Positions 1 to 50,134 of a DNA stretch of 50,134 nucleotides are shown here, piece after piece. Position 1 is the stretch's first letter. Every line of letters starts with the position of its first letter. The notes beneath the pieces are model-generated. The model made no database searches and was not told the origin of the DNA. It was given only the letters and a program-made list of their open reading frames with translations. The stretch is from Acidimicrobiales bacterium (lineage in GTDB: Bacteria; Actinomycetota; Acidimicrobiia; Acidimicrobiales; VFJN01): positions 1 through 50,134 of the forward strand of contig JAUXRW010000157.1 of the NCBI GenBank assembly GCA_030681555.1, given 5' to 3'. Made by a program: the position numbers and the translations under genes.

Positions 1-841
1 CGGGGACCGTGAGACCACGGGAGCGGGCCAGGACCCAACCGTCGGTCGTCGCGCGGAGGTCGCCAGCCTGGACCATCGCCGCCAACAGCTCTTCGACGAG
101 AAAGGGCAGCCCGTCGACCCTCGCCACAAGCACCTCGGCCAGCTCGTCGGGAATCGCGCTCTGCAAACAGGCCGCAGCGACCGAGACAACCTCGTCATCG
201 GTCAGCCTCCGCAGCTCCACGATGGATGCCGACCGCCGGGCGGCCAACGTGCGGACACACGACAAGGCCGTGCTGGGTCTGTCGCTGCGGATCGACACCA
301 AGATGAGGATCGGCGCCTCGGCGGTGTTGTCGGCCAGGTACTCGACAACCTCGATGGTCTCGCTGTCCGCCCACTGCAGGTCCTCGAGCAGGAGCACACA
401 GCCACCGCTTCCACCCACGGCGCCGAGCAGCCTGAGCACCGCCTCGCCCATGGCGACGAGCGTCTCGTCCCCGGGAGACTCGCCCGGGAGGTGCCAGTCC
501 GGCACCAGTCGACCGAGGAGCGGCCGAAACGGCGCCAGTTCCGGGAGCGGTGGCGGACCCGATCTGCGAAGGTGGGAGAAGAGCGCCTCGGTGATCGGCC
601 GGAAGGCGAGAGGTCTCCCGCGCTCGACGGCCCGCCCGGTCAGCACGTGCGTCTGGCGACGACCAGCTTCCGCGGCAGCCTCCCGGAGCAAGCGCGACTT
701 GCCGACTCCGGCCTCGCCTGCGACCACCAGCGCGCCACCGTGACCTTCGGCCAGGCGATCGAGACCATGGCCGACTTCCCGGAACTGCTCGTCGCGTCCC
801 ACCACGACAGGGCACAAAAACCTCGGCACGGATCCGAGCAT
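1..841 (-). CDS. AAA-ATPase regulator, LuxR/adenylate-cyclase-associated type (3' end outside window)
   Basis: This is the N-terminal part of a large signal-transduction ATPase; the reading frame runs off the left edge of the window. Reading from ATG at 841, the protein opens with a 'VVGRDEQF' entry typical of AAA_16/DUF2791 modules. A Walker A motif GEAGVGKS follows near residue 45 and a Walker B-like segment VLLLEDLQWAD near residue 135. Such modules usually precede TPR-like repeats and a LuxR-type helix-turn-helix, but that part is not visible here, so the output domain is unknown. In this family ATP binding usually gates transcription of nearby genes. It is co-directional with the amidohydrolase and ligase upstream, separated by about 127 bases, so it may be in the same unit or stand alone. 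The frame stays open upstream of 841, so a slightly earlier non-ATG start cannot be excluded. Confidence 0.82.
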   Translation of the reverse strand, partial: MLGSVPRFLCPVVVGRDEQFREVGHGLDRLAEGHGGALVVAGEAGVGKSRLLREAAAEAGRRQTHVLTGRAVERGRPLAFRPITEALFSHLRRSGPPPLPELAPFRPLLGRLVPDWHLPGESPGDETLVAMGEAVLRLLGAVGGSGGCVLLLEDLQWADSETIEVVEYLADNTAEAPILILVSIRSDRPSTALSCVRTLAARRSASIVELRRLTDDEVVSVAAACLQSAIPDELAEVLVARVDGLPFLVEELLAAMVQAGDLRATTDGWVLARSRGLTVP

Positions 842-968
842 GCCACCGCGGCCGGTGGAGAAGGCTGTCCCGAGCGCCCGCTCGGGGCAGGTTCGGTGCT
901 GACTGGTCAAGCGTCGGTCGAGCCGGCTCGGTACCGACCTCACCGACCCGCCACCCAGATCCTCACAG

Positions 969-2432
969 TCAGCCGAGTCCGGTCAGGGCCGGGTCCCGGT
1001 ACACGACCTGGCCGCCGATCACCGTGGCCAACACCGCGATGGCATCGAGGTCCGCCACGTCGACTTCGAGGGGGTCGGCGCTCAGCACGACGAAGTCGGC
1101 CGGTCCCCCGATCCTTAGAGAACCGCCGCCGGTTCCCGAGGCTGCCGCCGCGTTCGTGGTGACCATGGCCAGGGCGGTGCCGGGGTCCACCCGCTCGCTC
1201 GGATTCAGGTCGCGATCAACGGCTGCGGCCATGGACTCCAGCGGGCGTGCCGATACCACCGGCGCGTCCGACGACGCGGCAACGACGACGCCCGCGTCGA
1301 GGAGGGACCTGACCCGGTACAGCCAATCCAGCTCTACCTCAGTGAGCTGTTCCGCGTACTTGGCGCTCCTCCGTCTCACGAACGCAGGTTGGGTCACGAC
1401 GATGGCGTTCGACGCCGAGATCATGGCCACCTGTTCGGGCAGGCACAGCGACACGTGCTCGAGCCGATCGCACCGACCGGTCGAAGGGGAGGCCGCCAGT
1501 GCGGTGAGGGCGCGGTCCAGGGTGTCCACATCGGTCACGTGCAGCGCCACCGGAACTCCTAACGCTCGACTGCGGGCCACGATCTCGACCAGGTCAGGGG
1601 GGTCGTCTCCCTCCACCACGACCTTGGCGTACACCGGTCGGACCCGGTCGGGGATCGAAAGCGACCGGCGCGACAGGAAGGCTGCACCGATCATGACGGA
1701 CAGCCGCGGCCCCGGGGTGCCGTCAGCCCACCCGGCCAGGACCCCGATCGCATCGGGATCGTTCGTGACTGTGGCATCGGTCACCGCGGTCACCCCGGCC
1801 GACAGCAGGGCGTAAGCGGTCTCGTCCAGCGCCGCGTGACGATCTCGCTCATCGAGCACCGGTACTCCGGCCAGGACCTCGGAGCGCTTGTCGACCCGAC
1901 CGGTCGCCGACCCGTCACCGGCGCGCTCCACCCCGTCGGTCCCGTCGTCCCGCTCGGGGTCCACCCCCAGTGTCCGTAGGGCCTCGCTGTTGCAGTAAGC
2001 GACCACGCCGGCCGCGTGGTGGATGACCAGCGGGCGCCCCGGCCCCGCGCGATCGAGCAGCAGACGGTCAGGAGCGCGCCGCTCGGCCACCAGGGCGTCG
2101 TCGAATCCCGCCCCCCGCAGCCACCCGTGCCCTCGCCGGGCACGGGTGGCGATCCTCAGCTCGAGCGAGGCGAGGTCCGGTACGGCCGGCGCGCCGCAGT
2201 CGATCGACCGGCGGGCAGCCGCCGCGGCGAGGAGGTGGACATGAGGATCCTCGAAACCCGGCACGACGACGGCACCGGGGGGCAAACGCCAAGCCCCGGG
2301 CGCCGACGTGAGGGCATGGACCAGACCGTTCTCGATCACGAGGCCGTCAACGCAGGGAACCGCCGGATCCAATGTGCGGACGCGGCCGGCCAGAGCCAGG
2401 CGCCCTTGCCGTGTCGGACCCGCCATAGTCAC
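969..2432 (-). CDS. YtcJ-like metal-dependent amidohydrolase (amidohydrolase 3 family)
   Basis: A 487-residue cytoplasmic hydrolase of the amidohydrolase superfamily, YtcJ/N-substituted-formamide deformylase branch. Visible marks are the metal-binding HxH at residues 64-66 (within 'EDPHVHLL'), later histidine segments 'ALHVTDVD' and 'RLEHVSLC', and the C-terminal aspartate segment 'ASSDAPV'. A small beta-sandwich at both termini ('GLVIENGLV', 'GGPADFVVLSADP') matches the composite-domain fold of these enzymes. Members hydrolyse amide or similar C-N bonds in small molecules; the actual substrate cannot be read from sequence. GTG at 2432 and ATG at 2426 are alternative starts. It lies 20 bases downstream of the acyl-CoA ligase stop, which suggests co-transcription. 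Confidence 0.88.
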   Translation of the reverse strand: MTMAGPTRQGRLALAGRVRTLDPAVPCVDGLVIENGLVHALTSAPGAWRLPPGAVVVPGFEDPHVHLLAAAAARRSIDCGAPAVPDLASLELRIATRARRGHGWLRGAGFDDALVAERRAPDRLLLDRAGPGRPLVIHHAAGVVAYCNSEALRTLGVDPERDDGTDGVERAGDGSATGRVDKRSEVLAGVPVLDERDRHAALDETAYALLSAGVTAVTDATVTNDPDAIGVLAGWADGTPGPRLSVMIGAAFLSRRSLSIPDRVRPVYAKVVVEGDDPPDLVEIVARSRALGVPVALHVTDVDTLDRALTALAASPSTGRCDRLEHVSLCLPEQVAMISASNAIVVTQPAFVRRRSAKYAEQLTEVELDWLYRVRSLLDAGVVVAASSDAPVVSARPLESMAAAVDRDLNPSERVDPGTALAMVTTNAAAASGTGGGSLRIGGPADFVVLSADPLEVDVADLDAIAVLATVIGGQVVYRDPALTGLG

Positions 2433-2452
2433 AGCGCGCCCGAGAGCCCGGG

Positions 2453-4000
2453 TCAGCCGCCGAGCGCGGCCACGACTACGGGGAGCAGGTCTCGACGGAC
2501 GAGCTTGCCCGTACTGGTGCGAGGCAGCTCGTCGAGCAGCACGACCTGTTCCGGGCGCTTGAAGGGCGCGAGGCGCTGGGCGCAGAACTGGACCAACTCC
2601 TCGGACGACACGCTGTCGTCCCGAATGACGGCCGCGGCCACTACCCGCTCTCCCCAGGTCTCATCCGGGACACCGACCGCCGCGGCCTCCACGACGCCGG
2701 GGTGTTCGTACAGGATCGATTCGACCTCCTCCGGTGACACGTTCTCCCCGCCCCGGATGATGAGGTCGCCGGCCCGGCCGGTCAGGAACAGGTATCCGCC
2801 TTCGTCCAGGTAGCCGAGGTCTCCCGTGTGGACCCAGCCTTCGTCGTCGAGGGTCACCCGGGTCTTCTCCTGGGCGCCCCAGTAGCCCTGCATGGCCCGG
2901 TAGGTTCGAAGCTGGACCTCTCCGATCTCGCCGGGATCCAGCGTGCGGCCCCCGGCATCGACCATCCGCACCTCGACGTCATCGAGCACCCGTCCGACCG
3001 ACGAGAGCCGACGCCGACGGGTCTCCATCTCCTCTTCGGTGCCCTCGATCCGATGGTCGTCGGGGCCCAGGACGGCGACCGTGGAGGTCGTCTCGGTCTG
3101 GCCGTACGCCCCCGACCACGACACCGTCTTGGGGAACACCTCCACGGCCCGTCGGATCAGGGCCGGGGGCATGGGAGCCGCCCCGTAGCTGACCATCTCG
3201 AGGCTGGTGAGGTCCGTGGTGGAGACATCGGGATGGTCGAGCACGTGGGCCAGCATCGTCGGGACCAGAAACGCGTGGGTGACCTGGTGACCCTCGACCG
3301 CCGCCAGCCAAGCCCCGGCCTCGAATGTCGGGAGCAGCGCAGTGGTGCGCCCGGTGTAGAGCGGGTTGAGCAAGGAGGTGAGACCAGCTATGTGATAGAG
3401 GGGAGCGGCCAGGAGCGACACGCCCTCGGTGGTCCCGTCGGCGGCGTCGTTGCTGGACATCACGTAGCCGGCCAGGGCGCCGTGGCTCAGCATGACGCCC
3501 TTGGGCATGGCCGTGGTGCCACTGGTGTAGAGGAGGATGGCGAGCTGGTCGTCGTCCACGTCCTCGACGGCCTCGTCGCTCTCGGCTCCATCCCGGGCAG
3601 CCGGGTAGCCGTCGGGGTCGTCGAGCACCACCACGTGGGCCAGATGGTCCGGCCGGACCCCCTCGACGGCCTCCAGGTAGCGGCTCTCCACGAAGAGCGC
3701 CTTGGCCCCGGAGTCGGACAGGAGGTGGGCCAGCTCGGCCCTCTTGGCCCGGTAGTTCATGGGCACCACGGTCGCGCCGCGGGCCGCCACCGCGAACAGA
3801 ACCTCGATGAGCTCCCTGCGGTTGGCCGACAGGATCGCCACCCGGTCGCCGGGGTCGACGCCCATGCCGGCAAGGAGACCCGTCGCTTGAGCAACCGCGG
3901 CCCGCAGGCTCCCGTAGCTGTGGCCCCCGGCGTCGTCGAGGAGGGCACAGTCCTCGTCGACGATCATCGCCGGGATATCGAGCAGCATGGCCAAGTTCAC
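2453..4000 (-). CDS. acyl-CoA synthetase / AMP-dependent ligase
   Basis: A 515-residue ANL-superfamily enzyme that activates a carboxylic acid as acyl-AMP and then as the CoA thioester. The adenylate-forming loop YTSGTTAMPKG lies near residue 160. The A5 motif YGQTETT is near 300, the hinge/A8 segment 'HTGDLGYLDEGGYLFLTGR' followed by 'IIRGGENVSPEEVE' near 400-430, and the C-terminal catalytic lysine segment PRTSTGKLVRR near 500. Length is normal for the family. The start is GTG at 4000 (GTG AAC TTG GCC), the longest start consistent with the conserved N-terminus. Downstream it is followed after 20 bases by the amidohydrolase. Just upstream is a decayed fragment of a CoA-transferase gene. The substrate is unknown; the neighbourhood suggests an acid catabolised through CoA thioesters. 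Confidence 0.92.
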   Translation of the reverse strand: MNLAMLLDIPAMIVDEDCALLDDAGGHSYGSLRAAVAQATGLLAGMGVDPGDRVAILSANRRELIEVLFAVAARGATVVPMNYRAKRAELAHLLSDSGAKALFVESRYLEAVEGVRPDHLAHVVVLDDPDGYPAARDGAESDEAVEDVDDDQLAILLYTSGTTAMPKGVMLSHGALAGYVMSSNDAADGTTEGVSLLAAPLYHIAGLTSLLNPLYTGRTTALLPTFEAGAWLAAVEGHQVTHAFLVPTMLAHVLDHPDVSTTDLTSLEMVSYGAAPMPPALIRRAVEVFPKTVSWSGAYGQTETTSTVAVLGPDDHRIEGTEEEMETRRRRLSSVGRVLDDVEVRMVDAGGRTLDPGEIGEVQLRTYRAMQGYWGAQEKTRVTLDDEGWVHTGDLGYLDEGGYLFLTGRAGDLIIRGGENVSPEEVESILYEHPGVVEAAAVGVPDETWGERVVAAAVIRDDSVSSEELVQFCAQRLAPFKRPEQVVLLDELPRTSTGKLVRRDLLPVVVAALGG

Positions 4001-4035
4001 TTCGTCGCACCCATGTTCGTCGTGGCCCCCCGGTG

Positions 4036-4332
4036 ACTCGACGGCGTCGGCGCGAGGAGATCACCGATCTCGTCCTCGTCAATTCCGAGCAGGTCGACAG
4101 GATGGTGTATGTGTCCTCCCCAACACAAGGCCCGGGCTTGGAGAGCCGCCCTGGAGTGCGCGGGAGGGTGGCCTGCAAAGCGTCGGAGGGGCTCGCTCCC
4201 ATCTCGGTGTGCTCCAGGGTCACGAAGTATCCGCGGTGCACGATCTTCTCGTCCTCGTGGAGTCCCGTCTGGTCGTGCACGGGGCCGGCGGGGACATCCG
4301 GCTCAGGGCCTTGCAGCTCGTTCAGGCCTGGC
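4036..4332 (-). pseudogene. decayed 3' fragment of a CaiB-type CoA-transferase gene
   Basis: This stretch is a near copy of the 3' end of the CoA-transferase gene that ends at 16555. Read on the minus strand it encodes the C-terminal words 'HDQTGLHEDE', 'IVHRGYFVTLEHTEMG' and 'GPCVGEDTYTIL', differing from the intact gene by roughly one base in fifteen. A single-base loss near 4098 throws the last ~20 codons out of frame, although the intact ending 'EDEIGDLLA' can still be read in another frame. Similarity stops abruptly near 4330. There is no start codon context or upstream half of the gene, so this is a remnant, not a gene. It is in the same orientation as the intact copy, forming a direct repeat. 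Confidence 0.85.
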
Positions 4333-4338
4333 TACACT
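4311..4338 (+). promoter_or_regulatory. possible sigma-70-type promoter for the SDR gene at 4393
   Basis: TTGCAG at 4311-4316 and TACACT at 4333-4338 are separated by 16 bases and lie 54 bases upstream of the ATG at 4393. This is a fair match to an actinobacterial housekeeping promoter in an otherwise very GC-rich stretch. It sits at the edge of the CaiB remnant. Sequence match only. Confidence 0.35.
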
Positions 4339-4392
4339 CCGGCCGACCCCGGCGGCCCTGCCGGGATCGTGTGGGCACGAGGGGGGCGCCAG

Positions 4393-5277
4393 ATGCAGGA
4401 TCTCGAAGGACGGGTCGCAGTGGTCACGGGGGGTGCCAGCGGCATCGGTCGCGCCGTCGCGGAGGGGTTCGCCGCGGCGGGCATGCGAATCGTGCTCGCC
4501 GACATCGAACAGGGCGCTCTGAACAAGGCCGCCGAGCAACTCAGTTCGGCGGGTCATGAGGTTCTGGCGGTCCGCACCGACGTCTCCGATGGCGCATCCG
4601 TCCAGGCCCTGGCCGACGCCGCGGTCGCTCACTTCGGTGCCGTCAACGTGGTCCACAACAACGCCGGGGTGGGTGCTGGCGGTCCCATCTGGACCCAGAC
4701 CGAACGCGACTGGCAGTGGGTACTGGGCGTGAACCTTTGGGGGGTGATCCACGGCATCCGCGTGTTCGTGCCTCTGATGCTCGAGCAGGGGGAACCCGCC
4801 CACATCGTCAACACCGGCTCGATGGCGGGACTCATCTCGGTCCCGTACATGGCGTCCTACAACGTCTCCAAGCATGGCGTGGTCACGTTGAGCGAGACGC
4901 TCTACCGAGACCTGCGGGCCGCCGGGGCCAACATCGGGGTGTCGGTCCTGTGTCCGGGGATGGTGCAGACCAACATCTTCGAATCCGAGCGCAACCGTCC
5001 CGCCCAGCTCACCGATGAATCCGGTCCGGTCGGACTCGCGTCGATGCTGACCATGGAGGACGGCGGCATCGGCGTCGAGGAGGCCATCGGCTCCTTCGGC
5101 ACGTTCCTGGCGCCCGAGGAGGTGGCGGCTCAGGTGGTGGACGCGGTGCGCACCGACCGGTTTTACATCCTGACCCACCCCGAGGCCACCCGAACGCTGG
5201 TCCAGATGCGATGCGACGACATTCTCGAGGGGCGGCCACCGTCGCAGATGGGTGCCAACGCCGCCGTCGGACCATGA
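4393..5277 (+). CDS. short-chain dehydrogenase/reductase (SDR)
   Basis: A 294-residue classical SDR, probably an NAD(P)-dependent oxidoreductase acting on a hydroxy- or keto-intermediate. The cofactor motif TGGASGIG is at residues 12-19, 'NNAG' follows in the central strand, and the catalytic pair is in 'YNVSK' with a preceding serine in 'VNTGSMAG'. An adenine-binding acidic residue in 'LADIEQ' suggests NAD(H) preference. The ATG at 4393 was chosen because it places the glycine-rich loop at the usual distance from the N-terminus; the open frame extends upstream to 4033 but that part is antisense to the CaiB remnant. It is followed by a truncated second SDR and then the cox operon. Substrate is not determinable. 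Confidence 0.92.
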   Translation: MQDLEGRVAVVTGGASGIGRAVAEGFAAAGMRIVLADIEQGALNKAAEQLSSAGHEVLAVRTDVSDGASVQALADAAVAHFGAVNVVHNNAGVGAGGPIWTQTERDWQWVLGVNLWGVIHGIRVFVPLMLEQGEPAHIVNTGSMAGLISVPYMASYNVSKHGVVTLSETLYRDLRAAGANIGVSVLCPGMVQTNIFESERNRPAQLTDESGPVGLASMLTMEDGGIGVEEAIGSFGTFLAPEEVAAQVVDAVRTDRFYILTHPEATRTLVQMRCDDILEGRPPSQMGANAAVGP

Positions 5278-5389
5278 CGTCGGTTGCCGCGCGGGCGGGC
5301 TGAACGGAATTCGGCTCATCCTGCCCGCTTCGTCGCGCTCCGGCTCGGTGTCTACGATCCGCCGGCGGGACGGCACGCAAGGGGGCAAG

Positions 5390-5902
5390 ATGGGACTGGT
5401 CGAGGGTAAGGCCGTCGTTATCACCGGCGGGGCACGAGGGGTCGGACGGGCCCACGCACTCGCGTTCGCCAACGCCGGCGCCCGGGTCGTGGTCAACGAT
5501 CTGGGGTGCGAGGTGGACGGAACGGGCTCGTCGGTGGGTCCGGCCGGTGAGGTCGTCGACGAGATCCGCGCCATGGGCGGCGAAGCCGTGGCCAACGGCG
5601 ACGACGTAGCCGACTGGGAGGGGTCGAAACGGATGATCGATACCTGCATCGAGACCTTCGGCTCGCTCGATGTCCTGGTCGACTACGGCTTGGTACTGAC
5701 GTGGGGGACACCCGTTCGGAGCGAGCAAAGGGCGCTCGAGGTGTTCATGGAAGCCCGACCGAAATGGCAGTTCGTGCCAGTGGTCGCCGACGCGCAGATA
5801 GTGTGCCCCAGATCAGGCCGGCGAGATCTGCTGCGAGCAGATTTCCGCGGACCCCAGGGGGAACCAGATGAGCATTCTCGGCAACCGCGTCCTGCGCGTT
5901 GA
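5390..5902 (+). pseudogene. C-terminally truncated SDR (hydroxyacyl-CoA dehydrogenase-like)
   Basis: From ATG 5390 the frame encodes a good SDR N-terminus resembling the dehydrogenase domain of bacterial MFE-2 proteins: TGGARGVG near residues 12-19, 'VVNDLG', and 'GDDVADWEG'. Recognisable homology ends at 'GSLDVLV' near base 5685. The expected 'NNAGILRDRM' segment, the Ser-Tyr-Lys catalytic residues and the whole C-terminal half are missing. The frame then runs through unrelated sequence to a stop at 5900-5902, overlapping the start of the CoxL-like gene by 35 bases. A functional SDR of about 170 residues without the catalytic triad is unlikely, so the insertion or deletion that placed the cox operon here probably cut this gene. 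A weak TTCGTC(18)TACGAT promoter-like pair lies at 5329-5358. Confidence 0.75.
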
Positions 5903-8150
5903 GGACCCCAAGCTCCTGACCTCCGGCGGCACCTACGTGGCCGACGTGCGCGTCCCCGAACTCGACGGCGCCGCACACATCACCTACGTCAGGTCCACCA
6001 TCGCCCACGCCAACATCACCGGGATGGAGGTCGACGAGGCCCGCCAGGCCCCTGGCGTGCTGGGTGTCTTCACGGCCGCCGACATCGACCTCGGCGTACC
6101 GCCGCTGTTGCCCATGTTCAATCAGGCCATGGCCCGGCCGTTGCTGGCCGACGGTGTCGTGCGCTTCGTGGGCGAGCCGGTGGCGGTCATCGTCTCGGAG
6201 CGACCCGAACAGGGCGCGGATGCAAGCGAGTTGGTGTGGCCGGACTACGACCCCCTCCCCGTCATCGTCGACCCCATGGAGTCGGCCCGCGACGAGGTGC
6301 TCCTCCACCCCGCTGCGGGCACCAACGTCGTCCTGGCGTTGACCTACGGCGAGGACCCGAATCTGTTCGACGGCTGCGAGGTCGTGGTCAGCGAGGACAT
6401 CGTCAACCAGCGGGTCGCCGTCGTTCCCCTGGAATCCAGGTCCGCGGCGGCGGCCTGGGTGGATGGTCGGCTGTGGCAATGGTCGAGCACCCAGAACGCC
6501 CACGGGGTCCGCGACGTGCTGGCCGGCCAGTACGGGCTGGACCCGGCCGCGGTCCGGGTCATCGCCCCGGACGTGGGTGGTGGTTTCGGCGCCAAGATCG
6601 GCGTGACGCCCGAGGAGGTGCTGCTGGGCTGGCTGGCCCGCCGCGTCGGGAGGCCCGTGCGCTGGTCCGAGACACGCAGCGAGAACATGGTGGCCATGGG
6701 CCACGGCCGGGGCCAGTGGCAAAAGATCGAGATCGGTGGACGCCGAGACGGGACCGTGGAGGCCTACCGCTTGACCATCCTGCAGGACGGCGGCGCCTAC
6801 CCGAACATGGGAGCGCTCCTCCCCTGGCTAACGAGGGTCATGGCACCGGGTACCTACGTCATCCCCCGGGTCGAGGTTGCCAGCCGGGCCGTCGTGACCA
6901 ACACGACGTGCACGGTGGCCTACCGGGGGGCGGGTCGGCCCGAGGCCACCGCCGCCATCGAGCGGGCCATGGACATCTTCGCCTTCGAGGTGGGCATGGA
7001 TCCGGTAGAGGTTCGCCGCAAGAACCTGATCCCGGCCGATGCCTTCCCCTACACCACCGCCACCGACGCGGTCTACGACAGCGGCGACTACGAGGAGGCC
7101 CTGGACCGGGTGCTGGAGGGAGCCGGCTACCAGGAGCTTCGGGCCGAGCAGGCCCGCCGTCGTGAGGCCGCCGACGTGGTCCAGATGGGGATCGGCGTGG
7201 CCCTCTACGTCGAGATCACCGCTGGCCCGACCGCTGGGTCCGAGCACGCCCGGGTCGTCGTCGACGTCGACGGGTCGGCGACCATCTACACGGGCACGTC
7301 GGCTCACGGCCAGGGCCACGACACCGCTTTCGCCACGCTGGTGAGCTCCCGACTGGGCATCCCCATGGACAAGATCACGGTCGTCCATGGCGACACCGAT
7401 CTCGTGGAGCGAGGCCAGGGCACCATGGGCTCCCGATCGCTTCAGCTCGGCGGCTCGGCCGTGTTCGAGGCCGCCGCCGAGGTGATCACCCGGGCCACCC
7501 AGATCGCGGCCCGCCTGCTCGAGGTCACGCCGGGCGAGATCGCGTTCGACGACTCCAACGGGGCCTTCAGGGTCGCCGGCGGAGACGAACCCGGGGTCGG
7601 TTGGCCCGATGTGGCCGGCGCGTCGAAGTTCGACGGCACACCCCTGGCCGCGTCGGTCGACTTCCAGGCCAGCGAGCCCACGTTCCCGTTCGGGGCGCAC
7701 CTGGCGGTCGTGGATGTGGACACCGAGACCGGACAGGTGAGGCTCGTTCGCTTCGTGGCCGTGGACGACGCCGGCCGCATCCTCAACCCGCTCCTGGCCG
7801 AGGGGCAGCGCCACGGCGGGATCGCCCAGGGGTCGGCCCAGGCCCTCCTGGAGGAGGTCTGCTTCGATGCAGACGGCAACCCCGTCACTTCCAACCTGGC
7901 CGACTACGCCGCCATCTCGGCCACGGAGCTCCCCAGTTTCGAGTTGATCGCCATGGAGACGCCGACGCCGATCAACCCGCTGGGAGCCAAGGGCATAGGC
8001 GAGTCCGGCACGGTCGGCTCCACCCCGGCCGTGCAATCCGCGGTCGTCGACGCGCTGGGTCACCTCGGCGTGCGCCACCTCGACATGCCCGCGACCGCAG
8101 AACGCGTCTGGCGGGCCATCCAGGACGCCCCGAGCGGCAAGGGAGCCTGA
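5868..8150 (+). CDS. molybdenum hydroxylase large subunit, form II CoxL-like
   Basis: A 760-residue molybdopterin-cytosine-dinucleotide-binding subunit of the xanthine oxidase family. The loop that in true CO dehydrogenase reads AYxCSFR is AYRGAGR at residues 351-357, the signature of 'form II' proteins whose substrate is often not CO. Other visible elements are 'GGGFGAKIG' (cofactor contact), '[13 protein letters not shown]', and the catalytic glutamate E712 in [10 protein letters not shown]. The length fits the family. Its ATG at 5868 follows a weak GGGGGA ribosome-binding site. The stop overlaps the ATG of the iron-sulphur subunit by one base. The three subunits form a cytoplasmic hydroxylase that inserts water oxygen into an aldehyde, N-heterocycle or similar substrate and passes electrons through 2Fe-2S and FAD. 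Confidence 0.95.
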
Positions 8151-8626
8151 TGATGGAAATGACGCTGACGGTCAACGGCACCTCACACACGGCCGACGTG
8201 GAACCGCGAACCCTGCTGGTGCACCACATCCGCGAGGGCATAGGGCTCACCGGCACCAACGTCGGGTGCGACACCACTTCGTGCGGAGCCTGCACCGTCC
8301 TCCTCGACGGCCAGTCGATCAAGTCCTGCACCGTGCTCGCGGTACAGGTCGACGGCCAGTCCGTCACGACCATCGAGGGGCTGGCCGGGGCGGACGGGAC
8401 GATGCACCCGGTGCAGGCCGCCTTCCGCGAACACCACGGTCTCCAGTGCGGCTACTGCACACCGGGGATGGTGATGGCGGCGGTGTCCCTGCTGGCCGAG
8501 CAGCCCAACCCCGACGAGCGCGCCGTGCGCGAAGGCATCGAGGGCAACCTGTGCCGTTGCACCGGCTACCACAACATCGTCCAGGCCGTCCTCTCCGCAG
8601 CCTCCGCCCAGGAAGGTGGGTCGTGA
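8150..8626 (+). CDS. molybdenum hydroxylase [2Fe-2S] subunit (CoxS-like)
   Basis: A 158-residue small subunit with two 2Fe-2S clusters that relay electrons from the molybdenum centre to FAD. The plant-ferredoxin-type cluster is held by C40, C45, C48 and C60 (within '[12 protein letters not shown]'). The second, all-helical cluster is held by C100, C103, C135 and C137 (in 'LQCGYCTPG' and 'NLCRCTGY'). All eight cysteines are present. There are two tandem ATGs; the first, at 8150, overlaps the TGA of the large subunit, and the second is at 8153. The gene ends in a GTGA overlap with the FAD subunit, so the three genes are translationally coupled. Confidence 0.95.
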
Positions 8627-9471
8627 TACCGGCGGCCTTCGACTACCAGCGGGTCGATTCGGTCGACGCCGCCGTGGCCGCCCTGGGCGAGCACGGCGAC
8701 GAGGCCAAGCTCCTGGCGGGCGGTCACTCCCTGCTTCCGCTGATGAAATTGCGCCTGGCCACGCCGTCGGTGTTGATCGACCTCGGTCGCGTGCAGGAGC
8801 TGTCCTACGTGCAGGATCGGGGGGACCACATCGCCATAGGTGCACTCACTCGGCACCACGTCCTGCACACCAGCGGCCTGCTGGCCACCGACGCCCCCCT
8901 CCTCGCCCATGCCGCGGGGCAGGTGGGCGATCCGCAGGTGCGCCACCGCGGCACCCTGGGAGGGTCCATCGCCCACGGGGACCCGGCGTCGGATCTCCCC
9001 GCTGTCCTGCTGGCCCTGCGGGCCACGCTCGTGGCCCGAGGCCCGGAAGGCAATCGGAGCATCGCGGTCGACGACTTCTTCGTCGGCTTCCTCGAGACGG
9101 CTCTGCGTCCCGACGAGGTCCTCACGGAGGTGCAGGTCCCGAAGGTCACCGGGCAGGGCTGGTCGTTCCAGAAGATGAACCGACGGGCACAGGACTGGGC
9201 CATCGTGGGTGTCGCGTGCGTGCTGTCGGGGACGGCGGCGGGCATCGGACTGGTGAACATGGCGTCGCGGCCGTTGCGGGCCAGTGCCACCGAAGCGGCT
9301 CTGGCGGGCGGGGCGTCTCTGGCCGACGCGGCCCAGGCCGCGGCCGAGGGGGCTGAGGCCTCCGCGGACCTCAATGCCAGCGCCGAGTTTCGTGAGCACC
9401 TGGCCCGCGTGCTCGTGCGGCGTGCCCTGGAGGAATCCGCGGCCGGCGGCCGCTCGGCCGCGCGGGTCTGA
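8623..9471 (+). CDS. molybdenum hydroxylase FAD-binding subunit (CoxM-like)
   Basis: A 282-residue medium subunit of the vanillyl-alcohol-oxidase FAD fold. FAD pyrophosphate-binding motifs AGGHS (residues 32-36) and TLGGS (111-115) are both visible, and the C-terminal CO_deh_flav_C domain follows ('[19 protein letters not shown]'). The start is GTG at 8623, overlapping the previous stop as GTGA; no ATG occurs before the first conserved strand. Electrons leave the complex here, in form I enzymes toward quinone. The last ~30 residues are alanine-rich and helical. The XdhC N-domain gene follows six bases after the stop. Confidence 0.94.
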
Positions 9472-9477
9472 TCGACG

Positions 9478-9792
9478 GTGCGGGAGCTGCTCGACGACCT
9501 CGACCGCTGGCGGACCGCAGGTCACGCCGTGGCGCTGGTGCGCCTGGTGGACGTCGAAGGGTCGGGCTCGCGCATGCCGGGTGCGGCCATGGCGGTGAAC
9601 GACCTGGGCGAGGTGGTGGGCTCGGTCAGCGGGGGCTGTGTCGAGGGTGCGGTGGTCCTCGAAGCCCAGGAGGTGCTGGCCACCGGCGAGGCGCGCCTGG
9701 TCACCTTCGGCTACAGCGACGACGATGCGTTCGCGGTGGGTCTCACCTGCGGTGGGACCGTGCACCTGTTCATCGAGCCCCTGGACTGGTAG
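9478..9792 (+). CDS. XdhC/CoxI family maturation factor, N-terminal domain protein
   Basis: A 104-residue protein equivalent to the XdhC_CoxI domain. It has the conserved 'GSGSRMPGAAMAV' and 'GSVSGGCVEGAVV' segments and a C-terminal 'GLTCGGTVHLFIEPL'. XdhC proteins bind the sulfurated molybdenum cofactor and protect or deliver it during hydroxylase assembly. Many are single proteins of about 350 residues; here the N-domain is a separate gene, followed two bases later by the Rossmann-domain gene, a split arrangement seen in other actinobacteria. The start is GTG at 9478, six bases after the FAD-subunit stop. Confidence 0.88.
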   Translation: MRELLDDLDRWRTAGHAVALVRLVDVEGSGSRMPGAAMAVNDLGEVVGSVSGGCVEGAVVLEAQEVLATGEARLVTFGYSDDDAFAVGLTCGGTVHLFIEPLDW

Positions 9793-9794
9793 CG

Positions 9795-10418
9795 ATGGAA
9801 GTGCGCTTCGAAGCACTGGCCCAGGCCCTGCGCGAACGGCGCCCCACGGTCCTGGTCACCATCGTCGACGGTCCGGGCACGGGGACGAAGCTCCTCATCG
9901 TGGACGGTGCCGATCCCGCCGGAGAACTGGAGGACCCTCGCCTGGATCGGGTGGTGCGCAGGGATGCCGTGGCCGCCCTGACCTCGGGCGTCACGACCGT
10001 TCGCCGCTACGGCGCGCACGGTGAGACCAACCAGCCGGCGGTGGTGGTGTCCTTCGAGGTCCACGCGCCGCCACCCCGCCTGTTGATCTTCGGCGCGGTC
10101 GACTTCACGGACGCTCTGTCGAAAGTGGCCAAGGTGTTGGGATACCACGTGACGGTGTGCGACGCCCGGGAGGTATTCGCCACCGCGGCCCGGTTCCCCA
10201 TGGCCGATGAGGTGGTCGTGGACTGGCCCCACCGTCTGGTGGACAAGGTGGGAGGTTCCCTGGGCCCTCGCGACGCCATCTGCGTCCTGACCCACGACGC
10301 CAAGTTCGACGTGCCGGCCATCGTTGCCGCCCTGCGTACCAAGGCTGGCTACGTGGGGGCCATGGGATCGCGCCGGACCACAGAGGATCGGGCCGCGCGC
10401 CTCAAGGAGCAGGGCTGA
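9795..10418 (+). CDS. XdhC family maturation factor, Rossmann-domain protein (frame broken near its 3' end)
   Basis: This frame encodes 207 residues of the XdhC C-terminal module: an N-terminal XdhC-like stretch ('FEALAQALRERRPTVLVTIVDGPGTGTKLL') and an XdhC_C Rossmann fold ('PPPRLLIFGAVDFTDALSKVAKVLGYH', 'CVLTHDAKFDVPAIVAAL', 'GYVGAMGSRRTTEDR'). The first fold motif reads GAVDF where GAGxxA-like glycines are usual, so the nucleotide site may be altered. The frame hits TGA at 10416-10418 right after 'RLKEQG', but the expected continuation is present in the next frame. That makes this either a recent one-base loss in the 'agggct' run at 10411-10416 or a sequencing error. Co-transcribed with the cox genes. 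Confidence 0.8.
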   Translation: MEVRFEALAQALRERRPTVLVTIVDGPGTGTKLLIVDGADPAGELEDPRLDRVVRRDAVAALTSGVTTVRRYGAHGETNQPAVVVSFEVHAPPPRLLIFGAVDFTDALSKVAKVLGYHVTVCDAREVFATAARFPMADEVVVDWPHRLVDKVGGSLGPRDAICVLTHDAKFDVPAIVAALRTKAGYVGAMGSRRTTEDRAARLKEQG

Positions 10419-10594
10419 CCGACGCCGAGCTGGACCGTCTCATGGCCCCCATAGGACTCGACCTCGGCGCCCGAACACCGGAGGAGACTGCCGTGGCCAT
10501 CTGCGCGGAGATCATCGCCATCCGCACCGGTCACACTGCCCCCAGCCTGAAGCACGGGGACGGACCGATCCACGCTCCCGACCGCCTTCGGTGA
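10413..10594 (+). pseudogene. out-of-frame C-terminal remainder of the XdhC Rossmann protein
   Basis: In the frame of CTG 10415 the sequence reads 'LTDAELDRLMAPIGLDLGAR', then 'TPEETAVAICAEIIAIRTGH', exactly the end expected for an XdhC family protein. It terminates with TGA at 10592-10594, which overlaps the GTG of the next gene as GTGA, the coupling used throughout this operon. So the ancestral XdhC gene ran from 9795 to 10594, and a single base is missing around 10412-10414. Confidence 0.78.
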
Positions 10595-11163
10595 CGCTGC
10601 TGGCGGTGGTCTTGGCCGCGGGTGCGGGACAGCGTTTCGCGGCGTCCGGGGCCGGCGAACACAAGCTCGTGACCTCGGTGCGGGGCGAGGCCCTCGTCAA
10701 CCATGCGGTGCGTGCGGCCACGGCGGCCGCGGTGGGCGAGGTAGTGGTGGTGCAGGGCGCGGTCGACCTCACCGAGCACGTTCCGGCGGGCACCACCCTG
10801 GTCGACAACCCCCGATGGCCCGAGGGCATCTCGACCTCTCTGCAGGCGGCGCTGGATCATGCCAGGGCTCGTCGCTGCTCGGCGGTGGTGGTGGGGCTGG
10901 CCGACCAGCCCGGCGTCGGCCCGGCCGCCTGGCGCGCCGTCGCGGCCTCACCGTCGCTTCCCCCCATCGCCGTGGCCACCTACGACGGGCGTCGAGCCAA
11001 CCCGGTGCGGTTGGCCGAGGCCGTCTGGGACCTGTTGCCCGAGACTGGGGACGAGGGCGCCCGGGCAGTGATGCGGGACAGGCCCGAGCTCGTCCGCGAA
11101 ATACCGTGCTCGGGCGAACCCTGGGACGTCGACACCGTGGAGGACCTCGAACGATGGAGCTGA
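10591..11163 (+). CDS. MocA-like molybdenum cofactor nucleotidyltransferase
   Basis: A 190-residue NTP_transf_3 protein, likely CTP:molybdopterin cytidylyltransferase, which makes the MCD form of the cofactor that CoxL-type enzymes use. The nucleotide-binding signature LAAGAGQRF is at residues 8-16, followed by a lysine in 'EHKLVTSVRGE'. 'LADQPGVGPAAWRAV' and 'GDEGARAVMRD' match the rest of the family. The start is GTG 10591, coupled to the preceding frame by GTGA; the stop overlaps the CoxG-like start by ten bases. Position between XdhC and CoxG strongly supports a role in maturation of the hydroxylase encoded upstream. Confidence 0.88.
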   Translation: MTLLAVVLAAGAGQRFAASGAGEHKLVTSVRGEALVNHAVRAATAAAVGEVVVVQGAVDLTEHVPAGTTLVDNPRWPEGISTSLQAALDHARARRCSAVVVGLADQPGVGPAAWRAVAASPSLPPIAVATYDGRRANPVRLAEAVWDLLPETGDEGARAVMRDRPELVREIPCSGEPWDVDTVEDLERWS

Positions 11164-11909
11164 CCAACGACTTCAGGGTGACCTTGCCGGTGGAACAGGC
11201 CTGGGCCGTGCTGACCGACCTGGAGCTCATCGCCCCCTGCATGCCCGGGGCTCAGCTCCAGGAGGTCGAAGGTGACATCTACCGCGGCATCGTCAAGATC
11301 AAGGTGGGCCCGATCACCGCCCAGTACAAGGGCCAGGTCACCTTCCTGGAACAGGATGTGGAGCGTCGGGTGGCGGTCCTTCGAGCGGAGGGTCGGGAGA
11401 CCCGGGGTCAGGGCAGCGCGAACGCGACCATCACGGCCACCCTCACACCCGACGGCGACGGGACCGCGGTGTCCGTGGGCACGGACCTAACGGTGACGGG
11501 CAAGGTGGCTCAGTTCGGTCGTGGTGCGCTGGCCGAGGTGAGTGCGAGCCTGATGGGCCGGTTCGTGACCACGCTCGAGCAAACGGTCCTGGCCGAGGTT
11601 CGCACCGCTGCGCCCGCACCCTCCGCCAACGCCTCGACCGAAGCTCTGCCACAGGTCCCCGGTGCTGGCGATGCAACCGGGTCCGACAGATCGGCGACGC
11701 ACGCCGCGGCCCAGGCCCCTCCCGCGACCACATCCCGTCCCCCCCAGGAGGCGGATCGTCCCGAGGTGCGAAAGATCGACGCACCCGAGTCCGTACCGGT
11801 GGACCTTCTGGGCGCGGCGGGATCGCCGCTGGCCAAACGGGTCGCTCCCGTGCTGGCCGTGGTCGGTGTCGCCTGGCTCGCTCGCAGGCTCCTGCGCCGC
11901 CGCAGGTAG
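11154..11909 (+). CDS. CoxG-like SRPBCC protein with C-terminal membrane anchor
   Basis: A 251-residue protein with an N-terminal CoxG/SRPBCC domain (residues ~1-150; 'ELTNDFRVTLPVEQAWAVL', 'IAPCMPGAQL', 'GPITAQYKGQVTF'). A proline/alanine-rich linker (~150-220) follows, then a single hydrophobic helix near the C-terminus ('VAPVLAVVGVAWLA') ending in an arginine cluster. CoxG proteins are thought to recruit the molybdenum hydroxylase to the cytoplasmic membrane and may carry quinone. The arginine-rich tail would sit on the cytoplasmic side. ATG 11154 overlaps the MocA-like stop by ten bases. This is the last gene of the cox operon. Confidence 0.9.
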   Translation: MELTNDFRVTLPVEQAWAVLTDLELIAPCMPGAQLQEVEGDIYRGIVKIKVGPITAQYKGQVTFLEQDVERRVAVLRAEGRETRGQGSANATITATLTPDGDGTAVSVGTDLTVTGKVAQFGRGALAEVSASLMGRFVTTLEQTVLAEVRTAAPAPSANASTEALPQVPGAGDATGSDRSATHAAAQAPPATTSRPPQEADRPEVRKIDAPESVPVDLLGAAGSPLAKRVAPVLAVVGVAWLARRLLRRRR

Positions 11910-11918
11910 ATCACCATC

Positions 11919-12085
11919 GGCCACTGGTTCTCCTCGACGGCGACGAGATCCCGGAGCATCGCGTCCATCGCCGCCGTCTTCCTGGCGTACAGCGCGTGGA
12001 TGTGGCGCCCCTGGGGCACACCGCGCCGCGGCTGCGCGTCGTCGGCGAAGGTGTCGCGTTCGACGATCACGACCCCGGCATGGCT
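11919..12085 (-). pseudogene. fragment of an FAD-dependent oxidoreductase gene
   Basis: On the minus strand, bases ~12073 to ~11925 read 'VVIVERDTFADDAQPRRG', then 'VPQGRHIHALYARKTAAMDAM'. This is the characteristic segment just after the first FAD strand of geranylgeranyl-reductase/halogenase-like oxidoreductases. The preceding GxGxxG loop and everything after about 50 residues are missing, so only an internal slice of the gene survives. It lies in the 385-base gap between the cox operon and the thiolase-like operon; nothing else was recognised in that gap apart from a ribosome-binding-like AAAGGT before 12295. Confidence 0.7.
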
Positions 12086-12294
12086 GGACTTTCTCATGGC
12101 CACGGACATCGGTGACCGAGATCGCAGCCTGATGGAGGTCTGACGGCGAGCTCGCAGCACGGAGCGCCGCGACGTACTACAAAGGGGGTCGAGTGTCAGA
12201 TGACCGAGGGGGCGCATCTGACCGCAGCGACCCCGTGACCGACCAACAGGCACAGAACCACCGCCCCGCGAACGGTGACGAAAGGTAGGTCAGC

Positions 12295-13476
12295 GTGGTC
12301 GACCGCGAGCTCACGATAAAGGGAAGGACCGCCATCGCCGGGATCGGCGAAACGGTCTACTACAAGCGAGCCCAAGCGCCGGATCCGGAGTTCCGGATGT
12401 GCCTGGACGCCATCCTGGCCGCAGCCGAGGACGCCGGGCTGGCGGTCGACGACATAGACGGCTTCGCCTCGTACAGCAACGACCGCAACGAACCGAGCCA
12501 CATCGCGTCGGCCCTTGGACTGCCCGAGCTCCGCTTCTCCAACATGGTGTGGGGCGGCGGCGGCGGCGGCGGGTCCGCGGCGGTAGCCAACGCGGCGGCC
12601 GCGGTAGCGGCCGGCTACGCCAACTACGTCGTGGTGTTCCGGGCCCTGGCCCAGGGGCAGTTCGGCCGGTTCGGGCAGGCCCCGCCGCTGCGAGGCATCT
12701 CCGGCCCGATGGCGTACACGATGCCCTACGGCCTCGTCTCGCCTGCGCAGATGTTCGCCATGCGAGTTCAGCGGTTCATGCACGAGTATGGCGGCGGTCA
12801 AGCGGCCCAGAAGGCCGTCTCGATGGCCAGCTACCACCACGCCCAGGCCAACCCACGGGCGGTGATGCACGGCCGACCCCTCACCGAGGAGGCCTACGAC
12901 GGCGCCCGCTGGATCGTCGAGCCGTTCCGCCTCTACGACTGCTGCATGGAGAACGATGGAGCGGCGGCCATCATCGTGACCTCCGCCGAAAGGGCCGCGG
13001 ACCTGCGCCACCCGCCCGCCCACATCTGGGCCGCCGAACAGGGTTCCGACCTCGGCCAGGGCTTGCCGGTCCACAACGCGCCCGATTACGCCACCTCGAA
13101 CTTCAAGACGTTGGCCAAGCACCTGTACGACACCGCCGGGGTCGGACCCCACGACATCGATGTGATCCAGTCCTACGAGAACTTCACCGGGGGAGTAGTC
13201 ATGTCATTGGTCGAACACGGGTTCTGCGAACCCGAGGAGGTCGACAAGGTCCTCACGTTCGAGAACCTCACGGCCCCCAACGGGTCCCTGCCCATCAACA
13301 CCAGCGGGGGCAACCTGGCCGAGTGCTACATGCACGGTCTCGAGCTCATCATCGAGGCCGTCCGCCAGGTGAGGGGAACCTCCACCAGCCAGGTGGCCGA
13401 CGTCGAGCTCTCGCTCGTCACGTCCGGGCCCATGGTCACACCCGTCAGCAACCTGCTCCTGTCGGCGTCACGATGA
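12295..13476 (+). CDS. thiolase-like lipid-transfer protein (Ltp2-type aldolase candidate)
   Basis: A 393-residue SCP2-thiolase-superfamily protein. The position of the nucleophilic cysteine of true thiolases is occupied by a run of seven glycines (residues 87-93), and the usual GHPxGxTG is replaced by 'SGGNLAECYMHG'. These changes match the Ltp2 group, which with a DUF35 partner catalyses retro-aldol removal of a side-chain fragment from steroid-type acyl-CoAs. The catalytic tyrosine region 'IQSYENFTG' is present. The GTG start at 12295 follows AAAGGT. ATGA overlap with the DUF35 gene (13473) supports an obligate complex. True thiolysis is unlikely; a purely acyl-binding role is possible. 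Confidence 0.86.
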   Translation: MVDRELTIKGRTAIAGIGETVYYKRAQAPDPEFRMCLDAILAAAEDAGLAVDDIDGFASYSNDRNEPSHIASALGLPELRFSNMVWGGGGGGGSAAVANAAAAVAAGYANYVVVFRALAQGQFGRFGQAPPLRGISGPMAYTMPYGLVSPAQMFAMRVQRFMHEYGGGQAAQKAVSMASYHHAQANPRAVMHGRPLTEEAYDGARWIVEPFRLYDCCMENDGAAAIIVTSAERAADLRHPPAHIWAAEQGSDLGQGLPVHNAPDYATSNFKTLAKHLYDTAGVGPHDIDVIQSYENFTGGVVMSLVEHGFCEPEEVDKVLTFENLTAPNGSLPINTSGGNLAECYMHGLELIIEAVRQVRGTSTSQVADVELSLVTSGPMVTPVSNLLLSASR

Positions 13477-13916
13477 GCGCCACCGACGCCTACCTCCCGG
13501 CCGGGCTCCCCGCCCCGGCGTCCGAGGCCCTCGATGAGACCTACTGGTCCGCGGCGACCGACCACCGGCTCATGATCCAGTGCTGCCAGGGTTGTGGCCG
13601 TCACCAGTGGGGGCCGGAGTGGATCTGCAACAAATGCCGGTCGTTCGACCTGGAATGGGTCGAGGTGGAGCCTCGGGGAGTCATCTACAGCTGGGAGCGG
13701 ATCTGGCACCCGGTGCACCCCGCGCTGGTCGAGGCCTGCCCCTACGTGGTGGTCCTGGTCGAGCTGCCCCACGCCGACGGCGTTCGGATGGTCGGGAACC
13801 TGCTGGGTGATCCGACCGAGGAGGTGCAGATAGGCAGTGAGGTCGAAGGGGTGTTCGAGGACCACCCCGAGTGTGAGCCGCCGTACACCTTGGTGCAATG
13901 GAGGAGACTGCCATGA
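13473..13916 (+). CDS. DUF35 OB-fold protein with zinc ribbon (ChsH2-like)
   Basis: A 147-residue acyl-CoA-associated protein. An N-terminal rubredoxin-like zinc ribbon is formed by C38, C41, C52 and C55, followed by an OB-fold ('GVIYSWERIWHPVHPALVEA', 'PYVVVLVELPHADGVRMVGNL'). In steroid side-chain degradation such proteins bind the thiolase-like aldolase and help close its active site. The gene overlaps its partner upstream and the amidohydrolase downstream by ATGA, so the three are translated together. Confidence 0.9.
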   Translation: MSATDAYLPAGLPAPASEALDETYWSAATDHRLMIQCCQGCGRHQWGPEWICNKCRSFDLEWVEVEPRGVIYSWERIWHPVHPALVEACPYVVVLVELPHADGVRMVGNLLGDPTEEVQIGSEVEGVFEDHPECEPPYTLVQWRRLP

Positions 13917-15106
13917 GCGTGACGACCGATGCCCCCAACGCCTGGCGACTCGACACGCCCGGGCCAGTCGGCTGGCGGCGCACGACGCGCCCAGGTGACC
14001 CCAACAAGTACTTCATGGTCTCCGCCGACTGCCACGCCAACGAGCCCGTCGACTGGTTGTCGTCACGAATCGAACCGCAGTACCGCGAGCGGATCCCCCA
14101 CATAAAGGTGGACGAGGACGGCGTGGCCTGGTTCATCACCGAGGGCTGGCGCCCTCAGAAGCTACGCACCACCGAGGCCAAGGACACGATGGCCGAGGAG
14201 GACCTCGTCCGCAGCAAGGCTGGCGCCGACCCCCTCGACCGCATCCGTGACCACGATCTCGACGGCGTCGACGTCGAGATCGTCTTCCCCAACAAGGGCC
14301 TGGTCAACTGGGGCACACCGGACCCGGTGTTCGCAATGGCGATGTGCCGGGCATGGAACCGGTGGGCCCATGAGACCTACGCCGCCCACTCGGACCGGAT
14401 CCTTCCCATGGCCGCCGTCTCCCCCGCTGACCGGGAGGGCACCGTGGCCGAGATCACGTGGGCGGCGGATCACGGCTACCGGGGGCTGACCCTGCCGTGC
14501 AAGCCCTACTGGGGCGCGCATGATGCCGAGACCCCCAACTACAACCTGCCGGACTACGACTGGCTCTGGGCTGCCGTCTGCGACGCGGGACTACCGGTCA
14601 CGTTCCACGTCTCGACCGGTCGCGATCCTCGCGCCGCGCGGGGCAACGGCGGTGCGGTGGTCAACTACGTGAGCCACTCGCTCGCTCCCACCATCGAACC
14701 GCTGGCGAACCTGTGCGCCTCCGGTGTCCTCGACCGGTTCCCGAATCTTCGCTTCGCCACCATCGAGGCCGGCATCGGATGGGTGGCCTGGGCACTGGAC
14801 GCCATGGACGAGGCCTACCGCAAGCACCACATGTGGGCGTTCCCGAAGCTGTCGATGCTGCCCTCGGACCACTACCGACGGGCCGGGTTCAGCTCGTTCC
14901 AGGAAGACCGGGCCGGTCTGGCCACCGCCGAGGAGCTCGGTCTGGTTGACAACTTCCTGTGGGCCAACGACTACCCGCACCACGAAGGCAGCTGGCCCCA
15001 CTCAGCCGAAGCCATCGAGCGCCAGATGGGTCACCTTTCGGAGACCTCACGAGCGAAGATCCTCGGCCTGAACGCGGCCCGGCTGTTCGGACTCGACCCG
15101 AGCTGA
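13913..15106 (+). CDS. amidohydrolase-2 family metal-dependent hydrolase
   Basis: A 397-residue TIM-barrel protein of the ACMSD-like amidohydrolase 2 family. The N-terminal metal motif DCH is at residues 39-41 ('SADCHANEP'), the mid-barrel histidine lies in 'VTFHVSTG', and the C-terminal aspartate in 'WANDYPHHE'. These enzymes hydrolyse or decarboxylate ring-derived acids. The start is taken as ATG 13913 (ATGA overlap with the DUF35 stop, GGAGGAG eight bases upstream) rather than ATG 13898. Members are very common next to thiolase/DUF35 and CoA-transferase genes in actinobacteria. Substrate unknown. Confidence 0.9.
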   Translation: MSVTTDAPNAWRLDTPGPVGWRRTTRPGDPNKYFMVSADCHANEPVDWLSSRIEPQYRERIPHIKVDEDGVAWFITEGWRPQKLRTTEAKDTMAEEDLVRSKAGADPLDRIRDHDLDGVDVEIVFPNKGLVNWGTPDPVFAMAMCRAWNRWAHETYAAHSDRILPMAAVSPADREGTVAEITWAADHGYRGLTLPCKPYWGAHDAETPNYNLPDYDWLWAAVCDAGLPVTFHVSTGRDPRAARGNGGAVVNYVSHSLAPTIEPLANLCASGVLDRFPNLRFATIEAGIGWVAWALDAMDEAYRKHHMWAFPKLSMLPSDHYRRAGFSSFQEDRAGLATAEELGLVDNFLWANDYPHHEGSWPHSAEAIERQMGHLSETSRAKILGLNAARLFGLDPS

Positions 15107-15132
15107 ATGACGAGGGGGCCGGGCCCGGCCGT

Positions 15133-15290
15133 GAAGCTTCCGGGCAGCGCGTGGTCGCGCTCGTCAACCGTGCGGGCTGTCACCGCCACCGCGGCGCCAT
15201 CGGACGCGAACCGTCGCGCCATCGCTTCACCGATGCCGCGGTGGCGCCGGTGCTGATGACCACCCTGGACTCGAGACGTGCCGTGTCGAT
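15133..15290 (-). pseudogene. N-terminal fragment of an SDR gene with a one-base loss
   Basis: Read on the minus strand, bases 15263-15241 give 'VVISTGAT' and, one frame over, 15240-15133 gives 'RGIGEAMARRFASDGAAVAV' then 'TARTVDERDHALPGSF'. Joined, these form the standard SDR opening; one cytosine is missing inside the glycine-rich loop. Nothing of the rest of the protein follows: the sequence turns into the tail of the amidohydrolase gene on the other strand. It sits directly downstream of the MaoC gene in the 247-base gap, so it may be the last, now lost, gene of the long minus-strand operon. Confidence 0.72.
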
Positions 15291-15353
15291 GTGCTCAAGC
15301 AGGGTTGACCAGGGCCCCTAACCGCCCGGGCGGCGTCGGAGTGCGAACAGCGA

Positions 15354-16235
15354 TCAGGTGAACGTCGCCCGCCCCTGATCGATGACGATGTCGCCGTTCT
15401 GGCGCTCGGTCCGGAAGATGCACTCCTTGCCCTCCACCCACATCTTCACGGTCAGGGTGTCCCCCGGGAACACCGGGGTGGAGAAGCGCGCCTCCATGGA
15501 ACCGAACCGGCTCGGGTCGTTGTCGCACAGCGCGGCCAGCAGGCCCCGTCCGGTGAACCCATAGCTGCAGAGCCCGTGCAAGATGGGTCTGTCGAACCCA
15601 CCCATGCTGGCGAAGCTGGGGTCGGAGTGGAGCGGGTTGAGGTCGCCGGACAGCCGGTAGGTCAGGGCCTGGTGGGGCGAGGTCTCGTAGGTCACCTGAT
15701 GGTCGGGCGCCCGGTCGGGGGCTACGTTGCGGGGACCGGACGGCCCGCGGTCGCCACCCCAGCCGCCTTCCCCACGCAGGAAGATCGATGAGGTGGTGCG
15801 CCAGCGGACGTCGCCGGTGGCCGGGTCCACCGCGGTTCCCTCCATGGCCACCACGGCGCCGGAGCCCTTGTCGTACATGCCGACGATCTTCGAGGTCACC
15901 ATCGCGGTGCCGTCGGGCGGGATCGGAGCCTCGAGGGCTACGCCCTGCTCGCCATGGACCAGCATGGCAAAGTTGAAGGTCCCCATCTTGGAGAACAGCC
16001 CCGCCTGAGAGGCCATCGGGTTGCTGTCCTTCTGCCGGGCCCGCTCGCCGCCTCCGGCCACCACGGCGAAGGTCGGCAGCACCTGCTGCGGGAGGCTGGC
16101 GGTGTCGTGGGTGGCGAACTGGAGCTCGTCGGTGCCGCAGCCCACACCAAGCGCGTAGATGACCGCGTCCCACTTGGTCCATGAGATCTCGCTCGGCTCG
16201 GACTCGGCCCCCACAGCATCGGGGTTGATCGGCAT
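15354..16235 (-). CDS. MaoC-like (R)-enoyl-CoA hydratase, hydratase 2 type
   Basis: A 293-residue double-hotdog hydratase, like the hydratase-2 module of MFE-2. It probably adds water to a 2-enoyl-CoA intermediate to give the (R)-3-hydroxyacyl-CoA that the adjacent MFE-2-like SDR would oxidise. The C-terminal hotdog carries the catalytic motif YRLSGDLNPLHSDP (D198, H203) and 'GFDRPILHGLCSYG'. The N-terminal half lacks catalytic residues, as usual. ATG 16235 has AGAGGA upstream. It ends the minus-strand operon as it now stands, separated from the CoA-transferase at 16555 by 319 bases, so it may have its own promoter. Confidence 0.93.
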   Translation of the reverse strand: MPINPDAVGAESEPSEISWTKWDAVIYALGVGCGTDELQFATHDTASLPQQVLPTFAVVAGGGERARQKDSNPMASQAGLFSKMGTFNFAMLVHGEQGVALEAPIPPDGTAMVTSKIVGMYDKGSGAVVAMEGTAVDPATGDVRWRTTSSIFLRGEGGWGGDRGPSGPRNVAPDRAPDHQVTYETSPHQALTYRLSGDLNPLHSDPSFASMGGFDRPILHGLCSYGFTGRGLLAALCDNDPSRFGSMEARFSTPVFPGDTLTVKMWVEGKECIFRTERQNGDIVIDQGRATFT

Positions 16236-16554
16236 GTCGTGTCCTCTTTCGTTGTACTGATCGTCCCCTCATGCGAGTGTCGCGCTCTCGGCGGGAAGAT
16301 CTCCTGTTGGTGCTGGCCAACCGTGGGAGCCGGCCTGCTCATGCGCCACGGTGATCGTGGCAGGGCGACGGCGCGCCCAGGTAGATAATGCCGCGCCCGA
16401 TCAGGTCGTGCCGAACCGACACCGGGAAACCCCGGCCACGAGATCCGACCCCACCTCCTCGGGGCGAGTAGATGTCCCGCAGGCAGCCCGCGTGACTGCG
16501 CTCCGACGAAGGAGTCCTAGGCCTCGCCCGGTCACGTCCCGTCCGGCTCGTCGT
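16236..16554. other. 319-base gap between MaoC and CoA-transferase genes
   Basis: No gene or convincing remnant was found on either strand. The end adjoining the MaoC gene has an AT-richer patch (16249-16262, minus-strand TACAAC) that could be a -10 element for the MaoC gene. The stretch next to 16555 contains no hairpin with a T-run. Confidence 0.4.
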
Positions 16555-17790
16555 TCAGCCACCGGTGATTTCGACGGCCTCGGCGGCCAGGAGGTCACCG
16601 ATCTCGTCCTCGTCCATTCCCAGCAGGTCCGAGAGGATGGTGTATGTGTCCTCCCCGACACAAGGCCCGGCCTTGGAGAGCCGCCCTGGAGTGCGAGAGA
16701 GGGTGGCCTGCAAACCGTCGTAGGGGCACGCTCCCATCTCGGTGTGCTCCAGGGTCACGAAGTATCCGCGGTGCACGATCTGCTCGTCCTCGTGGAGTCC
16801 CGTCTGGTCGTGCACGGGGCCGGCGGGGACATCCGGCTGCAGGGCCTTGAGCAGCTCGTTCTGGTCCCAGCCGGCGGTCCAGGCCGCAATGTGCTGGTCG
16901 AGCTCCTCCTCGGCCGACTTGCGGCCCAGGAACGTCAACCACGTCGGGTCGCGGGCCCAATCAGGGTCACCCATGGCTCGGCGGAGGGCCAGCCAGTGAT
17001 CGTCGGTCTCACACGCGATTGCCATCCATGCCTCGTGGTCCCGGACCGGCAGGGTCGGGTAGACCCCGTGCGGGCACGCCAGGTCGGAGCGGTTGCCTCG
17101 GCGGGTAGCGACGCGCCCGTTGACCTCGTAGTCGAGCAGCTCGGTCCCCAGCATCTGAAGGGCCGCCTCGTACTGGGAGAGGTCGAGGTGCTGCCCCTCG
17201 CCGGTGCGCCGCCGATGGTCCAGGGCCGCCACGAGAGCAGTCGCCGCGAAGCGTTGGCTCACGAAGTCGGTGTAGGCGCCGTAGACCGGTACGGGGTCTC
17301 GGTCGGCGTAGCCGCAGATCTCGTAGAACCCCCCGAGGGCGGCCATGATGTTGCCGAACCCCCGGTAGTCCTTCCGGGGACCGGTCTGGCCCTGCATGCA
17401 GGTGGACAACATCACCAGCCCGGGATTGCGTTCGCGGAGCTCGTGATAGCTCATCCCCCAGTTGGCCATGGTCTTGGGGGTGAAGCTCTCCAGCAGGACG
17501 TCGCACCAGTCGACCAGCCGCAAGGCGACCTCACGTCCCAGGGGGTTCATGAGATCCAGTCCGATCCCGAGCTTCGACGCGTTGTAATCGGCGTAGAACT
17601 GGGAGTTGTTGATGCCGGGGACTCCGTCGCGGAAGGGCGGTCCGAGGCGCAGGACGTCGGGCCTGATCGTGGAATCGAGCCGGACCACGGTGGCGCCGTA
17701 GTCGGCCAGGTAGCGGGCCGTCAGGGGCCCGACCCCCACCCAGGACATGTCCCACACCTTCAGTCCTTCGAAGACCTGATCGGTGGTCAT
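16555..17790 (-). CDS. CaiB-type (family III) CoA-transferase A
   Basis: A 411-residue CoA-transferase of the CaiB/BaiF family that moves CoA between carboxylates through an aspartyl-CoA thioester. The catalytic aspartate is D175 in 'GAYTDFVSQR', and 'RRRTGEGQHLDLSQYEA' gives the conserved loop and following strand. The length is standard. The ATG at 17790 lies one base beyond the stop of the previous transferase gene. An ATG-less frame extends 13 codons further but overlaps that gene. Its last ~290 bases exist as a decayed direct repeat at 4036-4332. It is the last of four CaiB genes in direct succession. Confidence 0.93.
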   Translation of the reverse strand: MTTDQVFEGLKVWDMSWVGVGPLTARYLADYGATVVRLDSTIRPDVLRLGPPFRDGVPGINNSQFYADYNASKLGIGLDLMNPLGREVALRLVDWCDVLLESFTPKTMANWGMSYHELRERNPGLVMLSTCMQGQTGPRKDYRGFGNIMAALGGFYEICGYADRDPVPVYGAYTDFVSQRFAATALVAALDHRRRTGEGQHLDLSQYEAALQMLGTELLDYEVNGRVATRRGNRSDLACPHGVYPTLPVRDHEAWMAIACETDDHWLALRRAMGDPDWARDPTWLTFLGRKSAEEELDQHIAAWTAGWDQNELLKALQPDVPAGPVHDQTGLHEDEQIVHRGYFVTLEHTEMGACPYDGLQATLSRTPGRLSKAGPCVGEDTYTILSDLLGMDEDEIGDLLAAEAVEITGG

Positions 17791-17791
17791 C

Positions 17792-19075
17792 TCACACCAC
17801 CCCCTTGGCATGGAGCGCCAACAACTCATCCGATGCGAGACCGATCTCGCCCTCGTAGACGTCGCGGTTGTGCTCCCCGACCCGTGGCGCGCGAGCCCCG
17901 GCGATCAGCGGGGTAGCCGACAGCTTGACCCACGGTCCGGGGTACGCCACCGGGCCGTCCCGCTCGGGATGATCGACCTCCACGAAGAAGTCCCGTGCCG
18001 CCAACTGCTCGTCGACGCGGATGTCGGCCACGGTGTTGACCGGCGCCAGCAGGAAGCGGCGAGCCAGCGCCTCGGCGTAGAGCTCCGCCTTGGTGCGGGT
18101 GACGAAGAAGGCCTCGATCGCCGTTGACACCTTCCCGAAGAACGCCCTGCCCTCCTCGTCCTTGTTCAGCTCGGCGAAGTCGATGTTGAGCCAGTCGACC
18201 TCGGCCAGCCACTCGGGCACGCCCTGCTCCTCGTTGATCCAGCCCAGCAGCGCCTTCACGATCATGGCGCCGAGCGCGCCACCCATCAACAACACGCTGA
18301 CGTGTCCGTCCTTGCAGGGGTAGAGCATCCGAAACTTCGCATGACCGTAGGGGATCTCGCGTCCCTGACGACTCAGCTCGCCACCCTCGAGGTACGGGAA
18401 CGACGAGGCGTTCATGATGGTGCGGATGGCGGCCAGCTGGCACGACACGTCGACGTGCTGACCCTGCCCCGTCGCGGCTGCGTGATAGAGCGCGATAGCG
18501 GTGGCCACGGCTCCTTCGGCGGCGCCGTGCATCTCGTACTGGGGGACGCTGACCCGCACCGGTGGACGGTCCACATCGCCGGTCAGCCACATCGGCCCCC
18601 CGGTCGCCGACAGCACCAGATCGGGGCCGCTGTAGTTCGCGTGCGGCCCCGTCTGCCCGAACGGGGTGATGGAGGTGACCACCAACCTGGGGTTCAGCTC
18701 GCGCAGGTCGTCGTAGCCCAGCGACCGCTCGGCCAGATGAGCCGGATCGAAGGATTCGATCATCACGTCGGCGTCGGCCAGCAGCCGGCGGGCCAAGGCG
18801 ACGCCATCGGCTTGGTCGAGGTCCAGCGTGAGCCCCCGCTTGCCCCGGTTCGAGACCCACCAACGCAGGTTGGTCTCGGGGTTGGGTTCGTCGTCGGCAA
18901 AGGGCGGAGCCCGTCGGCCTGGGTCCCCGCCAGGCGGTTCGACCTTCAGGACGTCCGCGCCGAGATCCGCCAGCATCCGGCCGGTCAGCCATGCCCGCGA
19001 AGTCGAGAAATCGACGACCCGGTAAGGGGAGAGGGCGCCGACCGAGGTCGTTCCCGAGGCGCCCGCGGGGGTCAC
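17792..19075 (-). CDS. CaiB-type CoA-transferase B (catalytic Asp appears replaced by Glu)
   Basis: A 427-residue CaiB/BaiF family protein. The fold is intact: 'LGADVLKVEPPGGDPGR', 'NRGKRGLTLDL', 'TSITPFGQTGPHANYSGPDL' and 'ATGQGQHVDVS'. Counting back from that last loop, the position of the catalytic aspartate is E181 ('VPQYEMHGAAEG'). An Asp-to-Glu change might reduce or abolish classical transferase chemistry, or the protein may be a structural partner for one of its neighbours. GTG 19075 overlaps the upstream stop as GTGA, and the gene ends one base before the next start, so the four genes are translationally linked. Confidence 0.9.
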   Translation of the reverse strand: MTPAGASGTTSVGALSPYRVVDFSTSRAWLTGRMLADLGADVLKVEPPGGDPGRRAPPFADDEPNPETNLRWWVSNRGKRGLTLDLDQADGVALARRLLADADVMIESFDPAHLAERSLGYDDLRELNPRLVVTSITPFGQTGPHANYSGPDLVLSATGGPMWLTGDVDRPPVRVSVPQYEMHGAAEGAVATAIALYHAAATGQGQHVDVSCQLAAIRTIMNASSFPYLEGGELSRQGREIPYGHAKFRMLYPCKDGHVSVLLMGGALGAMIVKALLGWINEEQGVPEWLAEVDWLNIDFAELNKDEEGRAFFGKVSTAIEAFFVTRTKAELYAEALARRFLLAPVNTVADIRVDEQLAARDFFVEVDHPERDGPVAYPGPWVKLSATPLIAGARAPRVGEHNRDVYEGEIGLASDELLALHAKGVV

Positions 19076-20379
19076 AGCGGGGTCCCGTCGGGCGCCAGGT
19101 AGTCGAGCGAGAGGTGGCCCTCCGCATCGAGCTGCTCGAGCTCGGCTTCGGACAGGCCGGCCACTTCACGCCACACGTACTGGTTGTCCTGACCCATACC
19201 CGCGATGGGTCCCCAGTTCATCTCCGGCCCGGTCCAGTGCCACAGGTGAGAGGGGTAATCGTGGGTCCCGGCGTCGGAGCTCACGTTCTCCCGGAAGAAG
19301 CCACGGTCTCGCAGGTGCGGGTCGACGAAGGCGTCCGCTTCGGTCATGACCGGACCGGCCGGCACGCCCTCGGCCTGGCACCGGTGGAACACGTCGTAGG
19401 GGTCAACCCCCGACGTCCACGAGGAAATCCGATCGTCGAGCTCGTCATGGGCGTCACGGCGACCCTCGGCGGTGGCGAAGCGAGCCTCGGCGGCCCACTC
19501 CGGATCGCCCATGGCCTTGCGCAAACCGCTCCACTCCTGGTCGGATCCGACGGAGATGACCGCCCAGCGGTCCTCACCCGCACACGGGTAGCAACCCTGG
19601 GGGGCACGGGTGGGATGCCGGTTGCCCAGGGGCTCATGGGCACGGCCCGTACGGGCCGCGTCGACGAACAGCTCGCCGATCTGCTGCATCACATTCTCCG
19701 CCTGGGGTAGCTCGATGAAGCAACCCTCTCCCGTGCGCTCCCGCCTGCGGAGGGCGGCCATGATCGCGAACGCGCCGGTGGCCCCGCTGGCCGGATCCAT
19801 GTGGAAGACCGAGGTCGTCGAGGTGGGGTCCGCATCCCGGTAGCCACGGACCGCGGTGAGGCCCGAGACGGCCTCGAAGTGCGCGCCAAAGCCGACGAAG
19901 TCGTGGTACGGACCGGTGAGGCCCATCGGCGGCATCCTGAGCAGGATGAACCGCGGGTTACGGGCATGGAGCACGTCCCAGCCGATGCCCAGCTTGTCCA
20001 GCACACGAGCCGCGTTGTTCTCTACCAGCACGTCGCTGGCCTCGACCAGTCGCAGGACCGCCTCGCGGCCGGAGTCCTTGGACAGGTCGACGGTAGCCAT
20101 CCGCTTGCCCCTGGCGTGGCAGTTGAACATGGCGTGACGGTTCCAGGGCCGCTCGCCGGGGTCCTTGTCGGGAAATGCCCCCACGATGGGACCCAGAGCC
20201 TCGGCCATCTCCTTGGACACCCGCGGGGCGAAGCCCTTGGTGCTGGATGGGAACAAGTACGGGTTGTCGAGCCGGATCACCTCGGCGCCCAGGTCTCCCA
20301 ACAACATCGTGCACCAGGGACCGGCCCACACCACGGTGAGGTCGAGCACCCGCACCCCTTCGAGCGGCAGTCGCGCCAT
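19072..20379 (-). CDS. CaiB-type CoA-transferase C
   Basis: A 435-residue CoA-transferase. D195 in 'VFHMDPASGATGA' aligns with the catalytic aspartate; 'RRRERTGEGCFIELPQAEN' follows. An insertion near residues 42-75 ('FPSSTKGFAPRVSKEMAE') is longer than in its neighbours and may shape the substrate pocket. ATG 20379 was chosen because it directly precedes 'LEGVRVLDLTVVWAGP', the canonical N-terminus. Its stop overlaps the GTG of transferase B. The upstream stop of transferase D is 20 bases away. Confidence 0.92.
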   Translation of the reverse strand: MARLPLEGVRVLDLTVVWAGPWCTMLLGDLGAEVIRLDNPYLFPSSTKGFAPRVSKEMAEALGPIVGAFPDKDPGERPWNRHAMFNCHARGKRMATVDLSKDSGREAVLRLVEASDVLVENNAARVLDKLGIGWDVLHARNPRFILLRMPPMGLTGPYHDFVGFGAHFEAVSGLTAVRGYRDADPTSTTSVFHMDPASGATGAFAIMAALRRRERTGEGCFIELPQAENVMQQIGELFVDAARTGRAHEPLGNRHPTRAPQGCYPCAGEDRWAVISVGSDQEWSGLRKAMGDPEWAAEARFATAEGRRDAHDELDDRISSWTSGVDPYDVFHRCQAEGVPAGPVMTEADAFVDPHLRDRGFFRENVSSDAGTHDYPSHLWHWTGPEMNWGPIAGMGQDNQYVWREVAGLSEAELEQLDAEGHLSLDYLAPDGTPL

Positions 20380-20399
20380 AGCCAGCGTCCTCCTTCGGC

Positions 20400-21623
20400 T
20401 CAGATGGCGCCAGCGGCGCGCAGATCGGCGAGCTCGGCATCTGACAATCCGAGCTCTTCTCGGTACACCTCGTCGTTGTGTTGACCCAGCAGGGGTGCCG
20501 GGCGCCTCAGCTGCCAGCCGTCGGCCATCCTGAACGGGGCCCCCGGCTGGCGTATCGCGCCCGCGACCGGGTGCTCCACATCGACCAGGAAACCCCGCTC
20601 CATGAAATGGACGTCGTCCACGACATCGGCCGGTGTGTTCACGGCGGTGATCGGCCAGGAGTGGGCTTGAGCCTCGATCATCGCATCGTTGCGCGTTCGC
20701 TCGACGAGCCAGGGGTAGAGGACCTCGTCGGTGGCGTCGGGGACGTCGGGGTTGAACAGCCAGGCTGGGTCGCCGTAGAGACGCTCCATGTCCTCGTTCT
20801 GGAGCGTGGCGAGCATCCTGGGCACCCACGTCGGGATGGTGATGATCTGGACGTAGCCGTCGGCACAGGGGTACACGCCCATCGGTGCCGGCGTCAGCCG
20901 TTGGGTCCCTTCGCGTTTGGGTTCACCGCCGTTGTATGCGTAGCCGGTCAGGAAGGCCAGGCGACGGTCGACCGAGCCCTCCTGGCTCTCCAGGCTCGAA
21001 ACGTCCACGTGGGACCCCTCCCCCGACTGTTCGGCCACCAGCACCGCGGCCAGCGTGGCAGTGGCGGCCAGGTTCCCGGCCTGGTAGCTGATGACCGACC
21101 CGGCCATCTTGACCGGTTCACGCTCCTCGAGGCCGGTGCTGTTCATCGGCCCGCCCATCGCGTACTGGACGATCTCCTCGCCCTTGTACTGCGCGTAGGG
21201 CCCATCCTGGCCGAAGGGAGTGATGCTGGTGAACACCAGGGCGGGGTTGATCGACCGCAGGGCCTCGTACCCCACTCCCCAGCGATCGAGCGCTCCGGGC
21301 GCCTCGGACTCGACTATGACATCGGCCCGGCCGACCAGGCGACGCAGCAGGTCCTGACCGCCAGGGGTGGAGGGGTCCAGTGTGATCCCGCGCTTGTTGG
21401 TGTTGCAGTGGAGGAACAACGCGCTCTGCTCGGGGTCGGCCACCTCGGTCGGGAACGGCCCCAGCGTGCGGGCGACGTCACCGCCCGGTGGCTCGGCCTT
21501 GACGACCTCCGCGCCGAAATCGGCCAGGAGCTTCGAGCAGTACGGCCCTTGGATCCCCTGCGACAGCTCGAGGACCCGGATTCCCTCCAGGGGCTGGCCC
21601 GGACCGGTCGCCGCGTCAGCCAT
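20400..21623 (-). CDS. CaiB-type CoA-transferase D (catalytic Asp not found)
   Basis: A 407-residue CaiB/BaiF family protein with the usual N-terminal 'GIRVLELSQGIQGPYCSKLL' and 'GAEVVKAEPPGGD'. 'TSITPFGQDGPYAQYKGEE' is also present. The segment that should carry the catalytic aspartate reads 'VISYQAGNLAATATLAAV', with S179 at the aligned position and no Asp nearby. This suggests a non-classical enzyme or an inactive subunit of a heteromer. The gene overlaps the SDR stop by eight bases at its start. Confidence 0.9.
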   Translation of the reverse strand: MADAATGPGQPLEGIRVLELSQGIQGPYCSKLLADFGAEVVKAEPPGGDVARTLGPFPTEVADPEQSALFLHCNTNKRGITLDPSTPGGQDLLRRLVGRADVIVESEAPGALDRWGVGYEALRSINPALVFTSITPFGQDGPYAQYKGEEIVQYAMGGPMNSTGLEEREPVKMAGSVISYQAGNLAATATLAAVLVAEQSGEGSHVDVSSLESQEGSVDRRLAFLTGYAYNGGEPKREGTQRLTPAPMGVYPCADGYVQIITIPTWVPRMLATLQNEDMERLYGDPAWLFNPDVPDATDEVLYPWLVERTRNDAMIEAQAHSWPITAVNTPADVVDDVHFMERGFLVDVEHPVAGAIRQPGAPFRMADGWQLRRPAPLLGQHNDEVYREELGLSDAELADLRAAGAI

Positions 21624-22536
21624 TGGTCGGAAGATCTGCCGAAAAGGCCGCCACCCGTGTGGGACGGTCCCCGAAGAGCTCCTTGGACGCCTGCTTGAGC
21701 TCGTCGAGCTCCCACCGGCCGTCCTTTTCGATCTTGCTCACCGCGGTCGGCATCTGCACCAGCTCGACCGATCCTCCGCCCACGATGAAGCACTGCCCAC
21801 TGATGTCCGCGCCCTCGTCGGTACACAAGAACACCACCCACGGGGCGATGTTGTCCGGGTCCCAGATGTCGAACTCCCCCTCCCCGACGTTGAAGGCTCC
21901 GAAGGTGTTCTCGGTGAGGCGGGTGCGGGCGCGCGGGCACAGGGCGTTGGCGGTGGCGCCGATGCGTTCGAACTCGCGGGCCAGGACCATCGCCATTGAT
22001 GCGATGCCCGCCTTGGCGGCCGAGTAGTTGAGCTGGCCGGCGTTGCCGTACAAGCCTGCCTCCGACGCCGTGACGATGACTCGCCCCCCGGTGGGCTGCC
22101 CGGTGGCCTTGAACTGCTCCCGCCAGTGGGCTGCGGCGAAGCGCACCGGGACGAAGTGGCCGCGCAGGTGGACGTTGATGACCGAGTCCCACTCGTCCTC
22201 GGTCATGTTGAAGGCCATCCGGTCCCGGAGGATGCCGGCGTTGCATATGAGAATGTCGAGACGACCGAAGGTGTCGATCGCCTGTTGGATCAGGCGCTGA
22301 CCCCCCTCCCAGTCCGCCACGTCGTCGTAGTTGGCCACTGCCGAGCCGCCGGCGGCCACGATCTGGTCGACAGCCTGCTGGGCGGGCCGATCGTCATGGC
22401 CGGTGCCGTGCCAGTCGCCGCCCAGGTCGTTGATCACCACGGACGCGCCTTCGTAGGCCAGCAGGCGTGCGTGGCCGAGTCCGACTCCCCGTGCTCCCCC
22501 GGTGACGACCGCGACCTGCCCATCGAGCTTTCCCAT
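21616..22536 (-). CDS. SDR, MFE-2-type (R)-3-hydroxyacyl-CoA dehydrogenase-like
   Basis: A 306-residue SDR resembling the dehydrogenase unit of bacterial multifunctional enzyme 2. TGGARGVG is at residues 12-19, 'VVINDLGGD' and 'ANYDDVADWEGG' follow, then 'CNAGILRDRMAFNM', and the active site 'NYSAAKAG' with serine in 'IVTASEAG'. The C-terminal ~60 residues ('ELDELKQASKELFGDRPTR') extend past the core fold. It would oxidise the hydroxyacyl-CoA made by the MaoC hydratase in the same operon. ATG 22536 follows GGGGA. The truncated SDR at 5390 belongs to the same subfamily. Confidence 0.93.
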   Translation of the reverse strand: MGKLDGQVAVVTGGARGVGLGHARLLAYEGASVVINDLGGDWHGTGHDDRPAQQAVDQIVAAGGSAVANYDDVADWEGGQRLIQQAIDTFGRLDILICNAGILRDRMAFNMTEDEWDSVINVHLRGHFVPVRFAAAHWREQFKATGQPTGGRVIVTASEAGLYGNAGQLNYSAAKAGIASMAMVLAREFERIGATANALCPRARTRLTENTFGAFNVGEGEFDIWDPDNIAPWVVFLCTDEGADISGQCFIVGGGSVELVQMPTAVSKIEKDGRWELDELKQASKELFGDRPTRVAAFSADLPTNG

Positions 22537-22624
22537 GATGATTCGTTCCCCTCGTGTGACTGGTTTGGCAGATGTTGCGTTGACGGCTCGTAGCCGCCAT
22601 GGCGCTCGGCCGGCTGGAGCCGGC

Positions 22625-22725
22625 TCACTCCCCCCGGAGTGCGGGCATCACCTCAGCGGCAAAGAGCTTCGTGCTGTTCGCTGCGTCCTCGTACGACAAA
22701 CCCGCGTACCGGAAGCATTGTGTCC
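22625..22725 (-). pseudogene. C-terminal scrap of a luciferase-like monooxygenase gene
   Basis: On the minus strand one frame gives 'CFRYAGLSYEDAANSTKL' and then 'FAAEVMPALRGE' with a stop at 22625-22627. This is a typical C-terminus of F420/flavin-dependent luciferase-like monooxygenases. Nothing upstream of about 22720 continues the homology. It fills the 261-base gap between the SDR and enoyl-CoA hydratase genes and shows that one gene has been deleted from the operon. Confidence 0.65.
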
Positions 22726-22797
22726 CCTCCCCGTGCTAGCCGCGGCCGCAGGCACCGCTCCCGCGACCGAACCTCAGTACACCTGACGGGAAGTGTC

Positions 22798-23520
22798 TCA
22801 TGGATTGGGGGTGGCCCGCCGAGCGAGTCGGCGTTCGACGTCCAGACCCCCCGCCAGTGGTAGGTCGACCGCCGCCCGCAGCGCCCGACGTGTGGCCTGG
22901 GCCACCGCCGAGGGCAGTCCGGCCAGGCGGGACGCCACCGCCCTCGCCTCCACTTCGACGTCATCCACCACGGCGGTGAGGACTCCTCGCCGAACCGCGT
23001 CCTGAGCATCGATGGTGGCGGCGGTGAGGATGAGGGGAAGGGCGGCCGCCGGACCGATGGCTCGGACCAGGCTCTGAGTCCCCCCGGCCGAGGGCAGCAT
23101 CCCCAGCCGGGTCTCGGGCAGGCCGACCTTGGTATCGGAGGCGGCCAGCCTGACGTCGCACAGCAACGCCATCTCCAGGCCCGCGCCGAGCGCGTAGCCG
23201 TGGAGGGCCACGACCGTGGGCTGAGGCAGCGTCCAGAGCGGTATCCACGGATCGCGTCGCCACCGGATTGCCCGAGCCGCCATCACCGAACCGGCGGAGC
23301 CGAACTCCGAGAGGTCGGCCCCGGCGGAGAAGTGCCGTCCGTCGGCCCTGAGCAGCAGGGCACGCACCTCCGGATCGTCGGCTACGGCCGTGAAGGCCTC
23401 GATCAGCGCGTCCCGCATGGCCAGGTTGTAGATGTTGAGCTTTTCGGGACGGTGGAGCGAGACCACGGCCACGCCGTCGGCCTCGACCTCGAGTCGAATG
23501 GGCTCGTCGGAGTCCCTCAT
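22798..23520 (-). CDS. enoyl-CoA hydratase/isomerase family protein
   Basis: A 240-residue crotonase-fold protein. The oxyanion-hole segments are 'GRHFSAGADLSEFG' and 'HGYALGAGLEMALLCDVRLA', and the catalytic glutamate region is 'GLPETRLGMLPSAGGTQ'. The C-terminal helix is short and ends in 'RRLARRATPNP'. It could hydrate or isomerise an enoyl-CoA intermediate. ATG 23520 overlaps the stop of the CoA-transferase-like gene upstream (ATGA), so the two are coupled. Confidence 0.9.
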   Translation of the reverse strand: MRDSDEPIRLEVEADGVAVVSLHRPEKLNIYNLAMRDALIEAFTAVADDPEVRALLLRADGRHFSAGADLSEFGSAGSVMAARAIRWRRDPWIPLWTLPQPTVVALHGYALGAGLEMALLCDVRLAASDTKVGLPETRLGMLPSAGGTQSLVRAIGPAAALPLILTAATIDAQDAVRRGVLTAVVDDVEVEARAVASRLAGLPSAVAQATRRALRAAVDLPLAGGLDVERRLARRATPNP

Positions 23521-24710
23521 CGTGGCCAGTCCAGCACCAACGGTGACGAGGGCAGCCCGTCCTCGTCGAAGAACCCCCGCTCCCGCAAGGCCGTAGCCAG
23601 ATGCTCGGCCACTGGCTCGATCGCACGCCCGAGCCCGGCGGGCCCCGCCCAGGGGGCCAGAGGAGCCACCGCGTCGACCAGCGAAGCGTCGACGTGGACG
23701 GCCCCCGGGGCCGCCAACAGGCCGTGCACCACCGCCCGAAGGCCCGCCAGCCCGGCCAGCGGGTCGGGGTAGGTCACCGCCGGAGCGGCGTAGCGCTCAC
23801 CGCCCAGGTCACCCAGACCGCAAAAGGCGTGCACCCCGGTTCCGTAAGCCCCCCAGGATCGCTGCGGCGATCCGGCCGGAAAGGCGGGGATGGCCACGTG
23901 CACGAGCGACGGGTTCAGCCTGGCCAGCGCCTCGGCGCCCAGGCCGAGATTGGGCATCACGCGGGGCGAGAAGCTGTCGACGAGGACGTCCGCGGCTGCG
24001 ATCAGTGCCCGGAGCTCGCCCTGGGCCGCGTCATCTCGCAGGTCCAGGTCCGCGTGGGTCTTGCCGCGGTCGAGGGCGGCGAACAGGAAGGGCTGACCTC
24101 GCAAACCATCCGGGCGCACGGCGTTCTCGACCTTGGTCACCTCAGCCCCGAGCTCGGCCAGCAACCAGGTGGCGAGGGGGCCCGCCCACATGGCCGTGAG
24201 ATCCACGACCCGGATCCCCGACAGCGGCGGAGTACCCGACCCGGCAGCCCGGCGCCGCGGGGTGGGCCTTGTGGTCCGAGCCCGTGGGGCGAGCCCGTGC
24301 CGGGGAGGGCGCCGTGGGCCGGTCGAACGAGGTCTGTAGGCCACTACCGGCAGGCGCCACAGCTGGGCGGCGTGTTCGACGGCACCTGCGTCGGCCGGCG
24401 CCGGAATGGTGGACAAGAGGCGGGCGAAGGCCTCCTCGTCCCCGGGCGCCCCCAGGTCGGCAGCGACGAAGCCGCCCCCGGGAGCCGGGCGCGGGGGTGC
24501 CGGTCGCGCCCACTCCGACTGACCGTGGTGAGCGGCCATAACCGCCGGCAAGAGCACGTGAGCCGCCACCCCGTCGGTGTCCACCTGAACCCTTCCCGAC
24601 CCGCCGGCCAGTTGCTCCAGAGCCCGGGCCGCCGAGTCGGCTAGGGCGAGGGCATGAGCGATGGTGCCGTCCGGAACACCCGCGTCGAGGCTCCGATCCG
24701 GGCGGCTCAC
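23517..24710 (-). CDS. CaiB-type CoA-transferase E with long N-terminal extension and shortened C-terminus
   Basis: A 397-residue protein whose CaiB-type N-terminal domain begins only at residue ~162 ('PPLSGIRVVDLTAMWAGPLA'). It has 'LAELGAEVTKVEN', 'DVLVDSFSPRVMPNLGLG' and D316 in 'TYPDPLAG' as the likely catalytic aspartate. The usual 'RTGEG' loop is deleted ('LLAAPGAVHVDAS'), and the normal C-terminal domain is cut to about 50 residues. The first ~160 residues contain a helical stretch and a proline/arginine-rich linker (129-158). The gene overlaps both neighbours by four bases. It may be a permuted or degenerate transferase. Confidence 0.82.
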   Translation of the reverse strand: MSRPDRSLDAGVPDGTIAHALALADSAARALEQLAGGSGRVQVDTDGVAAHVLLPAVMAAHHGQSEWARPAPPRPAPGGGFVAADLGAPGDEEAFARLLSTIPAPADAGAVEHAAQLWRLPVVAYRPRSTGPRRPPRHGLAPRARTTRPTPRRRAAGSGTPPLSGIRVVDLTAMWAGPLATWLLAELGAEVTKVENAVRPDGLRGQPFLFAALDRGKTHADLDLRDDAAQGELRALIAAADVLVDSFSPRVMPNLGLGAEALARLNPSLVHVAIPAFPAGSPQRSWGAYGTGVHAFCGLGDLGGERYAAPAVTYPDPLAGLAGLRAVVHGLLAAPGAVHVDASLVDAVAPLAPWAGPAGLGRAIEPVAEHLATALRERGFFDEDGLPSSPLVLDWPR

Positions 24711-25444
24711 CGACCAGAGAACCGCGGTTCACGCTTCTCGAAGAAAGCCTGGAGACCTTCGGCGCGGTCCTCGGTGGTCTGCAGGAGGTGATTGAGGTCA
24801 CCTTCGAGGCGCAGGCCGTCGGCCATCGGGATCTCCGTACCCCGCGACACGGCCTCCTTGGCCAGGGCCAACGCCAGCGGGGCAAGGGCCGCGAGCCCTT
24901 CGACGAGGGCGGTCAGGGCCTCGTCGAAACCTTCTGCGTCGACCACGTCGTGCACCAAGCCGATCTGGGCCGCCGTGGTGCCGTCGACCCTCTCCCCGAG
25001 CATGAGCATGGCCAGGGCCCGAGCCGGACCCACCGCCCGCGGCAGCCGTTGCGTCCCACCCCAGCTCGGCACCCGACCCTCGGTCACGTCGGAGACCGAG
25101 AAAAGGGCCGTGGTGTCGGCCAGGCGCACATCGGCCGCCAACGCCAACTCCAGACCGACCGAGGCCACCTCCCCCCGGCAGACGGCTACCACCGGCGGGC
25201 GCAGCGATGCGATGGCCGCGGCCGGATCAGGGAGGAAGGCCAGCGGATCCAGGCTCGAGCCCGCCCCGGGACAGAAGTGGGCTCCCTGGCTTCCCAGCAC
25301 CACAACCCGAATGGCCTCGTCCTCCGCCAGCTCAGTCGCTACGGCCACGAGCTCGGCCGCCTCGCGGGCGTCGAGAGGCTCGCCGCTGAGTTCGACCCAG
25401 GCGACGAAGCCTCGCCGCTGGAGGCGCAGACGTTCGAGGTGCAC
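24707..25444 (-). CDS. enoyl-CoA hydratase/isomerase family protein
   Basis: A 245-residue crotonase-superfamily protein: 'GSQGAHFCPGAGSSLD' and 'CRGEVASVGLELALAADVRLAD' form the oxyanion hole, and 'VTEGRVPSWGGTQRLPRAVG' the active-site loop with a glutamate. The C-terminus 'EKREPRFSGR' matches the usual 'F..KR.P.F.G' ending. The start is GTG 25444; no ATG precedes the first strand. Its stop overlaps the next start (GTGA). It lies 18 bases downstream of the first desulforedoxin-like gene. Confidence 0.9.
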   Translation of the reverse strand: MHLERLRLQRRGFVAWVELSGEPLDAREAAELVAVATELAEDEAIRVVVLGSQGAHFCPGAGSSLDPLAFLPDPAAAIASLRPPVVAVCRGEVASVGLELALAADVRLADTTALFSVSDVTEGRVPSWGGTQRLPRAVGPARALAMLMLGERVDGTTAAQIGLVHDVVDAEGFDEALTALVEGLAALAPLALALAKEAVSRGTEIPMADGLRLEGDLNHLLQTTEDRAEGLQAFFEKREPRFSGR

Positions 25445-25462
25445 GGCCGCGGACGCCCGGCG

Positions 25463-25606
25463 TCAGTCCGCCGAAGCGGTCTTCTTGGGCGTGAGCTGCT
25501 GCATCGTCACGACACAGCAGGACAGGTCTCCCCCGCTCGGTTTGGTGACCAGAACCTCAGTGCCGCACTGCTCGCATTGGTAGCGCTTGCCAACCTTCAG
25601 TGCCAT
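25463..25606 (-). CDS. small desulforedoxin-like Cys4 metal protein, copy 1
   Basis: A 47-residue protein from ATG 25606 to TGA 25463. It carries C11-x2-C14 ('YQCEQCGTEV') and an adjacent C30-C31 pair ('GDLSCC'), exactly the C-x2-C-x15-C-C spacing of desulforedoxin, which binds one iron or zinc per chain and forms dimers. A 16-residue lysine/threonine-containing tail ('QQLTPKKTASAD') follows the metal site. The ribosome-binding region is AGGAGG (minus strand, ~25617-25622). It sits between its paralogue and an enoyl-CoA hydratase gene in the operon. Redox shuttle, metal-dependent scaffold or acyl-CoA-complex subunit are all open. The gene is too short for most automatic annotation. Confidence 0.82.
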   Translation of the reverse strand: MALKVGKRYQCEQCGTEVLVTKPSGGDLSCCVVTMQQLTPKKTASAD

Positions 25607-25667
25607 CGATGTCGGCCTCCTTAGCCTCGCGGGTCCAATCGAGTTCGCGCCTGCGCCACCGAAACGC

Positions 25668-25784
25668 CTACTTCGGCGCCATCGGCTTCTGGCAACAGGC
25701 GACGGTGCCGTTGCCGCCCTTGGTCACCACCACCTCCGCGCCACAGGCGTCGCATTTGAGGCGCTTGCCAGCCTGATTCGACAT
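25668..25784 (-). CDS. small desulforedoxin-like Cys4 metal protein, copy 2
   Basis: A 38-residue protein, ATG 25784 to TAG 25668. It resembles desulforedoxin almost residue for residue: 'KCDACGAEVVV' (C11, C14), 'GNGTVACC' (C30, C31) and the closing 'KPM' motif. The N-terminal 'AGKRLKCDACG' and the 'EVxVTK' strand are shared with copy 1, 60 bases downstream, so the two arose by duplication. It starts ten bases after the stop of the thiolase-like gene and is therefore probably co-transcribed with it. In the classical family the site holds Fe(Cys)4; zinc is equally possible. Confidence 0.85.
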   Translation of the reverse strand: MSNQAGKRLKCDACGAEVVVTKGGNGTVACCQKPMAPK

Positions 25785-25794
25785 CGTGGTCCAC

Positions 25795-26979
25795 CTACTG
25801 TCGTTGAAGGATATGGATGATGCAGACGGAACCGGCCCCCATCATGTGGGCCATCCCGGTGCGCGCCCCTTCGACCTGGCGGGAACCCGCCTGGCCACGG
25901 ACCTGAACCGTAGTGTCCCAGATCTGGGCCAGGCCCGTCGGGCCGACGGGATGGCCCCGCCCGATCAGGCCACCGTCGGTCGAGAAGGGTATCCGGCCAC
26001 CGATCTCGGTGGCACCCTCGGCCACCAGCTTGTCACCCTCTCCTTCGCCGCAGATCCCCAGCAGCTCGTAGTAGAGGAGCTCCTCCACCGGGAAGGCGTC
26101 GTGAACATGAACCAGGTCGAGGTCGGCCGGTCCGAGACCCGACTCCTCATAGGCCGCCTGGGAGGTGGAACGTGTCAGCTCCGACGGGCCTACCACCGCT
26201 CCCATGAAAAGGTGTCCGGGGGTGTAGCGCTCGGACTCGGACCGGCTACTGACCACCTTCACCAACGGGTGACCCATCCGATCGCGGACCTGCTCGGCCA
26301 GCTCCCGGTCGGCCACGATGGCGCAGGCTGCCCCACCACCCACCGCGGCCGCCATCATCGACGTGTGCGGGTAGGCGATCATCGTCGAGTTCAGGACCTC
26401 CTCGGCGGTGATCTGGTGGTCGGCCTGGCGCTGGGCGTAGGGGTTGAGCCGTGCGTGATTCCAGTTCTTGGCTGCGATCTTGGCGTAGGTCTCGACCGTG
26501 GTGCCCGCCTCGTGCATCCTGCGCACCGCCCACAAGGCGAAGAACGCCGCCGGGAGCAGTGTCCCCTCGACCGAAGGCTTGAAGAACGCCGACAACATGC
26601 CTGCGCTGAGGGCGCCGCCACCACCACTCATCATCGCCCCAGGGCTGGGGTCGAACCCCAGGGCCATCGCGCAACGGGAGTGCCCGCCGGCGACAGACAA
26701 CACCGCCTCCCGGAAGGCCGAGGAACCCGTCGCCGAGGCGTTCTCGACATGGGCCACCGGTACACCCGTGAGCCCGAAGTCCTTGGCCAGTGTTACCCCG
26801 ACGGTCATGCCTCCGCTGGCGTAGCCGTTGTAGAGCGCCCCCACCGTGTCGAACTCGATGCCGGCGTCGTTCATGGCGTTGATGCCAGCGTCGAACGCCA
26901 TGTCCCGCACCGGTGTGGGCGCGGCCGAGATCCGGTGCATCCCTACACCGATGACGTAGACGTCATGTTCTAGGGCCAT
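25795..26979 (-). CDS. thiolase-like lipid-transfer protein (SCP2-thiolase family)
   Basis: A 394-residue thiolase-fold protein. The position of the acyl-accepting cysteine is S82 ('HVENASATGSSAF'), while the two histidine regions are kept: 'LVHVHDAFPVEE' and 'GRGHPVGPTGLAQ'. Loss of the cysteine argues against classical thiolysis and for a retro-aldolase or lipid-transfer role with the DUF35 partner encoded immediately upstream. ATG 26979 overlaps that partner's end by 17 bases. The frame extends further upstream but only through the partner gene. A glycine-rich loop 'MMSGGGGALSAG' is conserved in the group. Confidence 0.88.
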   Translation of the reverse strand: MALEHDVYVIGVGMHRISAAPTPVRDMAFDAGINAMNDAGIEFDTVGALYNGYASGGMTVGVTLAKDFGLTGVPVAHVENASATGSSAFREAVLSVAGGHSRCAMALGFDPSPGAMMSGGGGALSAGMLSAFFKPSVEGTLLPAAFFALWAVRRMHEAGTTVETYAKIAAKNWNHARLNPYAQRQADHQITAEEVLNSTMIAYPHTSMMAAAVGGGAACAIVADRELAEQVRDRMGHPLVKVVSSRSESERYTPGHLFMGAVVGPSELTRSTSQAAYEESGLGPADLDLVHVHDAFPVEELLYYELLGICGEGEGDKLVAEGATEIGGRIPFSTDGGLIGRGHPVGPTGLAQIWDTTVQVRGQAGSRQVEGARTGMAHMMGAGSVCIIHILQRQ

Positions 26980-27400
26980 CAGCCCCTGCCTCCTTGATCC
27001 GGAACGCGAACGTGCACAGCTCGGTCCCGGCTTCGTCGGTCGAGATCGGCAGTAGGTCGAGCACCATCGGCATGCCGATCTCCCAGTCGCCCTGGGAACC
27101 GAGAAGCCGGGACTGGACCCGCACTCCCTCGGGCAAGTCCACCTGGCCCACGCCATGGGGCTTCCCGCCGGTGGTCATGGCCCCGTACTTCAAGGTCACG
27201 AGCCAGGTCCAGGAGTAAAGGACGCCTTCGCTGGAGAGCAGCCGATCCTCGACCGGCCCAAACGTGATCGGGCAGCGCTTGCGGCGGGGAAAGAAGCACT
27301 CGTCGGCCTTAGGGCTGTACGACCCGATGAGCCGCGGGTGCTGATGAGCTGCATCCGGCATGACGAAATAACCCTCTTCGAGCGGCTGTCGCTCGGCCAT
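26963..27400 (-). CDS. DUF35 OB-fold protein with degenerate zinc ribbon
   Basis: A 145-residue partner-type protein. The ribbon region reads 'ADECFFPRRKRCPI', keeping only two cysteines, so zinc binding as in the paralogue at 13473 (four cysteines) is doubtful. The OB-fold follows ('GVLYSWTWLVTLKYGAM', 'YGAMTTGGKPHGVGQVDLP'). ATG 27400 is the first start of the minus-strand operon and faces the acyl-CoA dehydrogenase gene across 112 bases. It overlaps the thiolase-like gene by 17 bases. Confidence 0.87.
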   Translation of the reverse strand: MAERQPLEEGYFVMPDAAHQHPRLIGSYSPKADECFFPRRKRCPITFGPVEDRLLSSEGVLYSWTWLVTLKYGAMTTGGKPHGVGQVDLPEGVRVQSRLLGSQGDWEIGMPMVLDLLPISTDEAGTELCTFAFRIKEAGADGPRT

Positions 27401-27512
27401 GGGCCCCCCTTCACCGTCGTGGGACGACATGCTCGCGGGCCGAGACACTGCACGCAACTTGATGCTTGTATACGGTACGAAGACCAATGCGACCAAGATG
27501 AAGTGGGGCGAC
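27401..27512. promoter_or_regulatory. divergent promoter region between the catabolic operon and the acyl-CoA dehydrogenase
   Basis: This 112-base interval must drive both the ~12-kb minus-strand operon and the plus-strand dehydrogenase. It contains the only AT-rich pocket nearby (27456-27485), with GTATAC at 27468-27473 and GGTACG just after it. This could be a -10 region (TATACG) and/or a regulator site. No clear long palindrome could be defined by eye. Confidence 0.45.
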
Positions 27513-28793
27513 ATGGCCGACCACACCGTGCAGGACGTCACCGCGGAGCAGGCGGCGCTGAGGACCCAGATCCAACGGTTCCTGGAGTCCAACGCCCGGG
27601 CCCGCAGCCGGAGCGACGACGAGGACGACCCGGGCGGGCTGTTCGACGAGGTCGACGAATCCACCGAGCGCGAGCGGATCGCCCAGTCGCAGTCGTTCCA
27701 GGCTCGGCTTGCCGATGCGGGGTTCGCCGGGATCACCTGGCCGAAGGAGTACGGCGGCGCGGGGATGTCGCCCCGCGAGCTCGAGATCTTCAACGAGGAA
27801 GCGGCCGGCTACGAACTCCCCACCCGGATCTTCATGATCGGCCACGGGATGTGCGGCCCCACGTTGCTGGCACTGGGAACCGAGGAGCAGAAGCGCCACT
27901 ACATACCCCCGATGCTGCGCGGGGACGAGATCTGGTGCCAGCTGTTCTCCGAACCCGGCGCGGGATCCGACGTCGCCAGCCTCCAGACCCGCGCGGTCCG
28001 TGATGGTGACGAGTGGACGGTCAACGGTCAGAAGGTATGGACCTCGGGCGCCCACTACGCCGACTACGGGATCCTGATCGCGCGTACCAACCCCGACGCC
28101 CCCAAGCACCGCGGCATCACCATGTTCATCGTCGACATGCGCTCCCCCGGGATCGAGATCCGACCTCTGCGCCAGATCACCGGCGGCGCCAACTTCAACG
28201 AGGTGTTCTTCACCGACACCCACATCCCTCATGCCAACGTCGTCGGCGACGTCGATGAAGGGTGGCGCGCCGCGATCACCGTGTTGATGAACGCGCGCAT
28301 GGCCGGGGTCTCGGCCCAGGGCGGTGGTGGCGGCATGGGTGGTGCCAGCGTGCGCTCCCTCATCGCGCTGGCCCGCGAACGCGGGGTCGATGGTGACCCG
28401 GTGGTACGCCAGCTGCTGGCCGGCCTCTGGATCCGATCCACGATCCAGCGCTACACGGGTATCCGAATGCGCGAGACGGCTCGGAGTGGGCGCGTGCCCG
28501 GACCGGAGGGTTCAATCGCGAAGCTCTACGGTGCTCAGCTGAGCAGGGACATGGGTTCGGCAGCGGTCGCCATCGCCGGGACCGGCGGCCAGGCCTGGGA
28601 CGAAGGGGCGCGGGGAGGGGACCGGTGGGCCATGGCGGTTCTCTCCGCCCCGGGTAGCGGCATCGCCGGTGGCACGGACCAGGTCCAGCGGAACATCATC
28701 GGCGAGCGTGTGCTGGGGCTGCCCAAGGAGCCCCAGGTCGACCGGGAGACGCCCTTCCGCGATCTGCTCGTGGGGACCCAGCGCGTCAGCTGA
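27513..28793 (+). CDS. acyl-CoA dehydrogenase
   Basis: A 426-residue FAD-dependent acyl-CoA dehydrogenase that would introduce the alpha,beta double bond before hydration. Typical segments are 'GITWPKEYGGAGMSP', 'CQLFSEPGAGSDVASLQTRA' (FAD/substrate loop), 'VNGQKVWTSGAHYADYGIL' and the C-terminal 'GGTDQVQRNIIGERVLGLP'. A glycine-rich run 'QGGGGGMGGA' lies before the helical C-domain. The start is taken at ATG 27513; ATG 27498 is five codons upstream. It is transcribed divergently from the minus-strand operon and is the only acyl-CoA dehydrogenase in the window, so it probably serves that pathway. Confidence 0.95.
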   Translation: MADHTVQDVTAEQAALRTQIQRFLESNARARSRSDDEDDPGGLFDEVDESTERERIAQSQSFQARLADAGFAGITWPKEYGGAGMSPRELEIFNEEAAGYELPTRIFMIGHGMCGPTLLALGTEEQKRHYIPPMLRGDEIWCQLFSEPGAGSDVASLQTRAVRDGDEWTVNGQKVWTSGAHYADYGILIARTNPDAPKHRGITMFIVDMRSPGIEIRPLRQITGGANFNEVFFTDTHIPHANVVGDVDEGWRAAITVLMNARMAGVSAQGGGGGMGGASVRSLIALARERGVDGDPVVRQLLAGLWIRSTIQRYTGIRMRETARSGRVPGPEGSIAKLYGAQLSRDMGSAAVAIAGTGGQAWDEGARGGDRWAMAVLSAPGSGIAGGTDQVQRNIIGERVLGLPKEPQVDRETPFRDLLVGTQRVS

Positions 28794-28970
28794 GCCACCG
28801 TTCATCGTGGTGTTCATGCCGACCCGACTCGGAACAGCTTGGTGGCGTAGCCACCGCCCACCCCCGCCGCCCATCAAAGACCGGGCCCCGACGAGCGCTG
28901 CCTAACCAGCGAGTTGACGGCCTGAACGAGCGCGACCACGAGGTCTCGCCGTCGGATCCGTGGACCCGGG

Positions 28971-30056
28971 TCAGTAGCTGATGACCGAGCGGATGACCTC
29001 GCCCGCTTGCATGGCGCGGAAGCCGTCGTTGACCTCGTTCAAGGAGATCGTGCTGCTCACCATGGCGTTCAGATCCAGCTGCCCGGATTCGACGAGGCCG
29101 ACGAGTCGGGGGAAGTCCCACGACACCTGGGCCGAGCCGTACAGGCTGCCCTGGATGATCTTCTCGCCGAAGATGAGATCCCCGATCGGCACCTCGAGCA
29201 GGGCGTCGAAGGCAGGCACCCCCACGGCCACCACCATCCCGCGACGACGGACCATGTTGTAGGCCTGAGTCAGCGTGGCCGCGTGACCGATGACCTCGAA
29301 GGCGTAGTCGACACCGCGACCTTGGGTCAGGGCCTTCACGGCCGTGACCGGGTCCTGACCTCCACCGGCCAGCACGCCGTGCGTCGCGCCCAGCTTCATC
29401 GCCATGTCGAGCTTCGATTGCACGGTGTCGACGGCGACGATCATCGACGCGCCGGCGATCCTGGCCCCCTGGATGGCGGCCGTACCGACGCCACCGCATC
29501 CGATTACCGCCACGGTCGAGCCCGGCTCCACCTTGGCGGTGTTCAGTACCGCACCGGTACCCGTCGTCACGCCGCATCCGATGAGCGCGAGCTGCTCCAC
29601 CGGGACATCGGTCTCGACCTTCACGACCGAGCGCTCGTGGATCACGGTGCATTCCGCGAAGGTGGCGCAGCCCCCCAGCGCCCCACCGACCATGGCACCG
29701 TCGGATCGGGTGAACTTCGGCGGAGCGAAGAAGCCCACCTCGCACAGTTGGCTCTGGCCGCGGACGCAGTGGAAGCACTGCCCGCAAACCGGGATGAAGC
29801 TCACCACGACCGTGTCGCCGGGCTTGACCTTCTCGACGCCGGGGCCGACGGCCTCGACCGTGCCGGCTCCCTCATGGCCCAGGATGCTCGGGCCCGGAAT
29901 CGGGAGCGTCCCGTTCAAAACCGAGAGGTCGGAGTGGCACAGGCCACTGGCGCCGTAGTGAACCAGGACCTCACCCACACCCGGGTCGGTGAGCTCGAGG
30001 TCCTCCAGCGGCATCTCGCTGCCCTGACCCACGAAAATCGCACCTTTGACCTTCAT
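28971..30056 (-). CDS. zinc-dependent alcohol dehydrogenase (MDR family)
   Basis: A 361-residue medium-chain dehydrogenase. Catalytic zinc ligands are C40 ('GLCHSD'), H61 ('LGHEGAG') and C161 ('IGCGV'). The structural zinc site C91, C94, C97, C105 is complete ('CGQCFHCVRGQSQLC'). The NAD-binding loop GCGGVG is at 186-191. The pattern is closest to class III/NDMA-dependent or mycothiol-linked dehydrogenases of actinobacteria, but thiol dependence cannot be read here. ATG 30056 follows GGGGG about seven bases upstream. It is monocistronic: 177 bases without a recognisable gene separate it from the dehydrogenase at 28793. Confidence 0.94.
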   Translation of the reverse strand: MKVKGAIFVGQGSEMPLEDLELTDPGVGEVLVHYGASGLCHSDLSVLNGTLPIPGPSILGHEGAGTVEAVGPGVEKVKPGDTVVVSFIPVCGQCFHCVRGQSQLCEVGFFAPPKFTRSDGAMVGGALGGCATFAECTVIHERSVVKVETDVPVEQLALIGCGVTTGTGAVLNTAKVEPGSTVAVIGCGGVGTAAIQGARIAGASMIVAVDTVQSKLDMAMKLGATHGVLAGGGQDPVTAVKALTQGRGVDYAFEVIGHAATLTQAYNMVRRRGMVVAVGVPAFDALLEVPIGDLIFGEKIIQGSLYGSAQVSWDFPRLVGLVESGQLDLNAMVSSTISLNEVNDGFRAMQAGEVIRSVISY

Positions 30057-30529
30057 CGTCCCCCCTTGGTCGACTGGACTCCCACCGACAGGCCGGGGCC
30101 CTATGAGACACAGGCACATCTTGTCGTACGCCGGGCGGTCCTGCCATCGCCTCGGGCTCGACCCGTTCTGGGCGCACTCGGCGCGGGCAGTCGGTCCATG
30201 GCCGTCCCGACCCCACAACTGACCCGTAGGTCCGCAGCCGCCCAGATGGCCCACCGGCCCTCGGCCATCCTCAATCGTCGGTCATGGTGGCCGCATCTTC
30301 TTCCCATCGCTGTTGGAGCGGCGCCGGCGTATCGATCGATGTTCGAGGTGCCTGACGCCATCGTCGTCGTCGGGCACCTTCCCGACTTCACCGAGCCGTC
30401 GTCGGTAGAGCCCTGTTCAACTAACGTCCCCGGTCGCCGTCCATGCGAGCCGGGCCCGACCTCTCGGCAGTGCCGTACCATTTGACGACCAACCTTCGGC
30501 CTCCCTCGAATCCCGACCAGGAGAACCAC
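30057..30529. other. 473-base intergenic region between divergent genes
   Basis: The region holds promoters for the alcohol dehydrogenase (minus) and the fusion protein at 30530 (plus). No coding remnant could be recognised on either strand. An AACTAACGT patch at 30419-30427 and TACCAT near 30476 are the AT-richest elements on the plus side. GGAGAA at 30519-30524 is the ribosome-binding site for GTG 30530. Confidence 0.4.
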
Positions 30530-32887
30530 GTGGCTCAGCTCCTCCCCCGCCGTGCCCTCCACGCTGCCCTCCGCGCCCTCGGCCCGGCGGTGCGCTCCGA
30601 GCGGCTTCCCCTGCGGTTCCGGCGGGCCATCACCGACCGGGCGTCGATCACGGGCTCTCCCCCAGGAGGTGTCAGCCATGCTCCGCGAGGCCTCGGCGGC
30701 GTCAGCGGTGATTGGGTCGAACCCCAACAGGGCGTCGGTCCGGGCTGCGTACTGTACCTCCATGGCGGGGGCTACGTGCTCGGGTCGGCCGCGAGCCACC
30801 GCAATGTCGTGGCCCACCTGGTGGACCGGCTCGGCGTCCCTGCCTTCGTGGCCAACTACCGGCTTGCGCCAGAACACCCCTGGCCGGCGGCACTGGACGA
30901 CGCGGTGGCGGCTTACCAGGCCCTGCTCCGAGAGCGCCCCGGCGAGCCCATCGCGGTGATCGGCGACTCCGCCGGTGGCGGTCTGGCCCTGTCGCTGGCC
31001 ATGGCCGTGCGCGACCAGGGCACCCCAGATCCGGCGGTGATCGCCATGATCTGCCCGTGGCTCGATCTGGCCTCGCCTCGAGACCCGGGCCGAGGCGACG
31101 GCGTGCTCGACGCCTCCGCCCTCGACCGCTGGGCGCACGCCTACGCACCGCGTGGGACGGACCGCTCCGATCCCTCGGTGTCGCCCCTGCTGGGCCAGCT
31201 GGCGGGCCTCCCACCGCTCGTGGTCCACTCCGCGTCGCTCGATCCGCTGGTGGAGGACGCGCGACAGCTCGACATCCGTGCCCGCGACGCCGGCGCCGAC
31301 ATCACCACGACGGAGTACCCCGGGCTCTGGCACGACTTCCACCTGTTCGCCGGGCGGCTCCGCGACGCAGACCGTGCCGTCACCGACCTCGCGGCGCAGC
31401 TGTCGCGCTACGTCGGCGCTCGTCGCGACCCGCGGGTGGTGGTGGTAGGGGCAGGCATGTCCGGGCTGTGCATGGGAGCCAAGCTCCGGGCCGCGGGGAT
31501 GTCAGACTTCACGATCCTCGAAAAGGCCTCGGACATCGGGGGGACCTGGCGCGAGAACACCTACCCCGGTCTGAGCTGTGACGTGCCCTCACGCTTCTAT
31601 TCGTACTCGTTCCTCCCGAACCCGAGCTGGACCAGCGTCTTTTCCCCCGGTGGCGAGATTCAGGGATACTTCCAGCGAGCGACCGACGAGCTCGAGCTGC
31701 GACCCCACATCGAGCTCGGGGTCGAGGTCGACCAGGCGACGTGGACGGGCGTCGAGTGGGAGGTGGTCGCCGCCGACGGCCGCCGCTGGTCTGCCGATGC
31801 ACTGGTCACCGCCACCGGTGTGCTCCATCACCCGCGCTTTCCGGACATCGACGGCATCGACTCCTTCGAAGGCGCTGCATTCCACTCGGCGCGCTGGGAT
31901 CACTCGGTCCCGCTCGACGGGCGACGGATTGCCGTCATCGGCACCGGCTCCACTGGAGCGCAGATCGTCGCGGCGATCGCCGGCGACGTCGAGCAGCTCT
32001 ACGTGCTGCAACGCAGTGCTCAGTGGATCCTCCCGGTCCCGAACCTGCGCTACTCCGAGCGCTCGCAGCGCCTGCTCGCCAGGCGGCCGATCCTCAACCG
32101 GGCGTCGTACAGCGCCTACCGAGTCGTGTTGGGCAACGTCTTCGCCCGGGCCGTGACCCAGCCCGGGCTCCTCCGCCGAGCCGTCTCGGCGGCCTGCCGG
32201 TGGAACCTCCGCCTCGCAGTGCGCGACCCGGCCCTGCGCCGCACGCTCACCCCCGATCACCAACCGATGTGCCGTCGCCTGATCATGTCCGCCGGGTACT
32301 ACCCCGCCGTTCAACGACCGAACGTGGAGGTGGTCACGACGGGTATCGAACGCGTCGAGCCCACCGGCGTCCGGCTCAGCGATGGCAGGCTGCTCGAGGT
32401 CGACGTCATCGTCTTTGCCACCGGCTTCGATGCCCACGCCTACATGCGCCCCATGAAGGTCACCGGTCCGGACGGGTGGACGCTTGACGAGGAATGGGCC
32501 GAGGGCCCGCGCGCCTACCGGACCGTCGCGCTGCCGGGCTTCCCGAACCTGTTCACGCTCATGGGCCCCCACAGCCCCATCGGCAACTCCTCCCTCATCT
32601 CTGTGGCTGAGGCGCAGGCCGACTACATCGTGGGTTGGCTCGAGGAGATGCGCCGCAGCTCGCTCCAGGCCGTGGCGCCGACGCGAGCGGCCACCGAAGC
32701 GTTCAACGCCGAGATGCGGGCGGCGATGCCAAACACCATCTGGACCTCGGGGTGCACGAGCTGGTACCTGGGCAAGGACGGGCTGCCCGAGCTGTGGCCC
32801 TGGACTCCCGAGCGCCACCGGACGATGCTGGAGGACCTGCATGCCGAGGAGTTCGAGGTCGTCTCGGCTCCGGCTCCTTCAGCCTGA
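30530..32887 (+). CDS. fusion: N-terminal alpha/beta-hydrolase + C-terminal Baeyer-Villiger-type flavin monooxygenase
   Basis: A 785-residue two-enzyme protein. Residues ~60-295 are an HSL-type alpha/beta-hydrolase: oxyanion motif HGGG 78-81, nucleophile S147 in GDSAGGG, D238 and H268. Residues ~300-785 are a flavin monooxygenase: FAD loop GAGMSG 307-312, a complete type I Baeyer-Villiger fingerprint F446-x-G448-x3-H452-x3-W456, NADPH loop GTGSTG 471-476, and '[11 protein letters not shown]'. A Baeyer-Villiger oxygenase turns a ketone into an ester or lactone that the attached esterase could hydrolyse at once. The start is GTG 30530 with GGAGAA six bases upstream. A terminator-like hairpin follows the stop. 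The frame is continuous across the junction, so the fusion is not an assembly frameshift. Confidence 0.92.
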   Translation: MAQLLPRRALHAALRALGPAVRSERLPLRFRRAITDRASITGSPPGGVSHAPRGLGGVSGDWVEPQQGVGPGCVLYLHGGGYVLGSAASHRNVVAHLVDRLGVPAFVANYRLAPEHPWPAALDDAVAAYQALLRERPGEPIAVIGDSAGGGLALSLAMAVRDQGTPDPAVIAMICPWLDLASPRDPGRGDGVLDASALDRWAHAYAPRGTDRSDPSVSPLLGQLAGLPPLVVHSASLDPLVEDARQLDIRARDAGADITTTEYPGLWHDFHLFAGRLRDADRAVTDLAAQLSRYVGARRDPRVVVVGAGMSGLCMGAKLRAAGMSDFTILEKASDIGGTWRENTYPGLSCDVPSRFYSYSFLPNPSWTSVFSPGGEIQGYFQRATDELELRPHIELGVEVDQATWTGVEWEVVAADGRRWSADALVTATGVLHHPRFPDIDGIDSFEGAAFHSARWDHSVPLDGRRIAVIGTGSTGAQIVAAIAGDVEQLYVLQRSAQWILPVPNLRYSERSQRLLARRPILNRASYSAYRVVLGNVFARAVTQPGLLRRAVSAACRWNLRLAVRDPALRRTLTPDHQPMCRRLIMSAGYYPAVQRPNVEVVTTGIERVEPTGVRLSDGRLLEVDVIVFATGFDAHAYMRPMKVTGPDGWTLDEEWAEGPRAYRTVALPGFPNLFTLMGPHSPIGNSSLISVAEAQADYIVGWLEEMRRSSLQAVAPTRAATEAFNAEMRAAMPNTIWTSGCTSWYLGKDGLPELWPWTPERHRTMLEDLHAEEFEVVSAPAPSA

Positions 32888-32914
32888 GAACCGCTTGGTG
32901 AGCAGGAACGCAGA

Positions 32915-32940
32915 AGGCCCCACTCCGAGAAGTGGGGCCT
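32915..32940 (+). terminator. perfect 10-bp stem hairpin after the fusion gene
   Basis: AGGCCCCACT (32915-32924) and AGTGGGGCCT (32931-32940) pair perfectly around a six-base loop, 28 bases after the stop of the fusion gene. There is no T-run on the plus side, so this is a strong stem but a non-canonical terminator. It separates the fusion gene from the convergent Fic locus. Confidence 0.65.
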
Positions 32941-33022
32941 GACCTGCGATTCCGTTGGTGGCGGGGGCGAGATATGCCCACTAGCGGCAACACTGGAATT
33001 GCCCCGCTGACCTGCTCGTTTT

Positions 33023-34416
33023 CTACCGCGCGCTGACGCGCTCGTGCAGGTCTTCGCGCGTCCAGTTGCGTCCATCGCGGTCGACGGCGATGCGAGTCGC
33101 TCGGAGGGCTCGTCGCATCGCGCGCCGGTACCGAGCAGCGTCGACGACAGCGCGGATCACGGGATCAGGTGCCCCCGTCTTTCCATCGATGCGGAAGAAA
33201 GTTCGCTGAGAGACCGGATAGTGGAAGAAGCTCCGCCGAGAGCACTCTCGTCGTTCAGGCCGCAACGGGTTCGAGCCGGTGAGTCCGAGGAGCTCGGCGC
33301 TCGTGTACAGACGACTGGGCCGTCCTCGCCCGCTCGGTTGCACCGTTCCGTGCTCCACGAGGATGCCGGCAGCGGCGAGCTCTGCCAGCGCCGCGTTCGC
33401 GGACTTCAACGGGATGGCGAGCTCGCTCGCCACGGTCGGACCCGTGAGCACGAGATGCCGAGGCAGGAGGTCGAGCACGCGCCAGGCCGCGGCATCGCTC
33501 CGAACGCGCCTCGAGTCCGCTCGAGGCCCGGCGAGTCGCTCACGCCACTCGCGCTGCAGTCGCCCGACCGATGCGACCAGCTCCTGTTGCGCTCGGCCGG
33601 CGCCCGACACCGCCTCCGCGAACCAACGGACCCACGCGTTGTGGTCTCCCAGGCGAAACAGCACGAGCCCAGAGCTGTAGCCACCGACGTCGGCAGCGAT
33701 ACGGGCGCTACCGGCGGCGGCGTCACGAGCGACAGGCGGCGGACGAAAATCCACGCGACGAGCACGCGCCCAACGCGCCCGTTGCCGTCGGCGAAGGGAT
33801 GGATGATCTCGAACTGCGCGTGAGCGATCGCGGCTTGGCTCACGGGGTCCAGGTCGTCGCGGTTGACGTAAGCGATGAGATCGTCGACCAGGGCGGGGAC
33901 CTCGTCCGGCGGCGGTGTCACGAGGTGGGCGTCGAGCGGTGACGTGCCGCCGATCCAGCCCTGCTCCGTTCGAAGCACGCCGACGTGCTGGGCGGGCGTC
34001 GGACTCCCGGTCATGAGCGTCCGGTGCCACCCTCACAGGCTTTTGACCGTGAGAGGCCCGACGTGCGCCTCCTCGACCGCCTCAGCCACCGCGGCGAGGT
34101 TCGCCGCCACCCACGCAGCGGCCGATGGAACCCCACTCTCGTCGGCCTCAGCGAGGACGATGTCGACGACCGGCGCGGTCACGCCCTCGATAAAGGACGA
34201 CGCCACACCCTCCGCTCGCAGCAGGAGCCGAGCCAGCGCGGCGAAGTCCTCCGGCATGGTTTCGGCGCCGTGCTCGACAGCCGCGTGCGCCCGGGCTGCC
34301 TCGGCGACGGTCCGGGCGTCGAGCCACAGGTCCCGATCATCCAGCCGGGTCGGCACAAAGGCGCGCGCTCGTCGGCCTCGCCACACGATCGGAACCTCCA
34401 CGCCCGCTGGCTCCAT
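33023..34416 (-). pseudogene. broken Fic family protein gene (copy 1)
   Basis: This is a disrupted copy of the intact Fic gene at 40575-41738, closely similar throughout. Reading from ATG 34416, the frame is stopped by TGA at 34033-34035, where the intact copy has TGC (Cys). The same frame then resumes ('WHRTLMTGSPTPAQHVGVL') through the Fic core HPFADGNGRVGR. A frameshift near 33710-33720 follows 'LVTPPP', after which the winged-helix-like C-terminal half continues in another frame to 33023. The inhibitory helix motif SSFIEG is retained. Unlike copy 2, the end is extended by ~75 residues ('PVIRAVVDAARYRRAMRRAL', 'WTREDLHERVSAR'). With two lesions the protein cannot be made. Confidence 0.88.
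33191..33250. repeat. two imperfect 30-bp tandem units at the 3' end of Fic copy 1
   Basis: Units 33191-33220 and 33221-33250 share GCGGAAGAA/GTGGAAGAA followed by CGCTGAGAG/CGCCGAGAG. Closely related units, three of them, occur at 40472-40558 downstream of Fic copy 2. They are part of the duplicated module. Confidence 0.7.
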
Positions 34417-34419
34417 GAG

Positions 34420-34458
34420 CCGCCTTTCGTACGCCTACTGCTGTAAGTGTACGTTATT
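34420..34458 (-). promoter_or_regulatory. promoter/operator region duplicated in front of both Fic copies
   Basis: The 16-base GTAAGTGTACGTTATT (34443-34458) recurs identically at 41765-41780 in front of the intact Fic gene, together with the adjoining CGTACG segment. It is the AT-richest point of the locus and presumably contains the Fic promoter. On the minus strand, TACACT and TACATT/TACAGC are possible -10 hexamers. Confidence 0.5.
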
Positions 34459-34466
34459 CGGGCGGG

Positions 34467-34813
34467 TCAGCCCCAGAAGATCGAGATGGGGTCGGCCTCG
34501 ACCTCCTCGAGGAGATCCCGGATCGACGGAGTCGGTGGGGTCTGGTCGTAGACGTGGAACTTCGAGTGGCGGTCCCGCCAGTAGAGGCTCCCCTCCCGGC
34601 GTGCCTTCACATAGCGAAGGCGAGCGATCGGACGGCGCGTCGACTCGGGGCCGTAGTCCTCGCGCCACGCGGACGGCATTCAAGGATCGTGAGCGCGCCA
34701 GCCTCGACCGCGAGCTCGTACTCCACCTCGTCACGAGCATCGAACGGCATCTCTGCGTTGAGCTCGTCGACGAAGCGTCGAGCGCGCGCAACGTCGAGCT
34801 CAGGAAGTTCCAC
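34467..34813 (-). pseudogene. frameshifted DUF3024 family gene
   Basis: From ATG 34813 one frame gives 'MELPELDVARARRFVDELNA' and 'YELAVEAGALTILECRP'. The adjoining frame continues as 'WREDYGPESTRRPIARLRYV', 'YWRDRHSKFHVYDQTPPTP' and ends 'ADPISIFWG' at 34467. Together they make a complete DUF3024 protein of ~115 residues. One base has been lost near 34670, between 'LECRP' and 'WRED'. DUF3024 has no assigned function. It is followed 49 bases downstream by the ImmA/IrrE pseudogene's end on the same strand. Confidence 0.8.
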
Positions 34814-34861
34814 GATCGCCTCGCATGTGACACCTTCCGCCGGCGCCGCGGTAGGGCGACA

Positions 34862-35372
34862 TCAGCGAACCCCGAGACGGTCGGCGAGCCTGTCGAACGT
34901 GGATGCCCTCTTCACGTCGAGCAACCGAAAGGCTCGCGTGTACGGATTGCGACCCTCCTTCGTGCTCGCGATCAGCGCTCGCGCGAACCGACGGCTCACC
35001 TGAGCCGCCTTGGTGTTGTGGTGGTAAACGCCAACGCCGCCGCGGGTCGCGAGTAACTGGGCGACACGCACGGGTTCCACGTCCAGCTCGACGAGGTACT
35101 CCTCCCAGGTCAGCGCGCCGGCCTCGCGCAGCCGACCGAGAACCACCTGGGGGCTGACGCGGAAGTGCTCGGCAAGTGGCTGCAGCTGGACCCGCAGGTT
35201 CCCGTTCGCATTGAGCCGGTCGCGGAACTCGGCCATCGGCACGAGGAGCTCGGCAGCGACCTGGTTGCATCACCGCTCGACGTCGTTGGCGCGAACGGAA
35301 CGCGGGTCGAGATCGGAGAGCGCCGTCTCACCGAGCCCGAGGTGGGCGAGCTCGTGCACGAGCGCCTCATCG
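34862..35372 (-). pseudogene. ImmA/IrrE-type metallopeptidase gene with a premature TGA
   Basis: The minus strand encodes a zinc-metallopeptidase of the ImmA/IrrE family: 'HELAHLGLGETALSDLDPRS' with the HExxH metal site near 35342-35356, then 'VRANDVER', a TGA at 35270-35272, and in the same frame 'CNQVAAELLVPMAEFRDRL' to 'RALIASTKEGRNPYTRAF' and 'FDRLADRLGVR'. Related proteins have Trp at the stop position, so TGG has become TGA. The N-terminal part ahead of the HELAH motif is also missing or frameshifted. Intact members cleave XRE-type repressors of mobile elements or toxin-antitoxin pairs; no such repressor remains nearby. Confidence 0.8.
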
Positions 35373-35460
35373 GCAGGCGCGAGAATCGTAGATCTGGCCG
35401 TCGCCGGTCGTCTTGACAACGGTGCCGCCCTGCAGCAGGGCGGAATCAGAGCCCGCGCCC
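35373..35460 (-). other. short cyclase-like motif remnant
   Basis: Between the ImmA pseudogene and the stop of the next gene, one minus-strand frame reads 'LLQGGTVVKTTGDGQIYDSRA', closely resembling the metal-binding 'VVKTTGDG' segment of class III nucleotidyl cyclases. Only about 15 residues match, so this may be a gene scrap or coincidence. Confidence 0.3.
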
Positions 35461-35462
35461 GC

Positions 35463-38057
35463 TCATGCCGGGACGGTTGCGGAGAAGAAGCTGCGGAGCG
35501 CCTCGGCGATGTCGGCGCGCACCCTCGCTCCCGACAGCACAATGTCGACCATGGTCAGCGAAGTGTGGGTGTGTCCACGGCCGAACACCCGCCGCACCGA
35601 GACTCCGGCGCTCTCGAGCGCGTCGGCGTATGCGGCCCCCTCGTCGCGCAGCGGGTCGAACTCGCAGTAGACGACCGTTGCCGGCGGAAGCCCGGCGAGG
35701 TTCTCTGCCCGCAACGGCGACACTCGGGGATCGAGGCGGTCGGAGGGATCGACGTAGTGGTCCCAGAACCAGCGCATCATCGCCGTCGTGAGGGTGTAAC
35801 CCTCGGCGTTCTCCTCGTAGCTCGACCGCGAGAAGTCGTAGTTGGTGACGGGGTTCACGAGCAGCTGGCCGACCAGGTCGGGACCGCCCGCATCGCGTGC
35901 GAGACGGGCGACGACGGTTGCGAGGTTGCCGCCGGCGCTCCAGCCGGCCACGGCCAGCTGGCCCGGGATGCCGCCGAGCTCGATGGTGTTGGCTGCCACC
36001 CACTCCAACGCGGCGAAGGCGTCGTCGACGGCGGCGGGGAACCGGTGCTCGGGTGCGTGCCGGTAGTCGGCCGACACCACAACGGCGCCGGAGCGCGCGC
36101 AGAGGTCGCGGCAGAACGGATCGTCGGAGTCGTGGCTGCCGAGCACCCACCCGCCACCGTGGTAGTACACGACGACGGAATGCGGGCCGGCGCCCTCGGG
36201 CCGGTACAGCCGGTAACGCAGATCGCCTGCCGCTCCGGGGCACACGCCGTCGACGATCTCGGCCACGTCGGGCCCTGGTGGACGCATCCCCGCGCCCTGT
36301 TCGGAGAACGAGCGCGCCTCGGCCGGCGACATCGTGTCCATCACCGGCAGGTCGAGCGAGGCCATGATGTCGAGGACCATCTTCACGTCCGGTTGGAGCC
36401 GGCGAACGATGCCGTCGTTGCACTGGACGCCGGCGAGCCCGGTGAGCTCGAACCCGAGGTAGCCGCGCTCGACGACCTCGTTGCAGATGGCACGGTAGGG
36501 CCCGACACCGCCGATGTAGGGCAGGAACACGCGTGGCTTGCCTGGCACGTTGGCGCCCATGTACCACGAGTTGGCCCGCGGGTAGAGGGTGATGTCGGCG
36601 CAGTCGTTGACGTGCTGCACCCATCCGGCCTCGGCCGTGGCGGTCGGCTCGATCGTGGTGAGACCCTTCTCTCTCATGTCGGAGATGCGATCGGCGATCC
36701 ACTCGACGTGCTGCTCGATCGACACCGTCATGTTCGACAGCACCGAGGGGCTGCCCGGCCCCGTCACGAGAAACAGGTTGGGGAAGCCATCGGTCATGAG
36801 GCCGAGGTACGTGACGGGGCCGTCGGCCCACTTCTGCTTCAGGGTGATGCCGTCCTTGCCCTCGATGTCGACGGCCACGACAGCGCCGGTCATCGCGTCG
36901 AAGCCCGTCGCGAAGACGATGGCGTCGAACTCCATCGACTCGTCCACGGTGTCGACACCGGTTTCGGTGATCGTCTTGAGGGGGTGCTTGCGGAGGTCGA
37001 CGAGGCGAACGTGGGGCAGGTTGTAGGTCTCGAAATAGCTGGTGTCGAGGCACGGCCGCTTCGTGCCGAACGGGTAGTCCTTGGGGCACAGCGCCTCGGC
37101 CGTCTCTGGGTCGTTCACCATCGCGCGGATCTTCTCCCGGAACATCTCAGCCACGCGCTCGTTGGCCACCGGGTTCACCGCCTGGTCGGCGAACACGCTG
37201 ACCGAGAACAGCCCGCCCCGCTCCCAACCCGCCTCGAACCGGGCGCGGGCGTCCTCGTCGGACACCATCGACGACGGCTGGACGTCGCTGGTGGCGGGCA
37301 CGCCGGCGAGCGACCACTTCGCCGCCTCGCGGTACGCGGCGCGATCGTTCTTCAGCTCGGCGAGGGCGTCAGGCGGGGGCGGCCCGTTGCGGGCCGGGAT
37401 CGAGTAGGCCGGCGTGCGCTGGAACACCGTGAGCTGCGCCGCCTGCTCGGCGATCACCGGGATCGACTGGATCGCCGACGAGCCGGTGCCGATCACTGCG
37501 ACGCGCTTGGCGGCGAAGTCGACGCCCTCGTGGGGCCACCGGCTCGTGAAGTAGACCTCGCGACCGAAGCGGTCGGCGCCCTCGATGTCGACCTCCTTCG
37601 GGACCGACAGGCACCCGCTCGCCATCACGTAGTAGCGGCACGAAATGAGCTGGCCGTCGTCGGTACGGATGCGCCACAGACCGGCTTCGCCGTCCCAGTT
37701 CGCGGCGGCGACACGGGTGCCGAAGGTGATGTCGCGTCGCAGGTCGTGCTTCTCGGCGACGAACTGGAGGTAGCGGAGGATCTCGGGCTGGGTGGCGTAC
37801 TTCTCCGACCAGGTCCACTCGTCCTCGAGCTCGGAGTCGAAGCCATAGCTGTAATCGGTCGTCGGGATGTCGCAGCGAGCGCCGGGGTAGCGGTTCCAGT
37901 ACCAGGTGCCGCCGACATCGTCGCCGGTCTCGAAGGCCCGCGCGCTGAGGCCGAGCTGGCGCAATCGGTACAGCATGTAGAGGCCGGCAAACCCGGCGCC
38001 CACCACCACGACCTCGACGTCGGGACGGCTCTCACGTGCTCCGTTCTCCTCCACCAC
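35463..38057 (-). CDS. fusion: N-terminal Baeyer-Villiger-type flavin monooxygenase + C-terminal alpha/beta-hydrolase
   Basis: An 864-residue protein with the same two activities as the 30530 gene but in the opposite order. Residues ~10-535 form the flavin monooxygenase: FAD loop GAGFAG 20-25, NADPH loop GTGSSA 190-195, and '[13 protein letters not shown]' at 381-393. Its Baeyer-Villiger fingerprint is imperfect: F164 and W174 are kept, but the Gly and His positions are R166 and F170. Residues ~600-864 are an HSL-type hydrolase: HGGG 633-636, nucleophile S707 in GWSAGG, D801 in 'EFDPLRDEG', and a histidine at 829 or 831. The start is GTG 38057, preceded by GAGGGGG; the frame stays open to 38162. 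Monooxygenase and hydrolase sequences differ clearly from the other fusion, implying independent origin. Confidence 0.92.
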
Positions 38058-38353
38058 GAACCCCCTCGGGCACCCGACACCGCGATGACACCAACACCAC
38101 GCTCCACGAGCATTACGAAGGGACTTCCAATGCGTCAAGGCGTACTGCGGATGGGGCATCACCCTCGATGGGTTCCTCCGCGGTGCCGCCGGCTACGAGG
38201 ACTGGGAATTGCCGCCCAAGGACGACGAGGTCGTCGCGTGGAACGAATGGCGGGGATCTGCTCGCGGTTTCGCCGTTCGCGCGCTCGAGCGTCTCAGGTC
38301 GATCTCGACGCCATGCTGGCCGCTGGCCGGCCGGACGCCGCGTGAGGCCCGTC
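38058..38353. other. 296-base region before the luciferase-like pseudogene
   Basis: No intact gene was recognised. A plus-strand frame ending TGA at 38343-38345 ('RASQVDLDAMLAAGRPDAA') looks like the natural C-terminus of a lost gene that preceded the monooxygenase pseudogene, but the family could not be identified. Confidence 0.3.
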
Positions 38354-38829
38354 ATGATCGGACTCGCACTCGCCCAGGTCGGCTCCTTCGCCGACCCCAC
38401 CACCGTCACGACCATGGCCGAGGAGGCCGAGCGTCGTGGCTACGGCGAGCTCTGGGTGCTCGATCGGCTGCTCGACCCGGTCAAGCCCAAGTCGAGCTAC
38501 CCCGGCACGTCAGACGGCTCGCTTCCTCCGGAGCAGCGGGTCGCGCTCGATCCGCTGCTCACGCCGGGGGGTTCGCCGTCGCCCCCTCAGGCGTGCGCCC
38601 GAAGCCGGTGCAGACGCCGCGCCCGCCCGTGTTGCTCGCCGCCTACACGCCGGCGGGTCTGGTGCGAGCCGGGACGCGGGCTGACGGCTGGACGCCGGCA
38701 GGGCTCGATCTGGCCACGACCGCGGCCATGTGGCCGGTCGTCACGGGTGCCGCGACCGAGGCGGGCGTATGGGGCCAGACGCTTCGGGCACGGAACGCTC
38801 CGCCGGCAGCGTTCCTCGCCGACGTCTGA
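38354..38829 (+). pseudogene. luciferase-like monooxygenase gene with internal deletion and frameshift
   Basis: The N-terminus from ATG 38354 is a good F420/flavin-type luciferase-like monooxygenase ('MIGLALAQVGSFADPTTV', 'RRGYGELWVLDRLLDPVKP', 'DGSLPPEQRVALDPLLTP'). Homology in that frame ends near 38570. A second frame then carries a later part of the same family ('GVRPKPVQTPRPPVLLAA', 'GLVRAGTRADGWTPAGLD') to the stop at 38827-38829. About 100 central residues are missing. It is therefore a deletion derivative. A different scrap of this family lies at 22625-22725. Confidence 0.82.
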
Positions 38830-38866
38830 TCGTCGGTGCGATGCGCATCGCGCCGACCCGGGCTGG

Positions 38867-38921
38867 CCCGAATGTGCGGCGGTTCCGTACCGAAACGGTG
38901 CGCAACCGCCACACATTCGGG
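38867..38921. terminator. long near-perfect hairpin between convergent genes
   Basis: An 18-base arm at 38867-38884 pairs with 38904-38921 at 17 of 18 positions, with a 19-base loop containing a smaller CCGT/ACGG stem. It lies between the convergent ends of the luciferase-like pseudogene and the hydrolase gene, six bases from the latter's stop, so a bidirectional terminator is likely. Confidence 0.6.
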
Positions 38922-38926
38922 TGGGG

Positions 38927-39961
38927 TCACACCGTCCGGGCGAACTCGGCAATGGACGCCGCGGTGTCGCGCGAGATGTCGGGGCACATGAACGGGAGGA
39001 TCTCGGTGCCGTGGGCTGTGCCGAGCACCGTGCGGGCCCGAGCCGGCTGGCCGGAGCGCAGCAGCAGCCGGTAGAACTCGATGCCCTCGTCGCGCAAGGG
39101 GTCGCACTCGTTCACCGAGATGTAGACCGGCGGAAGGCCCTTCACGTCCTCCTCGGTGGCGAAGCCGGGCCACGCGAGCGGGTTCTTCTCGTTGTACGCT
39201 TCGATGCCGTAGCCCATCGCGCCACGGTTGTTGTGTAGGTCGAGGAGGATCCCGTTGTTCTCGATCGAGGACGGCAGATCCTCGCGGGGCCACGAGCCTG
39301 CGATATAGGGACACAGCGCGTACAGCCCCTTGACGAGGCCGATGTCGCCGTCCTGCTTCAGCTTGAGGCCGGTCGCGAGCGTGAGGTTCCCGCCGCCGCT
39401 CTCGCCGGCAACGATGATCCGGCCGGCGTCGATGCCCAGGTCGGCAGCGTGGTCGAGGACCCACTTCAGGCCAGACAAGCAGTCGTTCAGACCAGCGGGG
39501 AACGGCGCCACCTCCTCGCAGGACGACGGCGACACGCAGTTGCGGAAGTCGACCATCGCCACGGCCACGCCCTGGGCGGCGATGATGCGACCCCACGCCC
39601 GGTAGTTCCCGTCGTAGGCTGAGAGCGACGCCATCCCGCCACCGTGGATGTAGTACACGCACGGCAGCGGCGCGCCCGGCGAGGTCGGCCGGATGAAGCG
39701 CAGGTGGATCGTGTTCCCGTCGGGCTGGGACGTGACCGCGTGGTCGGTGACGTCGAGGCCCTTCGACGGTGCGATCTCCTCATTGTCGGCCGAATCGAGC
39801 AGCGCGGTGATCATCTGGCGCTGGGCGATGGCCTCGGGCGTCGACGCCTCAGTCACGAGCTGCTCCCTGCTCTCGGCGTCGGTCGTCGTCATGCTCGGGA
39901 ACGCCGCGAGGACCGCCTTGATGCGCGGGTCGAGGCGTGGATCGTTCGCGATGTCGGCCAT
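38927..39961 (-). CDS. alpha/beta-hydrolase (HSL-type esterase)
   Basis: A 344-residue cytoplasmic esterase. Oxyanion motif HGGG is at 106-109, nucleophile S188 in GESGGGN, acid D in 'VNECDPLRDEG' and catalytic H in 'GTAHGTEILPF'. A helical cap region of ~95 residues precedes the core ('TEASTPEAIAQRQMITALL'). No signal peptide is visible. It is the third hydrolase of this type in 10 kb, next to the two monooxygenase-hydrolase fusions, and could act on similar esters. ATG 39961. Confidence 0.92.
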   Translation of the reverse strand: MADIANDPRLDPRIKAVLAAFPSMTTTDAESREQLVTEASTPEAIAQRQMITALLDSADNEEIAPSKGLDVTDHAVTSQPDGNTIHLRFIRPTSPGAPLPCVYYIHGGGMASLSAYDGNYRAWGRIIAAQGVAVAMVDFRNCVSPSSCEEVAPFPAGLNDCLSGLKWVLDHAADLGIDAGRIIVAGESGGGNLTLATGLKLKQDGDIGLVKGLYALCPYIAGSWPREDLPSSIENNGILLDLHNNRGAMGYGIEAYNEKNPLAWPGFATEEDVKGLPPVYISVNECDPLRDEGIEFYRLLLRSGQPARARTVLGTAHGTEILPFMCPDISRDTAASIAEFARTV

Positions 39962-40574
39962 GCGCGAGACCGTATCCCCCGGGTGGCCCCGCGCGTCGGG
40001 CGGTTTCGGCCGTCCTCAGCCAGCTCCGAGGTACGCGCTGACGATGCCGCTGCACGGGTCGAACCTCGGCAGCCCCGCGGAACGTGCTCGGAGGTCAGCG
40101 AACGCAGCGCGCGCGGAGATCGCCGTCGAGCTCCTGGACGAGCATCACGGCCGCCACGACGACGACGGGCCGGACCTCGGTCGGTACCACCACGAACACC
40201 TGCTTTGCAGTGCATGCCCGGAGGTGGCGCCCGGCGATGGTGCCAGCCAACCTGGTCTTGCCGGCGCCAGGTAACCACGACCCGAGCCGAAAACGGCAAG
40301 AGACGAGCCTGTCGCACGCGCTCGTACAGGTCTTCGCGACGCCACATCGGGCCACCGCGATCGGATCGGTTGCGGAGCGCCCGGCGCGCGCGCCGCGATG
40401 GCGCCGCGATAGCGGGCCTCGGCGACGACCCTGCGGACCACGTAGACAGCATGCCGACGGGTGTCGGCGATGTGGAAGAAAACCGCTGAGAGACCCAATA
40501 GTGAAAGGAATCCGCCGAGAGACCCGGATAGCGGAAGAAAACCCGGTGAGAGCCCCTGACGCCTCCGCGCCCGA
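39962..40574 (-). pseudogene. remnant zone: helicase P-loop fragment and degenerate Fic-tail module
   Basis: This 613-base stretch has no intact gene. Around 40180-40275 the minus strand reads 'WLPGAGKTRLAGTIAGRHLR' and 'TAKQVFVVVPTE', the Walker A and following strand of a DEAD/DEAH-type helicase, cut off after ~35 residues. From ~40290 to 40500, frames shifted against each other give 'VYVVRRVVAEARYRGAIAAR' and 'MWRREDLYERVRQARLL', which match the C-terminal extension of Fic copy 1 ('IRAVVDAARYRRAMRRA', 'WTREDLHERV'). A further piece ending 'PRFDPCSGIVSAYLGAG' near 40018 was not identified. Confidence 0.6.
40472..40558. repeat. three imperfect 29-30-bp tandem units at the 3' end of Fic copy 2
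   Basis: Units start at 40472, 40501 and 40531. Each begins GTGGAAGAA-like and contains CCGCTGAGAGACCC or a close variant; the third is truncated. There are no unique spacers between them, so it is not a CRISPR. Two related units are found at the equivalent place of Fic copy 1. Confidence 0.72.
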
Positions 40575-41738
40575 TCACGCTCGGAGCGGGTTCGATCCGG
40601 CGAGGCCGAGCAGCTCGGCGCTCATGTAGAGGCGACTCGGCCGTCCTCGTCCGCTCCCCTGCACCGTGCCGTGCTCGACGAGGACGCCGGCGTCGACGAG
40701 GTCGCGCAGGGCAGCACTCGCCGACTTCAACGGCACGTCGATCTCTCTCGCCACGATCGGTCCGGTCAGCATGAGATGCCGGGGGAGCAGGTCGAGCGCG
40801 CGCCACGCTGCTGCATCGCTGCGCACGCGACGAGAGCCTTCACGAGGTGCTGACAACCGCTCTCTCCACTCGCGCTGCAGTCGCTCGACCGATGCGACCA
40901 GCTCCTGCTGCGCACGGCCGGCGCCCGACACCGCCTCGGCGAGCCATCGCACCCACGAGTCGTGGTCACCCATGCGAAACAGCACGAGGCCCGATCCGTA
41001 GCCCCCGACATCAGCAGCGATCCGTGCGCTGACCGGCGGCGGCGTCACGAGCGACAGACGGCGAACGAGAATCCACGCGATGAGCACACGACCGACGCGC
41101 CCATTGCCGTCGGCGAAGGGGTGGATGATCTCGAACTGTGCGTGAGCGATCGCCGCTTGGCTGACCGGATCGACGTCGTCGCGGTTCACGTAGGCGACCA
41201 GATCGTCGACGAGCCCCGGCACCTTGTCCGGTGGCGGCGTCACGAGGTGCGCGTCGAGCGGCGAAGTTCCGCCGATCCAGCCCTGCTCCGTTCGAAGCAC
41301 GCCAACGTGCTGGGCAGGCGTCGGGCTACCGGTCATGAGCGTCCGATGCCAAGCACACAGGCTCTCGACTGTGAGAGGCCCGGCGTGCGCCTCCTCAACG
41401 GCCTCGGTCACCGCGGCGAGGTTCGCCGCCACCCACGCAGCGGCCGATGGAGCCCCACTCTCGTCCGCCTCAGCAAGGACGATGTCCACGACGGGCGCGG
41501 TCACGCCCTCGATGAACGACGACGCCACGCCCTCCGCTCGCAGGAGAAGCCTCGCCAATGCTGCGAAGTCCTCGGGCATCGTCTCGGCGCCATGCTCGAC
41601 AGCGGCCTGGGCCCGAGCGGTGTCCGCCACAGTCCGGGCGTCGAGTGACAGGTCCCGTTCGTCCAAACGGGTCGGCACGAACGCGCGCGTTCGCCGGCCT
41701 CGCCACACCATCGGGATTTCAACGCCCGCTGACTCCAC
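40575..41738 (-). CDS. Fic family protein, class II (N-terminal inhibitory helix)
   Basis: A 387-residue Fic-domain protein. The catalytic core HPFADGNGRVGR (residues 206-217) is complete, so nucleotide transfer, usually AMP, onto a target hydroxyl is likely. The N-terminal inhibitory motif [S/T]xxxE[G/N] is present as S73-x3-E77-G78 (SSFIEG), which defines class II self-inhibited Fic proteins. A C-terminal winged-helix-like region follows ('LVDAGVLVEHGTVQGSGRGR'). The start is GTG 41738. Target proteins are not predictable; many such proteins act as toxin- or stress-related modifiers. A broken near copy lies at 33023-34416. Confidence 0.93.
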   Translation of the reverse strand: MESAGVEIPMVWRGRRTRAFVPTRLDERDLSLDARTVADTARAQAAVEHGAETMPEDFAALARLLLRAEGVASSFIEGVTAPVVDIVLAEADESGAPSAAAWVAANLAAVTEAVEEAHAGPLTVESLCAWHRTLMTGSPTPAQHVGVLRTEQGWIGGTSPLDAHLVTPPPDKVPGLVDDLVAYVNRDDVDPVSQAAIAHAQFEIIHPFADGNGRVGRVLIAWILVRRLSLVTPPPVSARIAADVGGYGSGLVLFRMGDHDSWVRWLAEAVSGAGRAQQELVASVERLQREWRERLSAPREGSRRVRSDAAAWRALDLLPRHLMLTGPIVAREIDVPLKSASAALRDLVDAGVLVEHGTVQGSGRGRPSRLYMSAELLGLAGSNPLRA

Positions 41739-41759
41739 GAGCCGCCTTCCGTACGCTTA

Positions 41760-42059
41760 CTAATGTAAGTGTACGTTATTCCGACTCTTCTCCCAGCGTT
41801 TCTCCAAGCGGCGCCAGACAACGAGTGGAACGGGCCAATCGCGAGAGCTGTCGAACACGTGGTCCCCGATCTGATCAGGCGCGCTCGCCGCCTCTCGTAT
41901 CGGCGCTGCCAACAGGTCTCTCACAGGTGGCGTCAGGCCGGCAGCAGTCGCGGCCGCGCCGAGCATCGCTTCCGCGGAGGCTGCGCTGATCGTGCACGCA
42001 GCGGCAACCGCAACTGCCGCGTCGTGCGACGTCGTCGGATCTTGCAGCGCTCGCCGCAT
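41760..42059 (-). CDS. hypothetical small alanine-rich protein (doubtful)
   Basis: An open frame of up to 99 residues from ATG 42059 lies between the carboxypeptidase and Fic genes. It reads 'MRRALQDPTTSHDAAVAVAA' and ends 'KRWEKSRNNVHLH'. It resembles nothing I recognise; composition is alanine-rich and mostly helical. Its stop overlaps the conserved element in front of the Fic gene. It may equally be non-coding. The rest of the 353-base gap (41739-42091) holds only the duplicated Fic promoter element. Confidence 0.25.
   Translation of the reverse strand: MRRALQDPTTSHDAAVAVAAACTISAASAEAMLGAAATAAGLTPPVRDLLAAPIREAASAPDQIGDHVFDSSRDWPVPLVVWRRLEKRWEKSRNNVHLH
41761..41780 (-). promoter_or_regulatory. 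promoter/operator element in front of Fic copy 2
   Basis: GTAAGTGTACGTTATT at 41765-41780 is identical to 34443-34458. Immediately before it, CTTAC-TAAT-GTAAG (41756-41769) forms a small perfect inverted repeat that is degenerate in copy 1. It lies 18-42 bases upstream of GTG 41738. Confidence 0.5.
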
Positions 42060-42091
42060 GACGTTCCGAGCTGAGCTGGAACCGGACGCGG

Positions 42092-44182
42092 TCACTCCGA
42101 GCGACCGCATGCTTGGCCGAGGTCCACGGTCTGGCCTCGATCGACGACGATCTCACCGACGACGACGACGCCATCGGACGTCTCGCACCGGAAGAGCCAC
42201 GCCTCCTCCGCGCCCGAGGTCGCCGGACTCGGTCCGGTGAAGGTGACCTCGCCCGACCAGTCATCGAAGGTGCGGTCCGCTTGGTCGTAGCTGACGACGA
42301 CAGCGGTGTACACGCCAGGGGCGGGATCGAAGAGCGTGACGTCTTCGTCGTTGTCGCCCCACAGCGCGGACGCGGTCACGAGCTCACCGGCGGCGTCGAG
42401 CAGGTACAGGTCCCAGTCCGTGGCGGGGTCGCTCCACTCGATGTGGACCCCGACACGCTCGTTGTCCGCCGTCGGCGGGTCCTTCACCTCGAACTGGAAG
42501 GTCTCGTACGGCGGGTCGATGCGCGACGGCGTCGGTGACCACGGATAGTGGATGTTCTCTTCAGGCACGACGGCCGGGTCGTTGACCATGGTGATCGTCG
42601 GCTGCGCGGGAGCCAGCGGCTCGCGCCCGTGGCGACCGGCGACGATCGGACGGGTCGACGGGTTGACATGCCACGTGAACGCGCCGCCGGCGGTGACCAT
42701 CTCGCTGGTCAGGGTGTCCTCGAACGTCTGCGCCTCCCCGACGTGGTTGCAGAAGTCGTCGGCGCAGACCGGCGAGGTGGCCGTCTCGAACGTCTTGGTG
42801 AGGCTGAGCCTCGACCCGGACGGCGCTGTGCCGGTCAGCACGGCGTGCAGCGAGGAGTTCGCGGTCGCCTCGAGCGCGTCGAAGTACGCGGCTCGGTTGC
42901 CGCCTCCACCGGCGCCGGCGGCCGGCGAAAGTCCAAGGTACTCCGCGACCACGCCGGTCTCGTACGGCGGGTGGAACTCGGAGGGGCCGATCTCGAACGT
43001 GTACGAGAGCGCACCCGCGGTCCAGAACGACCAGTCCTCGGTCGAACCCGTCGTGTCGTACAGGCCGAAGCCAGGGATGCTGTCGTACCCGTTGCGCGAC
43101 GCCATCTGCTCGCCGAGAGCGGCGGCCTGCGGCTCCTCCTGGGGGAACCCTTGGGCGATGGTGCCGGGCACGCGGAGGATGAGGTTCGAGTACGTGTGGT
43201 TCGACACCAGCACCGCGACCTGTCGCGATGCGATCAGCTCGCGGATGCCTTGCACCTCAGGCTCGGAAAACGGTGCCGGCCCGCGGTAGACGTCGCTCGA
43301 CACGCTCGGGCTGGCGCCCGAACCACCCCAGAGACCGCCGTAGTTGCGGTTGAGGTCGACACCGCTGAGGCGGGTGCGCCGATCGCAGGCGCCGACGACA
43401 TCGCGACAGTTCTTCCGCTTCATCTCGAAGTCGTGCTTCGAGAACTCCTGCGACGCCGCGCCGGGCCGCGCCTCGCGCGAGACGACGAACCCGTCCGGGT
43501 TGACGACCGGGATCACGATCGTGCGCGTCGTGTCGACGAGTGCAGTGGTCCGAGCGTCGTGCCCATAGCCGCGGATGAGGTCGTACGCGAACTCGATCGA
43601 GTGCTCGGCCGACGGCCACTCACGCGCGTGGTGGGCGCCGAGCATGAGGAACACCGGCTTGCCATCCTCGGCGTCGGGTTCGCGCGTGATCTCGATGCCC
43701 GTGATCGAACGGCCTTCCCACGAGCGGTGGTTGAGGGTGATCGGTCGCGCCAGCGTCGGGTGGTCCTTTGCCAGCTCGGCCAGCTCGCGTTCGTAGTCCG
43801 CGAGGTGGCGGTACGAGTCCCGACCGGACGGCAGTGGGCTGGCGGTGGTCGCCGCCGCGTACTGCGCGTCGGCCTGGCGGTTGGCGGCATCCCGCGCCGC
43901 GAGATCGCCGATTCGCACCGTGTAGGTGAAGCCGGCATCTCGCAGCCGCCGGTCATCGTCCTCCCCGTAGAGCACGACCTCGAGCGAGTCGGCATCGCCG
44001 TGCTCGGTCAGGTCGAGGCCGAGCTGCTGCAGGCGCTCCTTGTCGGCCCGGGTCGGCGTCGACACATCGACCACCTGCGTCTTGGGGTCTCGCGCCGGTG
44101 GACGAGGCGCGCCACCGGCACCCGTCGTCGACAGCAGGACGACCGTCGCGACCGCGACAGCGACAGCTCGTGCTACACGCAT
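42092..44182 (-). CDS. secreted M14 zinc carboxypeptidase
   Basis: A 696-residue exported metallopeptidase. A signal peptide is visible at residues 1-24: basic 'MRVAR', a hydrophobic core 'AVAVAVATVVLLS', and cleavage near 'GAGGA'. The M14 catalytic domain (~120-430) has zinc ligands H185 and E188 in 'HHAREWPS' and H329 in 'SNHTYSN', the 'GVDLNRNYGG' motif at 274, and general base E397 in 'TFEIGP'. Residues ~520-696 form a C-terminal beta-sandwich ('DWDLYLLDAAGELV', 'GVYTAVVVSYDQADRTFDDW') like pre-peptidase or jelly-roll domains. An ATG exists 15 codons upstream, but ATG 44182 gives the proper signal peptide. It degrades extracellular peptides from the C-terminus. Confidence 0.93.
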   Translation of the reverse strand: MRVARAVAVAVATVVLLSTTGAGGAPRPPARDPKTQVVDVSTPTRADKERLQQLGLDLTEHGDADSLEVVLYGEDDDRRLRDAGFTYTVRIGDLAARDAANRQADAQYAAATTASPLPSGRDSYRHLADYERELAELAKDHPTLARPITLNHRSWEGRSITGIEITREPDAEDGKPVFLMLGAHHAREWPSAEHSIEFAYDLIRGYGHDARTTALVDTTRTIVIPVVNPDGFVVSREARPGAASQEFSKHDFEMKRKNCRDVVGACDRRTRLSGVDLNRNYGGLWGGSGASPSVSSDVYRGPAPFSEPEVQGIRELIASRQVAVLVSNHTYSNLILRVPGTIAQGFPQEEPQAAALGEQMASRNGYDSIPGFGLYDTTGSTEDWSFWTAGALSYTFEIGPSEFHPPYETGVVAEYLGLSPAAGAGGGGNRAAYFDALEATANSSLHAVLTGTAPSGSRLSLTKTFETATSPVCADDFCNHVGEAQTFEDTLTSEMVTAGGAFTWHVNPSTRPIVAGRHGREPLAPAQPTITMVNDPAVVPEENIHYPWSPTPSRIDPPYETFQFEVKDPPTADNERVGVHIEWSDPATDWDLYLLDAAGELVTASALWGDNDEDVTLFDPAPGVYTAVVVSYDQADRTFDDWSGEVTFTGPSPATSGAEEAWLFRCETSDGVVVVGEIVVDRGQTVDLGQACGRSE

Positions 44183-44463
44183 CTTCGCCTCCCAGTTCTG
44201 GCACGGCTCGCCCGGTGCGCACGACAATCGTACGAAACGGACAGACCGGGCGGAAGTACTGGATCTGGATCTCCAAGGACGCCGTCGACGGCATCGATGG
44301 GGCTAGCTCCAATACCCTTAACTTAAGGTAGGGCTACAACGGTGTGGTTTGGGGGTGTGGCTCGTGCTGGTTGGAAGAAGCCCGAGACCGAGACGCGTTG
44401 TCCCAACGCGACCCGGGCGCTCAAGTGGTGGACGCGCCACCCTCAACGTTGCCGGTCACGGCA
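44183..44463. other. 281-base intergenic region with a 13-bp palindrome
   Basis: CCTTAA-C-TTAAGG at 44316-44328 is a perfect odd-centred palindrome in the only AT-rich spot of the region, ~135 bases upstream of the carboxypeptidase start. It could be an operator. No gene was recognised; a 41-codon plus-strand frame from GTG 44342 to the TAG near 44467 has no known relatives that I can name. Confidence 0.4.
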
Positions 44464-46433
44464 CTAGTCGCCCCACGTGACGTTCCGTACGTCGGTCTCG
44501 TAGCCGGACGCGACCAGTGGGCCCGGGGCGTCGCTGTGGTACCGATGCAGCTCCCAGTCGCGCGAGGTGCCAGCGAGTCGATGCGACCCGGCGGGCGTAA
44601 AGCTGAGGCCTGAGCCGGCGACGACGTCGATGACGGTCGATGTCACAAGCAGTTCTCGCGGCGCGGCTAGCCCGGCGACCTGCACTGCGATGTGGACCGC
44701 GTCGCCCTCCACCCGCTTGCCCGACGCCGTGCACTCGCCGACGTGGACGCCGGCGCTGCTGTCTCGCACTACGTCAAGCAGGGACACCGCGCAGCGAACC
44801 GCTCGTGCTGCGCGTGTGAACCGGGCGACCAGCCGGTCATCGTCCTCCGCGCCTCGCTCGCCGCCAAAGCGCTGCACGACCTCGGTGACGCGGCGGTCGA
44901 GCTCGCCGAGAGGACCTCTGATGCAGAGGATCGCAGCGAGCACGCGGTCATCCTCGGGGTCGGTGATCTCATCGTCGATGTCGTCGAGGAACCGCTCGAT
45001 GGCATCCGGAATCGCCTCGCTGTTGTGGATGAACACGAGGTGGTCGGGTCCGGCGAGCGACTCGAACCTCGCCCCGTCGATCCGGCGCGCCACGTCGTGG
45101 CCCATGGCCGCCGGGATCAAGCGGTCGCCCACGCAGTGCAGCACCAAGGTCGGGAGGTGGATTGCAGCAGCGGCCTCTCGTGCGTCGAAGCCGTGGTAGC
45201 CCTGCAGATCGACCGAGCCATTGCGGGGCTCATGCACGTGATCTCCGCGGCTGTGAGCGCGCTGCGGAGCGCCGGAACGCTGGCCCACGTGGGCGCGATC
45301 ACCGACATCAGCACACCTTCGCCCCAGCGTTCGCTGGCCCCGTCGAGCACGGACCACAGGTGGTCGTAGTCCTCCTTCGGTACGTCGATGTCGGGCGCCC
45401 AGTCGACTGAGACGAGCGTGTCGAGGAGGATCAACGCCTCGACACGATCTGGGTGGCTGGCGGCGAGCACCATCGATGGCAGCCCGCCCTCTGAGTAGCC
45501 GAGGACGACCGCGCGACGGGAATCGACCGCGTCGAGCACCGCGAGGAGGTCGGCTGTGCGCTGCTCGAGGGTCGGTGCCGCTGGGATCGGGTCGGAGAGG
45601 CCGGTCCCCGGCTTGTCGAACAGGATCAGTCGGCCGTTCTTCGCGAGGCGGCGCAGCATCGCAGTCGCGTATGGGTCCGACCACCAGAGCTCGACGTGCG
45701 ACATCGTCCCGCAGACGAAGAGGAGGTCGCGCTGGCCATCACCCACCACCTGGTACGCGATGCTCACGCCGGCGTTGCGGGCGTAGCGCGTGGTCGGGAT
45801 CTCGAAGGGCTCGGTGTCGGAGCTGAGCCGCGGTCCCACGCGCCAGGCGACCTGCGATGACGGGTCGGGGAAGTACCCGCACTGCCGCCCCGTGCGGACT
45901 GAACTGTCGAGGTGCGCGCCCAAGGCTCCGTTGTGGTCTGCGATGCGCTGGATCGCGCTCCGGATCGCTCGGGTGACGTTCAGCCGTGCTCGTTCCGCTC
46001 GGGAGCCAGCCCGTCGGTCCCGGCCGGCCAGACCCGTGGAGCGGAGGAGTTCCTCCACGATCGCGTCGTGCTCGGCTCGGGCGAGCGCGGCGCGCTCGGT
46101 GTCGTGGTCAGCGTCCGCCTCGTCGATGTCGCGCTGCAGATCGCCCAGTCGCAGCCGATACGACCGCTTCGCTGCTTCGTCCAGCACCGGGCCGAGATCC
46201 GAGTCCGCAGCCGCGACCAGGCCGTCCTCGGCGAGCACAGCGGCGTCGGTGCGCGTGCTCGTCCGACCCGCAGTAGCCAACGCGAGCGCATCGTGGTCCC
46301 GGTGCGGCGACGTCAGCAGCCGGGCCAGGTGGTCCATGCCCTTCGAGTGCCGCACGCGCACGACGCGGCCCCCGTACGTCACCGTCCAGTACTCGCCCTC
46401 GCGGGCAAGCGTGGCGTCCACGGCCACAGTCAA
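44464..46433 (-). pseudogene. alpha/beta-hydrolase fused to a degenerate nucleotidyl-cyclase domain, frameshifted
   Basis: Starting at GTG/ATG 46433, the first frame encodes a domain found at the C-terminus of LuxR/BTAD ATPases ('GEYWTVTYGGRVVRVRHSKG') and a coiled-coil-like charged segment. An alpha/beta-hydrolase core follows (nucleophile in 'LGYSEGG', 'NAGVSIAYQVVGDG', 'LILFDKPGTGLSD'). Near 45205-45240 the homology moves to another frame, which gives the end of the hydrolase ('IHLPTLVLHCVGDRLIP', 'AGPDHLVF') and a class III cyclase-like domain ('GVHVGECTASGKRVEGDAVH', 'LLVTSTVIDVVAGSGLSF') to 44464. The cyclase part lacks the 'FTDI' and 'TTGDG' metal segments ('RGAEDDDRL' instead), so it cannot make cyclic nucleotides. 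The frameshift is a natural lesion or a sequencing error. Confidence 0.78.
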
Positions 46434-46449
46434 CCACGGTGCGCGCCGC

Positions 46450-46477
46450 GGTTCATGTGCGATGAACGGCCGTTCAT
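46450..46477. promoter_or_regulatory. perfect 16-bp palindromic operator with extra half-site
   Basis: ATGAACGGCCGTTCAT at 46462-46477 is a perfect palindrome lying 23 bases before ATG 46500 and 29 bases from the start of the divergent gene at 46433. A further half-site, GGTTCAT, lies at 46450-46456 just upstream. Spacing and symmetry are typical of TetR-family operators. It would control both divergent genes. Confidence 0.65.
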
Positions 46478-46499
46478 GCCACCGTCACGCCTAGCGAGC

Positions 46500-48092
46500 A
46501 TGACCACACATGCGCACGCCACTGCCAGGCTGCATGAGCTGCTCGAGCGCTACCGCCGTCCCGCGGTCTCGCTCGGGTCGGTTCTCTGCGACGACCACCC
46601 CACGACCGACATCGCGCTTACCGTCGTCGGAAGTGACCTCGGGGTCGAGACGGTCACCTTTGGCGAGCTCCGGCAGCGCTCCGAGCGCCTCGCCGTTGGG
46701 CTTGCCGCGCTGGGCCTCGAGCGCGGTGACCGTGTCGCGACGCTGATGGGCAAGTCGGCCGACCTGGTGACGACGCTGCTCGCCGTCTGGCGCTGCGGCG
46801 CAGTGCACGTCCCGCTGTTCACGGCATTCGCGCCGCCCGCCATCGACCTGCGTCTAGCGGCCAGCGGCGCCCGGATCGTGGTCGTCGACGATGCCCAGCG
46901 CAGCAAGCTTGATGACACCGGCTTTGAAGGTCCCGTTCTGATCGCGGGCGACGTGCCGGGGGGTTCGACCGGCAACGGTGACCCGCCGGATGTGGCGCTC
47001 GCCGGTGACGACCCGTTCATCGTCAACTACACCTCCGGCACCACCGGACCGCCGAAGGGCGTTGCCACCCCCGTCTGGTCGATCGCAGCCATGCGCTTCT
47101 ACCTCGAGCGCGGGCTCGGCGTCGAGGACGACGACGTGTATTGGAACGCGGCGGACCCAGGCTGGGCGTACGGGCTCTTCTATGCCGTCGTGGCGCCGCT
47201 CGCTGCCGGGCGGCCGACGACGTTGCTCGCCGCCCCGTTCGCGCCCGAGCTGGCGTGGCAGGTGCTTGCCGATCTCGAGGTGACCAACCTCGCCGCGGCA
47301 CCCGCCGTGTACCGGGCGCTGCGCAGCGCGTGTCCTGAAGGTCGGGGCTCATCGCTCCGTCGCCTGTCGAGCGCCGGCGAGCCGCTCGATGCCGACACCC
47401 TGGGCTGGGCGCGGGACGCACTTGGCATCGAGATCCGCGACCACTACGGCCAGACCGAGCTCGGCATGGCGATCGCAAACGCGTGGCACCCTGAGCTCCG
47501 TCAGGCGGTCAAGCTCGGATCGATGGGCACCCCGCTGCCCGGGTGGACGGTGCAGGTCCTGCGCGACGACGGCGCCGTCGCCGGTCCCGGCGAGCTCGGC
47601 CAGGTCGCCGTTGATGTCACCGCCAGCCCCGCCATGCCATTCTCTGGCTACGTCGACGCACCCGAGCGGACGGCGAAGCGGCTGTCCGCCGACGGACGCT
47701 GGTACCTCACCGGTGACACGGCGACGCGCGACGCGGATGGCTACTTCTTCTTCGCAGCGAGAGACGACGATGTCATCATCGCCGCCGGCTACCGGATCGG
47801 CCCCTTCGAGATCGAATCGGTGCTCGTGGAGCACCCCGACGTCGTCGAGGCTGCCGTGGTGGGAATCCCCGACGAGCGGGGTGGCGAGGTGATCGCGGCC
47901 TTCGTCGTCCTCCGTGCCGGTGCCCGAGCCGACGATAGCCTCTCCTCGGAGTTCCAGCAGCTCGTCAAGGGGCGCAACGCGGCGCACGCCTACCCGCGGG
48001 TCGTTCGGTTCGTCGACGCGCTGCCGCGGAACCCGAGCGGAAAGGTGCAGCGGTACCTGCTGCGAGCACCGGAGGGAGAAGGTCATCGCTGA
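46500..48092 (+). CDS. acyl-CoA synthetase, acetate/medium-chain (ACSM-like) type
   Basis: A 530-residue AMP-dependent ligase. 'NYTSGTTGPPKG' near residue 180 is the phosphate-binding loop. 'DHYGQTELGM' (~320), 'YLTGDTATRDADGYFFFAAR' (~405) and 'IAAGYRIGPFEIESVL' (hinge, ~430) follow, and 'RNPSGKVQRYLLR' holds the catalytic lysine. The 'AGYRIGPFEIE' hinge and 'GWAYGLFYAVVAPLAAG' segment are typical of the acetyl-CoA synthetase/ACSM branch, so a short- or medium-chain acid is likely. ATG 46500 was chosen since upstream codons only overlap the operator and the divergent gene. A hairpin follows 110 bases after the stop. Confidence 0.92.
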   Translation: MTTHAHATARLHELLERYRRPAVSLGSVLCDDHPTTDIALTVVGSDLGVETVTFGELRQRSERLAVGLAALGLERGDRVATLMGKSADLVTTLLAVWRCGAVHVPLFTAFAPPAIDLRLAASGARIVVVDDAQRSKLDDTGFEGPVLIAGDVPGGSTGNGDPPDVALAGDDPFIVNYTSGTTGPPKGVATPVWSIAAMRFYLERGLGVEDDDVYWNAADPGWAYGLFYAVVAPLAAGRPTTLLAAPFAPELAWQVLADLEVTNLAAAPAVYRALRSACPEGRGSSLRRLSSAGEPLDADTLGWARDALGIEIRDHYGQTELGMAIANAWHPELRQAVKLGSMGTPLPGWTVQVLRDDGAVAGPGELGQVAVDVTASPAMPFSGYVDAPERTAKRLSADGRWYLTGDTATRDADGYFFFAARDDDVIIAAGYRIGPFEIESVLVEHPDVVEAAVVGIPDERGGEVIAAFVVLRAGARADDSLSSEFQQLVKGRNAAHAYPRVVRFVDALPRNPSGKVQRYLLRAPEGEGHR

Positions 48093-48204
48093 GGCCGCGT
48101 CATCTCGGTTGGGATGGAAGCGACCGGCGTCTCTGGAAGCCGGTGCGCTGGGTGCTCGAAGGATCGGTGCCGGAGGCGGTCGAGATCTTGCTCGAGGGGG
48201 CTGA

Positions 48205-48230
48205 GGCTGATCCCGTGGTCGGGGTCAGCC
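48205..48230. terminator. hairpin between convergent acyl-CoA ligase genes
   Basis: GGCTGATCCC (48205-48214) and GGGGTCAGCC (48221-48230) pair at nine of ten positions around a six-base loop. The stem overlaps the last codons of the minus-strand synthetase gene (stop 48225-48227). It probably ends transcription from one or both sides. The 110 bases before it contain no recognised gene. Confidence 0.5.
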
Positions 48231-49814
48231 CATGAACTGGTCTCGCAGCACGAACTTCTGGATCTTGCCGGACGCCGTGAGAGGAAACTCATTGAGGAAC
48301 CGCCAGTGCCGCGGCGTCTTCTGCGGGGAGAGGTGCGCCCGGCAGTGGTCGAACAGCTCCTGCTCCGTGGGTGCCTCGCCGGGCGCCGGGCGCACGAAGG
48401 CGGCAACGGCCTCGCCCCACCGCTCGTCCGGGACGCCGACGACTGCGACGTCGGCCACCTTCGGGTGCTCGAAGAGGAGGTCCTCGATCTCGCGTGGATA
48501 GATGTTCTCGCCACCTCGGATGATCATGTCCTTCAGCCGACCCTCGATCCGGAGGAACCCACGGTCGTCCATCGAGGCGAGGTCGCCGGTGTGGTACCAG
48601 CCCTCGTCGTCGATGGCCGCCGCGGTCTGATCGGGCATGTCGTAGTACCCGGTCATCACGCAGTAGCCCCGGGCGCACAGTTCGCCGGCCTCGCCGCACG
48701 GCACGATCTTTCCGGTCTCGGGGTCGGTGATCTTGATCTCGGTCTGGGGCACCGGGCGGCCGAGTGTCTCCGTCTTGTCGACGAAGTCGTCGTCGAGGCG
48801 CACCTGGGTGAGCAGCGGCGAGCACTCGGTGGTGCCGTACACGATGGAGAACTGGACCCCGAAGGACGCCTCCACCCGTTTCACGAGCTCTGCCGGGACG
48901 GTGGCGCCTCCCGACAGCGCCACCCGCACGCGAGAGAGATCACGCGTCGCGAGGTCTGGGCACTCGAGGAGCGCGAGCAGGACGGTCGGAACCCCGAGGA
49001 TGATGTCAGCACGCTCGGTCTCGGCCAGCTCGAGCATGAGCGACGGATCGAAGGCGTACACCGGGATGTGGCACGCGCCTGCCTGCAGGGTGCCGAGCAC
49101 ACCCAGCACGCAGCCAGCGGTGTGGAACATCGGGAACGGGTTGAGGCAGGTGTCGCCCGGCCGCACGTCAGTGAGGGTGGCGAAAATGCGAGCGTTGTTC
49201 GTCAGGCCGCGGTGGTGGAGGAGCGCGCCTTTCGGGAACCCCGTCGTGCCGGAGGTGTACTGGATCTGCGCGGGATCGCTGGGCCGAACGTCGGGCAGCT
49301 TCGGGTTGGCGGGGCTCGTCGCCAGCAGCGCGTCCCAATCCTCGAACGAAACCGATTCCCGGAGGGCCGGAAGCGATGGGCGCACCGCCTCGAGCGAGGC
49401 AGCCATGGGGTTGCCCCGGAACTCCGGCACCAGAAAGATCCCCGACGCGCCGGACTGGCGCAGCACGTACTCAAGCTCCCTGGCCTGGTAGGCCGGGTTG
49501 ACCGTGACGAGCACCACCCCCGCGAGGCCGGCACCGAGCTCGAGCAGGACCCACTCGGGGAGGTTCGGAGCCCACACCGCAACCCGCTCGCCCGGCTCGA
49601 ACCGCTCCAGCAGCGCACCGGCGACGCGCTCGGCGTCGGCGACCAGCTCGTCGAAGCTCCAGCGGCGGCGGTCCTCGGGGCGACCTGGCGTGCCCTCGGC
49701 CATGGCGGGCCGGGGCCCGTGCTGCTCGGCGGCGGCGCGGAGGGCACTGCCGACCGTCGACTCCTCGATCGTAATCGACGGCTCCGCCGGCCAATACGAC
49801 TCGGTGAGCTTCAT
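48225..49814 (-). CDS. long/medium-chain acyl-CoA synthetase (FadD-like)
   Basis: A 529-residue AMP-dependent ligase of the FadD type. Motifs: 'QYTSGTTGFPKGALLHH' (~190), 'YGTTECSPLLTQ' (~330), 'YHTGDLASMDDRGFLRIEGR' with 'IIRGGENIYPREIE' (~425-455), and 'LTASGKIQKF' with the C-terminal catalytic lysine near 518. The 'FPMFHTAGCVLGVLGTL' segment resembles fatty-acyl rather than acetyl ligases. ATG 49814 follows GGGAGA; a TTG seven codons upstream is less likely. It converges on the other ligase gene. With it, the window has three different acid-activating ligases. Confidence 0.94.
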   Translation of the reverse strand: MKLTESYWPAEPSITIEESTVGSALRAAAEQHGPRPAMAEGTPGRPEDRRRWSFDELVADAERVAGALLERFEPGERVAVWAPNLPEWVLLELGAGLAGVVLVTVNPAYQARELEYVLRQSGASGIFLVPEFRGNPMAASLEAVRPSLPALRESVSFEDWDALLATSPANPKLPDVRPSDPAQIQYTSGTTGFPKGALLHHRGLTNNARIFATLTDVRPGDTCLNPFPMFHTAGCVLGVLGTLQAGACHIPVYAFDPSLMLELAETERADIILGVPTVLLALLECPDLATRDLSRVRVALSGGATVPAELVKRVEASFGVQFSIVYGTTECSPLLTQVRLDDDFVDKTETLGRPVPQTEIKITDPETGKIVPCGEAGELCARGYCVMTGYYDMPDQTAAAIDDEGWYHTGDLASMDDRGFLRIEGRLKDMIIRGGENIYPREIEDLLFEHPKVADVAVVGVPDERWGEAVAAFVRPAPGEAPTEQELFDHCRAHLSPQKTPRHWRFLNEFPLTASGKIQKFVLRDQFMG

Positions 49815-50033
49815 CCCGTCTCCCTCGCTCGCCAATCCCGGTCAGAACGTTAGCGGCTGACCACGGTGGCGTTCACCTGGTCTTTCGGTGCTTCGCCCCG
49901 AGCCACTGACGCGCGCCGATCGTCGGGCCCACTCACGATGATTTGCGTCTCAGTGCCGCTCGGTGGATGCCACCTCCGGCAAGCCGCATAGTTGCACTCT
50001 GCGGGAAGGCATCGCGCACAGAGAGGGGACGAG
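49815..50033. other. 219-base divergent promoter region
   Basis: The region separates the minus-strand synthetase from the plus-strand SDR. No gene remnant is recognisable. GAGAGGGGAC at 50020-50029 is the ribosome-binding site for GTG 50034; ATAGTTGCACTCT (49988-50000) is the AT-richest plus-side element. Confidence 0.4.
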
Positions 50034-50134
50034 GTGGACCTGAGTGGCAAGCGGGCGCTGATCACTGGAGCGTCGCGTGGCATTGGCGAGGCGCTGGCGA
50101 GACGCTTTGCCTCGAAGGGCGCGCACGTCGCTCT
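50034..50134 (+). CDS. short-chain dehydrogenase (5' end only, runs off the window)
   Basis: The first 33 codons from GTG 50034 read 'MDLSGKRALITGASRGIGEA' then 'LARRFASKGAHVA', the standard SDR nucleotide-binding start with TGASRGIG at residues 11-18. The catalytic part lies beyond the window, so function is undefined beyond NAD(P)-dependent oxidoreductase. The GTG is preceded by a purine-rich GAGAGGGGAC. Confidence 0.88.
   Translation, partial: MDLSGKRALITGASRGIGEALARRFASKGAHVA

Follow-up and report, generated by a model that had tools for sequence, protein, structure and literature searches.

In a window of 50,134 nucleotides from an Acidimicrobiales bacterium (the whole stretch of DNA analysed here), two genes join a flavin monooxygenase to an esterase, one in the reverse domain order of the other. 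This arrangement raises the question of whether the two proteins are genuine, separately formed fusions, and whether each might carry a ketone through an ester to an acid and an alcohol in a single chain.

Two fusion genes with mirrored domain order

Gene A lies on the forward strand, in an open reading frame that is unbroken from an ATG at 30443 to 32887, and encodes 785 amino acids from the GTG start at 30530 (30530–32887, +). Along the protein, the Pfam order is Abhydrolase_3 (PF07859, 1e-56) followed by FMO-like/Pyr_redox_3. The family-IV/HSL esterase core (30749–31342, +; Abhydrolase_3, 1.3e-56) contains the HGGG oxyanion motif and, as GDSAGG, the GxSxGG nucleophile motif that characterize these esterases, and its best NCBIfam match was GESAG_HSLs at 181 bits, under the cut-off of 430. 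The second domain is of the type I Baeyer-Villiger-like monooxygenase (BVMO) kind (31433–32884, +; Pfam FMO-like/Pyr_redox_3). The motif scan found two GxGxxG loops (GAGMSG and GTGSTG) around the fingerprint FxGxxxHxxxW[PD], which reads FEGAAFHSARWD with its histidine present (31865–31900, +), as well as the second BVMO motif [AG]GxWxxxx[FY]P[GM]xxxD, as GGTWRENTYPGLSCD. The AlphaFold2 model of A had a pLDDT of 80.6 and a pTM of 0.75, and among the Foldseek matches listed its oxygenase part resembled BVMOs with a TMt of ~0.7.

Gene B is encoded on the reverse strand, in a frame that is unbroken from a GTG at 38162 to 35463, and yields 864 amino acids from the GTG at 38057 (35463–38057, −). Here the Pfam order is Pyr_redox_3/FMO-like followed by Abhydrolase_3 (PF07859, 9e-73). 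The monooxygenase domain (36432–38030, −) is of the phenylacetone/steroid-monooxygenase type, and its counterpart in PAMO matched the oxygenase part of the B model (pLDDT 87.8, pTM 0.86) with a TMt of 0.93 and 54% identity. The esterase domain, including its cap (35493–36401, −; Abhydrolase_3, 9.3e-73), contains both family-IV/HSL motifs, HGGG and GxSxGG (as GWSAGG), and passes the NCBIfam LipP1 equivalog at 354 bits, barely over the curated cut-off of 350. For all of these domains, in A and in B, the match levels are far beyond chance. Among the Foldseek matches listed from the PDB, none spans both domains of either protein.

The first-pass annotation of this DNA had described A as hydrolase-then-monooxygenase and B as the opposite, with the HGGG and GxSxGG motifs and both dinucleotide loops kept in each, and the single open frames, the Pfam order and the motif scan agree with that description. 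It had, however, passed over the state of the Baeyer-Villiger fingerprint in B: the second BVMO motif is present, but the strict fingerprint is degenerate (37533–37568, −), with Gly replaced by Arg and His by Phe. When B was aligned to the PAMO D66A and R337K mutant chains, the equivalents of the conserved PAMO residues Asp66 and Arg337 were residue 63 and R334. These were invariant across the 36 aligned sequences of the B family (the alignment used 35 near-complete homologues), as were the Ser/Asp/His of the esterase and the Asp and Lys-Arg of the oxygenase.

Surroundings of the two genes

A standalone esterase, C (38927–39961, −; Abhydrolase_3, 1e-32), lies beside the fusions, where the first-pass annotation had placed a third hydrolase. 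In the esterase trees, C sits on its own branch and forms a separate esterase lineage; a relative of it is found near a B-type fusion at one other locus. On the other side of A is a zinc-dependent, NDMA-dependent ADH-like alcohol dehydrogenase (28971–30254, −; Pfam; TIGR03989, 340 bits, below the cut-off of 440), which could oxidise an alcohol released by the fusion enzymes. Acyl-CoA dehydrogenase, a thiolase-like lipid-transfer protein with an OB-fold partner, several CaiB-type CoA-transferases, enoyl-CoA hydratases, a MaoC hydratase and AMP-binding ligases are also encoded around A and B. The region is thus catabolic, and it would fit the degradation of a ketone with a ring or a branched chain. 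The gene for the lipid-transfer protein adjoins that for the OB-fold protein (ChsH2 C-terminal, PF01796) at 25795–27793, a pairing known from sterol side-chain cleavage aldolases. In the source genome (3.3 Mb), at least 18 B-related stretches and 10 Abhydrolase_3 matches were counted, a large complement of such catabolic enzymes.

Two direct repeats were also observed. Copies of a Fic/DOC gene, 84% identical over 1.27 kb (33204–34459 and 40513–41781), bracket B and esterase C. The right copy is intact (40575–41738, PF02661), whereas the left one appears broken, since its parts are spread over different frames and the longest of its open reading frames has no Pfam match. The other repeat has 306 bases and 92% identity (4027–4326 and 16559–16864); because 16559–16864 lies at the 3′ terminus of a gene for a CaiB-type CoA-transferase, 4027–4326 is likely to be a remnant of a gene of that kind.

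Distribution and integrity of the fusions

A query with B, using one genome per species, returned 586 encoding stretches, and some 45 of the best 80 of these encode the monooxygenase and the esterase as a single-frame protein. The 35 near-complete single-frame homologues are 45–68% identical to B end to end, most of them 59–68%, and the linkers in the family are very short, mostly 1–12 residues. B-type fusions occur in Actinomycetota, Pseudomonadota, Acidobacteriota and Binatota. In the stretches L192 and L093, the monooxygenase and most of the esterase of a B-type fusion are in different frames, which reflects either a decaying fusion or a sequencing error.

Other fusions of the two families were found as well. 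A further PAMO-type fusion with the monooxygenase first is present in Nevskia and Bradyrhizobium sp. CB82, and four esterase-first fusions are alphaproteobacterial. A plasmid search with A retrieved two distant fusions, WP_012732758 of B. glumae, with the monooxygenase first, and WP_010884002 of D. radiodurans pMP1, with the esterase first. Side by side but unfused, the two genes are found in either order, in Bacteria as well as in the archaeon Natronorubrum; their spacing varies from an overlap or a single base to a few hundred bases.

The exact fusion seen in A was found in none of about 1,300 other genomes, which contained only standalone monooxygenases at 59% identity or less, and among 198 genomes of the order its esterase had no relative above about 44%. 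In four genomes, matches that appeared to read through into the esterase end of A were discarded, there being no esterase beside those genes. With no close homologue of the fusion, A might be a misassembled or decaying gene, all the more as the window is one contig of a 162-contig assembly. Nevertheless, the junction in A falls between complete domains and in frame, and codon-position GC holds one frame across the junctions of both A and B, so that there is no sign of the frameshift that the first-pass annotation had suggested looking for. B, in turn, is seen in many independent assemblies, on which ground an artefact was rejected for B, and for A it is unlikely. Overall, we regard it as very unlikely that one of the two fusions is a product of misassembly or frameshift.

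Separate origins of A, B and other fusions

The monooxygenase and esterase domains were placed in separate trees, as had been proposed from the first reading of the sequence, and the domains of A and B were placed independently in them. B falls inside starred clades of the B-type family in both trees. In the monooxygenase tree, 47 B-type fusions lie in one starred clade of 48, whose odd member (L052) is cut by a contig end. As judged from these trees, the B family descends from one monooxygenase-esterase fusion. A lies outside this family, with the reversed order and both domains in other clades; its monooxygenase groups with standalone enzymes from a different actinobacterial family, to which it is 57–59% identical.

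Two genes that combine the same superfamilies in mirrored order, 8 kb apart, might be thought to have arisen by circular permutation or duplication of one from the other. However, the oxygenases of A and B are only 32% identical and the esterases 40% (over 186 residues), and the two proteins lie in different starred clades, each with unfused relatives that are closer. Both domain trees reject such an origin, which we consider vanishingly improbable. The claim of independent fusion made in the first-pass annotation is thus borne out by the different clades of both domains and by the AU tests. Joining A to the alphaproteobacterial esterase-first fusions was rejected (AU p 1e-34 for the monooxygenase and 1e-4 for the esterase), as was uniting the latter with the main monooxygenase-first family (AU p 2e-4, esterase tree). 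That esterase result argues against a single origin of all PAMO-type fusions, although the monooxygenase tree alone does not reject their single clade (AU p 0.09). Taken together, the trees give firmly separate origins to A, to the B family and to the alphaproteobacterial fusions. The fusions of B. glumae and D. radiodurans look separate as well, and so, with some uncertainty, does that of Nevskia and Bradyrhizobium, whose esterase could be joined to the main family without rejection (AU p 0.28).

The four alphaproteobacterial fusions group, in both trees, with esterase-then-monooxygenase gene pairs of Pseudonocardia and Streptomyces, and the B. glumae fusion groups in the monooxygenase tree with a monooxygenase-then-esterase pair. 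In these two traceable cases the order of the pair matches that of the fusion, and it is probable that such fusions arise from adjacent genes, whose order they retain. Two independent fusions within 8 kb had at first been taken as a sign of strong selection. Their independence stands, but the argument from proximity is weakened, since the B fusion is old and inherited in a widespread family, A is a singleton, and the closeness of the two is known only from one genome. Recurrence across taxa is better evidence that this step favours linkage.

A predicted ketone-cleaving cascade

We propose that A and B, which evolved separately, are probably bifunctional enzymes, in which a ketone would be converted to an ester, and the ester to an acid and an alcohol, within one polypeptide. 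The flavin monooxygenase domain, with FAD, NADPH and O2, would insert an oxygen beside the ketone carbonyl to give an ester, which the fused esterase domain would then hydrolyse to the acid and the alcohol. This reading best accounts for the domains and motifs, the invariant catalytic residues, the fold match to PAMO and the spread of B-type fusions over phyla, together with the independent ancestry, the occurrence of gene pairs in both orders, the grouping of fusions with same-order pairs and the precedent of acmAB described below. The same reaction logic had been put forward in the first-pass annotation; its backing consists of motifs and homology, from which we infer the activities, the reaction order and the substrates of both proteins. 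Since the oxygenase of B is of the PAMO/steroid-monooxygenase type, its substrates are likely to be aryl or alkyl methyl ketones or steroid-type ketones, and the similarity to steroid monooxygenase would make a steroid-like methyl ketone one candidate. No strong conserved gene neighbourhood was found for the B family, and with gene context so weakly conserved the substrate of B is a guess.

Does the fusion also direct the ester from one active site to the other? The very short linkers of the B family and the confident two-domain model of B would suit a transfer in which the ester reaches the esterase unreleased, as the first-pass annotation had supposed. On the other hand, both domain orders exist and many relatives are separate neighbouring genes, which indicates that no single geometry is required, and we consider directed transfer doubtful. 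Alternatively, the two domains might be made together but act on different molecules, the fusion serving equal dosage, stability or co-regulation. HSL esterases are promiscuous, the gene context is not conserved, and adjacent pairs are common enough that fusion seems unnecessary, all of which speaks for this alternative. Nevertheless, whether fused or not and whichever comes first, the same two families are paired repeatedly in bacteria and in an archaeon, a recurrence that fits consecutive steps better, so that action on different molecules appears unlikely.

Loss of the fingerprint histidine in fused PAMO-type enzymes

The fingerprint histidine links the FAD and NADPH domains. It is missing in all 53 fused PAMO-type proteins, B included, where it is replaced mostly by Phe, Val, Tyr, Leu, Ile or Ser, and is kept in 47 of 53 unfused relatives, the truncated L052 being one of the six exceptions. 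Fusions outside the PAMO type, namely A and those of B. glumae and D. radiodurans, keep it. Three unfused PAMO-type oxygenases of Pseudonocardia (L058, L074 and L076), near the fused clade, are also without the histidine; an arylmalonate-decarboxylase-like gene and a methyltransferase gene lie near them.

The absence of this residue counts against the cascade for B. Mutants of the fingerprint histidine are inactive in HAPMO and impaired in CHMO, yet BVMOAf1, with Gln in its place, is still active (PMC3762062). One could suppose that B, having lost the His and the Gly, has ceased to be a Baeyer-Villiger enzyme and catalyses something else, for instance a sulfoxidation or an oxidase reaction, in line with the contrast between fused and unfused PAMO-type enzymes. 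The activity of the natural Gln enzyme and the invariance of the Asp66 and Arg337 equivalents throughout the B family speak against this supposition, which we hold to be quite improbable; B nests among PAMO relatives and is most likely BVMO-like in its action.

A more speculative thought is that the esterase alters the oxygenase to which it is fused: with the ester consumed in the same chain, a PAMO-type BVMO could, or would have to, drop the histidine. We rate this as unlikely. Loss of the histidine as an effect of fusion was not upheld, because there are only about three origins, for which a sign test is not significant, and the non-PAMO fusions keep the residue. If it were true, the fused enzymes would be a distinct mechanistic class of ketone-cleaving oxygenases that fingerprint-based genome mining misses. 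The degenerate fingerprint by itself would already lead motif-based mining to overlook the B family.

Discussion

B is a member of an old and widespread fusion family that we did not find described, and A is a rare, separate fusion. No description of a natural BVMO-esterase fusion was found in the literature searched, which consisted of openly available papers. Biocatalysis makes wide use of Baeyer-Villiger enzymes, and it is often unclear which hydrolase acts next on the esters that they form; in the progesterone pathway of Caenibius tardaugens, for example, the conversion of testosterone acetate to testosterone has been ascribed to an unknown hydrolase (PMC12239570). A widespread family with both steps in one chain would supply ready-made ketone-cleaving catalysts, and in it one could follow, as in a natural experiment, the passage from operon pairs to fusions.

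Each half of these proteins has known counterparts. The oxygenase of B shares its fold with PAMO (1W4X, 54% identical, with the catalytic Asp and Arg conserved) and with steroid monooxygenase (4AOS, 51–52% identical), but both structures are without an esterase domain, and PAMO has the fingerprint histidine that B has lost. The Abhydrolase_3 domains share HGGG and GxSxGG with family-IV/HSL esterases (LipP1 for B, GESAG-type for A), from which their fusion to an oxygenase sets them apart. In BVMOAf1 of Aspergillus fumigatus, too, a BVMO carries an additional fused domain and has Gln for the histidine, but that domain, removed in the characterised version, is a putative polynucleotide synthase and not an esterase (PMC3762062). 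Both domains are united in a single protein in WP_012732758 and WP_010884002, which are annotated only as alpha/beta hydrolase fold proteins; where they align, they share about 38% and 30% identity, their origins are apparently separate, and the domain order of the B. glumae protein is opposite to that of A. A functional parallel is acmAB of Gordonia sp. TY-5, a two-gene operon of the BVMO AcmA and the esterase AcmB with acetone monooxygenase and methyl acetate esterase activities (PMC6215540). There the same two activities act in sequence and the genes lie side by side, like the unfused pairs found here; AcmA and AcmB, however, are two proteins, whereas A and B would each combine the predicted activities in one polypeptide.
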